Both the position numbers and the translations under genes were made by a program. Under the pieces are notes generated by a model that did no database searches, was not told the DNA's origin, and saw only the letters and a program-made list of their open reading frames with translations. A DNA stretch of 37,132 nucleotides from a virus. The stretch spans positions 1 to 37,132 of IMG/VR virus record IMGVR_UViG_3300005536_000287. One strand, given 5' to 3'. Below are positions 1 through 37,132 of this stretch, piece after piece (the stretch's first letter is position 1; every line of letters begins with the position of its first letter).

Positions 1-432
1 ATGCCACAGGAAATCGCAATAGATGCGGAGCAGCTCCGAACGCTGGCCTCTGATCCAAAGAACGGAATCAAGGAAATCTGCGCGGGTCTCGGAATGTCTG
101 ACCCGACTTTCTATCAACAACTGAATCGCCATCCGGATCTGAAGCAGATTTATCAGGAAGCGCGGGATCAGGTGCGCGCCGCGCGTAACGGCGGCGAGGG
201 AACCAGCCAGCGAGCCAGCGGCCGCAAGCCAAAAACCACTAAGCGCAAATCTTCCAAAGGCAAATCGACAAAAAGCGCGAACCGCTCAACCCCCCCCCGC
301 AATGGGAATGCCAAAGCAGACCTCAAGGATCTGCTTTCCAAGCTGCGGCTGGAGTTTGAGCACATCGCTGTCTACGAGGAAGTCAGCGAGCACTTTGATG
401 AACTGCGCGACGAATTAGCAGCGACCAAATGA
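1..432 (+). CDS. Small HTH-like basic protein, early operon
   Basis: The 143-aa product has an N-terminal helical part (about residues 8-60) whose stretch GLGMSDPTFYQQLNRHPDL reads like a helix-turn-helix: a short turn, then a recognition helix. A Lys/Arg/Ser/Thr-rich linker follows (about 62-103), then an acidic helical tail. A role as a DNA-binding early regulator or accessory protein is inferred from this alone; I recognise no named family. A run of nine C (290-298) lies in frame and gives prolines in the linker. The window begins exactly at this ATG, so an upstream in-frame start cannot be excluded. The next gene starts at an ATGA overlap, which indicates an operon. Confidence 0.7.
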   Translation: MPQEIAIDAEQLRTLASDPKNGIKEICAGLGMSDPTFYQQLNRHPDLKQIYQEARDQVRAARNGGEGTSQRASGRKPKTTKRKSSKGKSTKSANRSTPPRNGNAKADLKDLLSKLRLEFEHIAVYEEVSEHFDELRDELAATK

Positions 433-683
433 CGCAACCACTCGAACCAATTTCACGGGCGGCGATGCCGCTCATCACTACCGAAGAAATCATCTGCGGC
501 AACTGCGCGGGCGACGCTGACGAGCCGCGCAGGACTTTACTGACTATTGATAACCGATGCGCCGGCTGCGGAGCAGAGAAGGGCTACGTACCGCTCTCGC
601 AGTACCGGCTGCTTAACCCAACTGAAAGGACAAACCATGAGCAACAACAACATTCGCACTCCTGTTCAACAGGAGATCGTTAA
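429..683 (+). CDS. Small CxxC protein (zinc-ribbon-like)
   Basis: The 84-aa product has two CxxC pairs, CGNC near residue 23 and CAGC near residue 45, spaced as in a compact zinc ribbon. The start overlaps the upstream stop as ATGA, the usual junction in this operon. The last 15 codons overlap the next gene in another frame, so the C-terminal tail rich in His and Gln is probably unconstrained. The function is unknown. A nucleic-acid-binding role is plausible only because of the zinc-ribbon pattern. Confidence 0.55.
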   Translation: MTQPLEPISRAAMPLITTEEIICGNCAGDADEPRRTLLTIDNRCAGCGAEKGYVPLSQYRLLNPTERTNHEQQQHSHSCSTGDR

Positions 684-1311
684 AAAGCTGGTAGAGAATT
701 TTGGGATCGATGGAACCAGGGTCCTATTTCTCAACCCCGATGACCACTCCGACCCCTGGCTCAATTCAAAAGCGCTGCTGACCATTGCGCGACAGTCCGG
801 CGACTTTAAGCAGGTCGCGACTACCTACTCCGAGTACATCCCGTTACTGAAACAGATTGTCTGGTCGTCAACAGTGGTCGATCAGCATGACCGCGGTTAC
901 ACGCGTTCGGGCGTTGCCACTATCGGCGAGAAGTTGCCAAACCAGGAGATTCCCGACGAACACGATCTGGCTGGCTCGCGAGCTCTGAGAGCGGCGCTGG
1001 ATGATGCAGGCTTCGACGTGACCAAAGCGGCGCCGGCTGTTCTAAATCTAAACCTTCCACCCAATGAGCACGCGGTGGCTCAAGAGGCAGAATGCCGGCG
1101 CGCTGACCTAGCGCGCATCCACATTCTCGCTACTCAGAAGGGCCTGATTGTTCCTAGCCAGGACGATCCCTCGAGAAACGATCTTGCGGGCTATCGAGAC
1201 TTTCTCCAACACAACTTTGGAATCAACACGACTGCCGGCATGGGGCCAGCCGATCGCGCGCGAGTTATCAACGCGCTGACCGAGTACGACCCTATCGCTG
1301 CGGCAGCGTGA
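637..1311 (+). CDS. Conserved-looking early protein of unknown function
   Basis: This is a 224-aa soluble protein. The ATG at 637 was chosen because AAAGGA sits 7 bases upstream; an in-frame start at 547 would lie wholly inside the preceding gene. The middle part (about residues 35-75) looks like an alpha-helical region with a WSSTVVDQHDRG motif. The C-terminal third is helical and ends in Ala residues. I see no catalytic motif, membrane segment or Cys cluster. Its position in an early operon suggests a replication, host take-over or regulatory accessory role, but no family was recognised. Confidence 0.7.
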   Translation: MSNNNIRTPVQQEIVKKLVENFGIDGTRVLFLNPDDHSDPWLNSKALLTIARQSGDFKQVATTYSEYIPLLKQIVWSSTVVDQHDRGYTRSGVATIGEKLPNQEIPDEHDLAGSRALRAALDDAGFDVTKAAPAVLNLNLPPNEHAVAQEAECRRADLARIHILATQKGLIVPSQDDPSRNDLAGYRDFLQHNFGINTTAGMGPADRARVINALTEYDPIAAAA

Positions 1312-1441
1312 ACGAGTGTGCGTCCTTTTCTTTGGAGTCGAGGGCGCATAAGCGCGGGGGCGGCCAAGGCTGCGACCTGAGTAAATCCTCCTGGGCCGCC
1401 TCTGCGAAAACCGACCGATGACCGACGACGGAGGACCGACG
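1312..1441 (+). other. Intergenic gap with hairpin and heptamer array
   Basis: This is the largest gap in the early operon. It contains a 7-bp inverted repeat, GGCGGCC at 1359-1365 with GGCCGCC at 1394-1400, separated by 28 bases. A heptamer array follows and leads straight into the next ribosome-binding site. No convincing promoter was seen. Confidence 0.4.
1412..1439 (+). repeat. Heptamer array (4 x 7 nt) supplying an RBS
   Basis: Four head-to-tail degenerate heptamers are visible: CGACCGA, TGACCGA, CGACGGA, GGACCGA. The third and fourth together create GGAGG, placed correctly for the ATG at 1442. Similar arrays recur in this window. They resemble the STRR heptanucleotide repeats described in cyanobacteria in form, not in sequence. 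Confidence 0.65.
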
Positions 1442-1609
1442 ATGCCGAAATACGACATTGAAAGAACATTTAGCTTTGAAGGTGTTGAAGCGGACGACGA
1501 GCGGGCGGCGATTGAGAAGTGTGATGAAGTGATTGGCTGCGTCATGGTCCAGCACCCGACCACCGGCGAGGACGTAACCTCTGTCGACAGAATCGAGGAG
1601 CAGGACTAA
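1442..1609 (+). CDS. 55-aa small early protein
   Basis: The product is a compact 55-aa protein with beta strand (YDIERTFSFEGV), acidic helix (DDERAAIEKC) and strand (VIGCVMVQHP) character, the look of a tiny mixed alpha/beta fold. The start at 1442 has GGAGG 8 bases upstream, provided by the heptamer array. It ends with TAATG, where its stop overlaps the next start. It has two Cys but no zinc pattern. The function is unknown. Confidence 0.6.
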   Translation: MPKYDIERTFSFEGVEADDERAAIEKCDEVIGCVMVQHPTTGEDVTSVDRIEEQD

Positions 1610-1815
1610 TGGACCAAGTTGTTGCCCGGTGCACGGTGTGCGATGCGGAGTTTCATTACGTAAGCCAGAAGAACAGGACTTTCAGTTGCCGCTGCGGCGC
1701 GCCGTTGAAGGTTTACGAGCTGCCAGTGGATCGCGGCTCGTTGATGGCAACCGTCGCCCGGTCAACCACTTTTCCGCCAGCCCCTTTGCGGCTGCCACGA
1801 TGGAGGATCGCATGA
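1609..1815 (+). CDS. Small zinc-ribbon protein
   Basis: The 68-aa product has CTVC near residue 8 and CRCG near residue 27, a minimal two-knuckle zinc ribbon similar in layout to other tiny proteins in this operon. It overlaps the previous stop (TAATG) and runs into the next gene by four bases (ATGA). The C-terminal half is basic and Pro-rich and looks poorly constrained. The function is unknown; RNA or DNA binding is an inference from the zinc pattern. Confidence 0.55.
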   Translation: MDQVVARCTVCDAEFHYVSQKNRTFSCRCGAPLKVYELPVDRGSLMATVARSTTFPPAPLRLPRWRIA

Positions 1816-2066
1816 GTAACGACACAGCAGAATTACAAGAAGAACGGTATGAGATTGCCGGCCACGGCGTTCACATCGCGCAGCGGTTTGAAAATCAGTG
1901 GACAGTTTGGCTGAACACTGAACTTCAGGACTACGACGGCCTCTGCATCGGTTGCGGCGATACGCGGCAGGAAGCAGTGACTCAGGCAGTGATGACGCTT
2001 GAGGCGGTAGTCGCGCACCTGAGATTCGGGCTCGTCGAGCGGCTGGTCACTGAGGAGGCGCAATGA
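1812..2066 (+). CDS. 84-aa small early protein
   Basis: ATG at 1812 follows GGAGGATCGC, a good ribosome-binding site, and overlaps the upstream stop. Longer in-frame starts lie inside the upstream gene and were rejected. The protein starts with an acidic helix, continues with strands (YEIAGHGVHIAQRF, WTVWLNTEL) and ends in a helix with ARQEAV-like character (TRQEAVTQAVMTLEAV). The shape is like a small HicB-type or double-stranded RNA-binding-like alpha/beta fold, but I would not assign either. It ends in an ATGA overlap with the next gene. Confidence 0.6.
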   Translation: MSNDTAELQEERYEIAGHGVHIAQRFENQWTVWLNTELQDYDGLCIGCGDTRQEAVTQAVMTLEAVVAHLRFGLVERLVTEEAQ

Positions 2067-2383
2067 ACTGCGGAACGTCTGAATATCATCGCATCGCTCG
2101 CGCCGTGAGCGAACTTCTAAAAACCTTCCAGGATGAACACTGCGCAAACTGTGGCGCTTCGCTGAGCCGGCTCTACCTCTACGGCAACGCCTATCACTGC
2201 GGCGAGTGCCTGGCTGCGGTCTGCGTTGTCTGCGGCTGCACTGACGAGGTCGCGTGCGCGCCTAAACGCTGCCACTGGATTGGTCCAGGTCTCTGCTCCG
2301 CGCACGCCGCGGAACTCGACGCGTCACTTGCGCGATCCGCGCAACCCCGGTCATCGGTCGTCCGTCCTCTGTCGTCTCTATGA
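2063..2383 (+). CDS. Cys-rich phage zinc-finger protein
   Basis: Residues 27-80 contain CANC, CGEC, CVVCGC, then a DEVAC..RCHW..PGLCSAH segment. The last segment matches a Cys/Trp-rich motif often found at the C-terminus of small phage proteins (CGCT.e.AC....C.W..p.lCs.C), which probably binds two zinc ions. The final codons (PRSSVVRPLSSL) are written by a heptamer array at 2348-2375, so the tail may be recently added. The gene lies in the early operon with ATGA junctions on both sides. The molecular role is unknown. Confidence 0.65.
   Translation: MNCGTSEYHRIARAVSELLKTFQDEHCANCGASLSRLYLYGNAYHCGECLAAVCVVCGCTDEVACAPKRCHWIGPGLCSAHAAELDASLARSAQPRSSVVRPLSSL
2348..2375 (+). repeat. Heptamer array (4 x 7 nt) in a gene end
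   Basis: The units are CGGTCAT, CGGTCGT, CCGTCCT and CTGTCGT, the reverse-complement orientation of the arrays at 1412 and 8684. The array encodes the last dozen residues of the upstream Cys-rich protein and stops four bases before the next ATG. Confidence 0.6.
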
Positions 2384-2901
2384 GCACGCAATTCAAATTC
2401 GAAGCGTTCGAGCGAGAGCTGCTCAATCCGCTCGCCGGCATCAAGCTGACGACCGCTGAAGAGTTTGTCGCAAACCTTCTGCTCGACGCGACCAGTGAAA
2501 AACCAAGAACGATCGCGCACATCATCCGCGTGCAACCGTGCTTCTACTGTCGCGGCGCCCGAAAGGTGGGCTGCGGCCACGAATGTCCCGACTGCGCCGG
2601 CTCCGGGTCCCGCGCGGGTCAGACACTCAACGAACGCAGCGTTAAAGCTGTGGTGAGAGCGCTCAAGAAAGAACATGGACTGCCGATTCTCTCGCGCAAA
2701 CATAACCCGCCTGGCTACTGGTGGTGCGGCTCAAAAGAAGAGATGGAAGAGTACATCGTCCACGCGCGATCTCAGCCGCTCGATGAACTCCACACGCTGT
2801 CAAAGATGGTGAAGCAAAACTACCCGGAGCTGGCCGGTCAGTTGAGTTTCGAAAACCTATCCGCAGATTCCGCGGATTCACAAACCGAGGAAAGCAAATG
2901 A
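2380..2901 (+). CDS. Zinc-finger plus winged-helix early protein
   Basis: The 173-aa product has a DnaJ-like zinc module at about residues 53-75 (CFYCRGARKVGCGHECPDC, then AGSGS). A winged-helix segment follows (about 84-125: SVKAVVRALKKEHGLPILSR, then PPGYWWCGSKEEMEEYIV), then a helix LHTLSKMVKQNYPEL. This wing pattern is common in phage regulatory or replication-accessory proteins. Binding to DNA is inferred from the two modules. The start overlaps the previous stop by four bases. The end is Ser/Asp/Glu-rich. Confidence 0.65.
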   Translation: MSTQFKFEAFERELLNPLAGIKLTTAEEFVANLLLDATSEKPRTIAHIIRVQPCFYCRGARKVGCGHECPDCAGSGSRAGQTLNERSVKAVVRALKKEHGLPILSRKHNPPGYWWCGSKEEMEEYIVHARSQPLDELHTLSKMVKQNYPELAGQLSFENLSADSADSQTEESK

Positions 2902-3239
2902 CTGAGTTTCAACGAAGGATTATTGAGCACCTTATTTTTGAGCCGTGCACGGCGGAACAGCTTGCACAGTTTCTTCGCGTGGATCGACAGTGCGCCGAAG
3001 ACGCCCTGCAGGAGCTATCGATCCCGAATCTTGTCAGACCCCGATTCAGCGTCGCGCTGGGAGACGCCGTCTGTGAGCGATGTGGCGAGGAGTACGAGGA
3101 CGCTGAGCCTTATGAAACCTGCTCGATCTTGCTCGGTGGTGAGATTTCATGCGGCGGCCGATTGATCGACGTGTGCCTTTGGGTTTACTGCGGCGGTCCG
3201 ATTTCGAAAGCGCTCGCAGCAGAGGAGGCCGCAGCATGA
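2898..3239 (+). CDS. Winged-helix / zinc-ribbon early protein
   Basis: Residues 1-50 form a clear winged-helix-like block (RIIEHLIFEPCTAEQLAQFL, then RVDRQCAEDALQEL). After it comes CERCGEEYED, with further Cys near residues 75 and 86 that could complete a zinc site. The organisation is HTH followed by zinc ribbon, as expected for a small phage transcription or replication factor. ATGA overlaps join it to both neighbours. No specific family was recognised. Confidence 0.6.
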   Translation: MTEFQRRIIEHLIFEPCTAEQLAQFLRVDRQCAEDALQELSIPNLVRPRFSVALGDAVCERCGEEYEDAEPYETCSILLGGEISCGGRLIDVCLWVYCGGPISKALAAEEAAA

Positions 3240-3481
3240 TTGCAACCGTTGGAGACTTACGCAAAGCGATTGAGGGCGTCGATGACGCAATGGAAATCAT
3301 CTTGCGCGTAACAGATGAAGACGGCGCGGGTCAGTACATGTGCTGCCCTTCAAGTGCGATGCCGGATGCGGGATGCGGCGAAATTGAAGCGTTCATTATC
3401 GACGGCACCGACAACGAATGTCGGCACGAACAGAACTGTCGCGAATGCGAAGAGTGCAAAGCCGAACAAGCTGCAAACTGA
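3236..3481 (+). CDS. Small protein with C-terminal Cys cluster
   Basis: The ATG at 3236 overlaps the upstream stop; earlier in-frame starts would sit inside the winged-helix gene. Residues 1-60 are beta/alpha (MIATVGDLRKAIEGV, then MEIILRVTDEDG). The C-terminus carries C..E..CRECEEC, a possible metal site. An N-terminal block of this shape is common in small phage hypothetical proteins. The function is unknown. Confidence 0.55.
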   Translation: MIATVGDLRKAIEGVDDAMEIILRVTDEDGAGQYMCCPSSAMPDAGCGEIEAFIIDGTDNECRHEQNCRECEECKAEQAAN

Positions 3482-3492
3482 GGTAAAAGCCG

Positions 3493-4176
3493 ATGCAACT
3501 AGCACGTCAAACAGCATTCAAAAGTGAGAAGCCGGCGCCGTCCAAAAAAGACAACCGTGCGCGGACGATCGCGGCGATTCACATTACCTGGAAGAAGCTG
3601 CGCCCGGATCTGCGCCATGACAAAGATGAGTTGCGCGAGTCGCGTCTCCAGTTTATGTCGACAGTGCTGAATCGCGACATCAAATCGTCACGCGACCTCA
3701 CGCTGAGCAAACTCGGCAAAGTCCTCGACGCGATGCGCAAGCTGGAGGTTGAGCCGTTGCTGCCGGGTGGCGCGCCCACCGTCGATCGCGAACAGCAGAC
3801 AGCCACAGACAACGTTGAGATCCATCACCTGGCCACTGAAGCGCAGTGTGCCGCGATTAACAAGCTGTTTCTTCACCTGGGCTGGACGCTGGAGACGATC
3901 GAGGGCTTCACCGAGAAGCGATTCAAGCGCAAATCGCACCGCATGCTCACGCCGGAAAAAGCCAACAGTCTGACCATGATCCTGCTGACGATCGCCGCCA
4001 ACCGTGACATTAAGCGGCGCTGGCTGGCAGAGACCGGCCGTGAGGTTGAAAAGGTTTCGCGCGAGATGATCCGCGCCGAGATTCCCGCGCTGAAGCGGCG
4101 CTTAGGTGTCGACCAGGCAGGCAAGGATGCCTGCGCTCCGGAGGAAGAGGAGGCTGACTATGACATGGAGCACTAA
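3493..4176 (+). CDS. Mu GemA (gp16)-like regulator
   Basis: This 227-aa protein matches the layout of GemA/gp16 family phage proteins. An N-terminal block (about residues 20-85: IAAIHITWKKL, then SRLQFMSTVLNR, then LTLSKLGKVLDAMRKL) corresponds to the family's IAKIHIAKKQL...LT..EL..VL..L pattern. A second block at about 113-170 (ATEAQCAAINKLFLHLGWT, then RMLTPEKANSLTMIL) follows. In Mu, GemA affects host gyrase and gene expression; that role is known for Mu and only inferred here. The C-terminal residues QAGKDACAPEEE are written by a GCAGGC..GCCTGC dispersed palindrome. The last 17 bases overlap the next gene. Confidence 0.6.
   Translation: MQLARQTAFKSEKPAPSKKDNRARTIAAIHITWKKLRPDLRHDKDELRESRLQFMSTVLNRDIKSSRDLTLSKLGKVLDAMRKLEVEPLLPGGAPTVDREQQTATDNVEIHHLATEAQCAAINKLFLHLGWTLETIEGFTEKRFKRKSHRMLTPEKANSLTMILLTIAANRDIKRRWLAETGREVEKVSREMIRAEIPALKRRLGVDQAGKDACAPEEEEADYDMEH
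4114..4138 (+). repeat. Dispersed GCAGGC..GCCTGC palindrome inside GemA-like gene
   Basis: GCAGGC-AAGGAT-GCCTGC followed by GCTCC is a 6-bp inverted repeat with a 6-base loop. The same core is found at 15660 (identical through the loop) and at 27123 (loop AAGAC). Here it lies in coding sequence near the 3' end of the gene. Confidence 0.7.
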
Positions 4177-4396
4177 CGACGAATGGCCGGACGTCATCAG
4201 CGTTCCGGAGAGTTTTAAAACCGTCGACAAAGTCGCGGAGCGGACGGAGTTTCTGCGCACGACGCTGATCCAACGCAACGAAGAAAACTCAAAGCTTCAG
4301 TGGTCGCTGTTCAAATACAAGCTCGGGTTCTGGTGTCTGGTGGCGCTCGGGATTGGCTCGGTCGGCGCTTTGATCATTGGGGTGCTTTGGGGATGA
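4160..4396 (+). CDS. Small C-tail-anchored membrane protein
   Basis: The 78-aa product has one strong membrane helix near its C-terminus (FWCLVALGIGSVGALIIGVL, about residues 55-75), preceded by a polar helical N-terminal part. It starts inside the end of the GemA-like gene; a GAGG sits about 7 bases upstream. It ends where the next gene begins (ATGAG). It could be an early membrane effector, for example for superinfection or host modulation, but its family was not recognised. Confidence 0.55.
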   Translation: MTWSTNDEWPDVISVPESFKTVDKVAERTEFLRTTLIQRNEENSKLQWSLFKYKLGFWCLVALGIGSVGALIIGVLWG

Positions 4397-4899
4397 GCGC
4401 GCAAATGCAAGCAGCGTCGCCGGCAGTAGTCGAGGGCGAGAAGCATTGTCCCATCTGCGATGAGGATCTCCCGCTCAACGACTTCGGTCTCAGCCGCGCA
4501 AGCGCAGACGGCCACAACCTCTACTGCAAAAGCTGCATTCGAAAGAAGACTAAGGATTCCCGCGATGCGCTGCGCGAATACCGGGCGCGGCGAAAGTCGG
4601 CGCACGTCATCACAAACGCGCAAGCCAGAGCCCGGCACATCGACAAGCGGCCTAATGACGCAAAGCCCGAACACTTCATGCAGCCCTGGCCAACTGTGCG
4701 CACTGATACTTTTGTCGAGATGGTTTTTGGTTCGATCAAGCAGCGCGGCCGTTGCACCCAGCAAGAAATTCTCGACGACACGAAACTGGAGCCTGACACG
4801 GTCGGCATGGCGCTGGCGGACCTGGTGCTCTGGCAAAGGAACGTGCGCACGGCGGTCGATGAACGCGAAGAGACGCGGTTCTATTTTGTGAAGGAGTAA
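4393..4899 (+). CDS. Zinc-finger protein with C-terminal winged helix
   Basis: Residues 19-50 read CPICDEDLPLNDF, then a Gly/Asn segment, then CKSCIRKK. This is the classic phage zinc motif of a CxxC, a conserved L..F, and a second CxxC followed by a basic stretch. Residues about 100-168 look like a winged helix (MVFGSIKQRGRCTQQEIL, then DTVGMALADLVL). The start at 4393 overlaps the previous stop by four bases, so the longer in-frame start at 4300 was rejected. It is likely a DNA-binding regulatory or replication accessory factor; this is inference. Confidence 0.65.
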   Translation: MSAQMQAASPAVVEGEKHCPICDEDLPLNDFGLSRASADGHNLYCKSCIRKKTKDSRDALREYRARRKSAHVITNAQARARHIDKRPNDAKPEHFMQPWPTVRTDTFVEMVFGSIKQRGRCTQQEILDDTKLEPDTVGMALADLVLWQRNVRTAVDEREETRFYFVKE

Positions 4900-4927
4900 A
4901 AGATGGACGACTTAATGCACGCGGAAA

Positions 4928-5233
4928 TTGCGGGGGGGGGCAGTAACGGATTTGCGATTGCCGACTGCCGATTGTCAATTGAAAGTCAGGCGCGTGCGCG
5001 ATCGCCTTTACGACGGGACACTCGTAATGCGTGACGCCGAATACGCGGTGGTGATGAATGGAGAGACTCTGGCCCATATCGTCGTCGGCAGAAAGAGGGG
5101 GCGTTGGGTTGTGGTTGAAGGGCACACAGAAACGCGTTTCGGCCTGGTGATTTCGCCTTTGAACCTATGGCTGATTCGAGAACTGAGATCCTGGTCGATA
5201 GAGAGGTGGGGAAGCAATGGCAACAACAGTTGA
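4928..5233 (+). CDS. Frameshifted small gene; real start probably 4903 in another frame
   Basis: The convincing coding part is downstream (RVRDRLYDGTLVMRDAEYAV, then WVVVEGHTETRFGLVISP). This frame has no good start; the first in-frame codon here is a TTG without a ribosome-binding site. A strong AAGGAG precedes ATG 4903 in the -1-relative frame. That frame runs MDDLMHAEIAGGG into nine G (4932-4940) and stops at 5032. Losing one G, or slipping by +1/-2, joins the two parts. The region just after the G tract is a heptamer array that encodes LPTADCQL. Possibilities are a phase-variable gene, recoding or an indel error. The function is unknown. Confidence 0.5.
   Translation: MRGGAVTDLRLPTADCQLKVRRVRDRLYDGTLVMRDAEYAVVMNGETLAHIVVGRKRGRWVVVEGHTETRFGLVISPLNLWLIRELRSWSIERWGSNGNNS
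4953..4980 (+). repeat. Heptamer array (4 x 7 nt) within a broken small gene
   Basis: The units are TGCGATT, GCCGACT, GCCGATT and GTCAATT. The array lies 12 bases after the nine-G tract. Together they separate the good ribosome-binding site at 4903 from the clearly coding part of the gene. Confidence 0.6.
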
Positions 5234-5510
5234 AGCGGCGAACCTCTGCATTGTTTGTAACAAGAATTCCGTCACCTGGCCGCGTGTGTGCGACGACTGC
5301 ATTGACCATGAAGCGCAGGGCGATCTGGGCGCGCATTACGGTTTTTTCTACGTCGAAGACCCTATGGGTGGTGAAGGTTACGTGGTCACGGGAATGGAGT
5401 GCAAAACGTGCGGGATGATTTATGACGGAGGAATGCGTTGCACCTATTGCGGAGACGCTGACCCCCTAGACCACGGTGACGAAGATGAAGATGAAGACGA
5501 GGAGCTGTGA
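5217..5510 (+). CDS. Cys-rich zinc-ribbon protein with acidic tail
   Basis: The 97-aa product has four CxxC-type knuckles: CIVC, CDDC, CKTCG and CTYCG. They suggest two zinc ribbons in tandem. The C-terminus is a run of Asp/Glu (DEDEDEDEEL). The gene overlaps the upstream gene by 17 bases and the downstream one at GTGATG. Acidic tails on small phage zinc proteins can mimic nucleic acid or bind host factors, but that is speculation here. The family is unknown. Confidence 0.6.
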   Translation: MATTVEAANLCIVCNKNSVTWPRVCDDCIDHEAQGDLGAHYGFFYVEDPMGGEGYVVTGMECKTCGMIYDGGMRCTYCGDADPLDHGDEDEDEDEEL

Positions 5511-5731
5511 TGGCAAGTGAATTCGCTGTAAGGCTGTATGACCGTTTGAGACCGATCTTTCTCAGCAACAGAGCGATCAGGAGTCTGGTGCTTACGGCGA
5601 TCGACGGCGAGCTGTTGAAAGTTGCCGAAGCTCTGGGCCATGCAAGACATCGCACTCACCTCTACGATCCGGGCGGCTGTAGCGGGTGCGAAAAGGTTGA
5701 GAAGGTCGCGGAGAGGTTAAGGATCAACTAA
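5510..5731 (+). CDS. 73-aa small helical protein
   Basis: GAGGAG lies 5 bases upstream of ATG 5510, so this start was preferred over the GTG three bases earlier. The product is helical, with an Arg/Leu-rich middle (FLSNRAIRSLVLTAIDGELL) and a CSGC near residue 58 that might be half of a metal site. Its stop overlaps the next start (TAATGG). The function is unknown. Confidence 0.55.
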   Translation: MASEFAVRLYDRLRPIFLSNRAIRSLVLTAIDGELLKVAEALGHARHRTHLYDPGGCSGCEKVEKVAERLRIN

Positions 5732-6120
5732 TGGAACGCTTCGAACCAACCACAGTGGCCGGCAAGGTCTACGCTGACCCGGAGCTGCGGCGCATTGCGT
5801 ATGAGCACGGCCGGGCAATGAAGCAACGGCTCGAAGCGAAAACGGTGGCTGAAGCCGAAAGACAGCAGAGCCGCGAGGCGAGATTGAAAGCGTTTTGGGA
5901 GCGCCTTGGGTACACGCCGGACCGCGCCAGTGATGAGCGCGAAGCGAGACGCCGGCGAGTGCTGGCCATGCCAGCGGCTGAAGCGTGGATCGAAGAGCAC
6001 CCGGAAGAATTCAACATCGAGACTGCGCCCACAGTCGCAGCGCTCGGCCGCCTGGTTCGAAGGGAACGGGAGCGACTTAAAGCCACGCGACGAATACTGA
6101 AGGAGTTGGGAATTAAATGA
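5731..6120 (+). CDS. Charged helical protein, early operon
   Basis: This is a 129-aa, strongly charged and almost entirely helical protein with no Cys. It has a long Arg/Glu/Ala helix in the middle (residues about 28-70) and a basic C-terminal helix (RRERERLKATRRILKEL). Such composition fits a nucleic-acid- or protein-binding scaffold. No family was recognised. It is joined to its neighbours by TAATGG upstream and ATGA downstream. Confidence 0.6.
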   Translation: MERFEPTTVAGKVYADPELRRIAYEHGRAMKQRLEAKTVAEAERQQSREARLKAFWERLGYTPDRASDEREARRRRVLAMPAAEAWIEEHPEEFNIETAPTVAALGRLVRRERERLKATRRILKELGIK

Positions 6121-6374
6121 GACACCTGGTGGACGGCGGAGCACCGATCGATAGAGGCTTCGTTATCTATGACAGACCGGCCGACTATCCTGACAAGTTT
6201 GTTGTGCGCCCTTTTTCGATTATTGACGACGCGCGAGGCCGGGTGCTTCTACAACCAGCGGTTGCTTGGCTCGCGGACTCACTGGACGAAGCGCGAACTT
6301 TGGTACCGGCCGGGCTGATTTGTTTTGGTCGCGACCCCGCGGACGAGCCGCATATTGTGGAGACCTGGTTATGA
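6117..6374 (+). CDS. 85-aa small early protein
   Basis: This is a compact mixed protein with apparent strands (FVIYDRPADYPDKFVVRPFS, then RVLLQPAVAWLAD) and a helix (SLDEARTLVPAGL). It starts and ends in ATGA-type overlaps, so it is translationally coupled to the charged protein before it and the DUF2786-like gene after it. I do not recognise the family. Confidence 0.6.
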   Translation: MRHLVDGGAPIDRGFVIYDRPADYPDKFVVRPFSIIDDARGRVLLQPAVAWLADSLDEARTLVPAGLICFGRDPADEPHIVETWL

Positions 6375-7069
6375 GCAACACTGAACGCATCATCGACAAA
6401 ATCAAAAAGCTGATTAAGCACCAGGGCGGGAACCGGACGCAGGAAGAGGCTGCCGCCTTTGCCGAGAAGATCCAACAGCTCTGCATCGATCACAAGATTG
6501 CGGCCGAGCAGGTGCGCGTCGACGACGAACCGGAAGAAAAGATAGGCGAAGAGCGAGTGGCTGCCGGCGCCGGGCGGACGTTGCGCTACGGTGACGGAGC
6601 GCGGGTCCCGCGCGAAGACAGCTCGTTGATGTTGGCTGTCGCCAAAGCGCATTTTTGCGAGGCGATACTTATTCCACGTACTAACACGATCCTGGTGGTG
6701 GGCGCTGAAGAAGATCGCGCTGTGGTGGTAGAGATGTTCCGGTTCCTGGTGAGCACTATGAAGCGGCTGGGCCGGATCGAAGAGGAAAAGACCAGGCGCG
6801 CGCGCCGTAGCGTACGGAAGTTTAAGCCTTACTTTTACCAGGGTTTCACCAGCGCCGTTCATCGGCGTTATCGAGACATGCGCGAGACCAGTGAATGCAC
6901 CGCGCTGGTCCGCGCTGACGCGCTGGTCAAGCGATACGTCGAGAGTAATTACGAAACGGTGAAGGTGAAGTCGCGCAAGCAGCCGCGAATTAACAAGAAC
7001 GCATACTTCGCCGGCGTCGTCGCCGGCCGCAATGTGAGTCTCGGCACGAACGTGATTGGAGGAGAGTGA
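6371..7069 (+). CDS. DUF2786-domain protein
   Basis: The 232-aa product begins with a typical DUF2786 block (residues 1-45: ERIIDKIKKLIKHQGGNRTQ, then EEAAAFAEKIQQLCIDHKI). This corresponds to the family signature of a KI.kLL.lA.....t.eEA..A..ka..Lm..h.i. The following domain (about 85-200, SSLMLAVAKAHFCEAIL, then LVVGAEEDRAVV, then YFYQGFTSAVHRRYRD) matches the region that usually accompanies it in phage and plasmid proteins. The biochemical function of the family is not established. ATG 6371 overlaps the upstream stop; the longer form from 6266 was rejected. Confidence 0.75.
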   Translation: MSNTERIIDKIKKLIKHQGGNRTQEEAAAFAEKIQQLCIDHKIAAEQVRVDDEPEEKIGEERVAAGAGRTLRYGDGARVPREDSSLMLAVAKAHFCEAILIPRTNTILVVGAEEDRAVVVEMFRFLVSTMKRLGRIEEEKTRRARRSVRKFKPYFYQGFTSAVHRRYRDMRETSECTALVRADALVKRYVESNYETVKVKSRKQPRINKNAYFAGVVAGRNVSLGTNVIGGE

Positions 7070-7296
7070 TGTCGTCAGTTTCAGCGCGCGCCGGTCGGAA
7101 TATGTACGTCTTAATGCTAAAACCCCGCGGATTGAATGCGGTTTTCTGGCTAACGACCCTCGCCACTAATCGTCACGATTCATGGAGGGCTGGTGAGCAT
7201 TGGGTTCGCGACCTGGATAGCGATCGGAGGCGGCAATTGAAAAGAGAAGGCTATAGATGCGTCAAGGTCAGAATTGAAGTCGTGGAGGAAATATGA
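7069..7296 (+). CDS. 75-aa small early protein
   Basis: GGAGGAG at 7058-7064 directs initiation at ATG 7069, which overlaps the DUF2786 stop by one base. The product is a small basic protein with strands (MYVLMLKPRGLNAVFWLTT) and a C-terminal helix-strand (QLKREGYRCVKVRIEVVEEI). It has no metal motif. The function is unknown. Confidence 0.55.
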   Translation: MSSVSARAGRNMYVLMLKPRGLNAVFWLTTLATNRHDSWRAGEHWVRDLDSDRRRQLKREGYRCVKVRIEVVEEI

Positions 7297-7586
7297 AACG
7301 CAAAAGTAAGGAACAACGCGAGACCGCTGCGAAGGCCGCGCTGAGACAGCGCATCGCGGACATCGCAACGGGTGCCGCTGGCTACAAGTTTGATGGCGCC
7401 GATGAATGGGCCAACGCAGACTTCCTCGCGCGATTTGTTCCCGCACTTCGTGTTCAGTTTGGGCTAGACAGCGAGGGCAATGAGCGAAGGGACCGCAACC
7501 ACTTCTGGTTCCTGAGCAACGTGAATCACTACGAAAATGTCGATACCACGTCAGAATTCTTCTTCGAGCATGGCGTGAGAGCGTAA
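7293..7586 (+). CDS. Last gene of the early operon, unknown function
   Basis: The 97-aa product has a basic helical start (KRKSKEQRETAAKAALRQRI) and an aromatic-rich second half (NHFWFLSNVNHYENV). It overlaps the upstream stop as ATGA. It is the final member of the packed rightward block; after it comes a 305-base gap with a heptamer array, a promoter and a structured leader. No family was recognised. Confidence 0.6.
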   Translation: MKRKSKEQRETAAKAALRQRIADIATGAAGYKFDGADEWANADFLARFVPALRVQFGLDSEGNERRDRNHFWFLSNVNHYENVDTTSEFFFEHGVRA

Positions 7587-7599
7587 GTTACTGCTCCCG

Positions 7600-7634
7600 C
7601 TGACTTCTGACGCCTGACTTCTGACCTCTGATTT
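7600..7634 (+). repeat. Heptamer array (5 x 7 nt) before promoter 1
   Basis: The units are CTGACTT, CTGACGC, CTGACTT, CTGACCT and CTGATTT. This is the longest array in the window. It ends 7 bases before the -35 box of promoter 1 and may act as a spacer or an insulator between the early and lysis blocks. Confidence 0.7.
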
Positions 7635-7641
7635 TTGCTGG

Positions 7642-7670
7642 TTGCGGTTAAACCGATCTCGCGCTACTGT
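7642..7670 (+). promoter_or_regulatory. Promoter 1, TTGCGG-N17-TACTGT
   Basis: The -35 is TTGCGG at 7642-7647 and the -10 is TACTGT at 7665-7670, with a 17-base spacer. The bases GGTTGCGG match the other leader promoters at 15586 and 18654. It is expected to start the lysis/packaging transcript about 10 bases before hairpin A of leader 1. Confidence 0.65.
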
Positions 7671-7676
7671 TAGTGA

Positions 7677-7800
7677 CGAAACAAGCGTCCCGTTAGCGGA
7701 CCGGCAAACAAAAAATCGACAGGCCGCAACCGCCTGTCTACTGAGAGGCTCGATAGCAGCCCGCAGACTTCTAATCAAGAGAAGTCGGCGGGTTTTTTGT
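7677..7800 (+). ncRNA. Structured leader RNA, copy 1
   Basis: Hairpin A is GTCC(7687-7690), bulged C, G-UUAG-C, GGAC(7698-7701). An A-rich linker follows, then hairpin B, GACAGGC(7718-7724) with GCCTGTC(7732-7738). Hairpin C is GGCT(7747-7750), bulged C, G-AUAG-C, AGCC(7758-7761). Hairpin D is GCCCGC(7759-7764) plus GACTTCT(7766-7772), paired with AGAAGTC(7780-7786) plus GCGGGT, and is followed by six T. Hairpins C and D share 7759-7761, so they compete. D has the form of an intrinsic terminator. The next gene starts 90 bases later with its own ribosome-binding site. Confidence 0.75.
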
Positions 7801-7891
7801 TTACCAAGGCCCCCTTTCAACGTGTCACCCGCTCACGCAGGTGGTTCTGATAACGCCGGGCTCCGGCCCGCCACAACAAAGGAGAAATCAA

Positions 7892-8131
7892 ATGGGCGAT
7901 CCGAATCGCGATCAGGTTGAAGGCCGGACGGACAAGGCGGCCGGCGAAATTAAGGAAACCGTGGGCCAGGCGACTCACGACAAAGCGCTGGAGAGTGAAG
8001 GCGCGCGCGAAAAGGCCGAGGGCGAAGCGCAGCAAGACCGTGGCGACACGAAGTCTGAAATCGCTGATCAGGTAACCGACCAAATCAAAAAGAGTCAGGA
8101 AGACAAGCTGCGCGAGGGAATGAAGAAGTAG
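7892..8131 (+). CDS. CsbD-like stress protein
   Basis: The 79-aa product is fully hydrophilic and helical. Its pattern (VEGRTDKAAGEIKETVGQAT, then SEGAREKAEGEAQQDRGDTK) is that of the CsbD family: repeated K/A/G-rich helices with GK.kE..G...g......eGk..q..G. CsbD proteins are general-stress proteins of unknown mechanism in bacteria. ATG 7892 follows AAAGGAGAAATCAA; the extended form from 7841 was rejected. It is the first gene after leader 1, at the head of the lysis block, an odd place for a stress gene. It could be a host gene picked up by the phage. Confidence 0.75.
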   Translation: MGDPNRDQVEGRTDKAAGEIKETVGQATHDKALESEGAREKAEGEAQQDRGDTKSEIADQVTDQIKKSQEDKLREGMKK

Positions 8132-8314
8132 TGACGGACGGGCGACGGCCGACCGTTGACCGCCGAAAAAAGCGGTCTGCCGTCGTTGGCCCTCGGGCAG
8201 TGGCTTGCTATGCGCCATCACACGCGATTTTGTTTTATCAAATCTATTGTCGATCTGCTGTCAGGGCAGATCTTCATCCACCATAAACTGTGCGAACTGG
8301 AAAGGACAATGCTC
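8132..8314 (+). other. Intergenic region with nested hairpin
   Basis: This 183-base gap holds a nested inverted repeat: an outer stem, CGACGGC(8143-8149) with GCCGTCG(8179-8185), and an inner stem, GACCGC(8158-8163) with GCGGTC(8172-8177) around an A-rich loop. The 5' half consists of heptamers (CGACGGC, CGACCGT, TGACCGC at 8143-8163). There is no T-run after the stem, so a Rho-independent terminator is not claimed. It lies just after the CsbD-like gene. Confidence 0.55.
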
Positions 8315-8674
8315 ATGAGTAATAAGGAACAAGAGGCGGCGCTGAACGAAGCGATCGCCCGATTTGAAGGCGCACTTGCCAAGGAGGCTTCCGAAGTCAA
8401 AGACGCGCTTGCGTCGATGCAATCAAAGATCGACGTCTCGGATTCGCCCATCGATTTAAGCGACGAAATCGCCAGGATTAACGCGGCTGCTGAAAACGTC
8501 GGAAACATATTTCAGTCGGCAGCAGTGCCAAGCGAAACCGCGCCAGGTGGGGAGCCGGCGCCAGGCGGTGGCGAAACCGCTCCAACCGAGGAGACCGCTC
8601 CGGGCGAGACCTCACCAAACGAAACCGCACCAGGTGGGGAGCCGGCGCCAGCCGAAGGTGAGACCACTCCTTAA
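8315..8674 (+). CDS. Coiled-coil protein with Thr/Pro/Gly/Glu repeat tail
   Basis: ATG 8315 lies 8 bases after AAAGGA; an ATG six bases earlier is too close. The product is 119 aa. Residues 1-70 are a helical, probably coiled-coil segment. Residues 72-119 are an unstructured tail of ETAPGGEPAP-like units. The DNA encoding the tail contains a 32-base direct repeat (8533-8564 and 8620-8651, one mismatch), which shows recent internal duplication. It sits between CsbD and endolysin. The role is unknown; a virion or lysis-related spacer protein is possible. Confidence 0.6.
   Translation: MSNKEQEAALNEAIARFEGALAKEASEVKDALASMQSKIDVSDSPIDLSDEIARINAAAENVGNIFQSAAVPSETAPGGEPAPGGGETAPTEETAPGETSPNETAPGGEPAPAEGETTP
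8533..8651 (+). repeat. 32-nt direct repeat in the low-complexity tail gene
   Basis: Copies at 8533-8564 and 8620-8651 differ only at the tenth base (G or A). Each encodes ETAPGGEPAP or a close variant. The copies are in the same frame (offset 87 bases), so recombination between them would shorten the tail by 29 residues without a frameshift. Confidence 0.75.
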
Positions 8675-8683
8675 CTAACAAAA

Positions 8684-8711
8684 CGGACGGATGACCGAGG
8701 ACCGCTGACGG
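8684..8711 (+). repeat. Heptamer array (4 x 7 nt) before endolysin
   Basis: The units are CGGACGG, ATGACCG, AGGACCG and CTGACGG. The array occupies the gap between the repeat-tail gene and the endolysin gene. Confidence 0.6.
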
Positions 8712-8761
8712 AATGGGAAAAGCGGGTCGGCGATCCTCGGTCGACAGTGAGGTATTCAACT

Positions 8762-9262
8762 ATGCGCGGAATCAACCAGGCAGGATTGGATCTGATCAAG
8801 AGCTTCGAGGGAATCGAAGATGGTGACCCATCCACGGTCAACCTCGATCCCTATCTCGATCCAGTCGGCATCTGGACCATCGGCTGGGGTCATGCCATCA
8901 CTTTTGACCGGCGTTTCCTGCGAGGCGCAACTGACAAGGCGAGAGCAAAGTCGCTCTACCCAAATGGGATTAGCCGGGAAGAGGCAGAGCGGCTGTTGCG
9001 TCACGACATCGACAAGCACGCCATCCCTCTCGACACGTTAGTGAAAGTGGAACTGACCAATAACCAGCATGCCGCGCTGGTCTCTTTCGTCTTCAACCTG
9101 GGGCCGGGAAACCTGGAACGGTCCACGCTTTTGAAGCTCGTCAATCAAAAGAAATTCAGTCTGGCAGCAGGTGAATTTCGCAAATGGAATAAAGCCGGCG
9201 GCAAAACGCTAAAGGGTCTAACTCGGAGGCGCGAAGCTGAAGCCGCTCTGTTCCTACTATGA
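8762..9262 (+). CDS. Endolysin, GH24 (T4-type) lysozyme
   Basis: The 166-aa product matches the phage GH24 muramidase family, which hydrolyses the MurNAc-GlcNAc bond of peptidoglycan. The catalytic Glu is E16 in SFEG. The family's D-x5-T is D33..T39 in the segment DPVGIWTIGWGH. Later conserved blocks are TNNQHAALVSFVFNLGPG and GLTRRREAEAALFL. The E-to-D spacing is longer than in T4 lysozyme because of an insertion with DGDPSTVNL. There is no signal peptide, so it should need a holin. The ATG is 7 bases after GAGGT. It is the first clear lysis gene. Confidence 0.92.
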   Translation: MRGINQAGLDLIKSFEGIEDGDPSTVNLDPYLDPVGIWTIGWGHAITFDRRFLRGATDKARAKSLYPNGISREEAERLLRHDIDKHAIPLDTLVKVELTNNQHAALVSFVFNLGPGNLERSTLLKLVNQKKFSLAAGEFRKWNKAGGKTLKGLTRRREAEAALFLL

Positions 9263-9274
9263 AAGGAGTCAATT

Positions 9275-9520
9275 ATGAACAAGCTTTTTCTCTTATTGCT
9301 GGCTGGCTCGCAGATGCAGGTCGCCGGGAACATCCTTCAGGCACAGGATGCCAACACGACGGGCCGCGACGATGTTATCGGCAAGCTGCTCACCGTTGGC
9401 GGTAAGGCGATTGGCGCTTACGGCAATGGAGATCTGAAGACCGTCGACGGCTCGTTGAAGGTGATCGCCGATAGCATCTACGAATATCTCGGGCAGCCAA
9501 AAACTCAACCCGCAGCTTAG
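9275..9520 (+). CDS. Small protein with possible signal peptide
   Basis: The 81-aa product starts MNKLFLLLLAGSQMQVAG, a short hydrophobic N-terminus that could be a signal peptide or anchor. A soluble Gly/Asp-rich part follows (IGKLLTVGGKAIGAYGNGDL). A good ribosome-binding site (AAAGGAG) precedes the ATG. It lies directly after the endolysin, where holin or spanin genes are often found. It has no lipobox Cys and no second membrane helix, so neither is assigned. Confidence 0.6.
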   Translation: MNKLFLLLLAGSQMQVAGNILQAQDANTTGRDDVIGKLLTVGGKAIGAYGNGDLKTVDGSLKVIADSIYEYLGQPKTQPAA

Positions 9521-9529
9521 GTCAATCAA

Positions 9530-9907
9530 ATGCTGCGCTTCATTGCGACGAAGTTCCTCAGCAAAGAGAACCTGCGCGTTTTCGCATTGTGGGCGTTGCA
9601 GTTGCTGGAGGAGCAGCTCGACACGGAGGCAAAGCCTCGACTGGAAAAGTATCGTCGCGATCGCGCGGCTCTCGAAGCGCAGACGCAAATTGCTCTCAGT
9701 GAGATTGCGTCGCGGGAAGCCCGGCTCAAACAACTCGCTTTTCAACGCTCCGCACTGGAGCAAACCATCGCGCAAAGAGAGCGCGATATTCAGGCCTCGA
9801 AAGAGGAGATAAGGAGAATCGATGAAGAATCTAGCCAGGCTGTCATTCTCAGTGATGATGACGCTCTGCATACTGACCTTAGTGGCCGTAGCGCAGATAC
9901 CAAATAA
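9530..9907 (+). CDS. Coiled-coil protein in lysis block
   Basis: The 125-aa product has an amphipathic to hydrophobic N-terminal helix (RVFALWALQLLEEQL, about residues 16-30). A long Arg/Glu/Gln-rich coiled coil follows (about 35-100). Its last 86 bases overlap the next gene in a different frame. Such an overlapping pair, one coiled-coil and one exported, resembles i-spanin/o-spanin arrangements, but the N-terminal helix is not a clear membrane segment. A weak upstream AGGT precedes the start. The spanin role is a hypothesis only. Confidence 0.55.
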   Translation: MLRFIATKFLSKENLRVFALWALQLLEEQLDTEAKPRLEKYRRDRAALEAQTQIALSEIASREARLKQLAFQRSALEQTIAQRERDIQASKEEIRRIDEESSQAVILSDDDALHTDLSGRSADTK

Positions 9908-10418
9908 CAATCTTCCCTCGGCAACCGTAAAGGAGAAACTGTCTGACGGCAGTTACATTGTGGTGATCGAAGGCGGCGCTTACAAAGCAATCTCAGCCGC
10001 GGACGTGAGAGGGATTCTTAAAACCAAAGAAGACCTGGACAAAGCTGTCCGCGCGCGGGTGGAGCTCGAAAAGCAGATCGCTTTCTACGAAGCTAACAAG
10101 TTTGACTTTAAGGAGGTGATCCGCGTTGCAAACGAGCAGCGCGACGAAGAGGTCGGGCTTAAGCTGAATTTCAAAACTCTCTACGAGGACGAAAAGAAAC
10201 TGCGACTGGACGCGGAAAAGCTACACGGCTCCCCAGGTAAAGTCGACAAGCTATTAAGCAATCCGGTGGTCCAGGTGGCGACAAAGATCGTAGTTCCGAT
10301 AGTTCAAACGTGGGTCTCGACGCTAAGTCGCGACCGGACCATCGTCATGCCGTATGACCAGTTGGCGCTATTGCAATCACAGCAGAGGAGCCGCCCGATG
10401 CTCGTGCGGCTTCAGTAG
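9822..10418 (+). CDS. Exported coiled-coil protein
   Basis: The 198-aa product has a clear signal peptide (basic n-region MKNLAR, core SVMMTLCILTLVAVAQ), probably cleaved after AVA. The mature part begins with a small beta segment (ATVKEKLSDGSYIVVIEGGAYKAI), followed by a coiled coil (residues about 65-130) and a short hydrophobic stretch (VVQVATKIVVPIVQTWV). AAGGAGA precedes the ATG. It overlaps the preceding coiled-coil gene. A periplasmic lysis or virion-associated role is inferred from context. It lacks the lipobox of Rz1-type spanins. Confidence 0.6.
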   Translation: MKNLARLSFSVMMTLCILTLVAVAQIPNNNLPSATVKEKLSDGSYIVVIEGGAYKAISAADVRGILKTKEDLDKAVRARVELEKQIAFYEANKFDFKEVIRVANEQRDEEVGLKLNFKTLYEDEKKLRLDAEKLHGSPGKVDKLLSNPVVQVATKIVVPIVQTWVSTLSRDRTIVMPYDQLALLQSQQRSRPMLVRLQ

Positions 10419-10489
10419 TGCGCTCCGGGACATGTGAAACACTCACCGCTCACGCTATACCCCAATATGCGCCGTGGGAGACGATCAAG

Positions 10490-10867
10490 ATGGAGAACAA
10501 CCAGGCCCTGGTTGTTGATGACAACGATGATTTACTGGAATTGCTGGCGACGCTGTTACGACATGAGGGATACACGGTCGAAACAGCGTCGTCTGGTTTT
10601 GAAGCAATCGAAAAGTTTCAGCAAGGCGGCTTTTGCGTGGTGCTCTCCGACATCGGCATGCCGGTGATGAACGGCTACGAGCTGGCGCGAAAGCTGAGGT
10701 CGCTGCCCGAATGCAAGAAGACCGTGATGATAGCAATAACGGGATTTCAGATTTATGGTGATCGGGCGCGGGCTCTTGCTGCCGGCTTCGACGATTTGTT
10801 TACTAAACCCATCGCGATGCGCTCGCTGCTTGCCACGGTTGAAAGGTTGCGCAGAGATAAGAAATGA
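10490..10867 (+). CDS. Stand-alone CheY-like receiver domain
   Basis: The 125-aa product is one response-regulator receiver domain with every key residue visible: the acidic pair D10/D11 in LVVDDND, phospho-acceptor D54 in VVLSDIGMP, T84 in IAITGF and K106 in FTKPI. It has no output domain. In bacteria such domains accept phosphate from histidine kinases and signal by protein contact. GGGAG lies about 11 bases upstream of the ATG. It sits inside the lysis block between an exported coiled-coil gene and the holin candidate, an unusual place. A host-derived accessory gene that couples lysis or host signalling to kinase state is a possible inference. Confidence 0.88.
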   Translation: MENNQALVVDDNDDLLELLATLLRHEGYTVETASSGFEAIEKFQQGGFCVVLSDIGMPVMNGYELARKLRSLPECKKTVMIAITGFQIYGDRARALAAGFDDLFTKPIAMRSLLATVERLRRDKK

Positions 10868-11106
10868 CGGCCGGGAAAATCATTGGCTGGAGAAATTATG
10901 CGGTTGCAGCGCTTTGCATCCTAACTGGAGTCTGGGCGCTGAGTCGTGGCAGCGTCGCCAGCGGGGTCGAAGGGATACTCGCCGGACTGTTCATTGTCAG
11001 TTTGCGTGACGCGCTCGGCAAAGTGTTGCGCGCTGTTGATGATAATCGCCAGTCGCTGGATGGACTCCGGGCCGCGATTGAAACGGAATTGTCGAGAAAG
11101 GGTTGA
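10864..11106 (+). CDS. Candidate holin, two membrane helices
   Basis: The 80-aa product has two hydrophobic segments (YAVAALCILTGVWALS, about residues 12-27, and VEGILAGLFIVSL, about 35-47). A charged helical C-terminus follows (LRAVDDNRQSLDGLRAAIETE). The size, topology and location near an endolysin fit a class II holin, which would permeabilise the inner membrane. It overlaps the receiver-domain stop as ATGA and is followed closely by another membrane protein. Membrane location is seen in the sequence; the holin function is inferred. Confidence 0.55.
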   Translation: MTAGKIIGWRNYAVAALCILTGVWALSRGSVASGVEGILAGLFIVSLRDALGKVLRAVDDNRQSLDGLRAAIETELSRKG

Positions 11107-11108
11107 GC

Positions 11109-11534
11109 ATGAAGTTAGCCACTCCGCTCGTTGCGGTCTCGCCGGTTGCTGTTGGTGGTTTAGTAATGCTGCTAATTGATCCGGGACTCTCGGAGCTGAA
11201 GAACTTCGCACCGACGATCGTTATCGTGTTTCTGGCCGTCTGGACCGTGATTAAGGTCGCGCCGACGTGGAAAGAGGTAAAGCTGCGCGAGATGGACATT
11301 CGGGAGAAAGAGATCACGCAGCGCGAACAGCAGTCAGTGGCAATTCAAAGCCTGGCGGAAGTGATTGAAATAATCGCGGTTGAGCAAAAGCATGCAACGG
11401 AGGCGCTCCGGATATCCGAACGCGTGACTATGAGGGAAGGGGAGAAGCTGGGCGAAGTAGTCCATGAATTTGCTGGCCGTCTAGACGTCCTGGAAGCGAA
11501 AACAGAAGCGAAGGTGACCGAAGCGAGGGCTTGA
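11109..11534 (+). CDS. Membrane-anchored coiled-coil protein (Mu gp25 position)
   Basis: The 141-aa product has two N-terminal hydrophobic stretches (VAVSPVAVGGLVMLLI and APTIVIVFLAVWTVIKV). A long charged coiled coil follows (about residues 58-140). In Mu-like phages the genes between lysis and terminase include a DUF2730-type membrane/coiled-coil protein (gp25), and this one has the same place and shape. The match is positional and architectural, not a sequence match. It could alternatively be a second holin or an antiholin. ATG 11109 was preferred to an upstream TTG. Confidence 0.5.
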   Translation: MKLATPLVAVSPVAVGGLVMLLIDPGLSELKNFAPTIVIVFLAVWTVIKVAPTWKEVKLREMDIREKEITQREQQSVAIQSLAEVIEIIAVEQKHATEALRISERVTMREGEKLGEVVHEFAGRLDVLEAKTEAKVTEARA

Positions 11535-11539
11535 CAAAA

Positions 11540-11920
11540 ATGGTAACGCGAAAACTCACAGACAAGCAGGAAACGGAACGTGCCCGCGGCTTCATTATCT
11601 ATTTGCTCTATCTAAAAAAGCCGCACGCATTTGAGCTGAACTCTCTTTGGAGAACTATGGACGAGCACAACCAGCCGATCGGTCACCGCAGGTTTGTAGA
11701 GGAAGTCGACTATCTGCGGTCGCTGGGACTCCTACGAGTGTTCCCATCTCAATCAGAAAAAGAAATCACCGTCGTGGAGCAGGCACGACTCCTGCAGCGC
11801 TTTATCGAAACGCCAATGGCGCGCGATATGGGAAGCTTCGTCTATGCCCGGATTACCGCTGCCGGCATTAACTTCCAGGAAGGCAACTCTGAAGTTGTCG
11901 GAATTGAGCGCGTTGAATAG
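11540..11920 (+). CDS. Mu gp26-like winged-helix protein (VpaChn25_0724-like)
   Basis: The 126-aa product has a winged-helix core (ARGFIIYLLYLKKPHAFELN, then GHRRFVEEVDYLRSLGLLRV). Its C-terminus (YARITAAGINFQEGNSEVVG) parallels the T.RGLDVA.G...V.G end of the VpaChn25_0724 / Mu gp26 family. In Mu-like phages this gene stands directly before the DUF3486 and terminase genes, as here. A regulatory or packaging accessory role is assumed for the family, not proven. A TTG at 11531 is an alternative start, but the GAGGG spacing fits ATG 11540. Confidence 0.6.
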   Translation: MVTRKLTDKQETERARGFIIYLLYLKKPHAFELNSLWRTMDEHNQPIGHRRFVEEVDYLRSLGLLRVFPSQSEKEITVVEQARLLQRFIETPMARDMGSFVYARITAAGINFQEGNSEVVGIERVE

Positions 11921-11923
11921 CCT

Positions 11924-12520
11924 ATGCCTCCACGCTACGCAGTCGAGAATCTGCCGGCAGAGCAGTTTGAGTTCATTCTGAAGGCAATCGCCAACGGTGG
12001 AACTGACCGCTCGATCACTCTCTCCTTCGAAAAAGAATTCAAAGAAGTCGACGCCAAGCTGTCAAAAAGCTCCCTCGCGCGCTGGCGCGAAGCGGCCGGC
12101 AACGAACTTGCTGAGCGATATCGGTTCGTTCGATATCAAGCGAAGCAACTCCAGGAAGATCTAAAACTGGAGGACGCCGACAAGTACCAAATCGTTATCG
12201 ACAACATTGAGGATCGGCTGCTTACGGCGACGAAGGAAATAATTGCCGAGAACCCGCTCAAGCTGCTGGGAATTCAACAGGAAGAGAAACGCCGGCAGTT
12301 GAAAGAAGCGGAGCTGCAACTTAAACGCGAAGCGCTGGACCTGGAGCGCGAAAAGCTGCGCGGCGCCGCAGTCGATCGGGTCAAACTAGGCGAGGAGTAC
12401 TTCTCAGACCTGCTCGAATACATCGGCGAAGATCCGGAAGGGCTGCGGTTCTTTCAACGACACGCCAAAAAGTTTTCAGAGTTCCTCCAAATTAAATACG
12501 CGGCAGAAGCCCGAACATAG
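11924..12520 (+). CDS. DUF3486 (Mu gp27)-like small terminase candidate
   Basis: The 198-aa product shows the DUF3486 layout. It opens with a PPRYAVENLPAEQFEFIL segment, then an HTH recognition part with the diagnostic LSKSSLARWRE (compare isKSaLhRy). A helical region follows (about residues 60-130), then a Lys/Glu-rich coiled coil. In Mu-like phages this protein precedes the large terminase and is considered the small subunit, recognising phage DNA ends. It is followed immediately by terL. The coiled-coil region appears longer than usual for the family. Confidence 0.65.
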   Translation: MPPRYAVENLPAEQFEFILKAIANGGTDRSITLSFEKEFKEVDAKLSKSSLARWREAAGNELAERYRFVRYQAKQLQEDLKLEDADKYQIVIDNIEDRLLTATKEIIAENPLKLLGIQQEEKRRQLKEAELQLKREALDLEREKLRGAAVDRVKLGEEYFSDLLEYIGEDPEGLRFFQRHAKKFSEFLQIKYAAEART

Positions 12521-12532
12521 CGGAGGGCTTCA

Positions 12533-14377
12533 ATGGTCACTCGCAGCCGCAAACCAGTTTCCAGAAAAACAAAATCAATCGACGAGCTAGTCGCCCAGGC
12601 AGAGAGCCAGGCGCGCAATGCCGGCGTTGAGATTGAGCCGGAGCAGTACTCGCTGGAGTGGTATCGGCAGGAGTGGCCGGCGCGGAAGAAAATCTTCCTC
12701 GAACGCGAGATCAAAATCCGCGACGCCTTTGACCGCAATAAGCTAAAGCCCTTCATCCTCAACGACGCGCAGAACGAACTCCTGCTGGCAAGCCTGGAGT
12801 CCAGCATAGATCCGTCGCTCGAGGACTACACACTCAAGTGCCGCCGCCTGGGAATCTCCACCTACTACCTGGCTGACTATCTGAGCGACGCAATCATGGA
12901 GGACGGCCATCATGTGCGCATCGTTGCGCAAGATCCAAAAACGCTGAAGGCCCTCATGACTTCGCTCAAGAGCATGCACACCGAATTGCGGGACGAAATC
13001 AGGCCGCGGCCAAAGTACGACGCAAAAACCGAATTAGAGTTCGACGATCCAGAGAAGAACGTTACTGGCTCGCGCGTTAGCCTTTCAACCGTCGTGGCTG
13101 GCAAGGAGGAAACCGGACGAGGGGACACCATTACCAGGCTTCACCTAACTGAAATTCCTTTTTGGCAGGGCGACCCAGAGATAGCAGCCGTCGCGCTCAG
13201 CGACGCTGCCAAAGGCGGAAAGATATCGGGCGAGTCGACAGCAAAGGGAGTCGGTGACTGGTTCCATAAGAAATACATTCAGGGAAAGCTTCACCAGAGC
13301 GGTATTCGTTCCCACTTCTTTGAGTGGTGGTGGAACTTCAACTACCAGCTTCCAGACTACGAGTTCAAGGTTTTCAATTCGGAGATCTATCTGGTCAAAA
13401 AAGACCAGGAGTTGGTGGTAATGGACGAGGCGCAGCTCTCCGCTGCTCGCGTCACGGATTACACGGCAGAAGAGCGCAATGAAAAGAACCTCCCGCTGCA
13501 GTCTGAAAAAGACTGCGCCGAGCAAATTCTCTCGTTTCTGAAAATCAAAGGTTACGTCTCGGCTGACGAAGACTGGTTGTGTGATGAAGTAGCGCGGCGC
13601 ATTGCTTGGCGTCGCTGGGAATCCTCAAACGCGCGCAAAGGCTCGAAGAAGTTTCGAGTTGAGTATCCGGAGAATGACGTTGATCCGTTTGCGCAAACGG
13701 GCGGCTCTATCTTCGACAACTCCTATCTGCAGTTGAAGGCGACACCGCGCGCGGCTGAAGCTGGTCATCAGTACGTTGTGTGGCTTGACCCGTCGATGGG
13801 AATCGAAGGAGCCGATCCGGCAGCGTGGGGCGTAATCGATTGCCATACCGGCGAGGACGTTCACCAGGGCGCGGGCTATGAGAAGCAGGACGCGCAAGGC
13901 AAACGGGTCTGCGAGTTATCGGATAAGTACAATGGTGCCAGGATCGTGATTGAAAGCAACATGGGTGAGGCCGCGATTCTGGAAGCTGAGCGCCTTGGCT
14001 ATGGCGACCGCCTCTATAAGCAGATCGACGTGCAAACTGAGCGCGATATCAAAGAGGGAAAGATCTCCACGCGGGACGCTCACGCGAAGGCGCGCCCTGG
14101 ACTGAACATGACCGAGCGGGTGAAACGCTTGGTTATTAACGAGTTTGAGAAAGCCTGGCGCCAGGGAGATTTCAAATGTGCCTATCAAGAACTGATAGAG
14201 GAGGCTCGCGTATTCGTCCAGACCGGAAACACCATGGGCGCAAAGAGCGGCTATCACGACGATCGTATTATGGGCATCGCAATCGGATGGTACGTGGTGG
14301 TCACGGACCAGATTGGGCCAGTTGATTTCAAATCGAGCGGCCAGAAGCAAGGATTCGCCAGGCTAAAGGGATATTGA
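12533..14377 (+). CDS. Large terminase subunit (TerL)
   Basis: The 614-aa product is the DNA-packaging ATPase/nuclease. A degenerate Walker A lies at residues 102-110 (KCRRLGIST). A Walker B-like LHLTEIPFW at about 203-211 has Thr-Glu where many have Asp-Glu. A coupling motif with ESTAKG is at about 234-239. The RNase H-fold nuclease acidic triad fits D419 (VVWLDPSMG), E474 (IVIESNMGE) and D576/D577 (YHDDRIMG). The motif spacing resembles Mu gp28-type terminases. An AGGAGTT-like ribosome-binding site is not obvious; CGGAGGG lies 9 bases before the ATG. It drives headful packaging in the family. Confidence 0.9.
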   Translation: MVTRSRKPVSRKTKSIDELVAQAESQARNAGVEIEPEQYSLEWYRQEWPARKKIFLEREIKIRDAFDRNKLKPFILNDAQNELLLASLESSIDPSLEDYTLKCRRLGISTYYLADYLSDAIMEDGHHVRIVAQDPKTLKALMTSLKSMHTELRDEIRPRPKYDAKTELEFDDPEKNVTGSRVSLSTVVAGKEETGRGDTITRLHLTEIPFWQGDPEIAAVALSDAAKGGKISGESTAKGVGDWFHKKYIQGKLHQSGIRSHFFEWWWNFNYQLPDYEFKVFNSEIYLVKKDQELVVMDEAQLSAARVTDYTAEERNEKNLPLQSEKDCAEQILSFLKIKGYVSADEDWLCDEVARRIAWRRWESSNARKGSKKFRVEYPENDVDPFAQTGGSIFDNSYLQLKATPRAAEAGHQYVVWLDPSMGIEGADPAAWGVIDCHTGEDVHQGAGYEKQDAQGKRVCELSDKYNGARIVIESNMGEAAILEAERLGYGDRLYKQIDVQTERDIKEGKISTRDAHAKARPGLNMTERVKRLVINEFEKAWRQGDFKCAYQELIEEARVFVQTGNTMGAKSGYHDDRIMGIAIGWYVVVTDQIGPVDFKSSGQKQGFARLKGY

Positions 14378-15124
14378 GTGAAGCCGTATTACGACGAGCA
14401 CGGGATTACCATTTATCACGCGAGCTGGGAGCGGTTGTTGCCGACGCTCAAACCGAACAGCGTTGATCTGCTGCTGACCGATCCACCTTACGGGACCACG
14501 AACCTCTCCTGGGATAAGGCGGTCGACTGGAAACTCTTTTGGCCTATTGTCGAGCAGATCTGCAAATGCTATGCGAACATGATTTTCTTCAGCTCCGGGC
14601 TCTTTACGCACACGCTCATCGCGTCAAATAGAAAACATTTCCGCTACGAATTGATCTGGGAGAAGCCGATGCCGGTTGGTTTCCTGAGCGCGAATCGCCG
14701 GCCGCTGCGCGCGCATGAGAACATCCTGATCTTTAACTCTTCGTTTAAGCGAAGCGTTTACAATCCGCAATTCATCAAGGGGAAGCGGCACAAGATTTCG
14801 GTGTCGAAGGGTTTCACGTCCCACTATGGCAAGCATCACCGAGCGATACCGGAAAGAGTGACCGACAAGTGGCACCCGCGAAGCATTCTCCGCTTCAGCA
14901 AACCGCACGGCATGCAGTCGCTTCATCCAACACAGAAACCGCTGGAGCTCATGCTGTGGCTGATTCGCAGCTATTCACGGCCGCGTCACCTGGTTGTCGA
15001 TCCTTTCATCGGTTCCGGCACAACCCTGGTTGCCGCAAAGCAAACCGGCCGGCGCGCGATCGGGTGTGACACGGAGGAGAAGTTTTGCGAGGCCGCAGCT
15101 AAACGACTCTGCAGCCTGAATTGA
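14378..15124 (+). CDS. DNA (N4/N6) methyltransferase, DPPY type
   Basis: The 248-aa product is a beta-class amino-methyltransferase. The catalytic motif IV DPPYG is at residues 35-39, HPTQKP at 183-188, and the AdoMet-binding motif I DPFIGSGTT at 208-216, so the order is IV before I. It would methylate adenine N6 or cytosine N4 in a short target. There is no partner endonuclease, so it is an orphan enzyme, probably protecting phage DNA. The GTG start touches the terL stop. In Mu, DNA modification is done by the unrelated Mom; this gene may play that role here. The target sequence cannot be read from the window. Confidence 0.9.
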   Translation: MKPYYDEHGITIYHASWERLLPTLKPNSVDLLLTDPPYGTTNLSWDKAVDWKLFWPIVEQICKCYANMIFFSSGLFTHTLIASNRKHFRYELIWEKPMPVGFLSANRRPLRAHENILIFNSSFKRSVYNPQFIKGKRHKISVSKGFTSHYGKHHRAIPERVTDKWHPRSILRFSKPHGMQSLHPTQKPLELMLWLIRSYSRPRHLVVDPFIGSGTTLVAAKQTGRRAIGCDTEEKFCEAAAKRLCSLN

Positions 15125-15130
15125 TATGTA

Positions 15131-15355
15131 TCAATTCAAACTCATGGGCCTACCCTCTCTCAATGTCTTACACGCCGCTTCGGTGGCTCCGGCCAGCATT
15201 TGATCGAAGAGTGTGGGCCAGATCAGCTCAAAGGTCTCGTATGGAGTTTCGGGGTAGTATCTGAGCCACATGGCCCAGGTCTTCATTTTCATGTAGGCGA
15301 GAAGTAAGCAAAACCACTCCTGCCGGTTTTCAGCGACACCCGTCTGGTCGGACAT
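15131..15355 (-). CDS. Small leftward gene, possible moron
   Basis: This is the only convincing leftward reading frame. The 74-aa product is rich in Trp and Tyr (EWFCLLLAYMKMKTWAMWLR, then FELIWPTLFDQMLAGATEAA). GGAGGG lies about 10 bases upstream of its ATG on the minus strand. A longer in-frame start at 15553 adds a Cys/Ser/Pro-rich extension that looks non-coding. It faces the methyltransferase gene end to end. The aromatic helical pattern could be a small effector. Confidence is limited because the gene is short and no family was recognised. Confidence 0.4.
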   Translation of the reverse strand: MSDQTGVAENRQEWFCLLLAYMKMKTWAMWLRYYPETPYETFELIWPTLFDQMLAGATEAACKTLREGRPMSLN

Positions 15356-15585
15356 TTGTGGGAGGCCCTCCAGGGTTCTGATATTGGTCGGAAAGCTTTT
15401 TGGGAGACGCGGATTATAGGTGTCTGGACACACCTGGTGACAGTCTGAGTCGAACCAGCGAAGAGACGAGCTAATGCAAGAACACTTGTAAGCGGCTCGT
15501 GAATGGATCGAAGTTGGAGCGTTAGATGCCGGCGCCGGGGTTGTGGTTCCCAAGGGCGAACTTAGGACGATCAGAAAAGTGCCGG
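15356..15585. other. Non-coding gap upstream of promoter 2
   Basis: I see no good reading frame on either strand beyond a weak leftward extension. It presumably contains the promoter of the leftward gene, but no clear -35/-10 pair was identified. Confidence 0.4.
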
Positions 15586-15614
15586 TTGTGGCAAGATCGT
15601 AAGTGGCTTATATT
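15586..15614 (+). promoter_or_regulatory. Promoter 2, TTGTGG-N17-TATATT
   Basis: The -35 TTGTGG is at 15586-15591 and the -10 TATATT at 15609-15614, with a 17-base spacer. The surrounding GCCGGTTGTGG and the GATCGACGAG after the -10 are nearly the same as around the candidate promoter at 18171. Transcription should begin 5-7 bases before hairpin A of leader 2. Confidence 0.7.
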
Positions 15615-15620
15615 GATCGA

Positions 15621-15738
15621 CGAGCGTCCCGTTAGCGGACCAGAAACAAATCTTTAATAGCAGGCAAGGATGCCTGCGCTCCCAACAGAGGCTCGATAGC
15701 AGCCCGCATCCGATTCGGATCGCGGGCTCGTTTCGTTT
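15621..15738 (+). ncRNA. Structured leader RNA, copy 2 (portal leader)
   Basis: Hairpin A is GTCC(15626-15629), bulged C, G-UUAG-C, GGAC(15637-15640). Hairpin B is the dispersed palindrome GCAGGC(15660-15665) with GCCTGC(15672-15677). Hairpin C is GGCT(15690-15693), bulged C, G-AUAG-C, AGCC(15701-15704). Hairpin D is AGCCCGC(15701-15707)-ATCCG with CGGAT-GCGGGCT(to 15728), one bulged C. Exactly 10 bases (CGTTTCGTTT) then precede the portal ATG, with no Shine-Dalgarno sequence. Hairpins C and D cannot both form fully. The D hairpin with its T-rich tail could terminate transcription or gate translation. Confidence 0.78.
15660..15682 (+). repeat. Dispersed GCAGGC..GCCTGC palindrome inside leader 2
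   Basis: The core GCAGGC-AAGGAT-GCCTGC-GCTCC is identical to the one in the GemA-like gene. Here it occupies exactly the position of the variable hairpin B of the leader. This suggests that B is a tolerant stem into which the repeat was inserted or exchanged. Confidence 0.7.
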
Positions 15739-17223
15739 ATGGCCGACTCAACCACAAAGCTCATTGATGTGCTCTCCGGCGAGATCCTCTCCAGCGAGCG
15801 CCTGGGGCAATTCATGATATTTGGCGGAGGCCTCGGCGGTGGGAACGTTTTCATTCCCGACGATCCGTCAGTCGTTTGGAATCAAATTCTGTGGGACCAT
15901 CCGTTTGCGATGTACGTCTTTCGCGACCTGGAGCTGAAAGACGACATGCTCAGCTCAGCGCTGGAGACGCGCAAGGAAGCAGTTCTCGCCGATGAGCGGT
16001 TTGTGAAGCCGGCGAGCGACAAACGCCAGGACAAGAAACTAGCCGACTTCATCTCCGAGACTCTCGAAGGATATATGGGCGGCGGAGACGGTCTGAGGTT
16101 TGGCTTTGATAATTTTCTCTGGGAAGCGCTCAACGCGAGCGGCGATGGCGTGACCATAGGAGAAAACGTCTATGAGCATGCCAACGATCGCGTTTTCATC
16201 AAGAGTGTAAACTTCAAACCTCAAATGCTATTCAGCTTCGCTGAAGGCCCCCTGGCTCAATACCAAAACTACGCATTGCCGCAAACCGGACCTCTGCGTC
16301 TGCGCTCCGATCTCGGCTTCGCCTTTGAGGGTCTTGATCCGGAGCAGCCCTTGCCCGAAGGGAAGTTTTTCGTTCACACCTTTCGGCCTTACCAGGGCGA
16401 CCGCTGGGGTTCGCCGCAAAAGCTACGTGCTTATTGGATTGCCTGGTTCAAAAAAGCCGGCATGAAACAGTCGCTCCGATTCCTCGAACGAGGGCCGGGC
16501 ACTGTCTGGGCGAAATACAACACGGGCGGGGGCGAGGACGAAAAAAACAAAGCTCTGGAAGCCGCACAGGCCGCAGCCGAAGAAGCTTCAATAGCCACGA
16601 GCAAGGGTACCGAGATCGAGGTCCTGGAAAACGTGCGGGGCAACATGGGCAGCGCGCACAGTGAATTCCTCGATCGTTGCGACAATGGCATCGCTCGAAT
16701 CGTCCTGGGCCAGACGCTTACCAGCAAAGGCAGTGAAGGCGGAGGCTCGCTCGCCCTGGGCGAAGTCCATGAAAGAGTAGCCGGCAGAAAGAAGGAAGCA
16801 GACGCGAAGTCGTTGATGCTGGCTGTAAATACGCAACTTGTTTTTCCGCTTGTGCTGCTCAACCAGGGGCCGGTGGAACGTCCACCCATCTGGATGATCA
16901 AATACCAGCCCGGCGCCGATCTGGAGTTGATGTCGAAAATCCTCTATCGAGCCTGGCAGCAGCGCGTTCCTTATACGAAGACGTTCTACTACGAGACGAT
17001 GCAGATTCCGGCGCCGGCCGAAGGTGAAGACTTGGTTGAGCCGCCGACAAAGAGCGATGAAGACAGCGCGGTGCCCGGAGGAGAGTCGGCAACCAGCTTC
17101 GCTGAATTCACCGAGGCCGTAAAAAAAAAGTCCCGGCATTCGTTGAACGACAAGCGCGAGAAGCAGCCAACCTTGAACAAAGGACGCTTCAAGTCGCTGC
17201 AACCATCTACGATGAAATCCTGA
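15739..17223 (+). CDS. Portal protein (Mu gp29, DUF935), frame breaks at A9
   Basis: The 494-aa frame matches the DUF935 portal family. The N-terminal part carries SSALETRKEAVLA and the core a FKPQMLFSF-like strand. The block VLGQTLTSKGSEGGGSLALG, then EVHERVAGRK, is diagnostic of the Mu portal. Twelve portals form the DNA gate and the packaging motor base. From A9 at 17121-17129 onward this frame becomes Lys/Arg-rich and stops. The -1 frame instead continues as a natural portal C-terminus (KVPAFVERQAREAANLEQ, then LQVAATIYDEILTTLAAVV) into the MuF gene. Translation starts 10 bases after leader 2 hairpin D, with no ribosome-binding site. Confidence 0.88.
   Translation: MADSTTKLIDVLSGEILSSERLGQFMIFGGGLGGGNVFIPDDPSVVWNQILWDHPFAMYVFRDLELKDDMLSSALETRKEAVLADERFVKPASDKRQDKKLADFISETLEGYMGGGDGLRFGFDNFLWEALNASGDGVTIGENVYEHANDRVFIKSVNFKPQMLFSFAEGPLAQYQNYALPQTGPLRLRSDLGFAFEGLDPEQPLPEGKFFVHTFRPYQGDRWGSPQKLRAYWIAWFKKAGMKQSLRFLERGPGTVWAKYNTGGGEDEKNKALEAAQAAAEEASIATSKGTEIEVLENVRGNMGSAHSEFLDRCDNGIARIVLGQTLTSKGSEGGGSLALGEVHERVAGRKKEADAKSLMLAVNTQLVFPLVLLNQGPVERPPIWMIKYQPGADLELMSKILYRAWQQRVPYTKTFYYETMQIPAPAEGEDLVEPPTKSDEDSAVPGGESATSFAEFTEAVKKKSRHSLNDKREKQPTLNKGRFKSLQPSTMKS
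17121..17130 (+). promoter_or_regulatory. Candidate -1 ribosomal frameshift site A AAA AAG
   Basis: In the portal frame the codons are GTA AAA AAA AAG, which contains the slippery heptamer A AAA AAG known from dnaX and IS elements. A GAGG lies about 11 bases upstream, similar to the stimulatory internal Shine-Dalgarno sequence of dnaX. The downstream TCGT-TGA-ACGA hairpin is weak. A one-base homopolymer error would look the same. Confidence 0.5.
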
Positions 17224-17237
17224 CCACGCTCGCGGCC

Positions 17238-18152
17238 GTGGTTGATAAACACGGCCTCACGCCCCCGCCGGCTGCCGCGTCGATTGCCGTCGACTTCGAC
17301 TCACTGACTGAATTACTCGAGGAAAGTTTTCTGGCGTCTTACCTGCTTGGCCTGGACCACGTAGCTTCGACCGCCGACCGCCGACCGTCGACCGTCGCGT
17401 TTCAGGACCCGATCGCAGTTGGTTTCAACGTCCCACCACGCGAAGCCATAGAGCATTTCAAAGCGAAGAAAATAGTTCGCAAAAAGGAATTCAATAAGTT
17501 GAGCCGTGAAGCGAAGTCCGCATCGTTTTCAGTGAGCCGCGTTTACAAAGAAGATGTTCTCAAAGGATTCAAGCAGGAGCTGCACGACGCGCTCGACCAG
17601 GGAAGGACCCAGGCCCAGACGATCAAGCGGTTCCACGAGATCCTCTCCGGCGCCGGGCACAAGCAGCTTGGAGACTTTCACCTGGAGACAGTCTTCCGGA
17701 CCAACATGCAGACGTCCTATGGAGTTGGCCGGCGCAAGGGGCTGGAAGAAGTAAAAGAGGATCTGCCGTTTTGGACCAGACACGCGGTAATGGACGACCG
17801 CACCAGGCCGAAGCACGTCGCGCTCAATGGGCTGACGCTTCCGGCCGATCACGAATTCTGGGACACGCATTTCGCGCCGGATGATTTCAACTGCCGCTGC
17901 ATGGTAACGGCCGCAGTAACCATTCCCGATGGTTACGATCCGCGCAATCCCAGCGGCGTGACGGACGAATATGGTCAGCCACTGGTTCAGCTTTCCTACG
18001 ACGCCCACGGTCTGCCGGCGAAGGTTGAATACGGCACAACTCTCTACGATCTGGCCGTCGGAGACTTCGCCGGCATTCCGCGCGGCGCCACTTTGCAGAG
18101 CGCGATCGAGGCAGGAGTGGAAAAAAGTCAACACTCCAGGCGGAAGAAGTAG
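17238..18152 (+). CDS. MuF head morphogenesis protein, fused in frame to portal C-terminus
   Basis: Residues about 1-40 of this frame (to SFLASYLLGLDHVA) look like the C-terminal end of a DUF935 portal, not like MuF. The MuF part follows. PPREAIEHFKAKK is the family's EAi.ffr.K segment. RTN is near residue 153. The MuF signature DDRTRPKH..LNG is near 186, and the CRC of NCRCMV is near 220. MuF proteins are minor head proteins made with the portal. The first possible start is a GTG with no ribosome-binding site, so expression probably comes from -1 frameshifting or from a fused gene of about 804 aa. Confidence 0.85.
   Translation: MVDKHGLTPPPAAASIAVDFDSLTELLEESFLASYLLGLDHVASTADRRPSTVAFQDPIAVGFNVPPREAIEHFKAKKIVRKKEFNKLSREAKSASFSVSRVYKEDVLKGFKQELHDALDQGRTQAQTIKRFHEILSGAGHKQLGDFHLETVFRTNMQTSYGVGRRKGLEEVKEDLPFWTRHAVMDDRTRPKHVALNGLTLPADHEFWDTHFAPDDFNCRCMVTAAVTIPDGYDPRNPSGVTDEYGQPLVQLSYDAHGLPAKVEYGTTLYDLAVGDFAGIPRGATLQSAIEAGVEKSQHSRRKK
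17368..17395 (+). repeat. Heptamer array (4 x 7 nt) inside coding linker
   Basis: The units are CGACCGC, CGACCGC, CGACCGT and CGACCGT, the cleanest array in the window. It encodes TADRRPSTV between the portal-like C-terminus and the MuF domain. Gain or loss of one 7-base unit would shift the reading frame. Confidence 0.75.
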
Positions 18153-18170
18153 GGAGGGAAATTTTGCCAG

Positions 18171-18199
18171 TTGTGGTTAGATCAAACTAGCGGTATGGT
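18171..18199 (+). promoter_or_regulatory. Promoter 4 candidate, TTGTGG-N17-TATGGT
   Basis: The -35 TTGTGG is at 18171-18176 and the -10 TATGGT at 18194-18199, with a 17-base spacer. The flanks GCCAGTTGTGG and GATCGAAGAG parallel promoter 2, so the two regions look like duplicates. No hairpin A/C leader follows it. It would transcribe the Com-like gene. Confidence 0.5.
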
Positions 18200-18291
18200 G
18201 ATCGAAGAGAACAAGTTTCTTCTGATTTGAAAAGAAAGGAGAGAGGCCCTTGACATCTCGTAACTAAAAGTAAGGTAGCAGTCAGCAGAGA

Positions 18292-18320
18292 GGGTGGCGA
18301 CAGGTGGCTTATCGCCACCC
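18292..18320 (+). promoter_or_regulatory. Hairpin with two competing 5' arms
   Basis: GGGTGGCGA(18292-18300) can pair with TCGCCACCC(18312-18320). GGTGGC(18303-18308) can instead pair with GCCACC(18314-18319) in a tighter hairpin. The two structures exclude each other. There is no T-run after it. It lies in the 5' leader expected from promoter 4. Confidence 0.45.
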
Positions 18321-18411
18321 ACCAACTTTGCGCGACGTTGGCCTGTGCCGAAAGTAACGTGCTGACCTAGCCACTTAGGAAGCGAAGCCGAATTGAATGA
18401 TATTTGCGCAA

Positions 18412-18440
18412 TTGAACGGCCATTGTAGGCCAATTATTTT
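18412..18440 (+). promoter_or_regulatory. Promoter for Com-like gene, TTGAAC-N17-TATTTT
   Basis: TTGAAC is at 18412-18417 and TATTTT at 18435-18440, with a 17-base spacer. The spacer contains the palindrome GGCC-ATTGTA-GGCC, a possible operator placed between the two boxes. The Com-like ATG lies 36 bases after the -10. Confidence 0.55.
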
Positions 18441-18475
18441 TAGACCTAACCCCGCCATTTAACGATTTTAGAAAA

Positions 18476-18679
18476 ATGATCGAAGTTCGCTGCAATCGCT
18501 GTAACAAGTTTCTCTTCGAAGTGAGTGATGACGCTCAGGGAACGGTCGGCGCCACCTGCCTGCGGTGCAAAGTGAAAAGACAGATCGTTATAACAGAGGA
18601 CTTCAAACGCGTAGCCCGACAACAGCAGGCACAGCGGCATCCAAAAAACCCAGTTGCGGTAAACGAGCAACCGCGTTAG
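18476..18679 (+). CDS. com: Com-like zinc-finger RNA-binding protein
   Basis: The 67-aa product opens MIEVRCNRCNKFLFE and has the Cys set C6, C9, C28 and C31 (TCLRCK). This matches Mu Com, whose RCKNCNKLLF and CPRCK give C6, C9, C26 and C29. Mu Com is a zinc protein that binds the mom mRNA and opens its ribosome-binding region to allow translation. No mom gene is seen here. The gene stands alone behind its own promoter and its 3' end contains the -35 of promoter 3, just before leader 3. Regulation of the leaders by this protein is an attractive inference, not shown. Confidence 0.8.
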   Translation: MIEVRCNRCNKFLFEVSDDAQGTVGATCLRCKVKRQIVITEDFKRVARQQQAQRHPKNPVAVNEQPR

Positions 18680-18682
18680 ACT
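18654..18682 (+). promoter_or_regulatory. Promoter 3, TTGCGG-N17-TAGACT
   Basis: TTGCGG is at 18654-18659 and TAGACT at 18677-18682, with a 17-base spacer. The -35 lies in the last codons of the Com-like gene and the -10 begins at its stop codon. It has the same architecture and spacer as promoters 1 and 2. Confidence 0.65.
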
Positions 18683-18688
18683 CCCGAA

Positions 18689-18818
18689 TTGACAGTGCGC
18701 CCCGTTAGCGGGCCAAAGACAAAACATCATCTGAGCGGTGACCGCTTTCGCCGCCAGCTCTCATAGAGGCTCGATAGCAGCCCGTTGGTTAAACCAGACC
18801 AGCGGGCTTTTCGTTTTT
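18689..18818 (+). ncRNA. Structured leader RNA, copy 3 (protease/scaffold leader)
   Basis: Hairpin A is GCCC(18699-18702), bulged C, G-UUAG-C, GGGC(18710-18713). The stem differs from copies 1 and 2 by a compensatory pair change (U-A to C-G) while the loop is unchanged. Hairpin B contains AGCGG-TGA-CCGCT (18734-18746). Hairpin C is GGCT(18768-18771), bulged C, G-AUAG-C, AGCC(18779-18782). Hairpin D is AGCCCG(18779-18784) with CGGGCT(18803-18808), extended by TGGT/ACCA. Ten bases (TTTCGTTTTT) then precede the protease ATG, as in copy 2, without a Shine-Dalgarno sequence. Confidence 0.78.
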
Positions 18819-19931
18819 ATGACCACTAAAAAGAAACCAGGCTTCGACGGTCAATGGATCGACGGCACGCCGGTGGGCGACCACATTGACTCGACAGGAA
18901 CGCCGATAACGATCGACGTCGCTTTCCTGGAAGCGGTGGTTAGTAACTACGACCCCAGCCTGCACACCGCCCCCGCGGTAATCGGACACCCCGAATCTGA
19001 CGGCCCGGCTTATGGTTGGGTTATCGCTCTTCGAGTAAACGACGGCCGGCTCGAGAGACAGTTCGCGGAAGTCGATCCCAATTTTGAAGAGCTGGTGCGC
19101 AAGGGCTATTTTAAGAAGCGGTCCGACGCCTTCTATCTCGATCCAAAATCCTCGCCTAACGGAAAAGCTCCTTATCTCAGGCACGTTGCTTTTCTCGGAG
19201 CACAGCCGCCCGCCATTAAGGGTATCCGCGACATCCACTTTGAAGAAGGCAAGATCGTAACTGCCGACATCGATTCCAGCACAACTGAATTCAGCGAAGG
19301 AGACGTTATGACAGACGCCGAAAAGAAAGCCGCCCAGGAAGAAGCAAAGAAGACCGTGCGCGAAAGCGTCAGCGAGTTTTTCAAAGAGCTGTTCGGCGGC
19401 AAGGACGACAAGGCGACGGCCAGCTTCAGTGAGGCCGATCAGCAGAAGTTGATCGTCAGAGCCACCGAAGCGGCCGAAGCGAAGTTCTCCGAAGAGCTGA
19501 AGAAGCGCGACGAAAAAATCGAAGAGCTAACGACCCAGGTGAGCCGGCACGGCAGCTCGACCACGCGCGCGTCGATCGTCTCCTTCTGCGAAGATCTGCA
19601 GCGCCAGGGCAAGTTCCTCCCCGCCTTTAAGGCAGCCGGCGCTATTGAGTTTATGGAGCTGCTGGCGTCAATCGCAGACACGAAGGAGACGAAAGTGTCT
19701 GTCGTCAGCTTCGCCGAAGAGAACGGAGTCGAAGTCGAGAAGAAGGTTGAAATCACACCGCTCGACTGGTTCAAGAATTTTCTGTCCTCGCAACAGCCGT
19801 TCATCCAGTTCGGAGAAAAGTTTGGCAGTCTCCGTCTCAAAGGCGACGGTTCGCAGATCGCCGATCCGAAGCAGATCGATTCGTTGCGTGCTGGCATGGG
19901 TGTGAAAACGGAAGCCGCCGCCGCGAAATAG
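18819..19931 (+). CDS. Mu gpI-like head maturation protease with scaffold domain
   Basis: The 370-aa product has an N-terminal protease-like part (about residues 30-140: APAVIGHPESDGPAYGWVIA, then FAEVDPNFEELVRKGYFKKR, then LRHVAFLGAQPPAIKGI). This is the pattern of the Mu gpI / minor capsid protease group. A scaffold-like part follows, with a Lys/Glu coiled coil (about 163-245) and a C-terminal helical region. Such proteins guide capsid assembly and are then cleaved. The ATG is fixed by leader 3; an in-frame start at 18738 lies inside the leader and was rejected. An internal start gives the scaffold alone. Confidence 0.85.
   Translation: MTTKKKPGFDGQWIDGTPVGDHIDSTGTPITIDVAFLEAVVSNYDPSLHTAPAVIGHPESDGPAYGWVIALRVNDGRLERQFAEVDPNFEELVRKGYFKKRSDAFYLDPKSSPNGKAPYLRHVAFLGAQPPAIKGIRDIHFEEGKIVTADIDSSTTEFSEGDVMTDAEKKAAQEEAKKTVRESVSEFFKELFGGKDDKATASFSEADQQKLIVRATEAAEAKFSEELKKRDEKIEELTTQVSRHGSSTTRASIVSFCEDLQRQGKFLPAFKAAGAIEFMELLASIADTKETKVSVVSFAEENGVEVEKKVEITPLDWFKNFLSSQQPFIQFGEKFGSLRLKGDGSQIADPKQIDSLRAGMGVKTEAAAAK
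19308..19931 (+). CDS. Nested scaffold protein (Mu gpZ-like internal start)
   Basis: Inside the protease gene, in the same frame, ATG 19308 is preceded at 5 bases by AAGGAG (19297-19302), much better than the unaided upstream start of the full gene. It would yield a 207-aa protein beginning MTDAEKKAAQEEAKK that holds only the coiled-coil scaffold part. Mu makes a scaffold Z from an internal start in gene I in the same way; lambda Nu3 inside C is a parallel. The internal signal is seen; the product is inferred. Confidence 0.72.
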   Translation: MTDAEKKAAQEEAKKTVRESVSEFFKELFGGKDDKATASFSEADQQKLIVRATEAAEAKFSEELKKRDEKIEELTTQVSRHGSSTTRASIVSFCEDLQRQGKFLPAFKAAGAIEFMELLASIADTKETKVSVVSFAEENGVEVEKKVEITPLDWFKNFLSSQQPFIQFGEKFGSLRLKGDGSQIADPKQIDSLRAGMGVKTEAAAAK

Positions 19932-19982
19932 TTTTGACCCCGTCTGCGTGAGCGGGCGGAAACGAATAAGAGGAGAATTCCT

Positions 19983-20546
19983 ATGCCGCCAACCCAGACC
20001 ACTGAAACCTTTCCCCGGCGCGTGCCGCTTGAAGCCGTTCGTGCTGACCTGGCTGTGCAGATTCCGTTGACCGTGAAGGCTGCCACTGGTGTGCGCCGCG
20101 CCGCGGTCCTCGGCGTTATTACAGCCACGGACTATATCCGCGAGCGCTCACGTTCAAATGCGGCCGCTGCTTACGCGGTCGGCGTCCAGGTGATCGAAGT
20201 CGACGACGCCTCGGTGTTTATTCCCGGCGACGTGCTGAAGCTCGAGGACGGCACCGCAGTCGGCACCATCGCCGCCGCTGGAGTGAACGTCGACGATAAC
20301 GAGCTCACGCTGGTTGCGGTGACCACCGCGGAGATCGCAGATGGCGATGCAGTTCTAGCCTCTGACGGCTCGCAGGTGGCAAAAGCGATCGCTGACGAAG
20401 CGGTAGCTGCAGCGCAGTCTGTCGATACTGTGTTGTCTCCTTATATCGGCGGCGCGCTGAAGCGCAGCCTGCTGATTGGATTGGACGATTCGGCGATCGC
20501 TGAACTCGGCGGCGCCGTATTTCCGGGCGACATTTTTAAGTTCTGA
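19983..20546 (+). CDS. Putative head decoration protein
   Basis: The 187-aa product is Ala/Val/Asp-rich and beta-predicted: VEVDDASVFIPGDVLKLEDG-like strands, then TAVGTIAAAGVN. Its C-terminus reads SPYIGGALKRSLLIGL, then DDSAIAELGGAV..GDIFKF. Proteins of this shape between scaffold and major capsid are usually decoration or stabilisation proteins that sit on the outer capsid. AGAGGAGAATTCCT precedes the ATG, a strong ribosome-binding site. The role is inferred from order and composition; the family was not securely matched. Confidence 0.65.
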   Translation: MPPTQTTETFPRRVPLEAVRADLAVQIPLTVKAATGVRRAAVLGVITATDYIRERSRSNAAAAYAVGVQVIEVDDASVFIPGDVLKLEDGTAVGTIAAAGVNVDDNELTLVAVTTAEIADGDAVLASDGSQVAKAIADEAVAAAQSVDTVLSPYIGGALKRSLLIGLDDSAIAELGGAVFPGDIFKF

Positions 20547-20557
20547 TTTTTGGTTAG

Positions 20558-20605
20558 GACACGCACGGGCAGAAATGCCCTGTACCACTCAAAGAGGAGC
20601 GGCTA
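20558..20605 (+). repeat. Small hairpin GGGCA-GAAA-TGCCC before capsid gene
   Basis: The sequence ACGGGCAGAAATGCCCTGT forms a 5-bp stem with a GAAA loop. It lies between the decoration and capsid genes and is followed by AGAGGAG, the capsid ribosome-binding site. It may be one of the dispersed palindromes of the host. Confidence 0.45.
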
Positions 20606-21664
20606 ATGATTACTTATCGATTTCCCACTAACGTTTCGGTCGACGGCGTGCTGCAGGAGTATGTCATTCAGCGCGAGAAGCTAAAGGGCATCAATTTGCT
20701 GCCTTTTCAAAATCTCTACACGCAGCGCGTTGTCTGGGACGAGTTGGATCGCGAGCGTGGCGCCACGGCTCCTCATAACATGAACGCCGATCCCAAGGTC
20801 GACGATCGGCCCGGTTCGAAACGTCATGAGTACACGCCCATCCCGCACAAAGAAACTGACCTTCTGACGGAGCGCGACATTCTTATGCCGGCCACGCTCG
20901 GCACGCTGGGCGGTGTTCTGGATCTGAGCACTGAGATCGGGCGCATCACCAAGGCGCGGGCCGACAAGAGTTACATTCGCGCTGAAATGGAAATCTGGCA
21001 GGCGCTGCGCGGCCATCTCCAGGTGAATGAGAATGGCGTAGTGGTTGACGAGGTTTTCCCGATTCAAACCTACAACGCTTTGGTGGATTGGGACGAATTT
21101 GAGACGGCCACAATCCTTGTCGACTTAATGAACGTTGCCTTGAAGTTTCGCTTCACCGGCGCGTCGGCTCGCGGGGCGGTAGGTTACCTCACGCAAACAA
21201 CGGCGAATTGGGTGTTGAGGAATATCAACCCCGATGACCTCAAGGGATTTCAAAATCAGAACTTCCTGTCGTTGCCTTACAGTCTCGACCAGGTGAACAC
21301 GATCCTGACTGCTCGCGGTCTTCCCACGCTCGAAGTTTATGACGAGGGCTACGTCGACGAGGAAGACGTAGAGCAACGATTTGTCGAAGACGGCGAAGTC
21401 GTCGTTATAGGCAAGCGGATGGACGGGAATCGCATTGGTGACTACGGTCTCACGCCGACCGCTCACCGCCAGGAGAACGGCCAGCCTGCGCCGGGCTTCT
21501 TCTCGATCGTTGAAGTCAACGGCCAGCCGAATCCAGGATCGGTGACTGTCGCCCAGCTCGGCTCCGGAAAGAATCCGAAGATTGAAATCACGGGCGGCAT
21601 GTACGGCGGTCCTCGTCTCAAGTACCCCCGGTCGGTCGTGAAGATGGATGTGAAGCTGACGTAA
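20606..21664 (+). CDS. Major capsid protein (lambda gpE-type HK97 fold)
   Basis: The 352-aa product carries features of the phage major capsid E family: an N-terminal arm, a region with RERGATAPHNMNAD, then ILMPATLGTLGGVLDLSTE, an IRAEMEIWQALRG-like helix of the spine, and the A-domain block VYDEGYVDEEDVEQRFVEDG, then VVVIGKR. The C-terminus FFSIVE..., then YPRSVVKMDVKLT is typical. The order scaffold, decoration, E-type capsid is lambda-like, whereas Mu itself uses gpT, so the head module is mosaic. AGAGGAG lies before the ATG. It would form the icosahedral shell. Confidence 0.85.
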   Translation: MITYRFPTNVSVDGVLQEYVIQREKLKGINLLPFQNLYTQRVVWDELDRERGATAPHNMNADPKVDDRPGSKRHEYTPIPHKETDLLTERDILMPATLGTLGGVLDLSTEIGRITKARADKSYIRAEMEIWQALRGHLQVNENGVVVDEVFPIQTYNALVDWDEFETATILVDLMNVALKFRFTGASARGAVGYLTQTTANWVLRNINPDDLKGFQNQNFLSLPYSLDQVNTILTARGLPTLEVYDEGYVDEEDVEQRFVEDGEVVVIGKRMDGNRIGDYGLTPTAHRQENGQPAPGFFSIVEVNGQPNPGSVTVAQLGSGKNPKIEITGGMYGGPRLKYPRSVVKMDVKLT

Positions 21665-21683
21665 TTCTCGCTTGGTTAGCGCA

Positions 21684-21962
21684 ATGGCCGATGCGAATCC
21701 CAGGGTCCATCTTGGCGAGTTGCCGCTGACGGCCGAGTGGCAGGTGTATGTGGCGCCCATCAATTGTTCCTGTATCGAGTTGACCGCCGATAAGGATTGG
21801 GCCTGGTGTAGCGATAAAGAGTCGGGAGCGGTTAGAGCGGTGCCGGCGTTTCAGCGAGAGATGGTTGTTCCTAAGGTCGACAGGCTGATCATGAAAGGCG
21901 AGCCGGTAGTCTGGGTCAAGGCAGAAGAAGAGGGAACGTTGTTCGAAAAGTGCGTGAGGTGA
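21684..21962 (+). CDS. Small protein after capsid, unknown
   Basis: The 92-aa product is mixed beta/alpha (WQVYVAPINCSCIELTADKD, then WAWCSDKESGAVRAVPAFQR, then VVWVKAEEEGTLF). It has Cys at three places, but not as a zinc ribbon. The position right after the capsid gene suggests a head-completion or tail-interface protein; this is a guess. The chosen ATG has no convincing ribosome-binding site; TTG 21672 is an alternative. It ends just before the next start. Confidence 0.5.
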   Translation: MADANPRVHLGELPLTAEWQVYVAPINCSCIELTADKDWAWCSDKESGAVRAVPAFQREMVVPKVDRLIMKGEPVVWVKAEEEGTLFEKCVR

Positions 21963-21964
21963 GG

Positions 21965-22564
21965 ATGAAGGATTCGCGGACAAATTTGGCGGTTGCTGTG
22001 GCGGCAATTCTCCTGGCCGTGCTCTGGCCGGTTCGCGCACAGCAAAACGTTTCCGCGGGCGGCGCCGTCTCGATCGTGCAGGGCGGCAATACTGCCACAG
22101 TCTCCGCGTCCAATGCGCTCAAGGTTGACGGCTCGGCCGTAACACAACCAGTAAGCGGCACCTTCTGGCAATCCACGCAACCGGTCTCCGGTCCGTTGAC
22201 GGACGCGCAACTGCGAGCTTCGGCCGTCCCGGTAACCGGCAGCTTCAGCGCCACACCTCTGACGGGCTGCGGCTCTACCAACTACGACTCCGGGATTATT
22301 ACGATCCCAAACTCGACGACTGTCCTGACGTCGACCGCAACCTGCGTGAGCGTAATCATCCTGATCAATCTCACCAGCACGCAGCAGACCTGCACGGTCA
22401 CCGATGGCCAGGGCTCGCCGGCGAATCTAGTCCCACCAAATTTTGATCTCTGGCCGAAGACTGACGCCGTCTTTAATCGCTATGGAGCGAAGGCGCTGAG
22501 CGGGATCAAGTGGAGCTGCACCAACGCTGCAGCAGTGGCGGGAATTGTGAGAGGTAACCAATGA
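21965..22564 (+). CDS. Exported virion-module protein 1
   Basis: The 199-aa product starts with a strong signal peptide (MKDSRTN, core LAVAVAAILLAVLW, cleavage after VRA). The mature part is Ser/Thr/Val-rich beta sequence (SAGGAVSIVQGGNTATVSAS, then VDGSAVTQPVSGTFWQ) with a Cys-containing C-terminal domain (STATCVSVIILINLTSTQQT). TQPVSG-like units are seen twice, as in many phage structural proteins. GGTGAGG precedes ATG 21965. A signal peptide on a gene between capsid and neck is unusual. The ATGA overlap with the next gene shows the three exported genes are linked. Confidence 0.65.
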   Translation: MKDSRTNLAVAVAAILLAVLWPVRAQQNVSAGGAVSIVQGGNTATVSASNALKVDGSAVTQPVSGTFWQSTQPVSGPLTDAQLRASAVPVTGSFSATPLTGCGSTNYDSGIITIPNSTTVLTSTATCVSVIILINLTSTQQTCTVTDGQGSPANLVPPNFDLWPKTDAVFNRYGAKALSGIKWSCTNAAAVAGIVRGNQ

Positions 22565-23016
22565 GCCGGCCAATACCACTTCACTATGCGCTGATCCTGT
22601 TCCTGCTTGTTGGCGGTGTCGTCGCTTCGCCTGAGCTGACGGCGTCGAACAATGGTAGCGAAGTGCGCTGTGATTCGTCCGTTGTCATCAACCAGGCGAC
22701 GGCAACAACCACGCAGCTCGTCGCGCTTTCCGCAGGGAAGAAAGTCTACGTTTGCAGTGCGACAGTGAACCAGGTGGGCGCCACCACCGCGCCGACATTC
22801 AAGTTTGTGTACGGCACGGGGGCCAACTGCGCCACCAGCCCCGTTGATTTGACCGGAGTCATCAGCGGCGCAAACGTCGCCGGCACGATTACAAATGTTC
22901 AGCTCGGGGGGAACGGCCTGGGCTATGTATTTTCGACGCCGGCGAGCCAGGCGCTTTGCATTACGACCACGACCACGCAGGCGCAGAAAGGTCTGCTGAG
23001 TTACACGCAATTTTAG
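22561..23016 (+). CDS. Exported virion-module protein 2
   Basis: The 151-aa product has a signal peptide (MSRPIPLHYALILFLLVGGVVAS). A beta domain follows in which CDSSVVINQATATTTQLVAL, then GKKVYVCSATV, then FKFVYGTGANCATSPVDLTG, then GYVFSTPASQALCITT, resembles a widespread small domain of phage structural proteins with four Cys. This family resemblance is from memory and unconfirmed. The Cys probably form disulphides, which fits export. It overlaps the upstream stop by four bases. Confidence 0.65.
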   Translation: MSRPIPLHYALILFLLVGGVVASPELTASNNGSEVRCDSSVVINQATATTTQLVALSAGKKVYVCSATVNQVGATTAPTFKFVYGTGANCATSPVDLTGVISGANVAGTITNVQLGGNGLGYVFSTPASQALCITTTTTQAQKGLLSYTQF

Positions 23017-23018
23017 GA

Positions 23019-23039
23019 GGCAGTCGGCAGGAGGCAGGA
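23019..23039 (+). repeat. Heptamer array (3 x 7 nt) supplying an RBS
   Basis: The units are GGCAGTC, GGCAGGA and GGCAGGA. The array ends in AGGAG, 8 bases before ATG 23048, and so serves as its ribosome-binding site. Confidence 0.6.
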
Positions 23040-23047
23040 GAACGAAA

Positions 23048-23584
23048 ATGAATATCAATAAAAATTCGCTTAACAGGAACACACCGATCCTTGCGGCCGC
23101 AGTAGTCGCAATCGTTGCCATGCTGCTTTCCACTTTCCTGGTGAGCCATACGGAGGCGGCAGCCGCGTTGTGGTCCATTGCCCGGACCGGGAGCGCAATT
23201 AGCATCGCCGACACCGGCGCAATATCCATCGCGCCAAAGTCCGGCAAGCGCACAACCGTGACTCGCGGGTTTGTTCCCTACTCGACGAAGACCGTGCTTA
23301 CACCTGGTGCGAACGTCACCGTGGATTCGACGCTCGGCAACTACTTCACGCTGACGCCGGCTGAAGCGGAAAACATCAACGCCACCACAGTCGGAGCGCA
23401 GGGCCAGCCGTTGATCATTGAAGTTGTCACGTCAGGCACAAACAGCTACGTGCTGACCTTCAATACCAACTTCAAGTCGACCGGCACTCTGACCACGGGC
23501 ACCGTGAGCGCCAAGACTTTCGTGATTTCTTTTTTAAGCAACGGCACAAACTACGTTGAGACCGGCCGCACAGCAGCGCAGTAA
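23048..23584 (+). CDS. Exported or membrane-anchored virion-module protein 3
   Basis: The 178-aa product has an N-terminal hydrophobic helix (TPILAAAVVAIVAMLLSTFLV, about residues 12-32) that serves as signal or anchor. The rest is a beta domain (ANVTVDSTLGNYFTLTPA, then EAENINATTVGAQGQPLIIE, then SYVLTFNTNFKSTGTLTTG). This is of the type found in phage fibre and head-fibre proteins. The array just upstream provides the ribosome-binding site. It completes a run of three exported genes placed inside the head/neck gene order. Confidence 0.65.
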   Translation: MNINKNSLNRNTPILAAAVVAIVAMLLSTFLVSHTEAAAALWSIARTGSAISIADTGAISIAPKSGKRTTVTRGFVPYSTKTVLTPGANVTVDSTLGNYFTLTPAEAENINATTVGAQGQPLIIEVVTSGTNSYVLTFNTNFKSTGTLTTGTVSAKTFVISFLSNGTNYVETGRTAAQ

Positions 23585-23587
23585 GGG

Positions 23588-23612
23588 GACCGGCGCTTAG
23601 CGCCTGACGGTC
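23588..23612 (+). promoter_or_regulatory. Hairpin before gp36 gene
   Basis: GACCG(23588-23592) pairs with CGGTC(23608-23612), and the inner GCGC-TTA-GCGC stacks on it, with CTGA bulged on the 3' side. TTT follows, then the gp36 ATG after 8 bases. It could be an attenuator or a processing stem between the exported genes and the neck genes. Confidence 0.5.
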
Positions 23613-23620
23613 TTTGAAAA

Positions 23621-24070
23621 ATGGGCGTTTACATTAGCCAGGCAGAAATTGAAACGCGCATCGAGCGAACAAAGCTGATTCAGCTTACCGACGATGCCCG
23701 GACCGGTGACGTGAATGCGGCGGTAGTGGCAGCCGCTATCACTGACGCCGAAGGAACCTTCGACTCATACGCTCGCACGCGCTACACCCTCCCGGTGCCT
23801 GTTACTCAAAAGGTCAAATCAATTTGCCTGGATATCGCGGTCTTCAAGCTGTTCGAACGCAGGGCGTCAACGAAGGACGGGATCTTTGAACTTAAAGAGC
23901 GGGCCTACGACAAGGCAATCAAATTCCTCGAGGCGATCGCGAAGGGCACGGCGGCGCTTGATGTGCCAGCGGCAGAAGAGACGAAAACAAATCCGGCCAG
24001 CGCCGACGAGGTCTTAAGCGGTTCGTCACGGCCGTCGCCGTTTTCGGATGACAACTTACGGAATTTCTAA
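23621..24070 (+). CDS. DUF1320 protein (Mu gp36), neck
   Basis: The 149-aa product shows the DUF1320 pattern: a start with YISQAEIETRIERTKLIQLT, then AAITDAEGTFDSYARTRYTL, then PVTQKVKSICLDIAVFKLFE. This is the family's ytt.edL.......l..Ltd....g......v..ai.dA...idsyl..rY.lP pattern. Gp36 of Mu belongs to the head-tail joining region, probably a head completion or adaptor protein. The C-terminal 30 residues are Ser/Pro/Asn-rich. No ribosome-binding site is clear; the hairpin described before it is 8 bases from the ATG. Confidence 0.85.
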   Translation: MGVYISQAEIETRIERTKLIQLTDDARTGDVNAAVVAAAITDAEGTFDSYARTRYTLPVPVTQKVKSICLDIAVFKLFERRASTKDGIFELKERAYDKAIKFLEAIAKGTAALDVPAAEETKTNPASADEVLSGSSRPSPFSDDNLRNF

Positions 24071-24090
24071 TTGTCCTGCTCTTTGAATCT

Positions 24091-24594
24091 ATGGCTGAAG
24101 ACATCCACGGGCTGAGGTTACTACTGGATCGTATCGGGCAGATGGAGCAGGACGTGCGCCATGCCGATCGCGTGCTCAGGGTTGCCGGCGAGCTCGTGGT
24201 CACCTCGGTCCATAAGAATTTCCAGCAGGAAGGCCGGCCAAAAAAGTGGACGCCGCTTAGGCCCGCGACGATAGCCGCCCGGCGCAGAGGTAAAGGTCGC
24301 GGGGGAGTCAAGATTCTCCAGGAGAACATCCATCTACTAGGCGGCATTCATAAGGAAGTTGTAGCCGGGGGAGTAAAAATCGCAACTAGTCCGCTCCCGT
24401 ATGCCAGACGCCAACACTTCGGTTACGTGGGATCAATGAAGATGGGGTGGGACAGACGGGCAGGGAGGCCCACCAAATCAGGTGGACCGGGCCGAGGACA
24501 CGCTTTCACGCCGGCGCGGCCGTATCTGATGATCCAGCCCGAAGACATCACGGACATCGGCAACGTCTTTCGCCGGCACATCGCTCGTAAATAG
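24091..24594 (+). CDS. Virion morphogenesis protein (Mu gpG / P2 gpS-like)
   Basis: The 167-aa product has the family hallmarks: an N-terminal helix (LRLLLDRIGQMEQDVRHADR), then FQQEGRPKKWTPLRPATIAA, then RRRGKGRGGVKILQ, an LPYARRQHFG segment and a C-terminal RPYLMIQPEDITDI. In Mu and P2 this protein participates in tail completion and head-tail joining. It is in the expected position after gp36 and before gp37. The Ala-Arg-Pro-Tyr motif corresponds to the conserved pARpflg of the family. The start has no strong ribosome-binding site. Confidence 0.85.
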   Translation: MAEDIHGLRLLLDRIGQMEQDVRHADRVLRVAGELVVTSVHKNFQQEGRPKKWTPLRPATIAARRRGKGRGGVKILQENIHLLGGIHKEVVAGGVKIATSPLPYARRQHFGYVGSMKMGWDRRAGRPTKSGGPGRGHAFTPARPYLMIQPEDITDIGNVFRRHIARK

Positions 24595-24606
24595 AAAGGT
24601 CAACTT

Positions 24607-24687
24607 ATGCGCAGGAAACTTTGGCTCGTATTGATGTTGGTCCTGGTGCTCGGTACCTCCGGAGGCAGCCAGTTCTGCGGACAGTAG
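24607..24687 (+). CDS. 26-aa signal-peptide-like mini-protein
   Basis: AAAGG lies 8 bases before ATG 24607. The frame encodes MRRKLWLVLMLVLVLG, then TSGGSQFCGQ, then a TAG stop four bases before the gp37 start. It is a basic n-region plus an 11-residue hydrophobic core and almost nothing else. It may be a small membrane peptide, a leader for translational coupling to gp37, or a decayed exported gene like the three upstream. A lipobox is not present, because the residues before the Cys do not fit. Confidence 0.4.
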   Translation: MRRKLWLVLMLVLVLGTSGGSQFCGQ

Positions 24688-24691
24688 GAAA

Positions 24692-25315
24692 ATGCCGGAG
24701 TTCGATTTCTTTGTCGGTGGGATTGAAGACGGCATCACTGAAATCTTGTGGGCCGCATTGGGTAGCGCGGCAGAGCCGCCAGGTTATTTGAATGAGATCG
24801 CAATGTACGGTGGAGAGCTCGACGAGAAAGTCCTGAAGCAGTTCATCGACGAGCTCACACCGCGCTTCCCGTTAATGCTCGTGACCTATGGCGACGGTGA
24901 AGACGATCTCGCACCGGCAACCGCTCCGGTCTTTGGCGAGCCGCGAATCTGGCGCCACGACTGCACGTTCAGCGTTATCTGCTGCTCAGACGACGCCCGC
25001 GGCGAGACGGACCAGCGAAGGGGTGTTGGCGGTGCTTACCAGATGGTTGCGGATGCGCGGAGGCTGTTAGCCGGCCGGCAGTTGAAAAAGGAAGGCACGC
25101 TATTGACGTTCGAGCCACTACGACCTTCCGGAGTGGAATACCTGGCCCGGCTGCCGCAGCTCACGGCCTATTCGGTCCACTTCGATACTTACTTTAAATG
25201 GACCGAGCCCGACAGGCGCGCTGCCGGTATCCCGGTTGAAGGATTGATTTTTGATGTAACACCGCTCGGTGGGCCAACTCGGCCAGGCGGAAAACCCGGA
25301 GTGATATTCGAATGA
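24692..25315 (+). CDS. Gp37 (DUF1834-like) tail terminator candidate
   Basis: The 207-aa product matches the Mu gp37 group: IEDGITEILWAALGSAAEPP, then DELTPRFPLMLVTYGDGEDD, then a strand rich in IWRHDCTFSVICCSDDARGE, and a C-terminal DVTPLGGP segment. This family lies between gpG and the sheath in Mu-like phages and is considered a tail-end/neck protein. It overlaps the next gene by four bases. There is no separate ribosome-binding site beyond GTAGGAAA. Confidence 0.75.
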   Translation: MPEFDFFVGGIEDGITEILWAALGSAAEPPGYLNEIAMYGGELDEKVLKQFIDELTPRFPLMLVTYGDGEDDLAPATAPVFGEPRIWRHDCTFSVICCSDDARGETDQRRGVGGAYQMVADARRLLAGRQLKKEGTLLTFEPLRPSGVEYLARLPQLTAYSVHFDTYFKWTEPDRRAAGIPVEGLIFDVTPLGGPTRPGGKPGVIFE

Positions 25316-25542
25316 TAGTCAAAAATTTATACGCACAGCCGCTCACGCTTTCGGACGGCACGGTGCTCTCGGCCGCGGGCACTGAAGGCTCAGCCAAAAC
25401 CGTTGCCGCCCTCGACGAGCGCGATATTAAACGCCTGGTGCGTCGCGAGCTGATTAGCGTGCGCGACGATGAGATTCAGGCGGCGGCCCCGAGTCCGAAG
25501 CAACCCAAAGCCCAAAGTTCTGAGACGGTGAAGGAGACCTAA
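25312..25542 (+). CDS. Gp38 (DUF2635-like) small protein
   Basis: The 76-aa product has an N-terminal part (MIVKNLYAQPLTLSDGTVLS, then AAGTEG..., then LDERDIKRLVRRELISVRDD). This matches the pattern of Mu gp38/DUF2635 proteins (kP......g....p..G..v....w..rl..GDv). The C-terminus is Pro/Ser/Lys-rich. It always precedes the tail sheath in Mu-like phages, as here with a 2-base gap. The precise function is unknown. It overlaps gp37 as ATGA. Confidence 0.6.
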   Translation: MIVKNLYAQPLTLSDGTVLSAAGTEGSAKTVAALDERDIKRLVRRELISVRDDEIQAAAPSPKQPKAQSSETVKET

Positions 25543-25544
25543 CA

Positions 25545-27080
25545 ATGCAAAGCTTAGTCGTTGAAAGCAGCAAGCCCGGTGTGATCGCGATCATCAACGC
25601 CGGCCAGGTTGCGCGGTCAGTCGAGCGGCAGCCGACCTCCACATTCTTTGTGGTTGGCTATTCGCCCTGGGGGCCGACAGAGTCTCCCCGAACCATTACG
25701 AGCTGGGCTGACTACGTGCGTCAGTTTGGCGGCTTCGATGCCAACTCCTATTTGGACGACGCGCTCTATACTTTCTTCAATCTCTTCCCCGGCGCCCAGG
25801 CAGTCGTCTGTCGCGTCGTTGGTGACGCGGCGGCCGTAGGTACGTTGTCTTTGAAAGACCGCTCTGCCGGCGCCGGCCTCAACACGCTGCGGGTCGACAA
25901 GAAATATCCGTCAACCCGAGTCGATGTGAAGGTAACGATCGAAGATGGGACAGATGCCGACACCTTCAAGCTGACTGTTCGCAGCGCCTTCCTTCAACGC
26001 AAGGAAATTTACGACAACCGGTCGATGAACGACGCCGCCACACTGGCGGAGATCAATCAGAAATCTCAGCTCGTCGCAGTTACCGATCTCGGCAGCGCGA
26101 CCGCCTCGCCAAACGATAATCCTCGCGTGCTTGTTGAGACAGCGCTGTCTGACGGCAGTGATGATTTCGCGGGACTCGCCGCTGCCGACTACATCGGAAC
26201 CGACAATGACGTAACTCGCACCGGCCTTCAGACCTTCAAGGACGAAGCGTTTGGCACCGGCCAGGTGGCGATCCCTGGATTGACCACCGATGCGGTCCAC
26301 GCCGCTTTAGTAGCGCACGCTGAAACCTTCCACCGGCTCGCGTTGATTGATCCGCCACTCGCTTCTGACAAGGACGACGTGGTCACGGTCCGCGACAACT
26401 ACGGCACCTGGTACGGCGCTATCTATTGGCCCTGGGTGGAAGTACTCGATTACGAAGGCACCGGCGCCAGAAAGTTTATTCCGCCTTCGGCCTTCGCCGC
26501 GGGTGAATGCGCCAGAGGCGACCGCACGATCGGGACGCACCGGGCGCCGGCGAATCTCGCCTCCATTCCGGGAGCGATCGGTGTGGAGCTCACGTCCGGA
26601 GGCGCATCGCAAACCGATGACAATACAAGGGAGTTCCTGAACGGCCATGAAGTCAACGTCATCGCGACGTTGCCGGAACAGGGCGTTCGAGTTTATGGAG
26701 CGCGCGTGATGACCGCCGATCGCCGCGTCTCCTGGGTCCATCAAATCCGACTGCTCAACCTCTTCTACTACTCGCTGAAAGTTGCCTATAGCTGGGCAGT
26801 GTTTTCAGTCGTCGACGGCGGCGGCCGGCTCTTCCGCGATCTCCGCACTACCGGCTCGGCATTTCTTCGCAGCTTTTGGCAGTCGGGCGCGCTCTACGGA
26901 AAGAAAGAGGAAGAGGCTTTCAGCGTAGTCGCCGACGCCAGCAACAACCCTCCGGGAGAGCTGGAGGAAGGCCGCGTTCATGTTCAGGTTGGGGTAAAGA
27001 TTTCACCGACTGCTGAACAGATCTTCGTCAACATCGACAACGTGCCGTTGTTCCAGGACCTGGGCATCCTGCAGTCGTAA
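25545..27080 (+). CDS. Contractile tail sheath protein
   Basis: The 511-aa product has the sheath fold signature. The N-terminus SKPGVIAIINAGQVARSVER, then TFFVVGYSPWGPTESPRTIT, then WADYVRQFGGFDANSYLDDA, then LYTFFNLFPGAQAVVCRVVG is the canonical first domain. The C-terminal domain contains VRVYGARVMTADRRVSWVHQ, then an SYFLRSFWQSGALYGKK-like region and a final VHVQVGVKISPTAEQIFVNI. Polymerised subunits contract to drive the tube. GAGACCTAACA precedes the ATG. The region after the stop holds two dispersed palindromes. Confidence 0.93.
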   Translation: MQSLVVESSKPGVIAIINAGQVARSVERQPTSTFFVVGYSPWGPTESPRTITSWADYVRQFGGFDANSYLDDALYTFFNLFPGAQAVVCRVVGDAAAVGTLSLKDRSAGAGLNTLRVDKKYPSTRVDVKVTIEDGTDADTFKLTVRSAFLQRKEIYDNRSMNDAATLAEINQKSQLVAVTDLGSATASPNDNPRVLVETALSDGSDDFAGLAAADYIGTDNDVTRTGLQTFKDEAFGTGQVAIPGLTTDAVHAALVAHAETFHRLALIDPPLASDKDDVVTVRDNYGTWYGAIYWPWVEVLDYEGTGARKFIPPSAFAAGECARGDRTIGTHRAPANLASIPGAIGVELTSGGASQTDDNTREFLNGHEVNVIATLPEQGVRVYGARVMTADRRVSWVHQIRLLNLFYYSLKVAYSWAVFSVVDGGGRLFRDLRTTGSAFLRSFWQSGALYGKKEEEAFSVVADASNNPPGELEEGRVHVQVGVKISPTAEQIFVNIDNVPLFQDLGILQS

Positions 27081-27084
27081 ATCA

Positions 27085-27145
27085 GAACCGGGAGCGGTAG
27101 CGACCGGGTAAAGAAAGACAGCAGGCAAGACGCCTGCGCTCCTAA
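27085..27145 (+). repeat. Two dispersed repeats between sheath and tube genes
   Basis: The first, GAACCGGGAGCGGTAGCGAC followed by CGGGT (27085-27109), has CCGG/CCGGG repeats around GCGGTAGCG. The second, AGCAGGC-AAGAC-GCCTGCG followed by CTCC (27122-27143), matches the palindromes at 4114 and 15660. They lie before a good AGGAG ribosome-binding site. Confidence 0.6.
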
Positions 27146-27158
27146 AGGAGAAGTTTAG

Positions 27159-27584
27159 ATGTCAACCAAAAATCGATTCGTGGTGGAGATTGAAGGCATT
27201 GATCAGATTCGCGCCACGAAGGTGGACGGCCTCGACGTGATCAAGCACACGCCGGCGAAGTTGATGATCGGCAATCGGCCCAACCCAATCCACGGCCGTG
27301 GCAATTACGAGGTGGGCGAAGTCACTGTCAGTCATGCCGAGGACCTCGGGCAGACGGCGGAGCAGGTTTTCCTTTGGCACCAGAACTACATCAAGGGATT
27401 TGACCTGGCTAAGCGAAATGCTCGCGTGGTGGAAATGGGCGAAGACGGCGTGTCGGTAGTGGCCGAGTATGAGTTGCAAAACTGCGTGCCGACCAGCTTC
27501 AAAAACGACGGCATGGACGCAACCAGCAGCGACCACGCGTTCTTCACCTTTGGTTTCCAGCCTGAAGATTCGAGCCGGTTTTAG
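27159..27584 (+). CDS. Tail tube protein (T4 gp19-like)
   Basis: The 141-aa product has the short tube-protein form: NRFVVEIEGIDQIRATKVDG, then LMIGNRPNPIHGRGNYEVGE, then WHQNYIKGFDLAKRNARVVE, then a VSVVAEYELQNCVPTSFKND C-terminus. This matches T4 gp19/pfam06841-type tubes and those of contractile injection systems more closely than the P2 FII or Mu gpM tube. Hexamers stack inside the sheath. A strong AAAGGAGAAG precedes the ATG. The match places a T4/CIS-like tube inside a Mu-like gene order. Confidence 0.85.
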   Translation: MSTKNRFVVEIEGIDQIRATKVDGLDVIKHTPAKLMIGNRPNPIHGRGNYEVGEVTVSHAEDLGQTAEQVFLWHQNYIKGFDLAKRNARVVEMGEDGVSVVAEYELQNCVPTSFKNDGMDATSSDHAFFTFGFQPEDSSRF

Positions 27585-27587
27585 ATC

Positions 27588-28319
27588 ATGGTCCAGGAGT
27601 CACCGACAATTCAGGTTAACCTTACTCGCGGTTACACCGACGAGAAGGGGCAGGTCCATCAACTCGTCGTAATTGGAAAACGACTAACCGGCGCCGCTTT
27701 GATGGCTGCCAGCGAATCTCCGGAAGCGGCGCTTTCTACTCAGCACGAGCTGCTAATTCTGCGTGCCGGCATTACACAGTTCGGCACGCTTCCGATTCCT
27801 CCTCCGCTAAAAGCATTTCTCCCGCTCGGTGAAACCGAGATAGATGACCTGGTCGAAGCGCATAACCGTTTTCTCGCAGAGAGTCTGGATGGAAAGCTGC
27901 CGGAGTTCCTTTCTGAATCAGAACTTAAGCTGGCAATTGGCTACGACCTTAACGGTCTCATCTATAACCGAGTGCGGTTCTCCAAATGGATTACCGGCTT
28001 TGACATGGTGGAAGCCGATCGCAAGGGACTGCTCGGCCTCCGCAGAGAGCTCTTCTTCATTGGCCGCCAGATAGATCGTTTGAGTTCTGAAGATGGGAAT
28101 GCGGAATTGCCTGGCCCCATCGGCCTGGATGTTTTCGCGCGCCTGGATGGGGTCGATATTGTAGCGATGCGAGGTGCCGCCATTCGATGGCGGGAAAGCT
28201 TTCGAATTGGCGGAGTCAAAGTTTCGGGAAACGGGAACGGCAAGGACAGCGGTTCTCCTAATGCGACACCTCCGGCAGCCGGAGCAAGTGATTCTCTCGT
28301 GGCCACTGGAAAGACTTGA
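27588..28319 (+). CDS. Tail assembly chaperone, upstream part
   Basis: The 243-aa product begins with PTIQVNLTRGYTDEKGQVHQ and has helices HELLILRAGITQFG, then DDLVEAHNRFLAESLD, and an RFSKWITGFDMVEA part. It stands between tube and tape measure, the fixed place of tail assembly chaperones (T4, lambda G/GT, Mu gp41). These coat the tape measure during tail-length control. The last 35 codons are low-complexity Gly/Ser/Pro. At that point the +1/-2 frame carries a better C-terminus, so a frameshift product is expected. Confidence 0.75.
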   Translation: MVQESPTIQVNLTRGYTDEKGQVHQLVVIGKRLTGAALMAASESPEAALSTQHELLILRAGITQFGTLPIPPPLKAFLPLGETEIDDLVEAHNRFLAESLDGKLPEFLSESELKLAIGYDLNGLIYNRVRFSKWITGFDMVEADRKGLLGLRRELFFIGRQIDRLSSEDGNAELPGPIGLDVFARLDGVDIVAMRGAAIRWRESFRIGGVKVSGNGNGKDSGSPNATPPAAGASDSLVATGKT

Positions 28320-28362
28320 TAGTTATATCCAGGCACTAAATGACATCTTTTCGGAAAAATGA
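28174..28362 (+). CDS. Tail assembly chaperone extension in +1/-2 frame
   Basis: This frame runs alongside the end of the upstream chaperone and extends past it with QPEQVILSWPLERLDSYIQA, then LNDIFSEK. That short helical tail is typical of the frameshifted second chaperone (lambda T, P2 E', Mu gp42). Mu is known to use an unusual -2 shift here, and the frame relation (frame 0 to +1) is the same. The exact slip site is not clear; G/A-rich codons around 28225-28250 (TCG GGA AAC GGG AAC) are candidates. An isolated ATG-initiated protein from 28260 is an alternative. Confidence 0.6.
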   Translation: MPPFDGGKAFELAESKFRETGTARTAVLLMRHLRQPEQVILSWPLERLDSYIQALNDIFSEK

Positions 28363-28385
28363 AAGGGGAGCGCTTGCTCCCCTTT
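28362..28385 (+). terminator. Strong 10-bp hairpin before tape measure gene
   Basis: AAAGGGGAGC pairs perfectly with GCTCCCCTTT around a GCTT loop, the strongest simple stem in the tail block. No poly-T run follows, only AACAAATC. Just after it comes AGCGGGCTTCTC-ATG, which resembles the 3' end of leaders 2 and 3 (AGCGGGCTTTTC). It may reduce or process transcripts before the tape measure gene. Confidence 0.5.
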
Positions 28386-28405
28386 AACAAATCAGCGGGC
28401 TTCTC

Positions 28406-31222
28406 ATGGCAGGTTCAGTCTACGAATTAGCGATCCTCTTAAGCTTACGCGACATGGCGAGTGGTGGCTTGGCGCGCGCGGAAGCCAACCTGCGCGCCAC
28501 AGGTAAAGAGGGTCGCGCTATGCTGCGCACCTTTGAAGATCTGAGAGGCAGTTTAAAAAAGGATCTCAGCGTCGCTGGCATGGGTGTGGGTGTCCTGGCT
28601 CTGATGGCCAAAGGGGTAAAAGTCGCCGGGGACTTTGAGTCCGCAATGGCCGACCTGCGGATGTCAATCGAAGAAGTCGACAGCGCCGGTAATATCAATC
28701 TCAACAAACTCACCGGCGAATTCAACCAGCTCGAATCTGTGGGAGTCCGACTCGGAAATCGACTTCCAGGTACCACCCAAGATTTCATTCAGATGTTCTC
28801 CACGCTGAAGCAGGGAGGACTCGAGGCGAAGACCATTATCGACGGCGCCGGCGAGTCGGTGGCCAACCTCGCCGTGGTAACTGGTGAAATTCCAAAAGAC
28901 CTGGCTGAGCCGTTCGCGCAGTACGCACAGCAGTTCCAGCTTACCGGCAACGAGGCTATAAAGCTTTCCGACACACTCGCTCGCATCCGGTTTGCCACGG
29001 GTCTCCGTCCCCAGGAGCTAATCGAAGGCTCGAAGTTCTTTCAACTGCGCGCCGGCATGGCGCTCAAGATGACAGGCCTCGAGGGAGCGGATGTGGGTGG
29101 ACGACTGCTGGCAACTCTTCGCAGCTACGGCCTCGAAGGCGGCATAGGTGGCCGCGAGTTGGGCGGCTTCATGCTCTCGCTCAACTTCAATACGAAGGAA
29201 AAGCTAAAACTGATTAACGAGCTGAAGAGCACCAAGGGAATTGACCTGAAGTTCTTTAGTGATAAAGGCGCGTTCCTCGGCGTTGAAAACGTCTTCACGC
29301 AAATGGAAAAGTTCCGGAGGCTCTCGACTCAGGACCAGATGAAGTTTGGTGAAAAGCTTTTCGATCGTGAGGGGATGGCGATCGCCTCGATCTTCATGAA
29401 GTCGGGAGTGGAGGGCTGGAACAAAATCAATCAGCGAATTGAGAAGGTGCCATCACTCCAGGAACTGATAAATCAGAAAACGGAAACTTACAACGCGAAA
29501 CTCGAAGCCGTGCAGGGCACGATTTCAAACCTGGCAGCGACAAGCTTCACGCCAATGCTGAACACCGTAAAGCCGGCGCTGGATTTAGTAAACAGCCTGG
29601 TTGGGGGTCTTCAGGGGGTTGCAAAAGAACATCCCGGCATCGTTGGGATAGCAACGGACTTTATCGGTGTAACCAGCGCAGCGGCGACCGTTGTTTTTGG
29701 CCTTAAGGCCGGCGTCACAATGATTGGGTTGTACCGGCTAGCTTCAACTGTTGCGCTGAAGTCGGTCCAGGGCGAATTGCTCATGACAGGAGCAGCGGCC
29801 GACGTGGCGGCAGTGAAGATAGGGCGGATCGACAAGATGATTGCCGGCATTGGCAAGATGGGCGCGTTGAAAATAACAGTTGCTCTGGCTGCGGTGGGTG
29901 CGGGTGTTGAACTTATTAAGTGGCTGTACGAAGAGAATCAGAAATATGAGGCGGAACTGGCCCGACGTCGGGAACAGCTTTCCGGTACACATGAGGAGGC
30001 ACAATCAAAGGGCCAGCTATTCGGCCCCCGGACGCGAGAGCAATTCTTCCAGGAAGAGGTTCGTCGGCTTGAATTCAAAACATACGGATTGCCGGCTGGT
30101 AGCAAGGAGCGCGAATTAGCACAGATCGATCTGCGCAGCCGGCAGCAGCAGTTGGACAGTGAACGATCGAAGCGCGAGTCGCAGGAGCGTCTAGCAAAGG
30201 AATCGATGAGCGTCATGGCGATGCTTATGCCGACGTTCGGCGGCACTGGTGCCGTTACGCTCCCCTGGGAAGACAAAAGGCCAGGCCATTTTGAAGAGCC
30301 AGCGAAGCCCGAACGTAGGTTATTGATTGAGCGACTTCAGGCGCAGACTGCGCTTCACGATCCTAATGTCCTGGCGAAATTCATTCAGGAGGTTAAGCGA
30401 GGCGGATTTGCAGAAGGAGGGGTGAAGAGCGGCGAGGAGATCGAGCGCTTCCTGAATGTCTTGAAGGATGCCTTTGCGAAAGACGATACATTCAAGAAAG
30501 CTAACGACATCGTCGCGCTTGAGCTGGTGGCTCTGTCAGAACAATCGCAGAAGCTCTCCAAAAGCCTGTTCGATTTGTCACGACCTGCTGAACAGTTACC
30601 CCAATCGTTTAGCCGCGTTGCGGACGCGGCTACTCGGCTCGTCACTCGATTTAACAGTCTTGATTTCGAGCATTCGTTTACGATGAGCCCTTACCCTCAA
30701 CAGTTCCAGCCAGGACAGTCGTTCAGGACGCCCATTCGCACCGAGCCGTCTTTCGACAGCAGCAGCTTCAACCCGCCCGCAAGTCGCAAGAGAGCGAGCG
30801 GAGGTCCGGTGCACAAAGGCATTTCCTACCTCGTCGGTGAGCGCGGGATGGAGCTGTTCACGCCTGACTCGCATGGCCACATTACGTCGCACGAAAAACT
30901 CGTCGAGATATCGAAGTCCAGAACTACACGCAGCGATTCGCAGGTTGCGCAGCTCACAAATCTACGATCCGACGTGAACCGATACGAGAGCGAGCGCGTT
31001 CAGTTGCGGCCGGACGCAGCGGCGGCCGCCGAGCGCAGTGTGGCAGGCGCTTCACCGCGCTCAGCCCCCGTAATAATTAACTACTCGCCTAAGGTTGAGC
31101 TTCACGGCAACGGTGGCGCAGGCGTCTCTCCTGAGCAGGTGCGATCGATGCTGGCTGAGCAAGCTGAAGAGCTAATGCGGATCGTCGAGCACCAGCTTGA
31201 AATCCAATTGGAGCGGGCGTGA
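28406..31222 (+). CDS. Tape measure protein
   Basis: The 938-aa product is the longest gene of the window. It has a long helical N-terminal region with the TP901/PhageMin-like block (VAGDFESAMADLRMSIEE, then LPGTTQDFIQMFSTL, then AQYAQQFQLTGNEAIK). Hydrophobic stretches are near residues 50-72, 413-440 and 487-508. A coiled coil follows (about 510-620), then a Gly/Ser-rich tail with KRASGGPVHKGISYLVGERG, then MELFTPDSHG. It sets tail length and passes through the membrane with DNA. No ribosome-binding site is seen before the ATG; the upstream 12 bases recall the ends of leaders 2 and 3. It overlaps the next gene as GTGA. Confidence 0.92.
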   Translation: MAGSVYELAILLSLRDMASGGLARAEANLRATGKEGRAMLRTFEDLRGSLKKDLSVAGMGVGVLALMAKGVKVAGDFESAMADLRMSIEEVDSAGNINLNKLTGEFNQLESVGVRLGNRLPGTTQDFIQMFSTLKQGGLEAKTIIDGAGESVANLAVVTGEIPKDLAEPFAQYAQQFQLTGNEAIKLSDTLARIRFATGLRPQELIEGSKFFQLRAGMALKMTGLEGADVGGRLLATLRSYGLEGGIGGRELGGFMLSLNFNTKEKLKLINELKSTKGIDLKFFSDKGAFLGVENVFTQMEKFRRLSTQDQMKFGEKLFDREGMAIASIFMKSGVEGWNKINQRIEKVPSLQELINQKTETYNAKLEAVQGTISNLAATSFTPMLNTVKPALDLVNSLVGGLQGVAKEHPGIVGIATDFIGVTSAAATVVFGLKAGVTMIGLYRLASTVALKSVQGELLMTGAAADVAAVKIGRIDKMIAGIGKMGALKITVALAAVGAGVELIKWLYEENQKYEAELARRREQLSGTHEEAQSKGQLFGPRTREQFFQEEVRRLEFKTYGLPAGSKERELAQIDLRSRQQQLDSERSKRESQERLAKESMSVMAMLMPTFGGTGAVTLPWEDKRPGHFEEPAKPERRLLIERLQAQTALHDPNVLAKFIQEVKRGGFAEGGVKSGEEIERFLNVLKDAFAKDDTFKKANDIVALELVALSEQSQKLSKSLFDLSRPAEQLPQSFSRVADAATRLVTRFNSLDFEHSFTMSPYPQQFQPGQSFRTPIRTEPSFDSSSFNPPASRKRASGGPVHKGISYLVGERGMELFTPDSHGHITSHEKLVEISKSRTTRSDSQVAQLTNLRSDVNRYESERVQLRPDAAAAAERSVAGASPRSAPVIINYSPKVELHGNGGAGVSPEQVRSMLAEQAEELMRIVEHQLEIQLERA

Positions 31223-31410
31223 AGACGCAGAGCAAGAGCCAGGAGCTAACTCCGCTGGTAGACAGGGAAAACCAGCCGTGCAACCGGTGCGAAAGAGGGG
31301 CCTATCGGGTCCCGTCACCACGCGATCATCGTCACCCTGGCTTTCTGCGTTGCACGAGTTGCGGAGACGAGGTCGAAAGATTTGGACCTGACGTAAACCA
31401 TGAAGAGTGA
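31219..31410 (+). CDS. Small zinc-ribbon protein in tail block
   Basis: The 63-aa product has CNRCERGAYR near residue 21 and CTSCGDEVER near residue 45, a two-knuckle zinc ribbon. It begins with a GTG that overlaps the tape measure stop by four bases and runs 11 bases into the next gene. A zinc ribbon among tail genes is unusual; it may be a small regulatory or assembly protein. The family is unknown. Confidence 0.5.
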   Translation: MKTQSKSQELTPLVDRENQPCNRCERGAYRVPSPRDHRHPGFLRCTSCGDEVERFGPDVNHEE

Positions 31411-31894
31411 CAACTTCATACTTATCAACCTTGAAGGCGGGGAAAGTTTTGTCTTTATGTTTTTCCCGACTGATGTTCAAACGACGCGGCGCGCAAATTG
31501 GGAGCCGCAGGATACAACGCTAGGAACGAAGCCGATCTTTTATGGCAACCGAGATCCTAAACGCATCAGCGTCCCGGAAGTTTGGCTTGACCAGGCCGAC
31601 ACGAATGAATCGATCGCACCAGACATCGTCGCGCTCTTTGATCTGCAGAAGGAAAGCAAACAGCACGGCCGGCCTCCGGCATTGCTGGCAGCCTGGGGCG
31701 ACAGGCAGGAGCGCTGCGTGCTTGAAGAGGTGACGGTCTCGGAAAAGTTTTTCTCTCCGGAGGGAATCCCTTTACGCGCGTCAGTGAGCCTGCAGCTTCT
31801 GGAGCTGCAGCAGGAACGCGAGATGGTGACCAGCACGGTTCGTGATGTTGAAACGACAGCCGGTGACAGCGGTTCGGGGATAGGGAACTTTTAG
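31400..31894 (+). CDS. CIS tube/EARP-type baseplate protein
   Basis: The 164-aa product fits the contractile-injection-system tube-initiator or T4 gp53/EARP-like family: FVFMFFPTDVQTTRRANWEP, then DPKRISVPEVWLDQADTNES, then IVALFDLQKESKQHGRPPAL, then LLAAWGDRQERCVLEEVTVS, then EKFFSPEGIPLRASVSLQLL. This is the family's FnPt.i...r..........p....f....p..i...l.lD pattern, with the fixed PPlL...WG, and PlRA.v.l.l.E at the end. Its partner with LysM lies downstream. The function is to cap the hub and start the tube. It is CIS-like, not Mu-like. Confidence 0.75.
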   Translation: MKSDNFILINLEGGESFVFMFFPTDVQTTRRANWEPQDTTLGTKPIFYGNRDPKRISVPEVWLDQADTNESIAPDIVALFDLQKESKQHGRPPALLAAWGDRQERCVLEEVTVSEKFFSPEGIPLRASVSLQLLELQQEREMVTSTVRDVETTAGDSGSGIGNF

Positions 31895-31903
31895 GAGGCA
31901 GGC

Positions 31904-32221
31904 GTGGGGAAGCAGGACGCGGCAGAAAAGAAGAAAAAATCACAGCTACGGCTTTCATGGCACACGATGCAGGAGTCCAGCCCAATGTATTGGGCGCCCG
32001 TGGGAGAGCTCATCAAACTCTACGTTAAGTTCACTCGCAGCAATGGTGAATATTTCTGGCAGGTGGAAGCACACGGGCAAGGGACAGCCGTTTTGTATGG
32101 ACAAGAAGGACCCAGACTGTTTCGGTTGGACCAGGTTGAAGAGGCCAAGCTGGCGGCCGAGCAATTCGGGGTTGAGGTCATGCAACAGCAGATACGCAGC
32201 CTGATAAATCGAGTTGATTGA
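31904..32221 (+). CDS. Small tail-region protein, unknown
   Basis: The 105-aa product has a basic N-terminus (KKKKSQ), then beta strands (RLSWHTMQESSPMYWAPV, then ELIKLYVKFTRSNGEYFWQV) and a helix (VEEAKLAAEQFGVEVMQQQI). The beta part looks like a small barrel with an aromatic core. The GTG start lies 5 bases after AGGAGGCAGGC. It sits between two baseplate genes. A minor tail or chaperone role is inferred from position only. Confidence 0.5.
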   Translation: MGKQDAAEKKKKSQLRLSWHTMQESSPMYWAPVGELIKLYVKFTRSNGEYFWQVEAHGQGTAVLYGQEGPRLFRLDQVEEAKLAAEQFGVEVMQQQIRSLINRVD

Positions 32222-32231
32222 TGGAACGGCG

Positions 32232-32480
32232 ATGAGATCGGTTACGCCCTATGAAAGATTTGGAGAGCCAAGCCCGGAGCCGGATGCTTATCTCGAGGAG
32301 ATTATCTTCCGCGCCGGCGACACGATTTCTGGTTTGGCCCATCGCACTTATGGCGACTGGCGATTGTGGCGTCTCATCGCTGATCGGAACGCGATCGTTG
32401 ACGTCCGCAAGATCGAGCCAGGCACGCGACTGCTGATTCCGCCGCAGCCGTTGGAGAGTGGACGCTACGAGTCGACATGA
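32232..32480 (+). CDS. LysM-domain tail protein (gpX-like)
   Basis: The 82-aa product contains a LysM-type unit: AGDTISGLAHRTYGDWRLWR, then LIADRNAIVD, then IEPGTRLLIPPQ. This is the standard GDtl..IA...YGd...w..Ia..N..i.d...i..G..L.iP layout. P2 gpX and T4 gp53-like proteins use it in the baseplate, where it binds peptidoglycan or anchors the hub. ATG 32232 was preferred to TTG 32214. It ends in an ATGA overlap with the gpD-like gene, its usual neighbour. Confidence 0.82.
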   Translation: MRSVTPYERFGEPSPEPDAYLEEIIFRAGDTISGLAHRTYGDWRLWRLIADRNAIVDVRKIEPGTRLLIPPQPLESGRYEST

Positions 32481-33490
32481 CACCGCACGCGATCTTTGAA
32501 ATTGACGGCCGTGCCTGGGATTCCTGGAAAGAGGAGCAGCTCATTACCCGCGTCAACGCAGAGCTGACTACTGGCGAAGCCTCGCAGGTGACTATGGAAG
32601 TTTTTGATCCGGATTTTCGGTTCATTAACAACTATTCGAAAGCCGATGGTATTCCCCTGGCGACGATCCGGGTGTGGTTGGGCTTCGGAGAAAAACTCGG
32701 CGAGCCGGTCTTCAAAGGTTTGTTAGCGCGCGTCCAACGCGGCAACAAAAACACCAGCTTCATTGCCTACGACATGGGCTACCGGATGCGGCTGGTGCAG
32801 AAGGCCGAATATCACAAAGGCGATGACCTGGCGATTATCAAGAACGTTGTGGAGCGAAACGGAATGAGGTTCATCGGGCCGGCGAAACCACTCAAGCTCG
32901 AGCCCCACAAAGCGATGGCCCAGGATGAACAAACCGACTGGCAGTACATCTCGGAGATCGCGCACGACGCCGGCCTGCTTATCTGGGTCAGAGAAGACAC
33001 GGTCTTTGCAGACTACCCGGCGAAGGTTGGGACGCCGAAACGCACACTCGTTTACCGAAAAGACTTCGAGCTGCTCAGCGACTTCGATCTGCAGTTCAAG
33101 GTCCCGGAGAACAAAGCCGGCCGGCCGAAGGGAATTGAGGTCCGCGGCCGCGGTCGAGGCGGTAAACGGTTGAGTGGCAAGTCGGATGAGAGCCAGCGTG
33201 GCCATGAAGAGCTGAAGCTGAAGCGCGATCTCTCGCAGCACACAAAGGCGCGGGCCACTGCTCGAGCGCAGGCACAGAAGGAGTTGGACCGGGAGCATGC
33301 GTTCACGCTCAGTATCCGGACGATCAAGGCAAAGGGTTACGGCCGCGATGACGTGCGCGACACGATCCGGATTCAGGAGGTTGGCAAGCTGTTCAGCGGT
33401 GACTACCTCGCAGATAGAGTCACACACGATTTTGCACCGGGGAGGCTGACGACAGGGTATGAGCTTTATCGAGACGTGAAAGAGCAGTAG
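32477..33490 (+). CDS. Late control gpD-type baseplate hub protein
   Basis: The 337-aa product fits the P2 gpD/T4 gp27-like hub family. Strand-rich N-terminal part: LITRVNAELTTGEASQVTME, then VFDPDFRFINNYSKADGIPL. The FVAYD-type block is IAYDMGYRMRLVQKAEYHKG, then a helix with VVERNGMRFIGPAK, and LTLSIRTIKAKGYGRDD-like strands near the end. It forms the hub trimer on which the spike sits. It overlaps LysM by four bases. The stop codon lies inside a heptamer array. Confidence 0.85.
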   Translation: MTPHAIFEIDGRAWDSWKEEQLITRVNAELTTGEASQVTMEVFDPDFRFINNYSKADGIPLATIRVWLGFGEKLGEPVFKGLLARVQRGNKNTSFIAYDMGYRMRLVQKAEYHKGDDLAIIKNVVERNGMRFIGPAKPLKLEPHKAMAQDEQTDWQYISEIAHDAGLLIWVREDTVFADYPAKVGTPKRTLVYRKDFELLSDFDLQFKVPENKAGRPKGIEVRGRGRGGKRLSGKSDESQRGHEELKLKRDLSQHTKARATARAQAQKELDREHAFTLSIRTIKAKGYGRDDVRDTIRIQEVGKLFSGDYLADRVTHDFAPGRLTTGYELYRDVKEQ

Positions 33491-33510
33491 GCAGTAAGCA
33501 GGAGGCAGGA
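33483..33510 (+). repeat. Heptamer array (4 x 7 nt) forming gene junction
   Basis: The units are AGCAGTA, GGCAGTA, AGCAGGA and GGCAGGA. The first one contains the TAG stop overlap of the hub gene. The last two supply AGGAGG, and the next ATG begins on the base after the array. This is the tightest example of an array writing both ends of a junction. Confidence 0.75.
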
Positions 33511-33702
33511 ATGACGAGGAGAAACCAGCAAGACGCAACCAGGGCTGACGTAAAAGCAGTAAACGAAAAGCTCAAGCTCCTACAAAAGAAATGGCGAGAG
33601 GAAGTTCGCGTGCTGAAACAGAGAGTGAAGCTATTGGAGAAAATCAACACCGCCGTGCGGAAGAAATCCTGCGCTGAGGAACGCGGCGACATTCGGATTT
33701 GA
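33511..33702 (+). CDS. Small basic coiled-coil protein
   Basis: The 63-aa product is a single basic coiled coil (VKAVNEKLKLLQKKWREEVR, then VLKQRVKLLEKINTAVRKK) with an Arg/Asp tail. The array immediately upstream forms its ribosome-binding site and spacer. The stop is just before the spike gene. It may be a small assembly helper or a non-essential gene generated around the array. The function is unknown. Confidence 0.5.
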   Translation: MTRRNQQDATRADVKAVNEKLKLLQKKWREEVRVLKQRVKLLEKINTAVRKKSCAEERGDIRI

Positions 33703-33704
33703 TT

Positions 33705-34202
33705 ATGGCAAAGAGGCTTCACCAGCATCTGCAGCGGAAAGCGGAGGAAGATGTCGACGACCGGTTGGTCGGCGTCGAAGCGATCGTGGCTGTCACTGAG
33801 GACCCGGAAAACCTGCATCGCGTTAAGGTGATTATCCCGATGATGGATGAAGACCGAGTGCTCGATAAGTGGGTGACGCCGATGGTTCCCTACGTTGGTG
33901 GTCCTGGCTTCGGGTCTTTCTTCGTGCCGCGAAAAGGTAGTGAGGTGCTTCTCTTCGGCCGGCTGGGCCAGAAGCACAACCTCTTTTGTGCGAGCGTCTA
34001 CAACGAGGACCACCCGGTGCCGGCAGATTTTCAGGAGCAGGATGCGGAGACAGTAACCGGCTTTCGGGTCCCAGGTGATTTCAAACTAATTGTTGAAGGC
34101 GACCTGCAGATTCGATGTGGTGCTCTTCACCTCGAGACAGACGGTGCGATCAACGTCATTGCGCCGGGTGGCCTCTTTGTGAACGGGAAGCCGGTGGCTT
34201 AA
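33705..34202 (+). CDS. Baseplate spike (gpV/gp45-like)
   Basis: The 165-aa product has the gp5/gpV OB-fold part (GVEAIVAVTEDPENLHRVKV, then IPMMDEDRVLDKWVTPMVPY, then GFGSFFVPRKGSEVLLFG). A beta-helix-like C-terminus follows (GDFKLIVEGDLQIRCGALHL, then ETDGAINVIAPGGLFVNG). It is the trimeric membrane-piercing spike. The short C-terminal helix is typical of Mu gp45. ATG 33705 was preferred to a TTG two codons earlier. Confidence 0.87.
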   Translation: MAKRLHQHLQRKAEEDVDDRLVGVEAIVAVTEDPENLHRVKVIIPMMDEDRVLDKWVTPMVPYVGGPGFGSFFVPRKGSEVLLFGRLGQKHNLFCASVYNEDHPVPADFQEQDAETVTGFRVPGDFKLIVEGDLQIRCGALHLETDGAINVIAPGGLFVNGKPVA

Positions 34203-34207
34203 AGCCG

Positions 34208-34384
34208 ATGACTTACAGCGAGCGCGAAAGAGCGATGCGTGAAATTGAAGCCAGGCGTAATTGTTCCGGACGCACGTTTGAGAAAGAGCACTCGATAGAC
34301 GAAATTTTATGGCGGTACGAAGGAGCTGTTCACGATGACCAGGGAAGACGCATTAAAGCTATTCCAGACACCTACTCCGGATGA
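34208..34384 (+). CDS. 58-aa small charged protein
   Basis: The product is small and charged (MTYSERERAMREIEARRNCS, then EKEHSIDEILWRYEGAV). The ATG lies 6 bases after the spike stop, without a good ribosome-binding site. It overlaps the next gene by 50 bases in another frame, so one of the two could be spurious. No family was recognised. Confidence 0.4.
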   Translation: MTYSERERAMREIEARRNCSGRTFEKEHSIDEILWRYEGAVHDDQGRRIKAIPDTYSG

Positions 34385-34547
34385 GACAGCGAGAGCGGCT
34401 TACGCCGTCGTTGATCGAATCTTTCCGGAGACGGCTGAGGCTCTATTCAACGAGCTGCAGGATGGTCCGGGTAAGACCGTTGCGATTAGGAAACTGCAGG
34501 ATGCTTACCTGAGTGCGAAGGCGTGCATTGCTAACGAAGGAAAATAG
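34335..34547 (+). CDS. 70-aa small helical protein
   Basis: The product is helical with a regular acidic/hydrophobic pattern (TREDALKLFQTPTPDETARA, then VVDRIFPETAEALFNELQDG, then KTVAIRKLQDAYLSAKACIA). AAGGAG lies 9 bases upstream of the ATG, which supports this frame over its overlapping neighbour. It is a minor protein in the tail block with unknown function. Confidence 0.55.
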   Translation: MTREDALKLFQTPTPDETARAAYAVVDRIFPETAEALFNELQDGPGKTVAIRKLQDAYLSAKACIANEGK

Positions 34548-34550
34548 AGA

Positions 34551-35066
34551 GTGATTCCGCAAGCTAAGCTGCCAAACATTACGCTGCCAACCATTCGCAG
34601 CATCCCGTCGATCCCACACGTCGGCAGTGCCGGCGCAAGTGGAACTACCTATATCGGCGAGCAGTTTGGCAATCTTCCGGACCTGCATGCGGTTCTGCAC
34701 ATTAAGACGCTGAAGAAAGCACTCGAGGAGCAAATCTATGCGCTCATCCAGGGAAAGCTCCCGGACCCGGCCAGGCCTATTCCCTACGACGCTCGCGCGC
34801 TTCAGCTCGTGGATGAGGTGGCCGAGCTGGCCAGCAGTCTCAACGACGTGGTCGCCGGCGTGATGGCCGAAGTCAATGCGGCCATCGATTTTGTGAACGG
34901 AAAGATTGCCGAGGTTAACGCGGCGAAGGCGGCGATCGAATCTGTCCCCCAAGGGGCGCGTGATGCGGTCCAGCAGTTAATGCTTCAGCGCCACGATCGC
35001 TACGCCCACGAACTGACGGCGCAGGCCGGCCGTCTCGAATCAACGATTGAGAGCATAGGAAGTTAG
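34551..35066 (+). CDS. Helical tail-region protein
   Basis: The 171-aa product starts with a Pro/Ile-rich segment (IPQAKLPNITLPTIRSIPSI) and continues as a long helix set (LQLVDEVAELASSLNDVVAG, then MAEVNAAIDFVNGKIAEVNA, then AVQQLMLQRHDRYAHELTAQ). The pattern is that of a trimeric or dimeric coiled-coil tail protein. The GTG start follows GAAGGAAAATAGAGA. It is probably a baseplate or tail-fibre connector by position. Confidence 0.55.
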   Translation: MIPQAKLPNITLPTIRSIPSIPHVGSAGASGTTYIGEQFGNLPDLHAVLHIKTLKKALEEQIYALIQGKLPDPARPIPYDARALQLVDEVAELASSLNDVVAGVMAEVNAAIDFVNGKIAEVNAAKAAIESVPQGARDAVQQLMLQRHDRYAHELTAQAGRLESTIESIGS

Positions 35067-35076
35067 GGAGTCGAAG

Positions 35077-35460
35077 ATGAAACCTTTATTACTTGCCATT
35101 CTCATCGCCTGTAGCGTTACCGCGCTGGGCCAGGAGAAACCGGCAACACAGCAACACAGCAAAACGGCAGAGCAAACGCCGGCACCGCAATTAAAGGCCG
35201 AGGACCTGCTCAATATTCGCAATCTGCAATTTGACCAGGCGAAGCGGCTGCTGGAGATGCAGAGCTTGAAATCGCGTTACGAGCAGCTCCAAAACGAGTC
35301 ACAGAGTTTTCAGCCGGCGTTGAGAACCATGATCGAGGCCGCGGCGAAAGCTGCGAACGTTGATTTAACGAAGTGGGAATTCGACTCCGACTCGTTGAAG
35401 TTTGTTGCGCGTCCGATGCCGCCAAAGGCCGAAGACCAAAAACCAAAGCCCGGAAACTAA
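35077..35460 (+). CDS. Exported helical protein before gpW
   Basis: The 127-aa product has a clear signal peptide (MKPLLLAILIACSVTALGQE). After it comes a Pro/Gln/Lys-rich linker and a helical region (FDQAKRLLEMQSLKSRYEQL, then ALRTMIEAAAKAANVDLTKW). The stop overlaps the gpW ATG (TAATG), so it belongs to the tail operon. It is another exported product encoded among structural genes. The function is unknown; a periplasmic role during assembly or entry is possible. Confidence 0.65.
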   Translation: MKPLLLAILIACSVTALGQEKPATQQHSKTAEQTPAPQLKAEDLLNIRNLQFDQAKRLLEMQSLKSRYEQLQNESQSFQPALRTMIEAAAKAANVDLTKWEFDSDSLKFVARPMPPKAEDQKPKPGN

Positions 35461-35879
35461 TGACCTTTCCGCACGGTTCATGTTTGGCGCATCCCTTCGA
35501 GGTTGACCAGCGCGGTACGCTGGCCACGACCGCGAAGCGCGAGGAAATGATCGAGCAGTCGATAGCTTCGATCATCGAGACGCGCCAGGGTGAACGCGTG
35601 ATGGTCCCGGACTACGGAATCCCCGATTTTGTTTTTGCGGTGATGGATGCCGGCTTTGCCGCGCGCCTGGCTTACTTCCTGGAGCTGCAGATCCGGAACT
35701 ACGAACCGCTGGTTGAAAGCGTGCGGGTGAAAGCCGGCTCGATTGTGAACAGGGAGTTTGTGCCTGGCCTCGTCGAGGACCAGCAACGCGCAGCCGTCGC
35801 GCTCGAGTACACAGTGCGCGGCTCAAACACCCCACGCAACCTGGTCTATCCGTTGTGGGAATTGAGGGAGGCAGCTTAG
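35460..35879 (+). CDS. Baseplate wedge gpW (T4 gp25-like)
   Basis: The 139-aa product carries the gp25/gpW signature: QSIASIIETRQGERVMVPDY, then GIPDFVFAVMD, then LELQIRNYEPLVESVRVKAG, then AVALEYTVRGSNTPRNLVYP. Gp25 forms the first ring that bolts the wedge to the hub and nucleates the sheath. The EPRl-type sequence is here QIRNYEPLVE. ATG 35460 is used because it overlaps the previous stop. It should be followed by baseplate J, which is absent here. Confidence 0.87.
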   Translation: MTFPHGSCLAHPFEVDQRGTLATTAKREEMIEQSIASIIETRQGERVMVPDYGIPDFVFAVMDAGFAARLAYFLELQIRNYEPLVESVRVKAGSIVNREFVPGLVEDQQRAAVALEYTVRGSNTPRNLVYPLWELREAA

Positions 35880-36640
35880 TGGCGATTCGCCGAGTCACAG
35901 CGACGATCAAAGACATCGAGGGCGATCCGATCGCCGGCGTGAGTGTGTCGTTCATTCTCAGGCGCAGTACGTTTGTGCTCGAAGATAACGAGCACTATCC
36001 GCCCGGCCAATTGACTGTCGTCACAGATGTCGACGGGAAGATCCGGCTGGACGAAAACAACCTGGGAATCGACCTCTGGACCAACGCTGACGCCGCGGTC
36101 CCGGTGAAGTATGAGTGCGTGTTGCCAAACAACGATCGCTTCTTCTTCTATCTGTCTTCGGGTGTGTCGCCGGTTGATTTGGCGGCACTCCGGGCCGCGG
36201 GCCTGGTGCCAGTCGACGAGTCGACGGAGGCGACGCTGCAGCAGTTGCTTGATGCAGCGATGGCGCCGCTTTACGAAGAGTTTGACGCCGCTCGTACTGC
36301 CTGGAGTGATGGAATCCTGAAAGACAGTGTCTCGTCTCGCTTGGCTGCGGACTTTGCTTATCTGGGCGCTGCCGGCGCCGTCGTCGCTTCCGGGGTCGCG
36401 GCCTTCGAGCCTCCAGCTCGCAACGCAACGTTACTTATCAACACAACGGCGAACGCGGTTGAAGTGCGATTGCTGGAGACGACTCAGATGACCGGCCGGC
36501 GCTATTTGGTGAAACTCGTGGCCGGCGCCAATGAGGTTACCTTCGATGCCTTGGTCGACGTTGTGTTGGCCAGCTTAGACGAATCGGTGACAGTCGAGTT
36601 CGACGGTGCCGAATGGATCGTGATTGAACAGTTCCCATAG
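35879..36640 (+). CDS. Putative tail fibre / receptor-binding accessory protein
   Basis: The 253-aa product starts with a beta-sandwich-like domain (RRVTATIKDIEGDPIAGVSV, then SFILRRSTFVLEDNEHYPPG, then LTVVTDVDGKIRLDENNLGI). A segment typical for phage fibres follows (CVLPNNDRFFFYLSSGVSPV, then DLAALRAAGL), then a helical neck (about residues 115-145) and a C-terminal beta domain (ATLLINTTANAVEVRLLETT, then VTVEFDGAEWIVIEQF). It starts with a GTG 7 bases after GAGGGAGG and overlaps the gpW stop. It is not a baseplate J protein. Confidence 0.65.
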   Translation: MAIRRVTATIKDIEGDPIAGVSVSFILRRSTFVLEDNEHYPPGQLTVVTDVDGKIRLDENNLGIDLWTNADAAVPVKYECVLPNNDRFFFYLSSGVSPVDLAALRAAGLVPVDESTEATLQQLLDAAMAPLYEEFDAARTAWSDGILKDSVSSRLAADFAYLGAAGAVVASGVAAFEPPARNATLLINTTANAVEVRLLETTQMTGRRYLVKLVAGANEVTFDALVDVVLASLDESVTVEFDGAEWIVIEQFP

Positions 36641-36652
36641 GAGTTTCAGTTA

Positions 36653-37132
36653 ATGCGAAGGATTGCTTTTCTCTGCCTACTCTTTACTGCCTGCTGCTTG
36701 TTGCCCTCGGCGGCCTCGGCCCAGGTGAACGACGTGCGCTCCGGAGCAACCCCGCCGACAAAGTGTGTGCCGGCGCGGAATAACATTTTCTACAAGGTGG
36801 GCGAGGGCTGGAAGAGATGCACGGCGACGAACGTCTGGACCCCGATTCCGGCTTCTGAGGTGTTGAATGGGCTCACACCGCAGGCTCAGGATTCGGACCT
36901 GACCGCGATTGCTGGTCTGTCGCCGACTAACGACGACGTGCTGCAACGAAAGAGTGGCGCATGGACCAACCGCACAGTCGCGCAGCTCAAGTCGGACCTG
37001 GCACTGGCGGCGATCGCCAGCAGCGGCAGCGCGAACGATCTCTCGGCCGGCACAGTTCCTGACGCACGTTTCCCGGCGACGCTGCCCGCGGTGAGTGGCG
37101 TGAACCTCACGGCGCTCAACGCAAGCAACCTC
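36653..37132 (+). CDS. Tail fibre-like protein with signal peptide (3' end outside window)
   Basis: The frame stays open to the window end after 160 codons. Residues 1-24 form a signal peptide (basic MRRIA, hydrophobic FLCLLFTACCLLPSAASA, cut before Q). The mature part contains a tail-fibre repeat of the type seen in many phages: GTVPDARFPATLPAVSGVNL, then TALNASNL, preceded by ALNGLTPQAQDSDLTAIAGL-like sequence. A secreted tail fibre is unexpected because fibres are assembled in the cytoplasm. The hydrophobic core is written by a heptamer array, so the signal may be an accidental product of the repeat. Confidence 0.7.
   Translation, partial: MRRIAFLCLLFTACCLLPSAASAQVNDVRSGATPPTKCVPARNNIFYKVGEGWKRCTATNVWTPIPASEVLNGLTPQAQDSDLTAIAGLSPTNDDVLQRKSGAWTNRTVAQLKSDLALAAIASSGSANDLSAGTVPDARFPATLPAVSGVNLTALNASNL
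36673..36700 (+). repeat. Heptamer array (4 x 7 nt) encoding a signal-peptide core
   Basis: The units are CTGCCTA, CTCTTTA, CTGCCTG and CTGCTTG. Read in frame they give CLLFTACCL, the hydrophobic core of the N-terminus of the fibre gene. The units match the reverse complement of the GGCAGTA/GGCAGGA arrays at 23019 and 33483. Confidence 0.65.

Follow-up and report, generated by a model that had tools for sequence, protein, structure and literature searches.

Phage structural proteins that are extended by frameshifting are already known. Tail chaperones of the lambda G/GT type, which are also present in Mu and SPP1 (17.5/17.5*), are made as a short and an extended product via a programmed shift in a morphogenesis gene, and SPP1 gp17.1* is a frameshift-extended structural protein that occurs beside the plain form gp17.1 (PMC6316719). 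The same kind of pair is reported for Lactobacillus phage A2 and Listeria phage PSA. Among head proteins, the portal and the minor head protein of the MuF family are represented by gp6/gp7 in SPP1 and gp29/gp30 in Mu, with SPP1 gp7 being portal-bound in few copies, and in Microbacterium phages of the clusters EA3, EA5, EA8 and EB the portal and MuF form one polypeptide (PMC7302621). How a phage limits MuF-type proteins on its portal ring to a few, and in which position these sit, is poorly understood because the binding is non-covalent and the copies are few. Length variants arising at homopolymeric A runs are further known from Thermus dnaX and from tssM, in which transcriptional slippage takes place on A9 or A11 (PMC1088944, PMC4256274). 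For portal or MuF genes, no precedent involving frameshifting or slippage was found in open-licence PMC papers, in keeping with a sequence-only reading of the DNA studied here that was aware of none, and no earlier report of a two-product portal/portal-MuF arrangement was found either.

The locus in question belongs to a Mu-like phage with a contractile tail and lies in the window, i. e. the whole stretch of DNA that was analysed, an IMG/VR record of 37,132 bases. The gene set of the phage comprises GemA, terminase, Mu portal, MuF, protease/scaffold, E-type capsid, sheath, tube and tape measure. A stand-alone response-regulator receiver domain is encoded between the early and the head genes (10418-10867; PF00072, E 2.4e-24), and MuF is followed by a small CxxC zinc-ribbon-like ORF without Pfam match (18476-18679), which presumably resembles Mu Com and has a similar counterpart in one relative, L082. 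The portal/MuF junction consists of the following elements:

15739-17223, plus strand: portal ORF in the 0 frame, from ATG at 15739 to TGA; 494 aa including a 30-aa alternative tail after the tract
17113-17116, plus strand: GAGG, 7 nt 5' of the heptamer; weak and not conserved
17121-17129, plus strand: putative slippage tract of nine A's, with A9 or A10 present at this place in 13 of 13 lineages
17124-17130, plus strand: heptamer A_AAA_AAG, in slip phase and usable by a ribosome
17130-17220, plus strand: dual-coding stretch with the alternative portal tail in the 0 frame and the portal C-terminal helix in the -1 frame, with selection on both
17130-18152, plus strand: -1-frame extension, portal C-terminal helices followed by MuF, adding 340 aa past the shift and ending with TAG at 18150-18152
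17185-17211, plus strand: 0-frame tail motif GRFKSLQPS (RFxxLRPS in relatives)
17221-17223, plus strand: 0-frame stop TGA
17238-17240, plus strand: GTG, first ATG/GTG/TTG of the MuF frame, 36 codons past the tract and beyond the conserved -1-frame block
17568-17906, plus strand: MuF core domain (PF04233; also TIGR01641, SPP1 gp7-like)

The portal ORF matches Portal_Mu (PF06074, E 1.4e-64, residues 60-423, 219 bits against a cut-off of 23.9) as well as the PHROG 113 portal, and around the tract, which is the only run of at least eight A's in the window, it reads GCC GTA AAA AAA AAG TCC. From there the 0 frame continues into its 30-aa basic tail. The -1 frame is open without interruption from 17106 to the TAG at 18150-18152, and its extension matches Phage_Mu_F (PF04233, E 6.6e-17; 62.7 bits against a cut-off of 29.6). 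Hence, the sequence-only reading had placed the A9, the portal frame and the open -1 frame accurately and had the heptamer in the right phase, and the GTG at 17238 indeed lacks a ribosome-binding site, as no purine-rich Shine-Dalgarno (SD) sequence was found upstream of it in the window. A -1 shift at the tract yields a portal-MuF fusion of 464 + 340 = 804 aa. In an AlphaFold2 model of the -1-frame product from tract to stop (pLDDT 80.5), two long helices, sitting where other portals have their C-terminus, precede MuF; no significant PDB match to this model was found. The portal part, modelled from 10 sequences, reached a pLDDT of 43 and was set aside.

Relatives were gathered by profile scans of IMG/VR and are all metagenomic. 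With the window and 12 further lineages from IMG/VR, whose portals are 44-63% identical to that of the window, 13 lineages carry A9 (eight) or A10 (five) at the same site. Without exception their second frame is -1, with none in frame and none at +1. The first relative found, L002 (58-63% identity), shares with the window the fifteen bases GTAAAAAAAAAGTCC and the layout of the two frames. The tract appears in several codon contexts:

Window, L002, L006 and L035: GTA AAA AAA AAG (A9)
L009 and its near copy L008: GTA AAA AAA AAA C (A10)
L023, L024 and L047: CAA AAA AAA AAG (A10)
L045 and L085: GAA AAA AAA ACT (A9)
L087: CAA AAA AAA ACT (A9)
L086: AAA AAA AAA GTC (A9)
L033: AAA AAA AAA ACT (A10)

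At the ten loci that were checked (GC 51-57%), the tract is the sole run of at least nine A's. Outside the clade, none of 76 portal/MuF junctions shows an A run of at least eight close to where the portal ends; many of them have a MuF start codon on the portal stop or close to it, and in four the two genes form a single frame. Relatives with an uninterrupted fused gene and no homopolymer, which the sequence-only reading had named as evidence against a shift, were encountered solely among far more distant phages (e. g. L005, L062, L066), and no member of the clade is fused in frame. In the portal tree, the 13 lineages and L082 form one clade (support 100/100) with two label changes, the second of which is L082, whose record has lost the tract and is devoid of any MuF. 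As far as the tree tells, the A tract was gained once in the clade and lost only where MuF is gone. In L082 (6150-6700), the portal is truncated just 5' of the tract position; short repeats of the AGGTCAG type come next, together with a small CxxC protein. Two scans of genomes of GTDB species revealed no relatives, and a tblastn search of phage isolates gave homologues of about 28-38% identity among the matches listed, none covering 80% of the query. L024 was counted for the tract and excluded from the junction statistics because its MuF is scrambled. In this locus (L024/L096, IMGVR_UViG_3300044815_000221, 16400-36200), the A10-tract portal-MuF gene is either rearranged or mis-assembled, with MuF pieces (model positions 1-16, 191-206 joined to 16-190, 189-330) between which two modules of about 9 kb are placed; each module contains one tape-measure-like ORF and one HTH-like ORF in reverse orientation.

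The -1 frame is in use directly behind the tract. The 12 lineages whose MuF side is intact share a conserved block with the pattern A..LE.GAL..AAP.YD that begins a few codons past it. A first ATG/GTG/TTG in this frame follows only 29-75 codons after the tract, at a position that varies by lineage. Since the conserved block precedes any start codon, only a shift from the portal frame can express it; judging from the reading frames, this segment can only be translated by entry from the portal.

The 0-frame tail is under selection as well. The sequence-only reading had described this frame after the tract as Lys/Arg-rich, and while a basic tail with a stop at 17223 is indeed there, it is not just filler. 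At 4-fold sites of the -1 frame within the overlap, the share of differing pairs per column is 0.42; it is 0.63 both downstream (Mann-Whitney p 0.004) and in the portal (p 0.003). In four columns (Ala/Leu/Ala/Pro) the synonymous base varies hardly or not at all (GCG eight times, CTT eleven times, GCT six times, CCC nine times), although CTT, GCT and CCC account for 19%, 17% and 18% of their codon boxes, and read in the 0 frame these bases give the motif RFxxLRPS. When the -1 protein was fixed and its synonymous codons were redrawn, simulated tails reached an identity of 0.214 ± 0.013, whereas 0.374 was observed; none of 300 simulations attained this value, and neither did any in three reduced sets of greater divergence, with 500 simulations for each set. 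An exception is L009, whose tail stops early and is without the RFxxLRPS motif. Selection on the 0-frame tail in addition to the -1 frame implies that both products are maintained, which would be predicted by a programmed shift, but not by an error, a pseudogene or an incidental overlap. Programmed recoding at the portal/MuF junction thus seems very likely from the sequence data, and we are nearly as confident that it serves two selected products, whichever machine slips. The 494-aa portal and the fusion of about 804 aa that had been anticipated from the window alone are backed by the -1 relation in 13 lineages and by this dual selection.

Several explanations can be set against programmed recoding. 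Homopolymers are the usual site of indel errors, and one-frame portal-MuF fusions do occur naturally (PMC7302621; L005, L062, L066), so that it has to be considered whether an ordinary gene pair, fused or adjacent, carries an indel introduced by sequencing or assembly or was recently inactivated by mutation. Yet the same -1 relation recurs in 13 lineages from independent metagenome assemblies without a single in-frame case, and neither an indel nor an inactivation would predict a selected 0-frame tail; this is the least probable of the explanations. Scarcely more credible is phase variation, in which replication slippage would change the tract length and switch the fusion on or off within a population: A9/A10 tracts are typical contingency loci, but none of the 13 independent records shows a fused or a +1 arrangement, and where lineages differ between A9 and A10, neighbouring bases differ as well, in a way that preserves the -1 relation. 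Separate translation of MuF from an internal start, with an open upstream -1 frame that is incidental, could draw on the many other phages in which MuF begins at the portal stop codon and on the internal GTG and TTG codons that are present. This is a similarly improbable scenario in light of the -1 frame being conserved ahead of any start codon and of candidate starts that differ in place between lineages.

More weight has to be given to a purely ribosomal programmed -1 frameshift at A_AAA_AAG/A that would resemble dnaX and dispense with RNA polymerase slippage. A_AAA_AAG or A_AAA_AAA is in phase in 13 of 13 lineages, the second frame is always -1, L045 combines a strong SD-like element with a stable downstream stem (both at percentile 0.01), and the window and L035 harbor a moderate SD-like element. 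However, neither stimulator is conserved. The GAGG that had been noted upstream of the window tract is there, but it is unremarkable, as 15% of gene positions score as well (percentile 0.15), and relatives do not preserve it; over the 13 lineages the SD-like percentiles range from 0.01 to 0.93 (0.90 in L009, 0.93 in L085). Likewise, a stem-loop near the slip site is not conserved over the lineages and is strong in L045 only, a consensus hairpin about 50-75 nt 3' of the slip site shows covariation near zero and is broken in the window, and an Rfam search of the window gave no match. (A downstream RNA structure was also considered as the cause of the conservation and rejected: the hairpin overlaps the dual-coding motif, yet the invariant CTT and GCT third bases lie in the loop.) Moreover, the A run is always 9-10 long in the clade and occurs in three codon phases, whereas 6-7 A's would suffice for a ribosome, and free synonymous sites 5' of the heptamer stay A. 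The Val 4-fold site just 5' of the Lys codons is GTA in five of five lineages, although GTA makes up 48 of 493 Val codons (9.7%); the corresponding codon-choice test, which takes branches as independent and rests mainly on these five sites, gives p 9e-6, or 9e-4 if three branches are counted (the window/L002/L006 group once). The Gln codon at this place is CAA in L023, L024 and L047. The dnaX-like ribosomal signal proposed from the window alone is hence not borne out, and a ribosome acting without RNA polymerase is a tentative alternative that we consider rather less probable than not.

Since the dnaX-like stimulators are not conserved, whereas at least nine consecutive A's persist in three codon phases and extend over synonymous sites that are free to vary, slippage by RNA polymerase is favoured over a purely ribosomal event, and RNA polymerase is, with moderate confidence, the main slipping machine. 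In many bacterial genomes, selection against A/T runs is evident from length nine (PMC1088944), and the A9 in tssM of Y. pseudotuberculosis gives 15-25% slippage (PMC4256274). Against RNA polymerase alone, a +1 frame would be equally usable, yet the relation is -1 throughout, and the in-phase heptamer in every lineage leaves room for ribosomal slippage; one study also reports that long stretches of A make ribosomes slide (PMC4363877). Both machines would yield the same 804-aa fusion, with VKKKVPAF as the sequence at the junction.

The slipping machine, the product ratio and the incorporation of the fusion into the portal ring are what we infer here, starting from a layout, a conservation, a need for a shift and a dual selection that can be read in the sequences. 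Very probably, the head operon of this clade of Mu-like contractile-tailed phages contains a programmed slippage site at which most transcripts or ribosomes stay in frame, giving a portal that ends in the short conserved basic tail. A fraction would gain one frame step on the A9/A10 tract and give the portal-MuF fusion, most likely through RNA polymerase adding one A (A9 to A10), while ribosomal -1 slippage on A_AAA_AAG/A may contribute on top. A mixed ring would thereby hold a few covalently attached MuF copies inside the head, in place of the separate MuF gene of other phages. Portals are 12-mers, and at a slippage rate of 10-20% each ring would contain one or two fused subunits. This would fit the copy number of SPP1 gp7, the best-studied MuF, which is portal-bound at 1-2 copies per capsid (PMC5576092).

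MuF proteins can also carry toxin domains (PMC5576092). Behind the slip site of L035, MuF harbors a C-terminal ADP-ribosyltransferase domain (7487-8077; PF03496, E 8.5e-22), and the C-terminal 160-200 aa in L045, L085, L086 and L087 match no family; the slip would also dose any such cargo. The MuF of L087 additionally contains an in-frame insert of about 290 aa (7118-7987) with weak similarity to intein-splicing domains (PF14890, E 5.5e-6, below the cut-off; TIGR01445, E 1e-3).

When the control junctions were scanned for MuF domains reaching upstream of the first start codon, a second arrangement came up. In L126 (3594-3620) and L143 (4791-4825), with GC contents of 31-32% and identities to each other of 88% (portal) and 77% (MuF), the portal ends with AAT TTT TTT TAA, MuF is in the -1 frame across the T8, the 0-frame stop follows directly after the run, and the first start codon of the MuF frame is located more than 100 codons inside MuF. 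Both fall outside the A-tract clade in the MuF tree, the deep forks of which are weak, and their T8 junction is probably an independent instance at the same gene junction. Taken together, RNA polymerase slippage on a dedicated A9/A10 tract may represent a stoichiometry device that sets the share of MuF-bearing portal subunits, in L035 along with an ADP-ribosyltransferase-like cargo, while the same 90 nt dual-code a functional second portal tail and at least one other group (L126/L143, T8) independently does alike; for this combined reading we see the chances as evenly balanced.

A slippage-controlled portal extension would provide a built-in ratio and a fixed attachment point, and the question of MuF number and position thereby becomes testable. 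If RNA polymerase slips, this would be a conserved case of transcriptional slippage serving virion assembly in a DNA phage. In practical terms, automated annotation of these phages will place the MuF start wrongly and overlook both the fusion and the portal C-terminal helices.

With respect to the known systems, the arrangement differs in each case in a specific way. The lambda G/GT type concerns tail chaperones, whereas here it would be the head portal that receives MuF as an extension, at a run of 9-10 A's and with a selected alternative tail. The extended proteins of SPP1 (gp17.1), A2 and PSA are major capsid or tail-tube proteins and are not known to involve portal or MuF. While SPP1 gp6/gp7 and Mu gp29/gp30 are encoded by separate genes with a copy number determined by binding, the attachment would be covalent here and its extent set by slippage. 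The Microbacterium fusions are permanent and leave no plain portal, whereas fusion in the A-tract clade would be conditional on slippage. Finally, Thermus dnaX and tssM are bacterial genes whose mechanism was demonstrated experimentally, whereas the present case would concern a phage structural gene.
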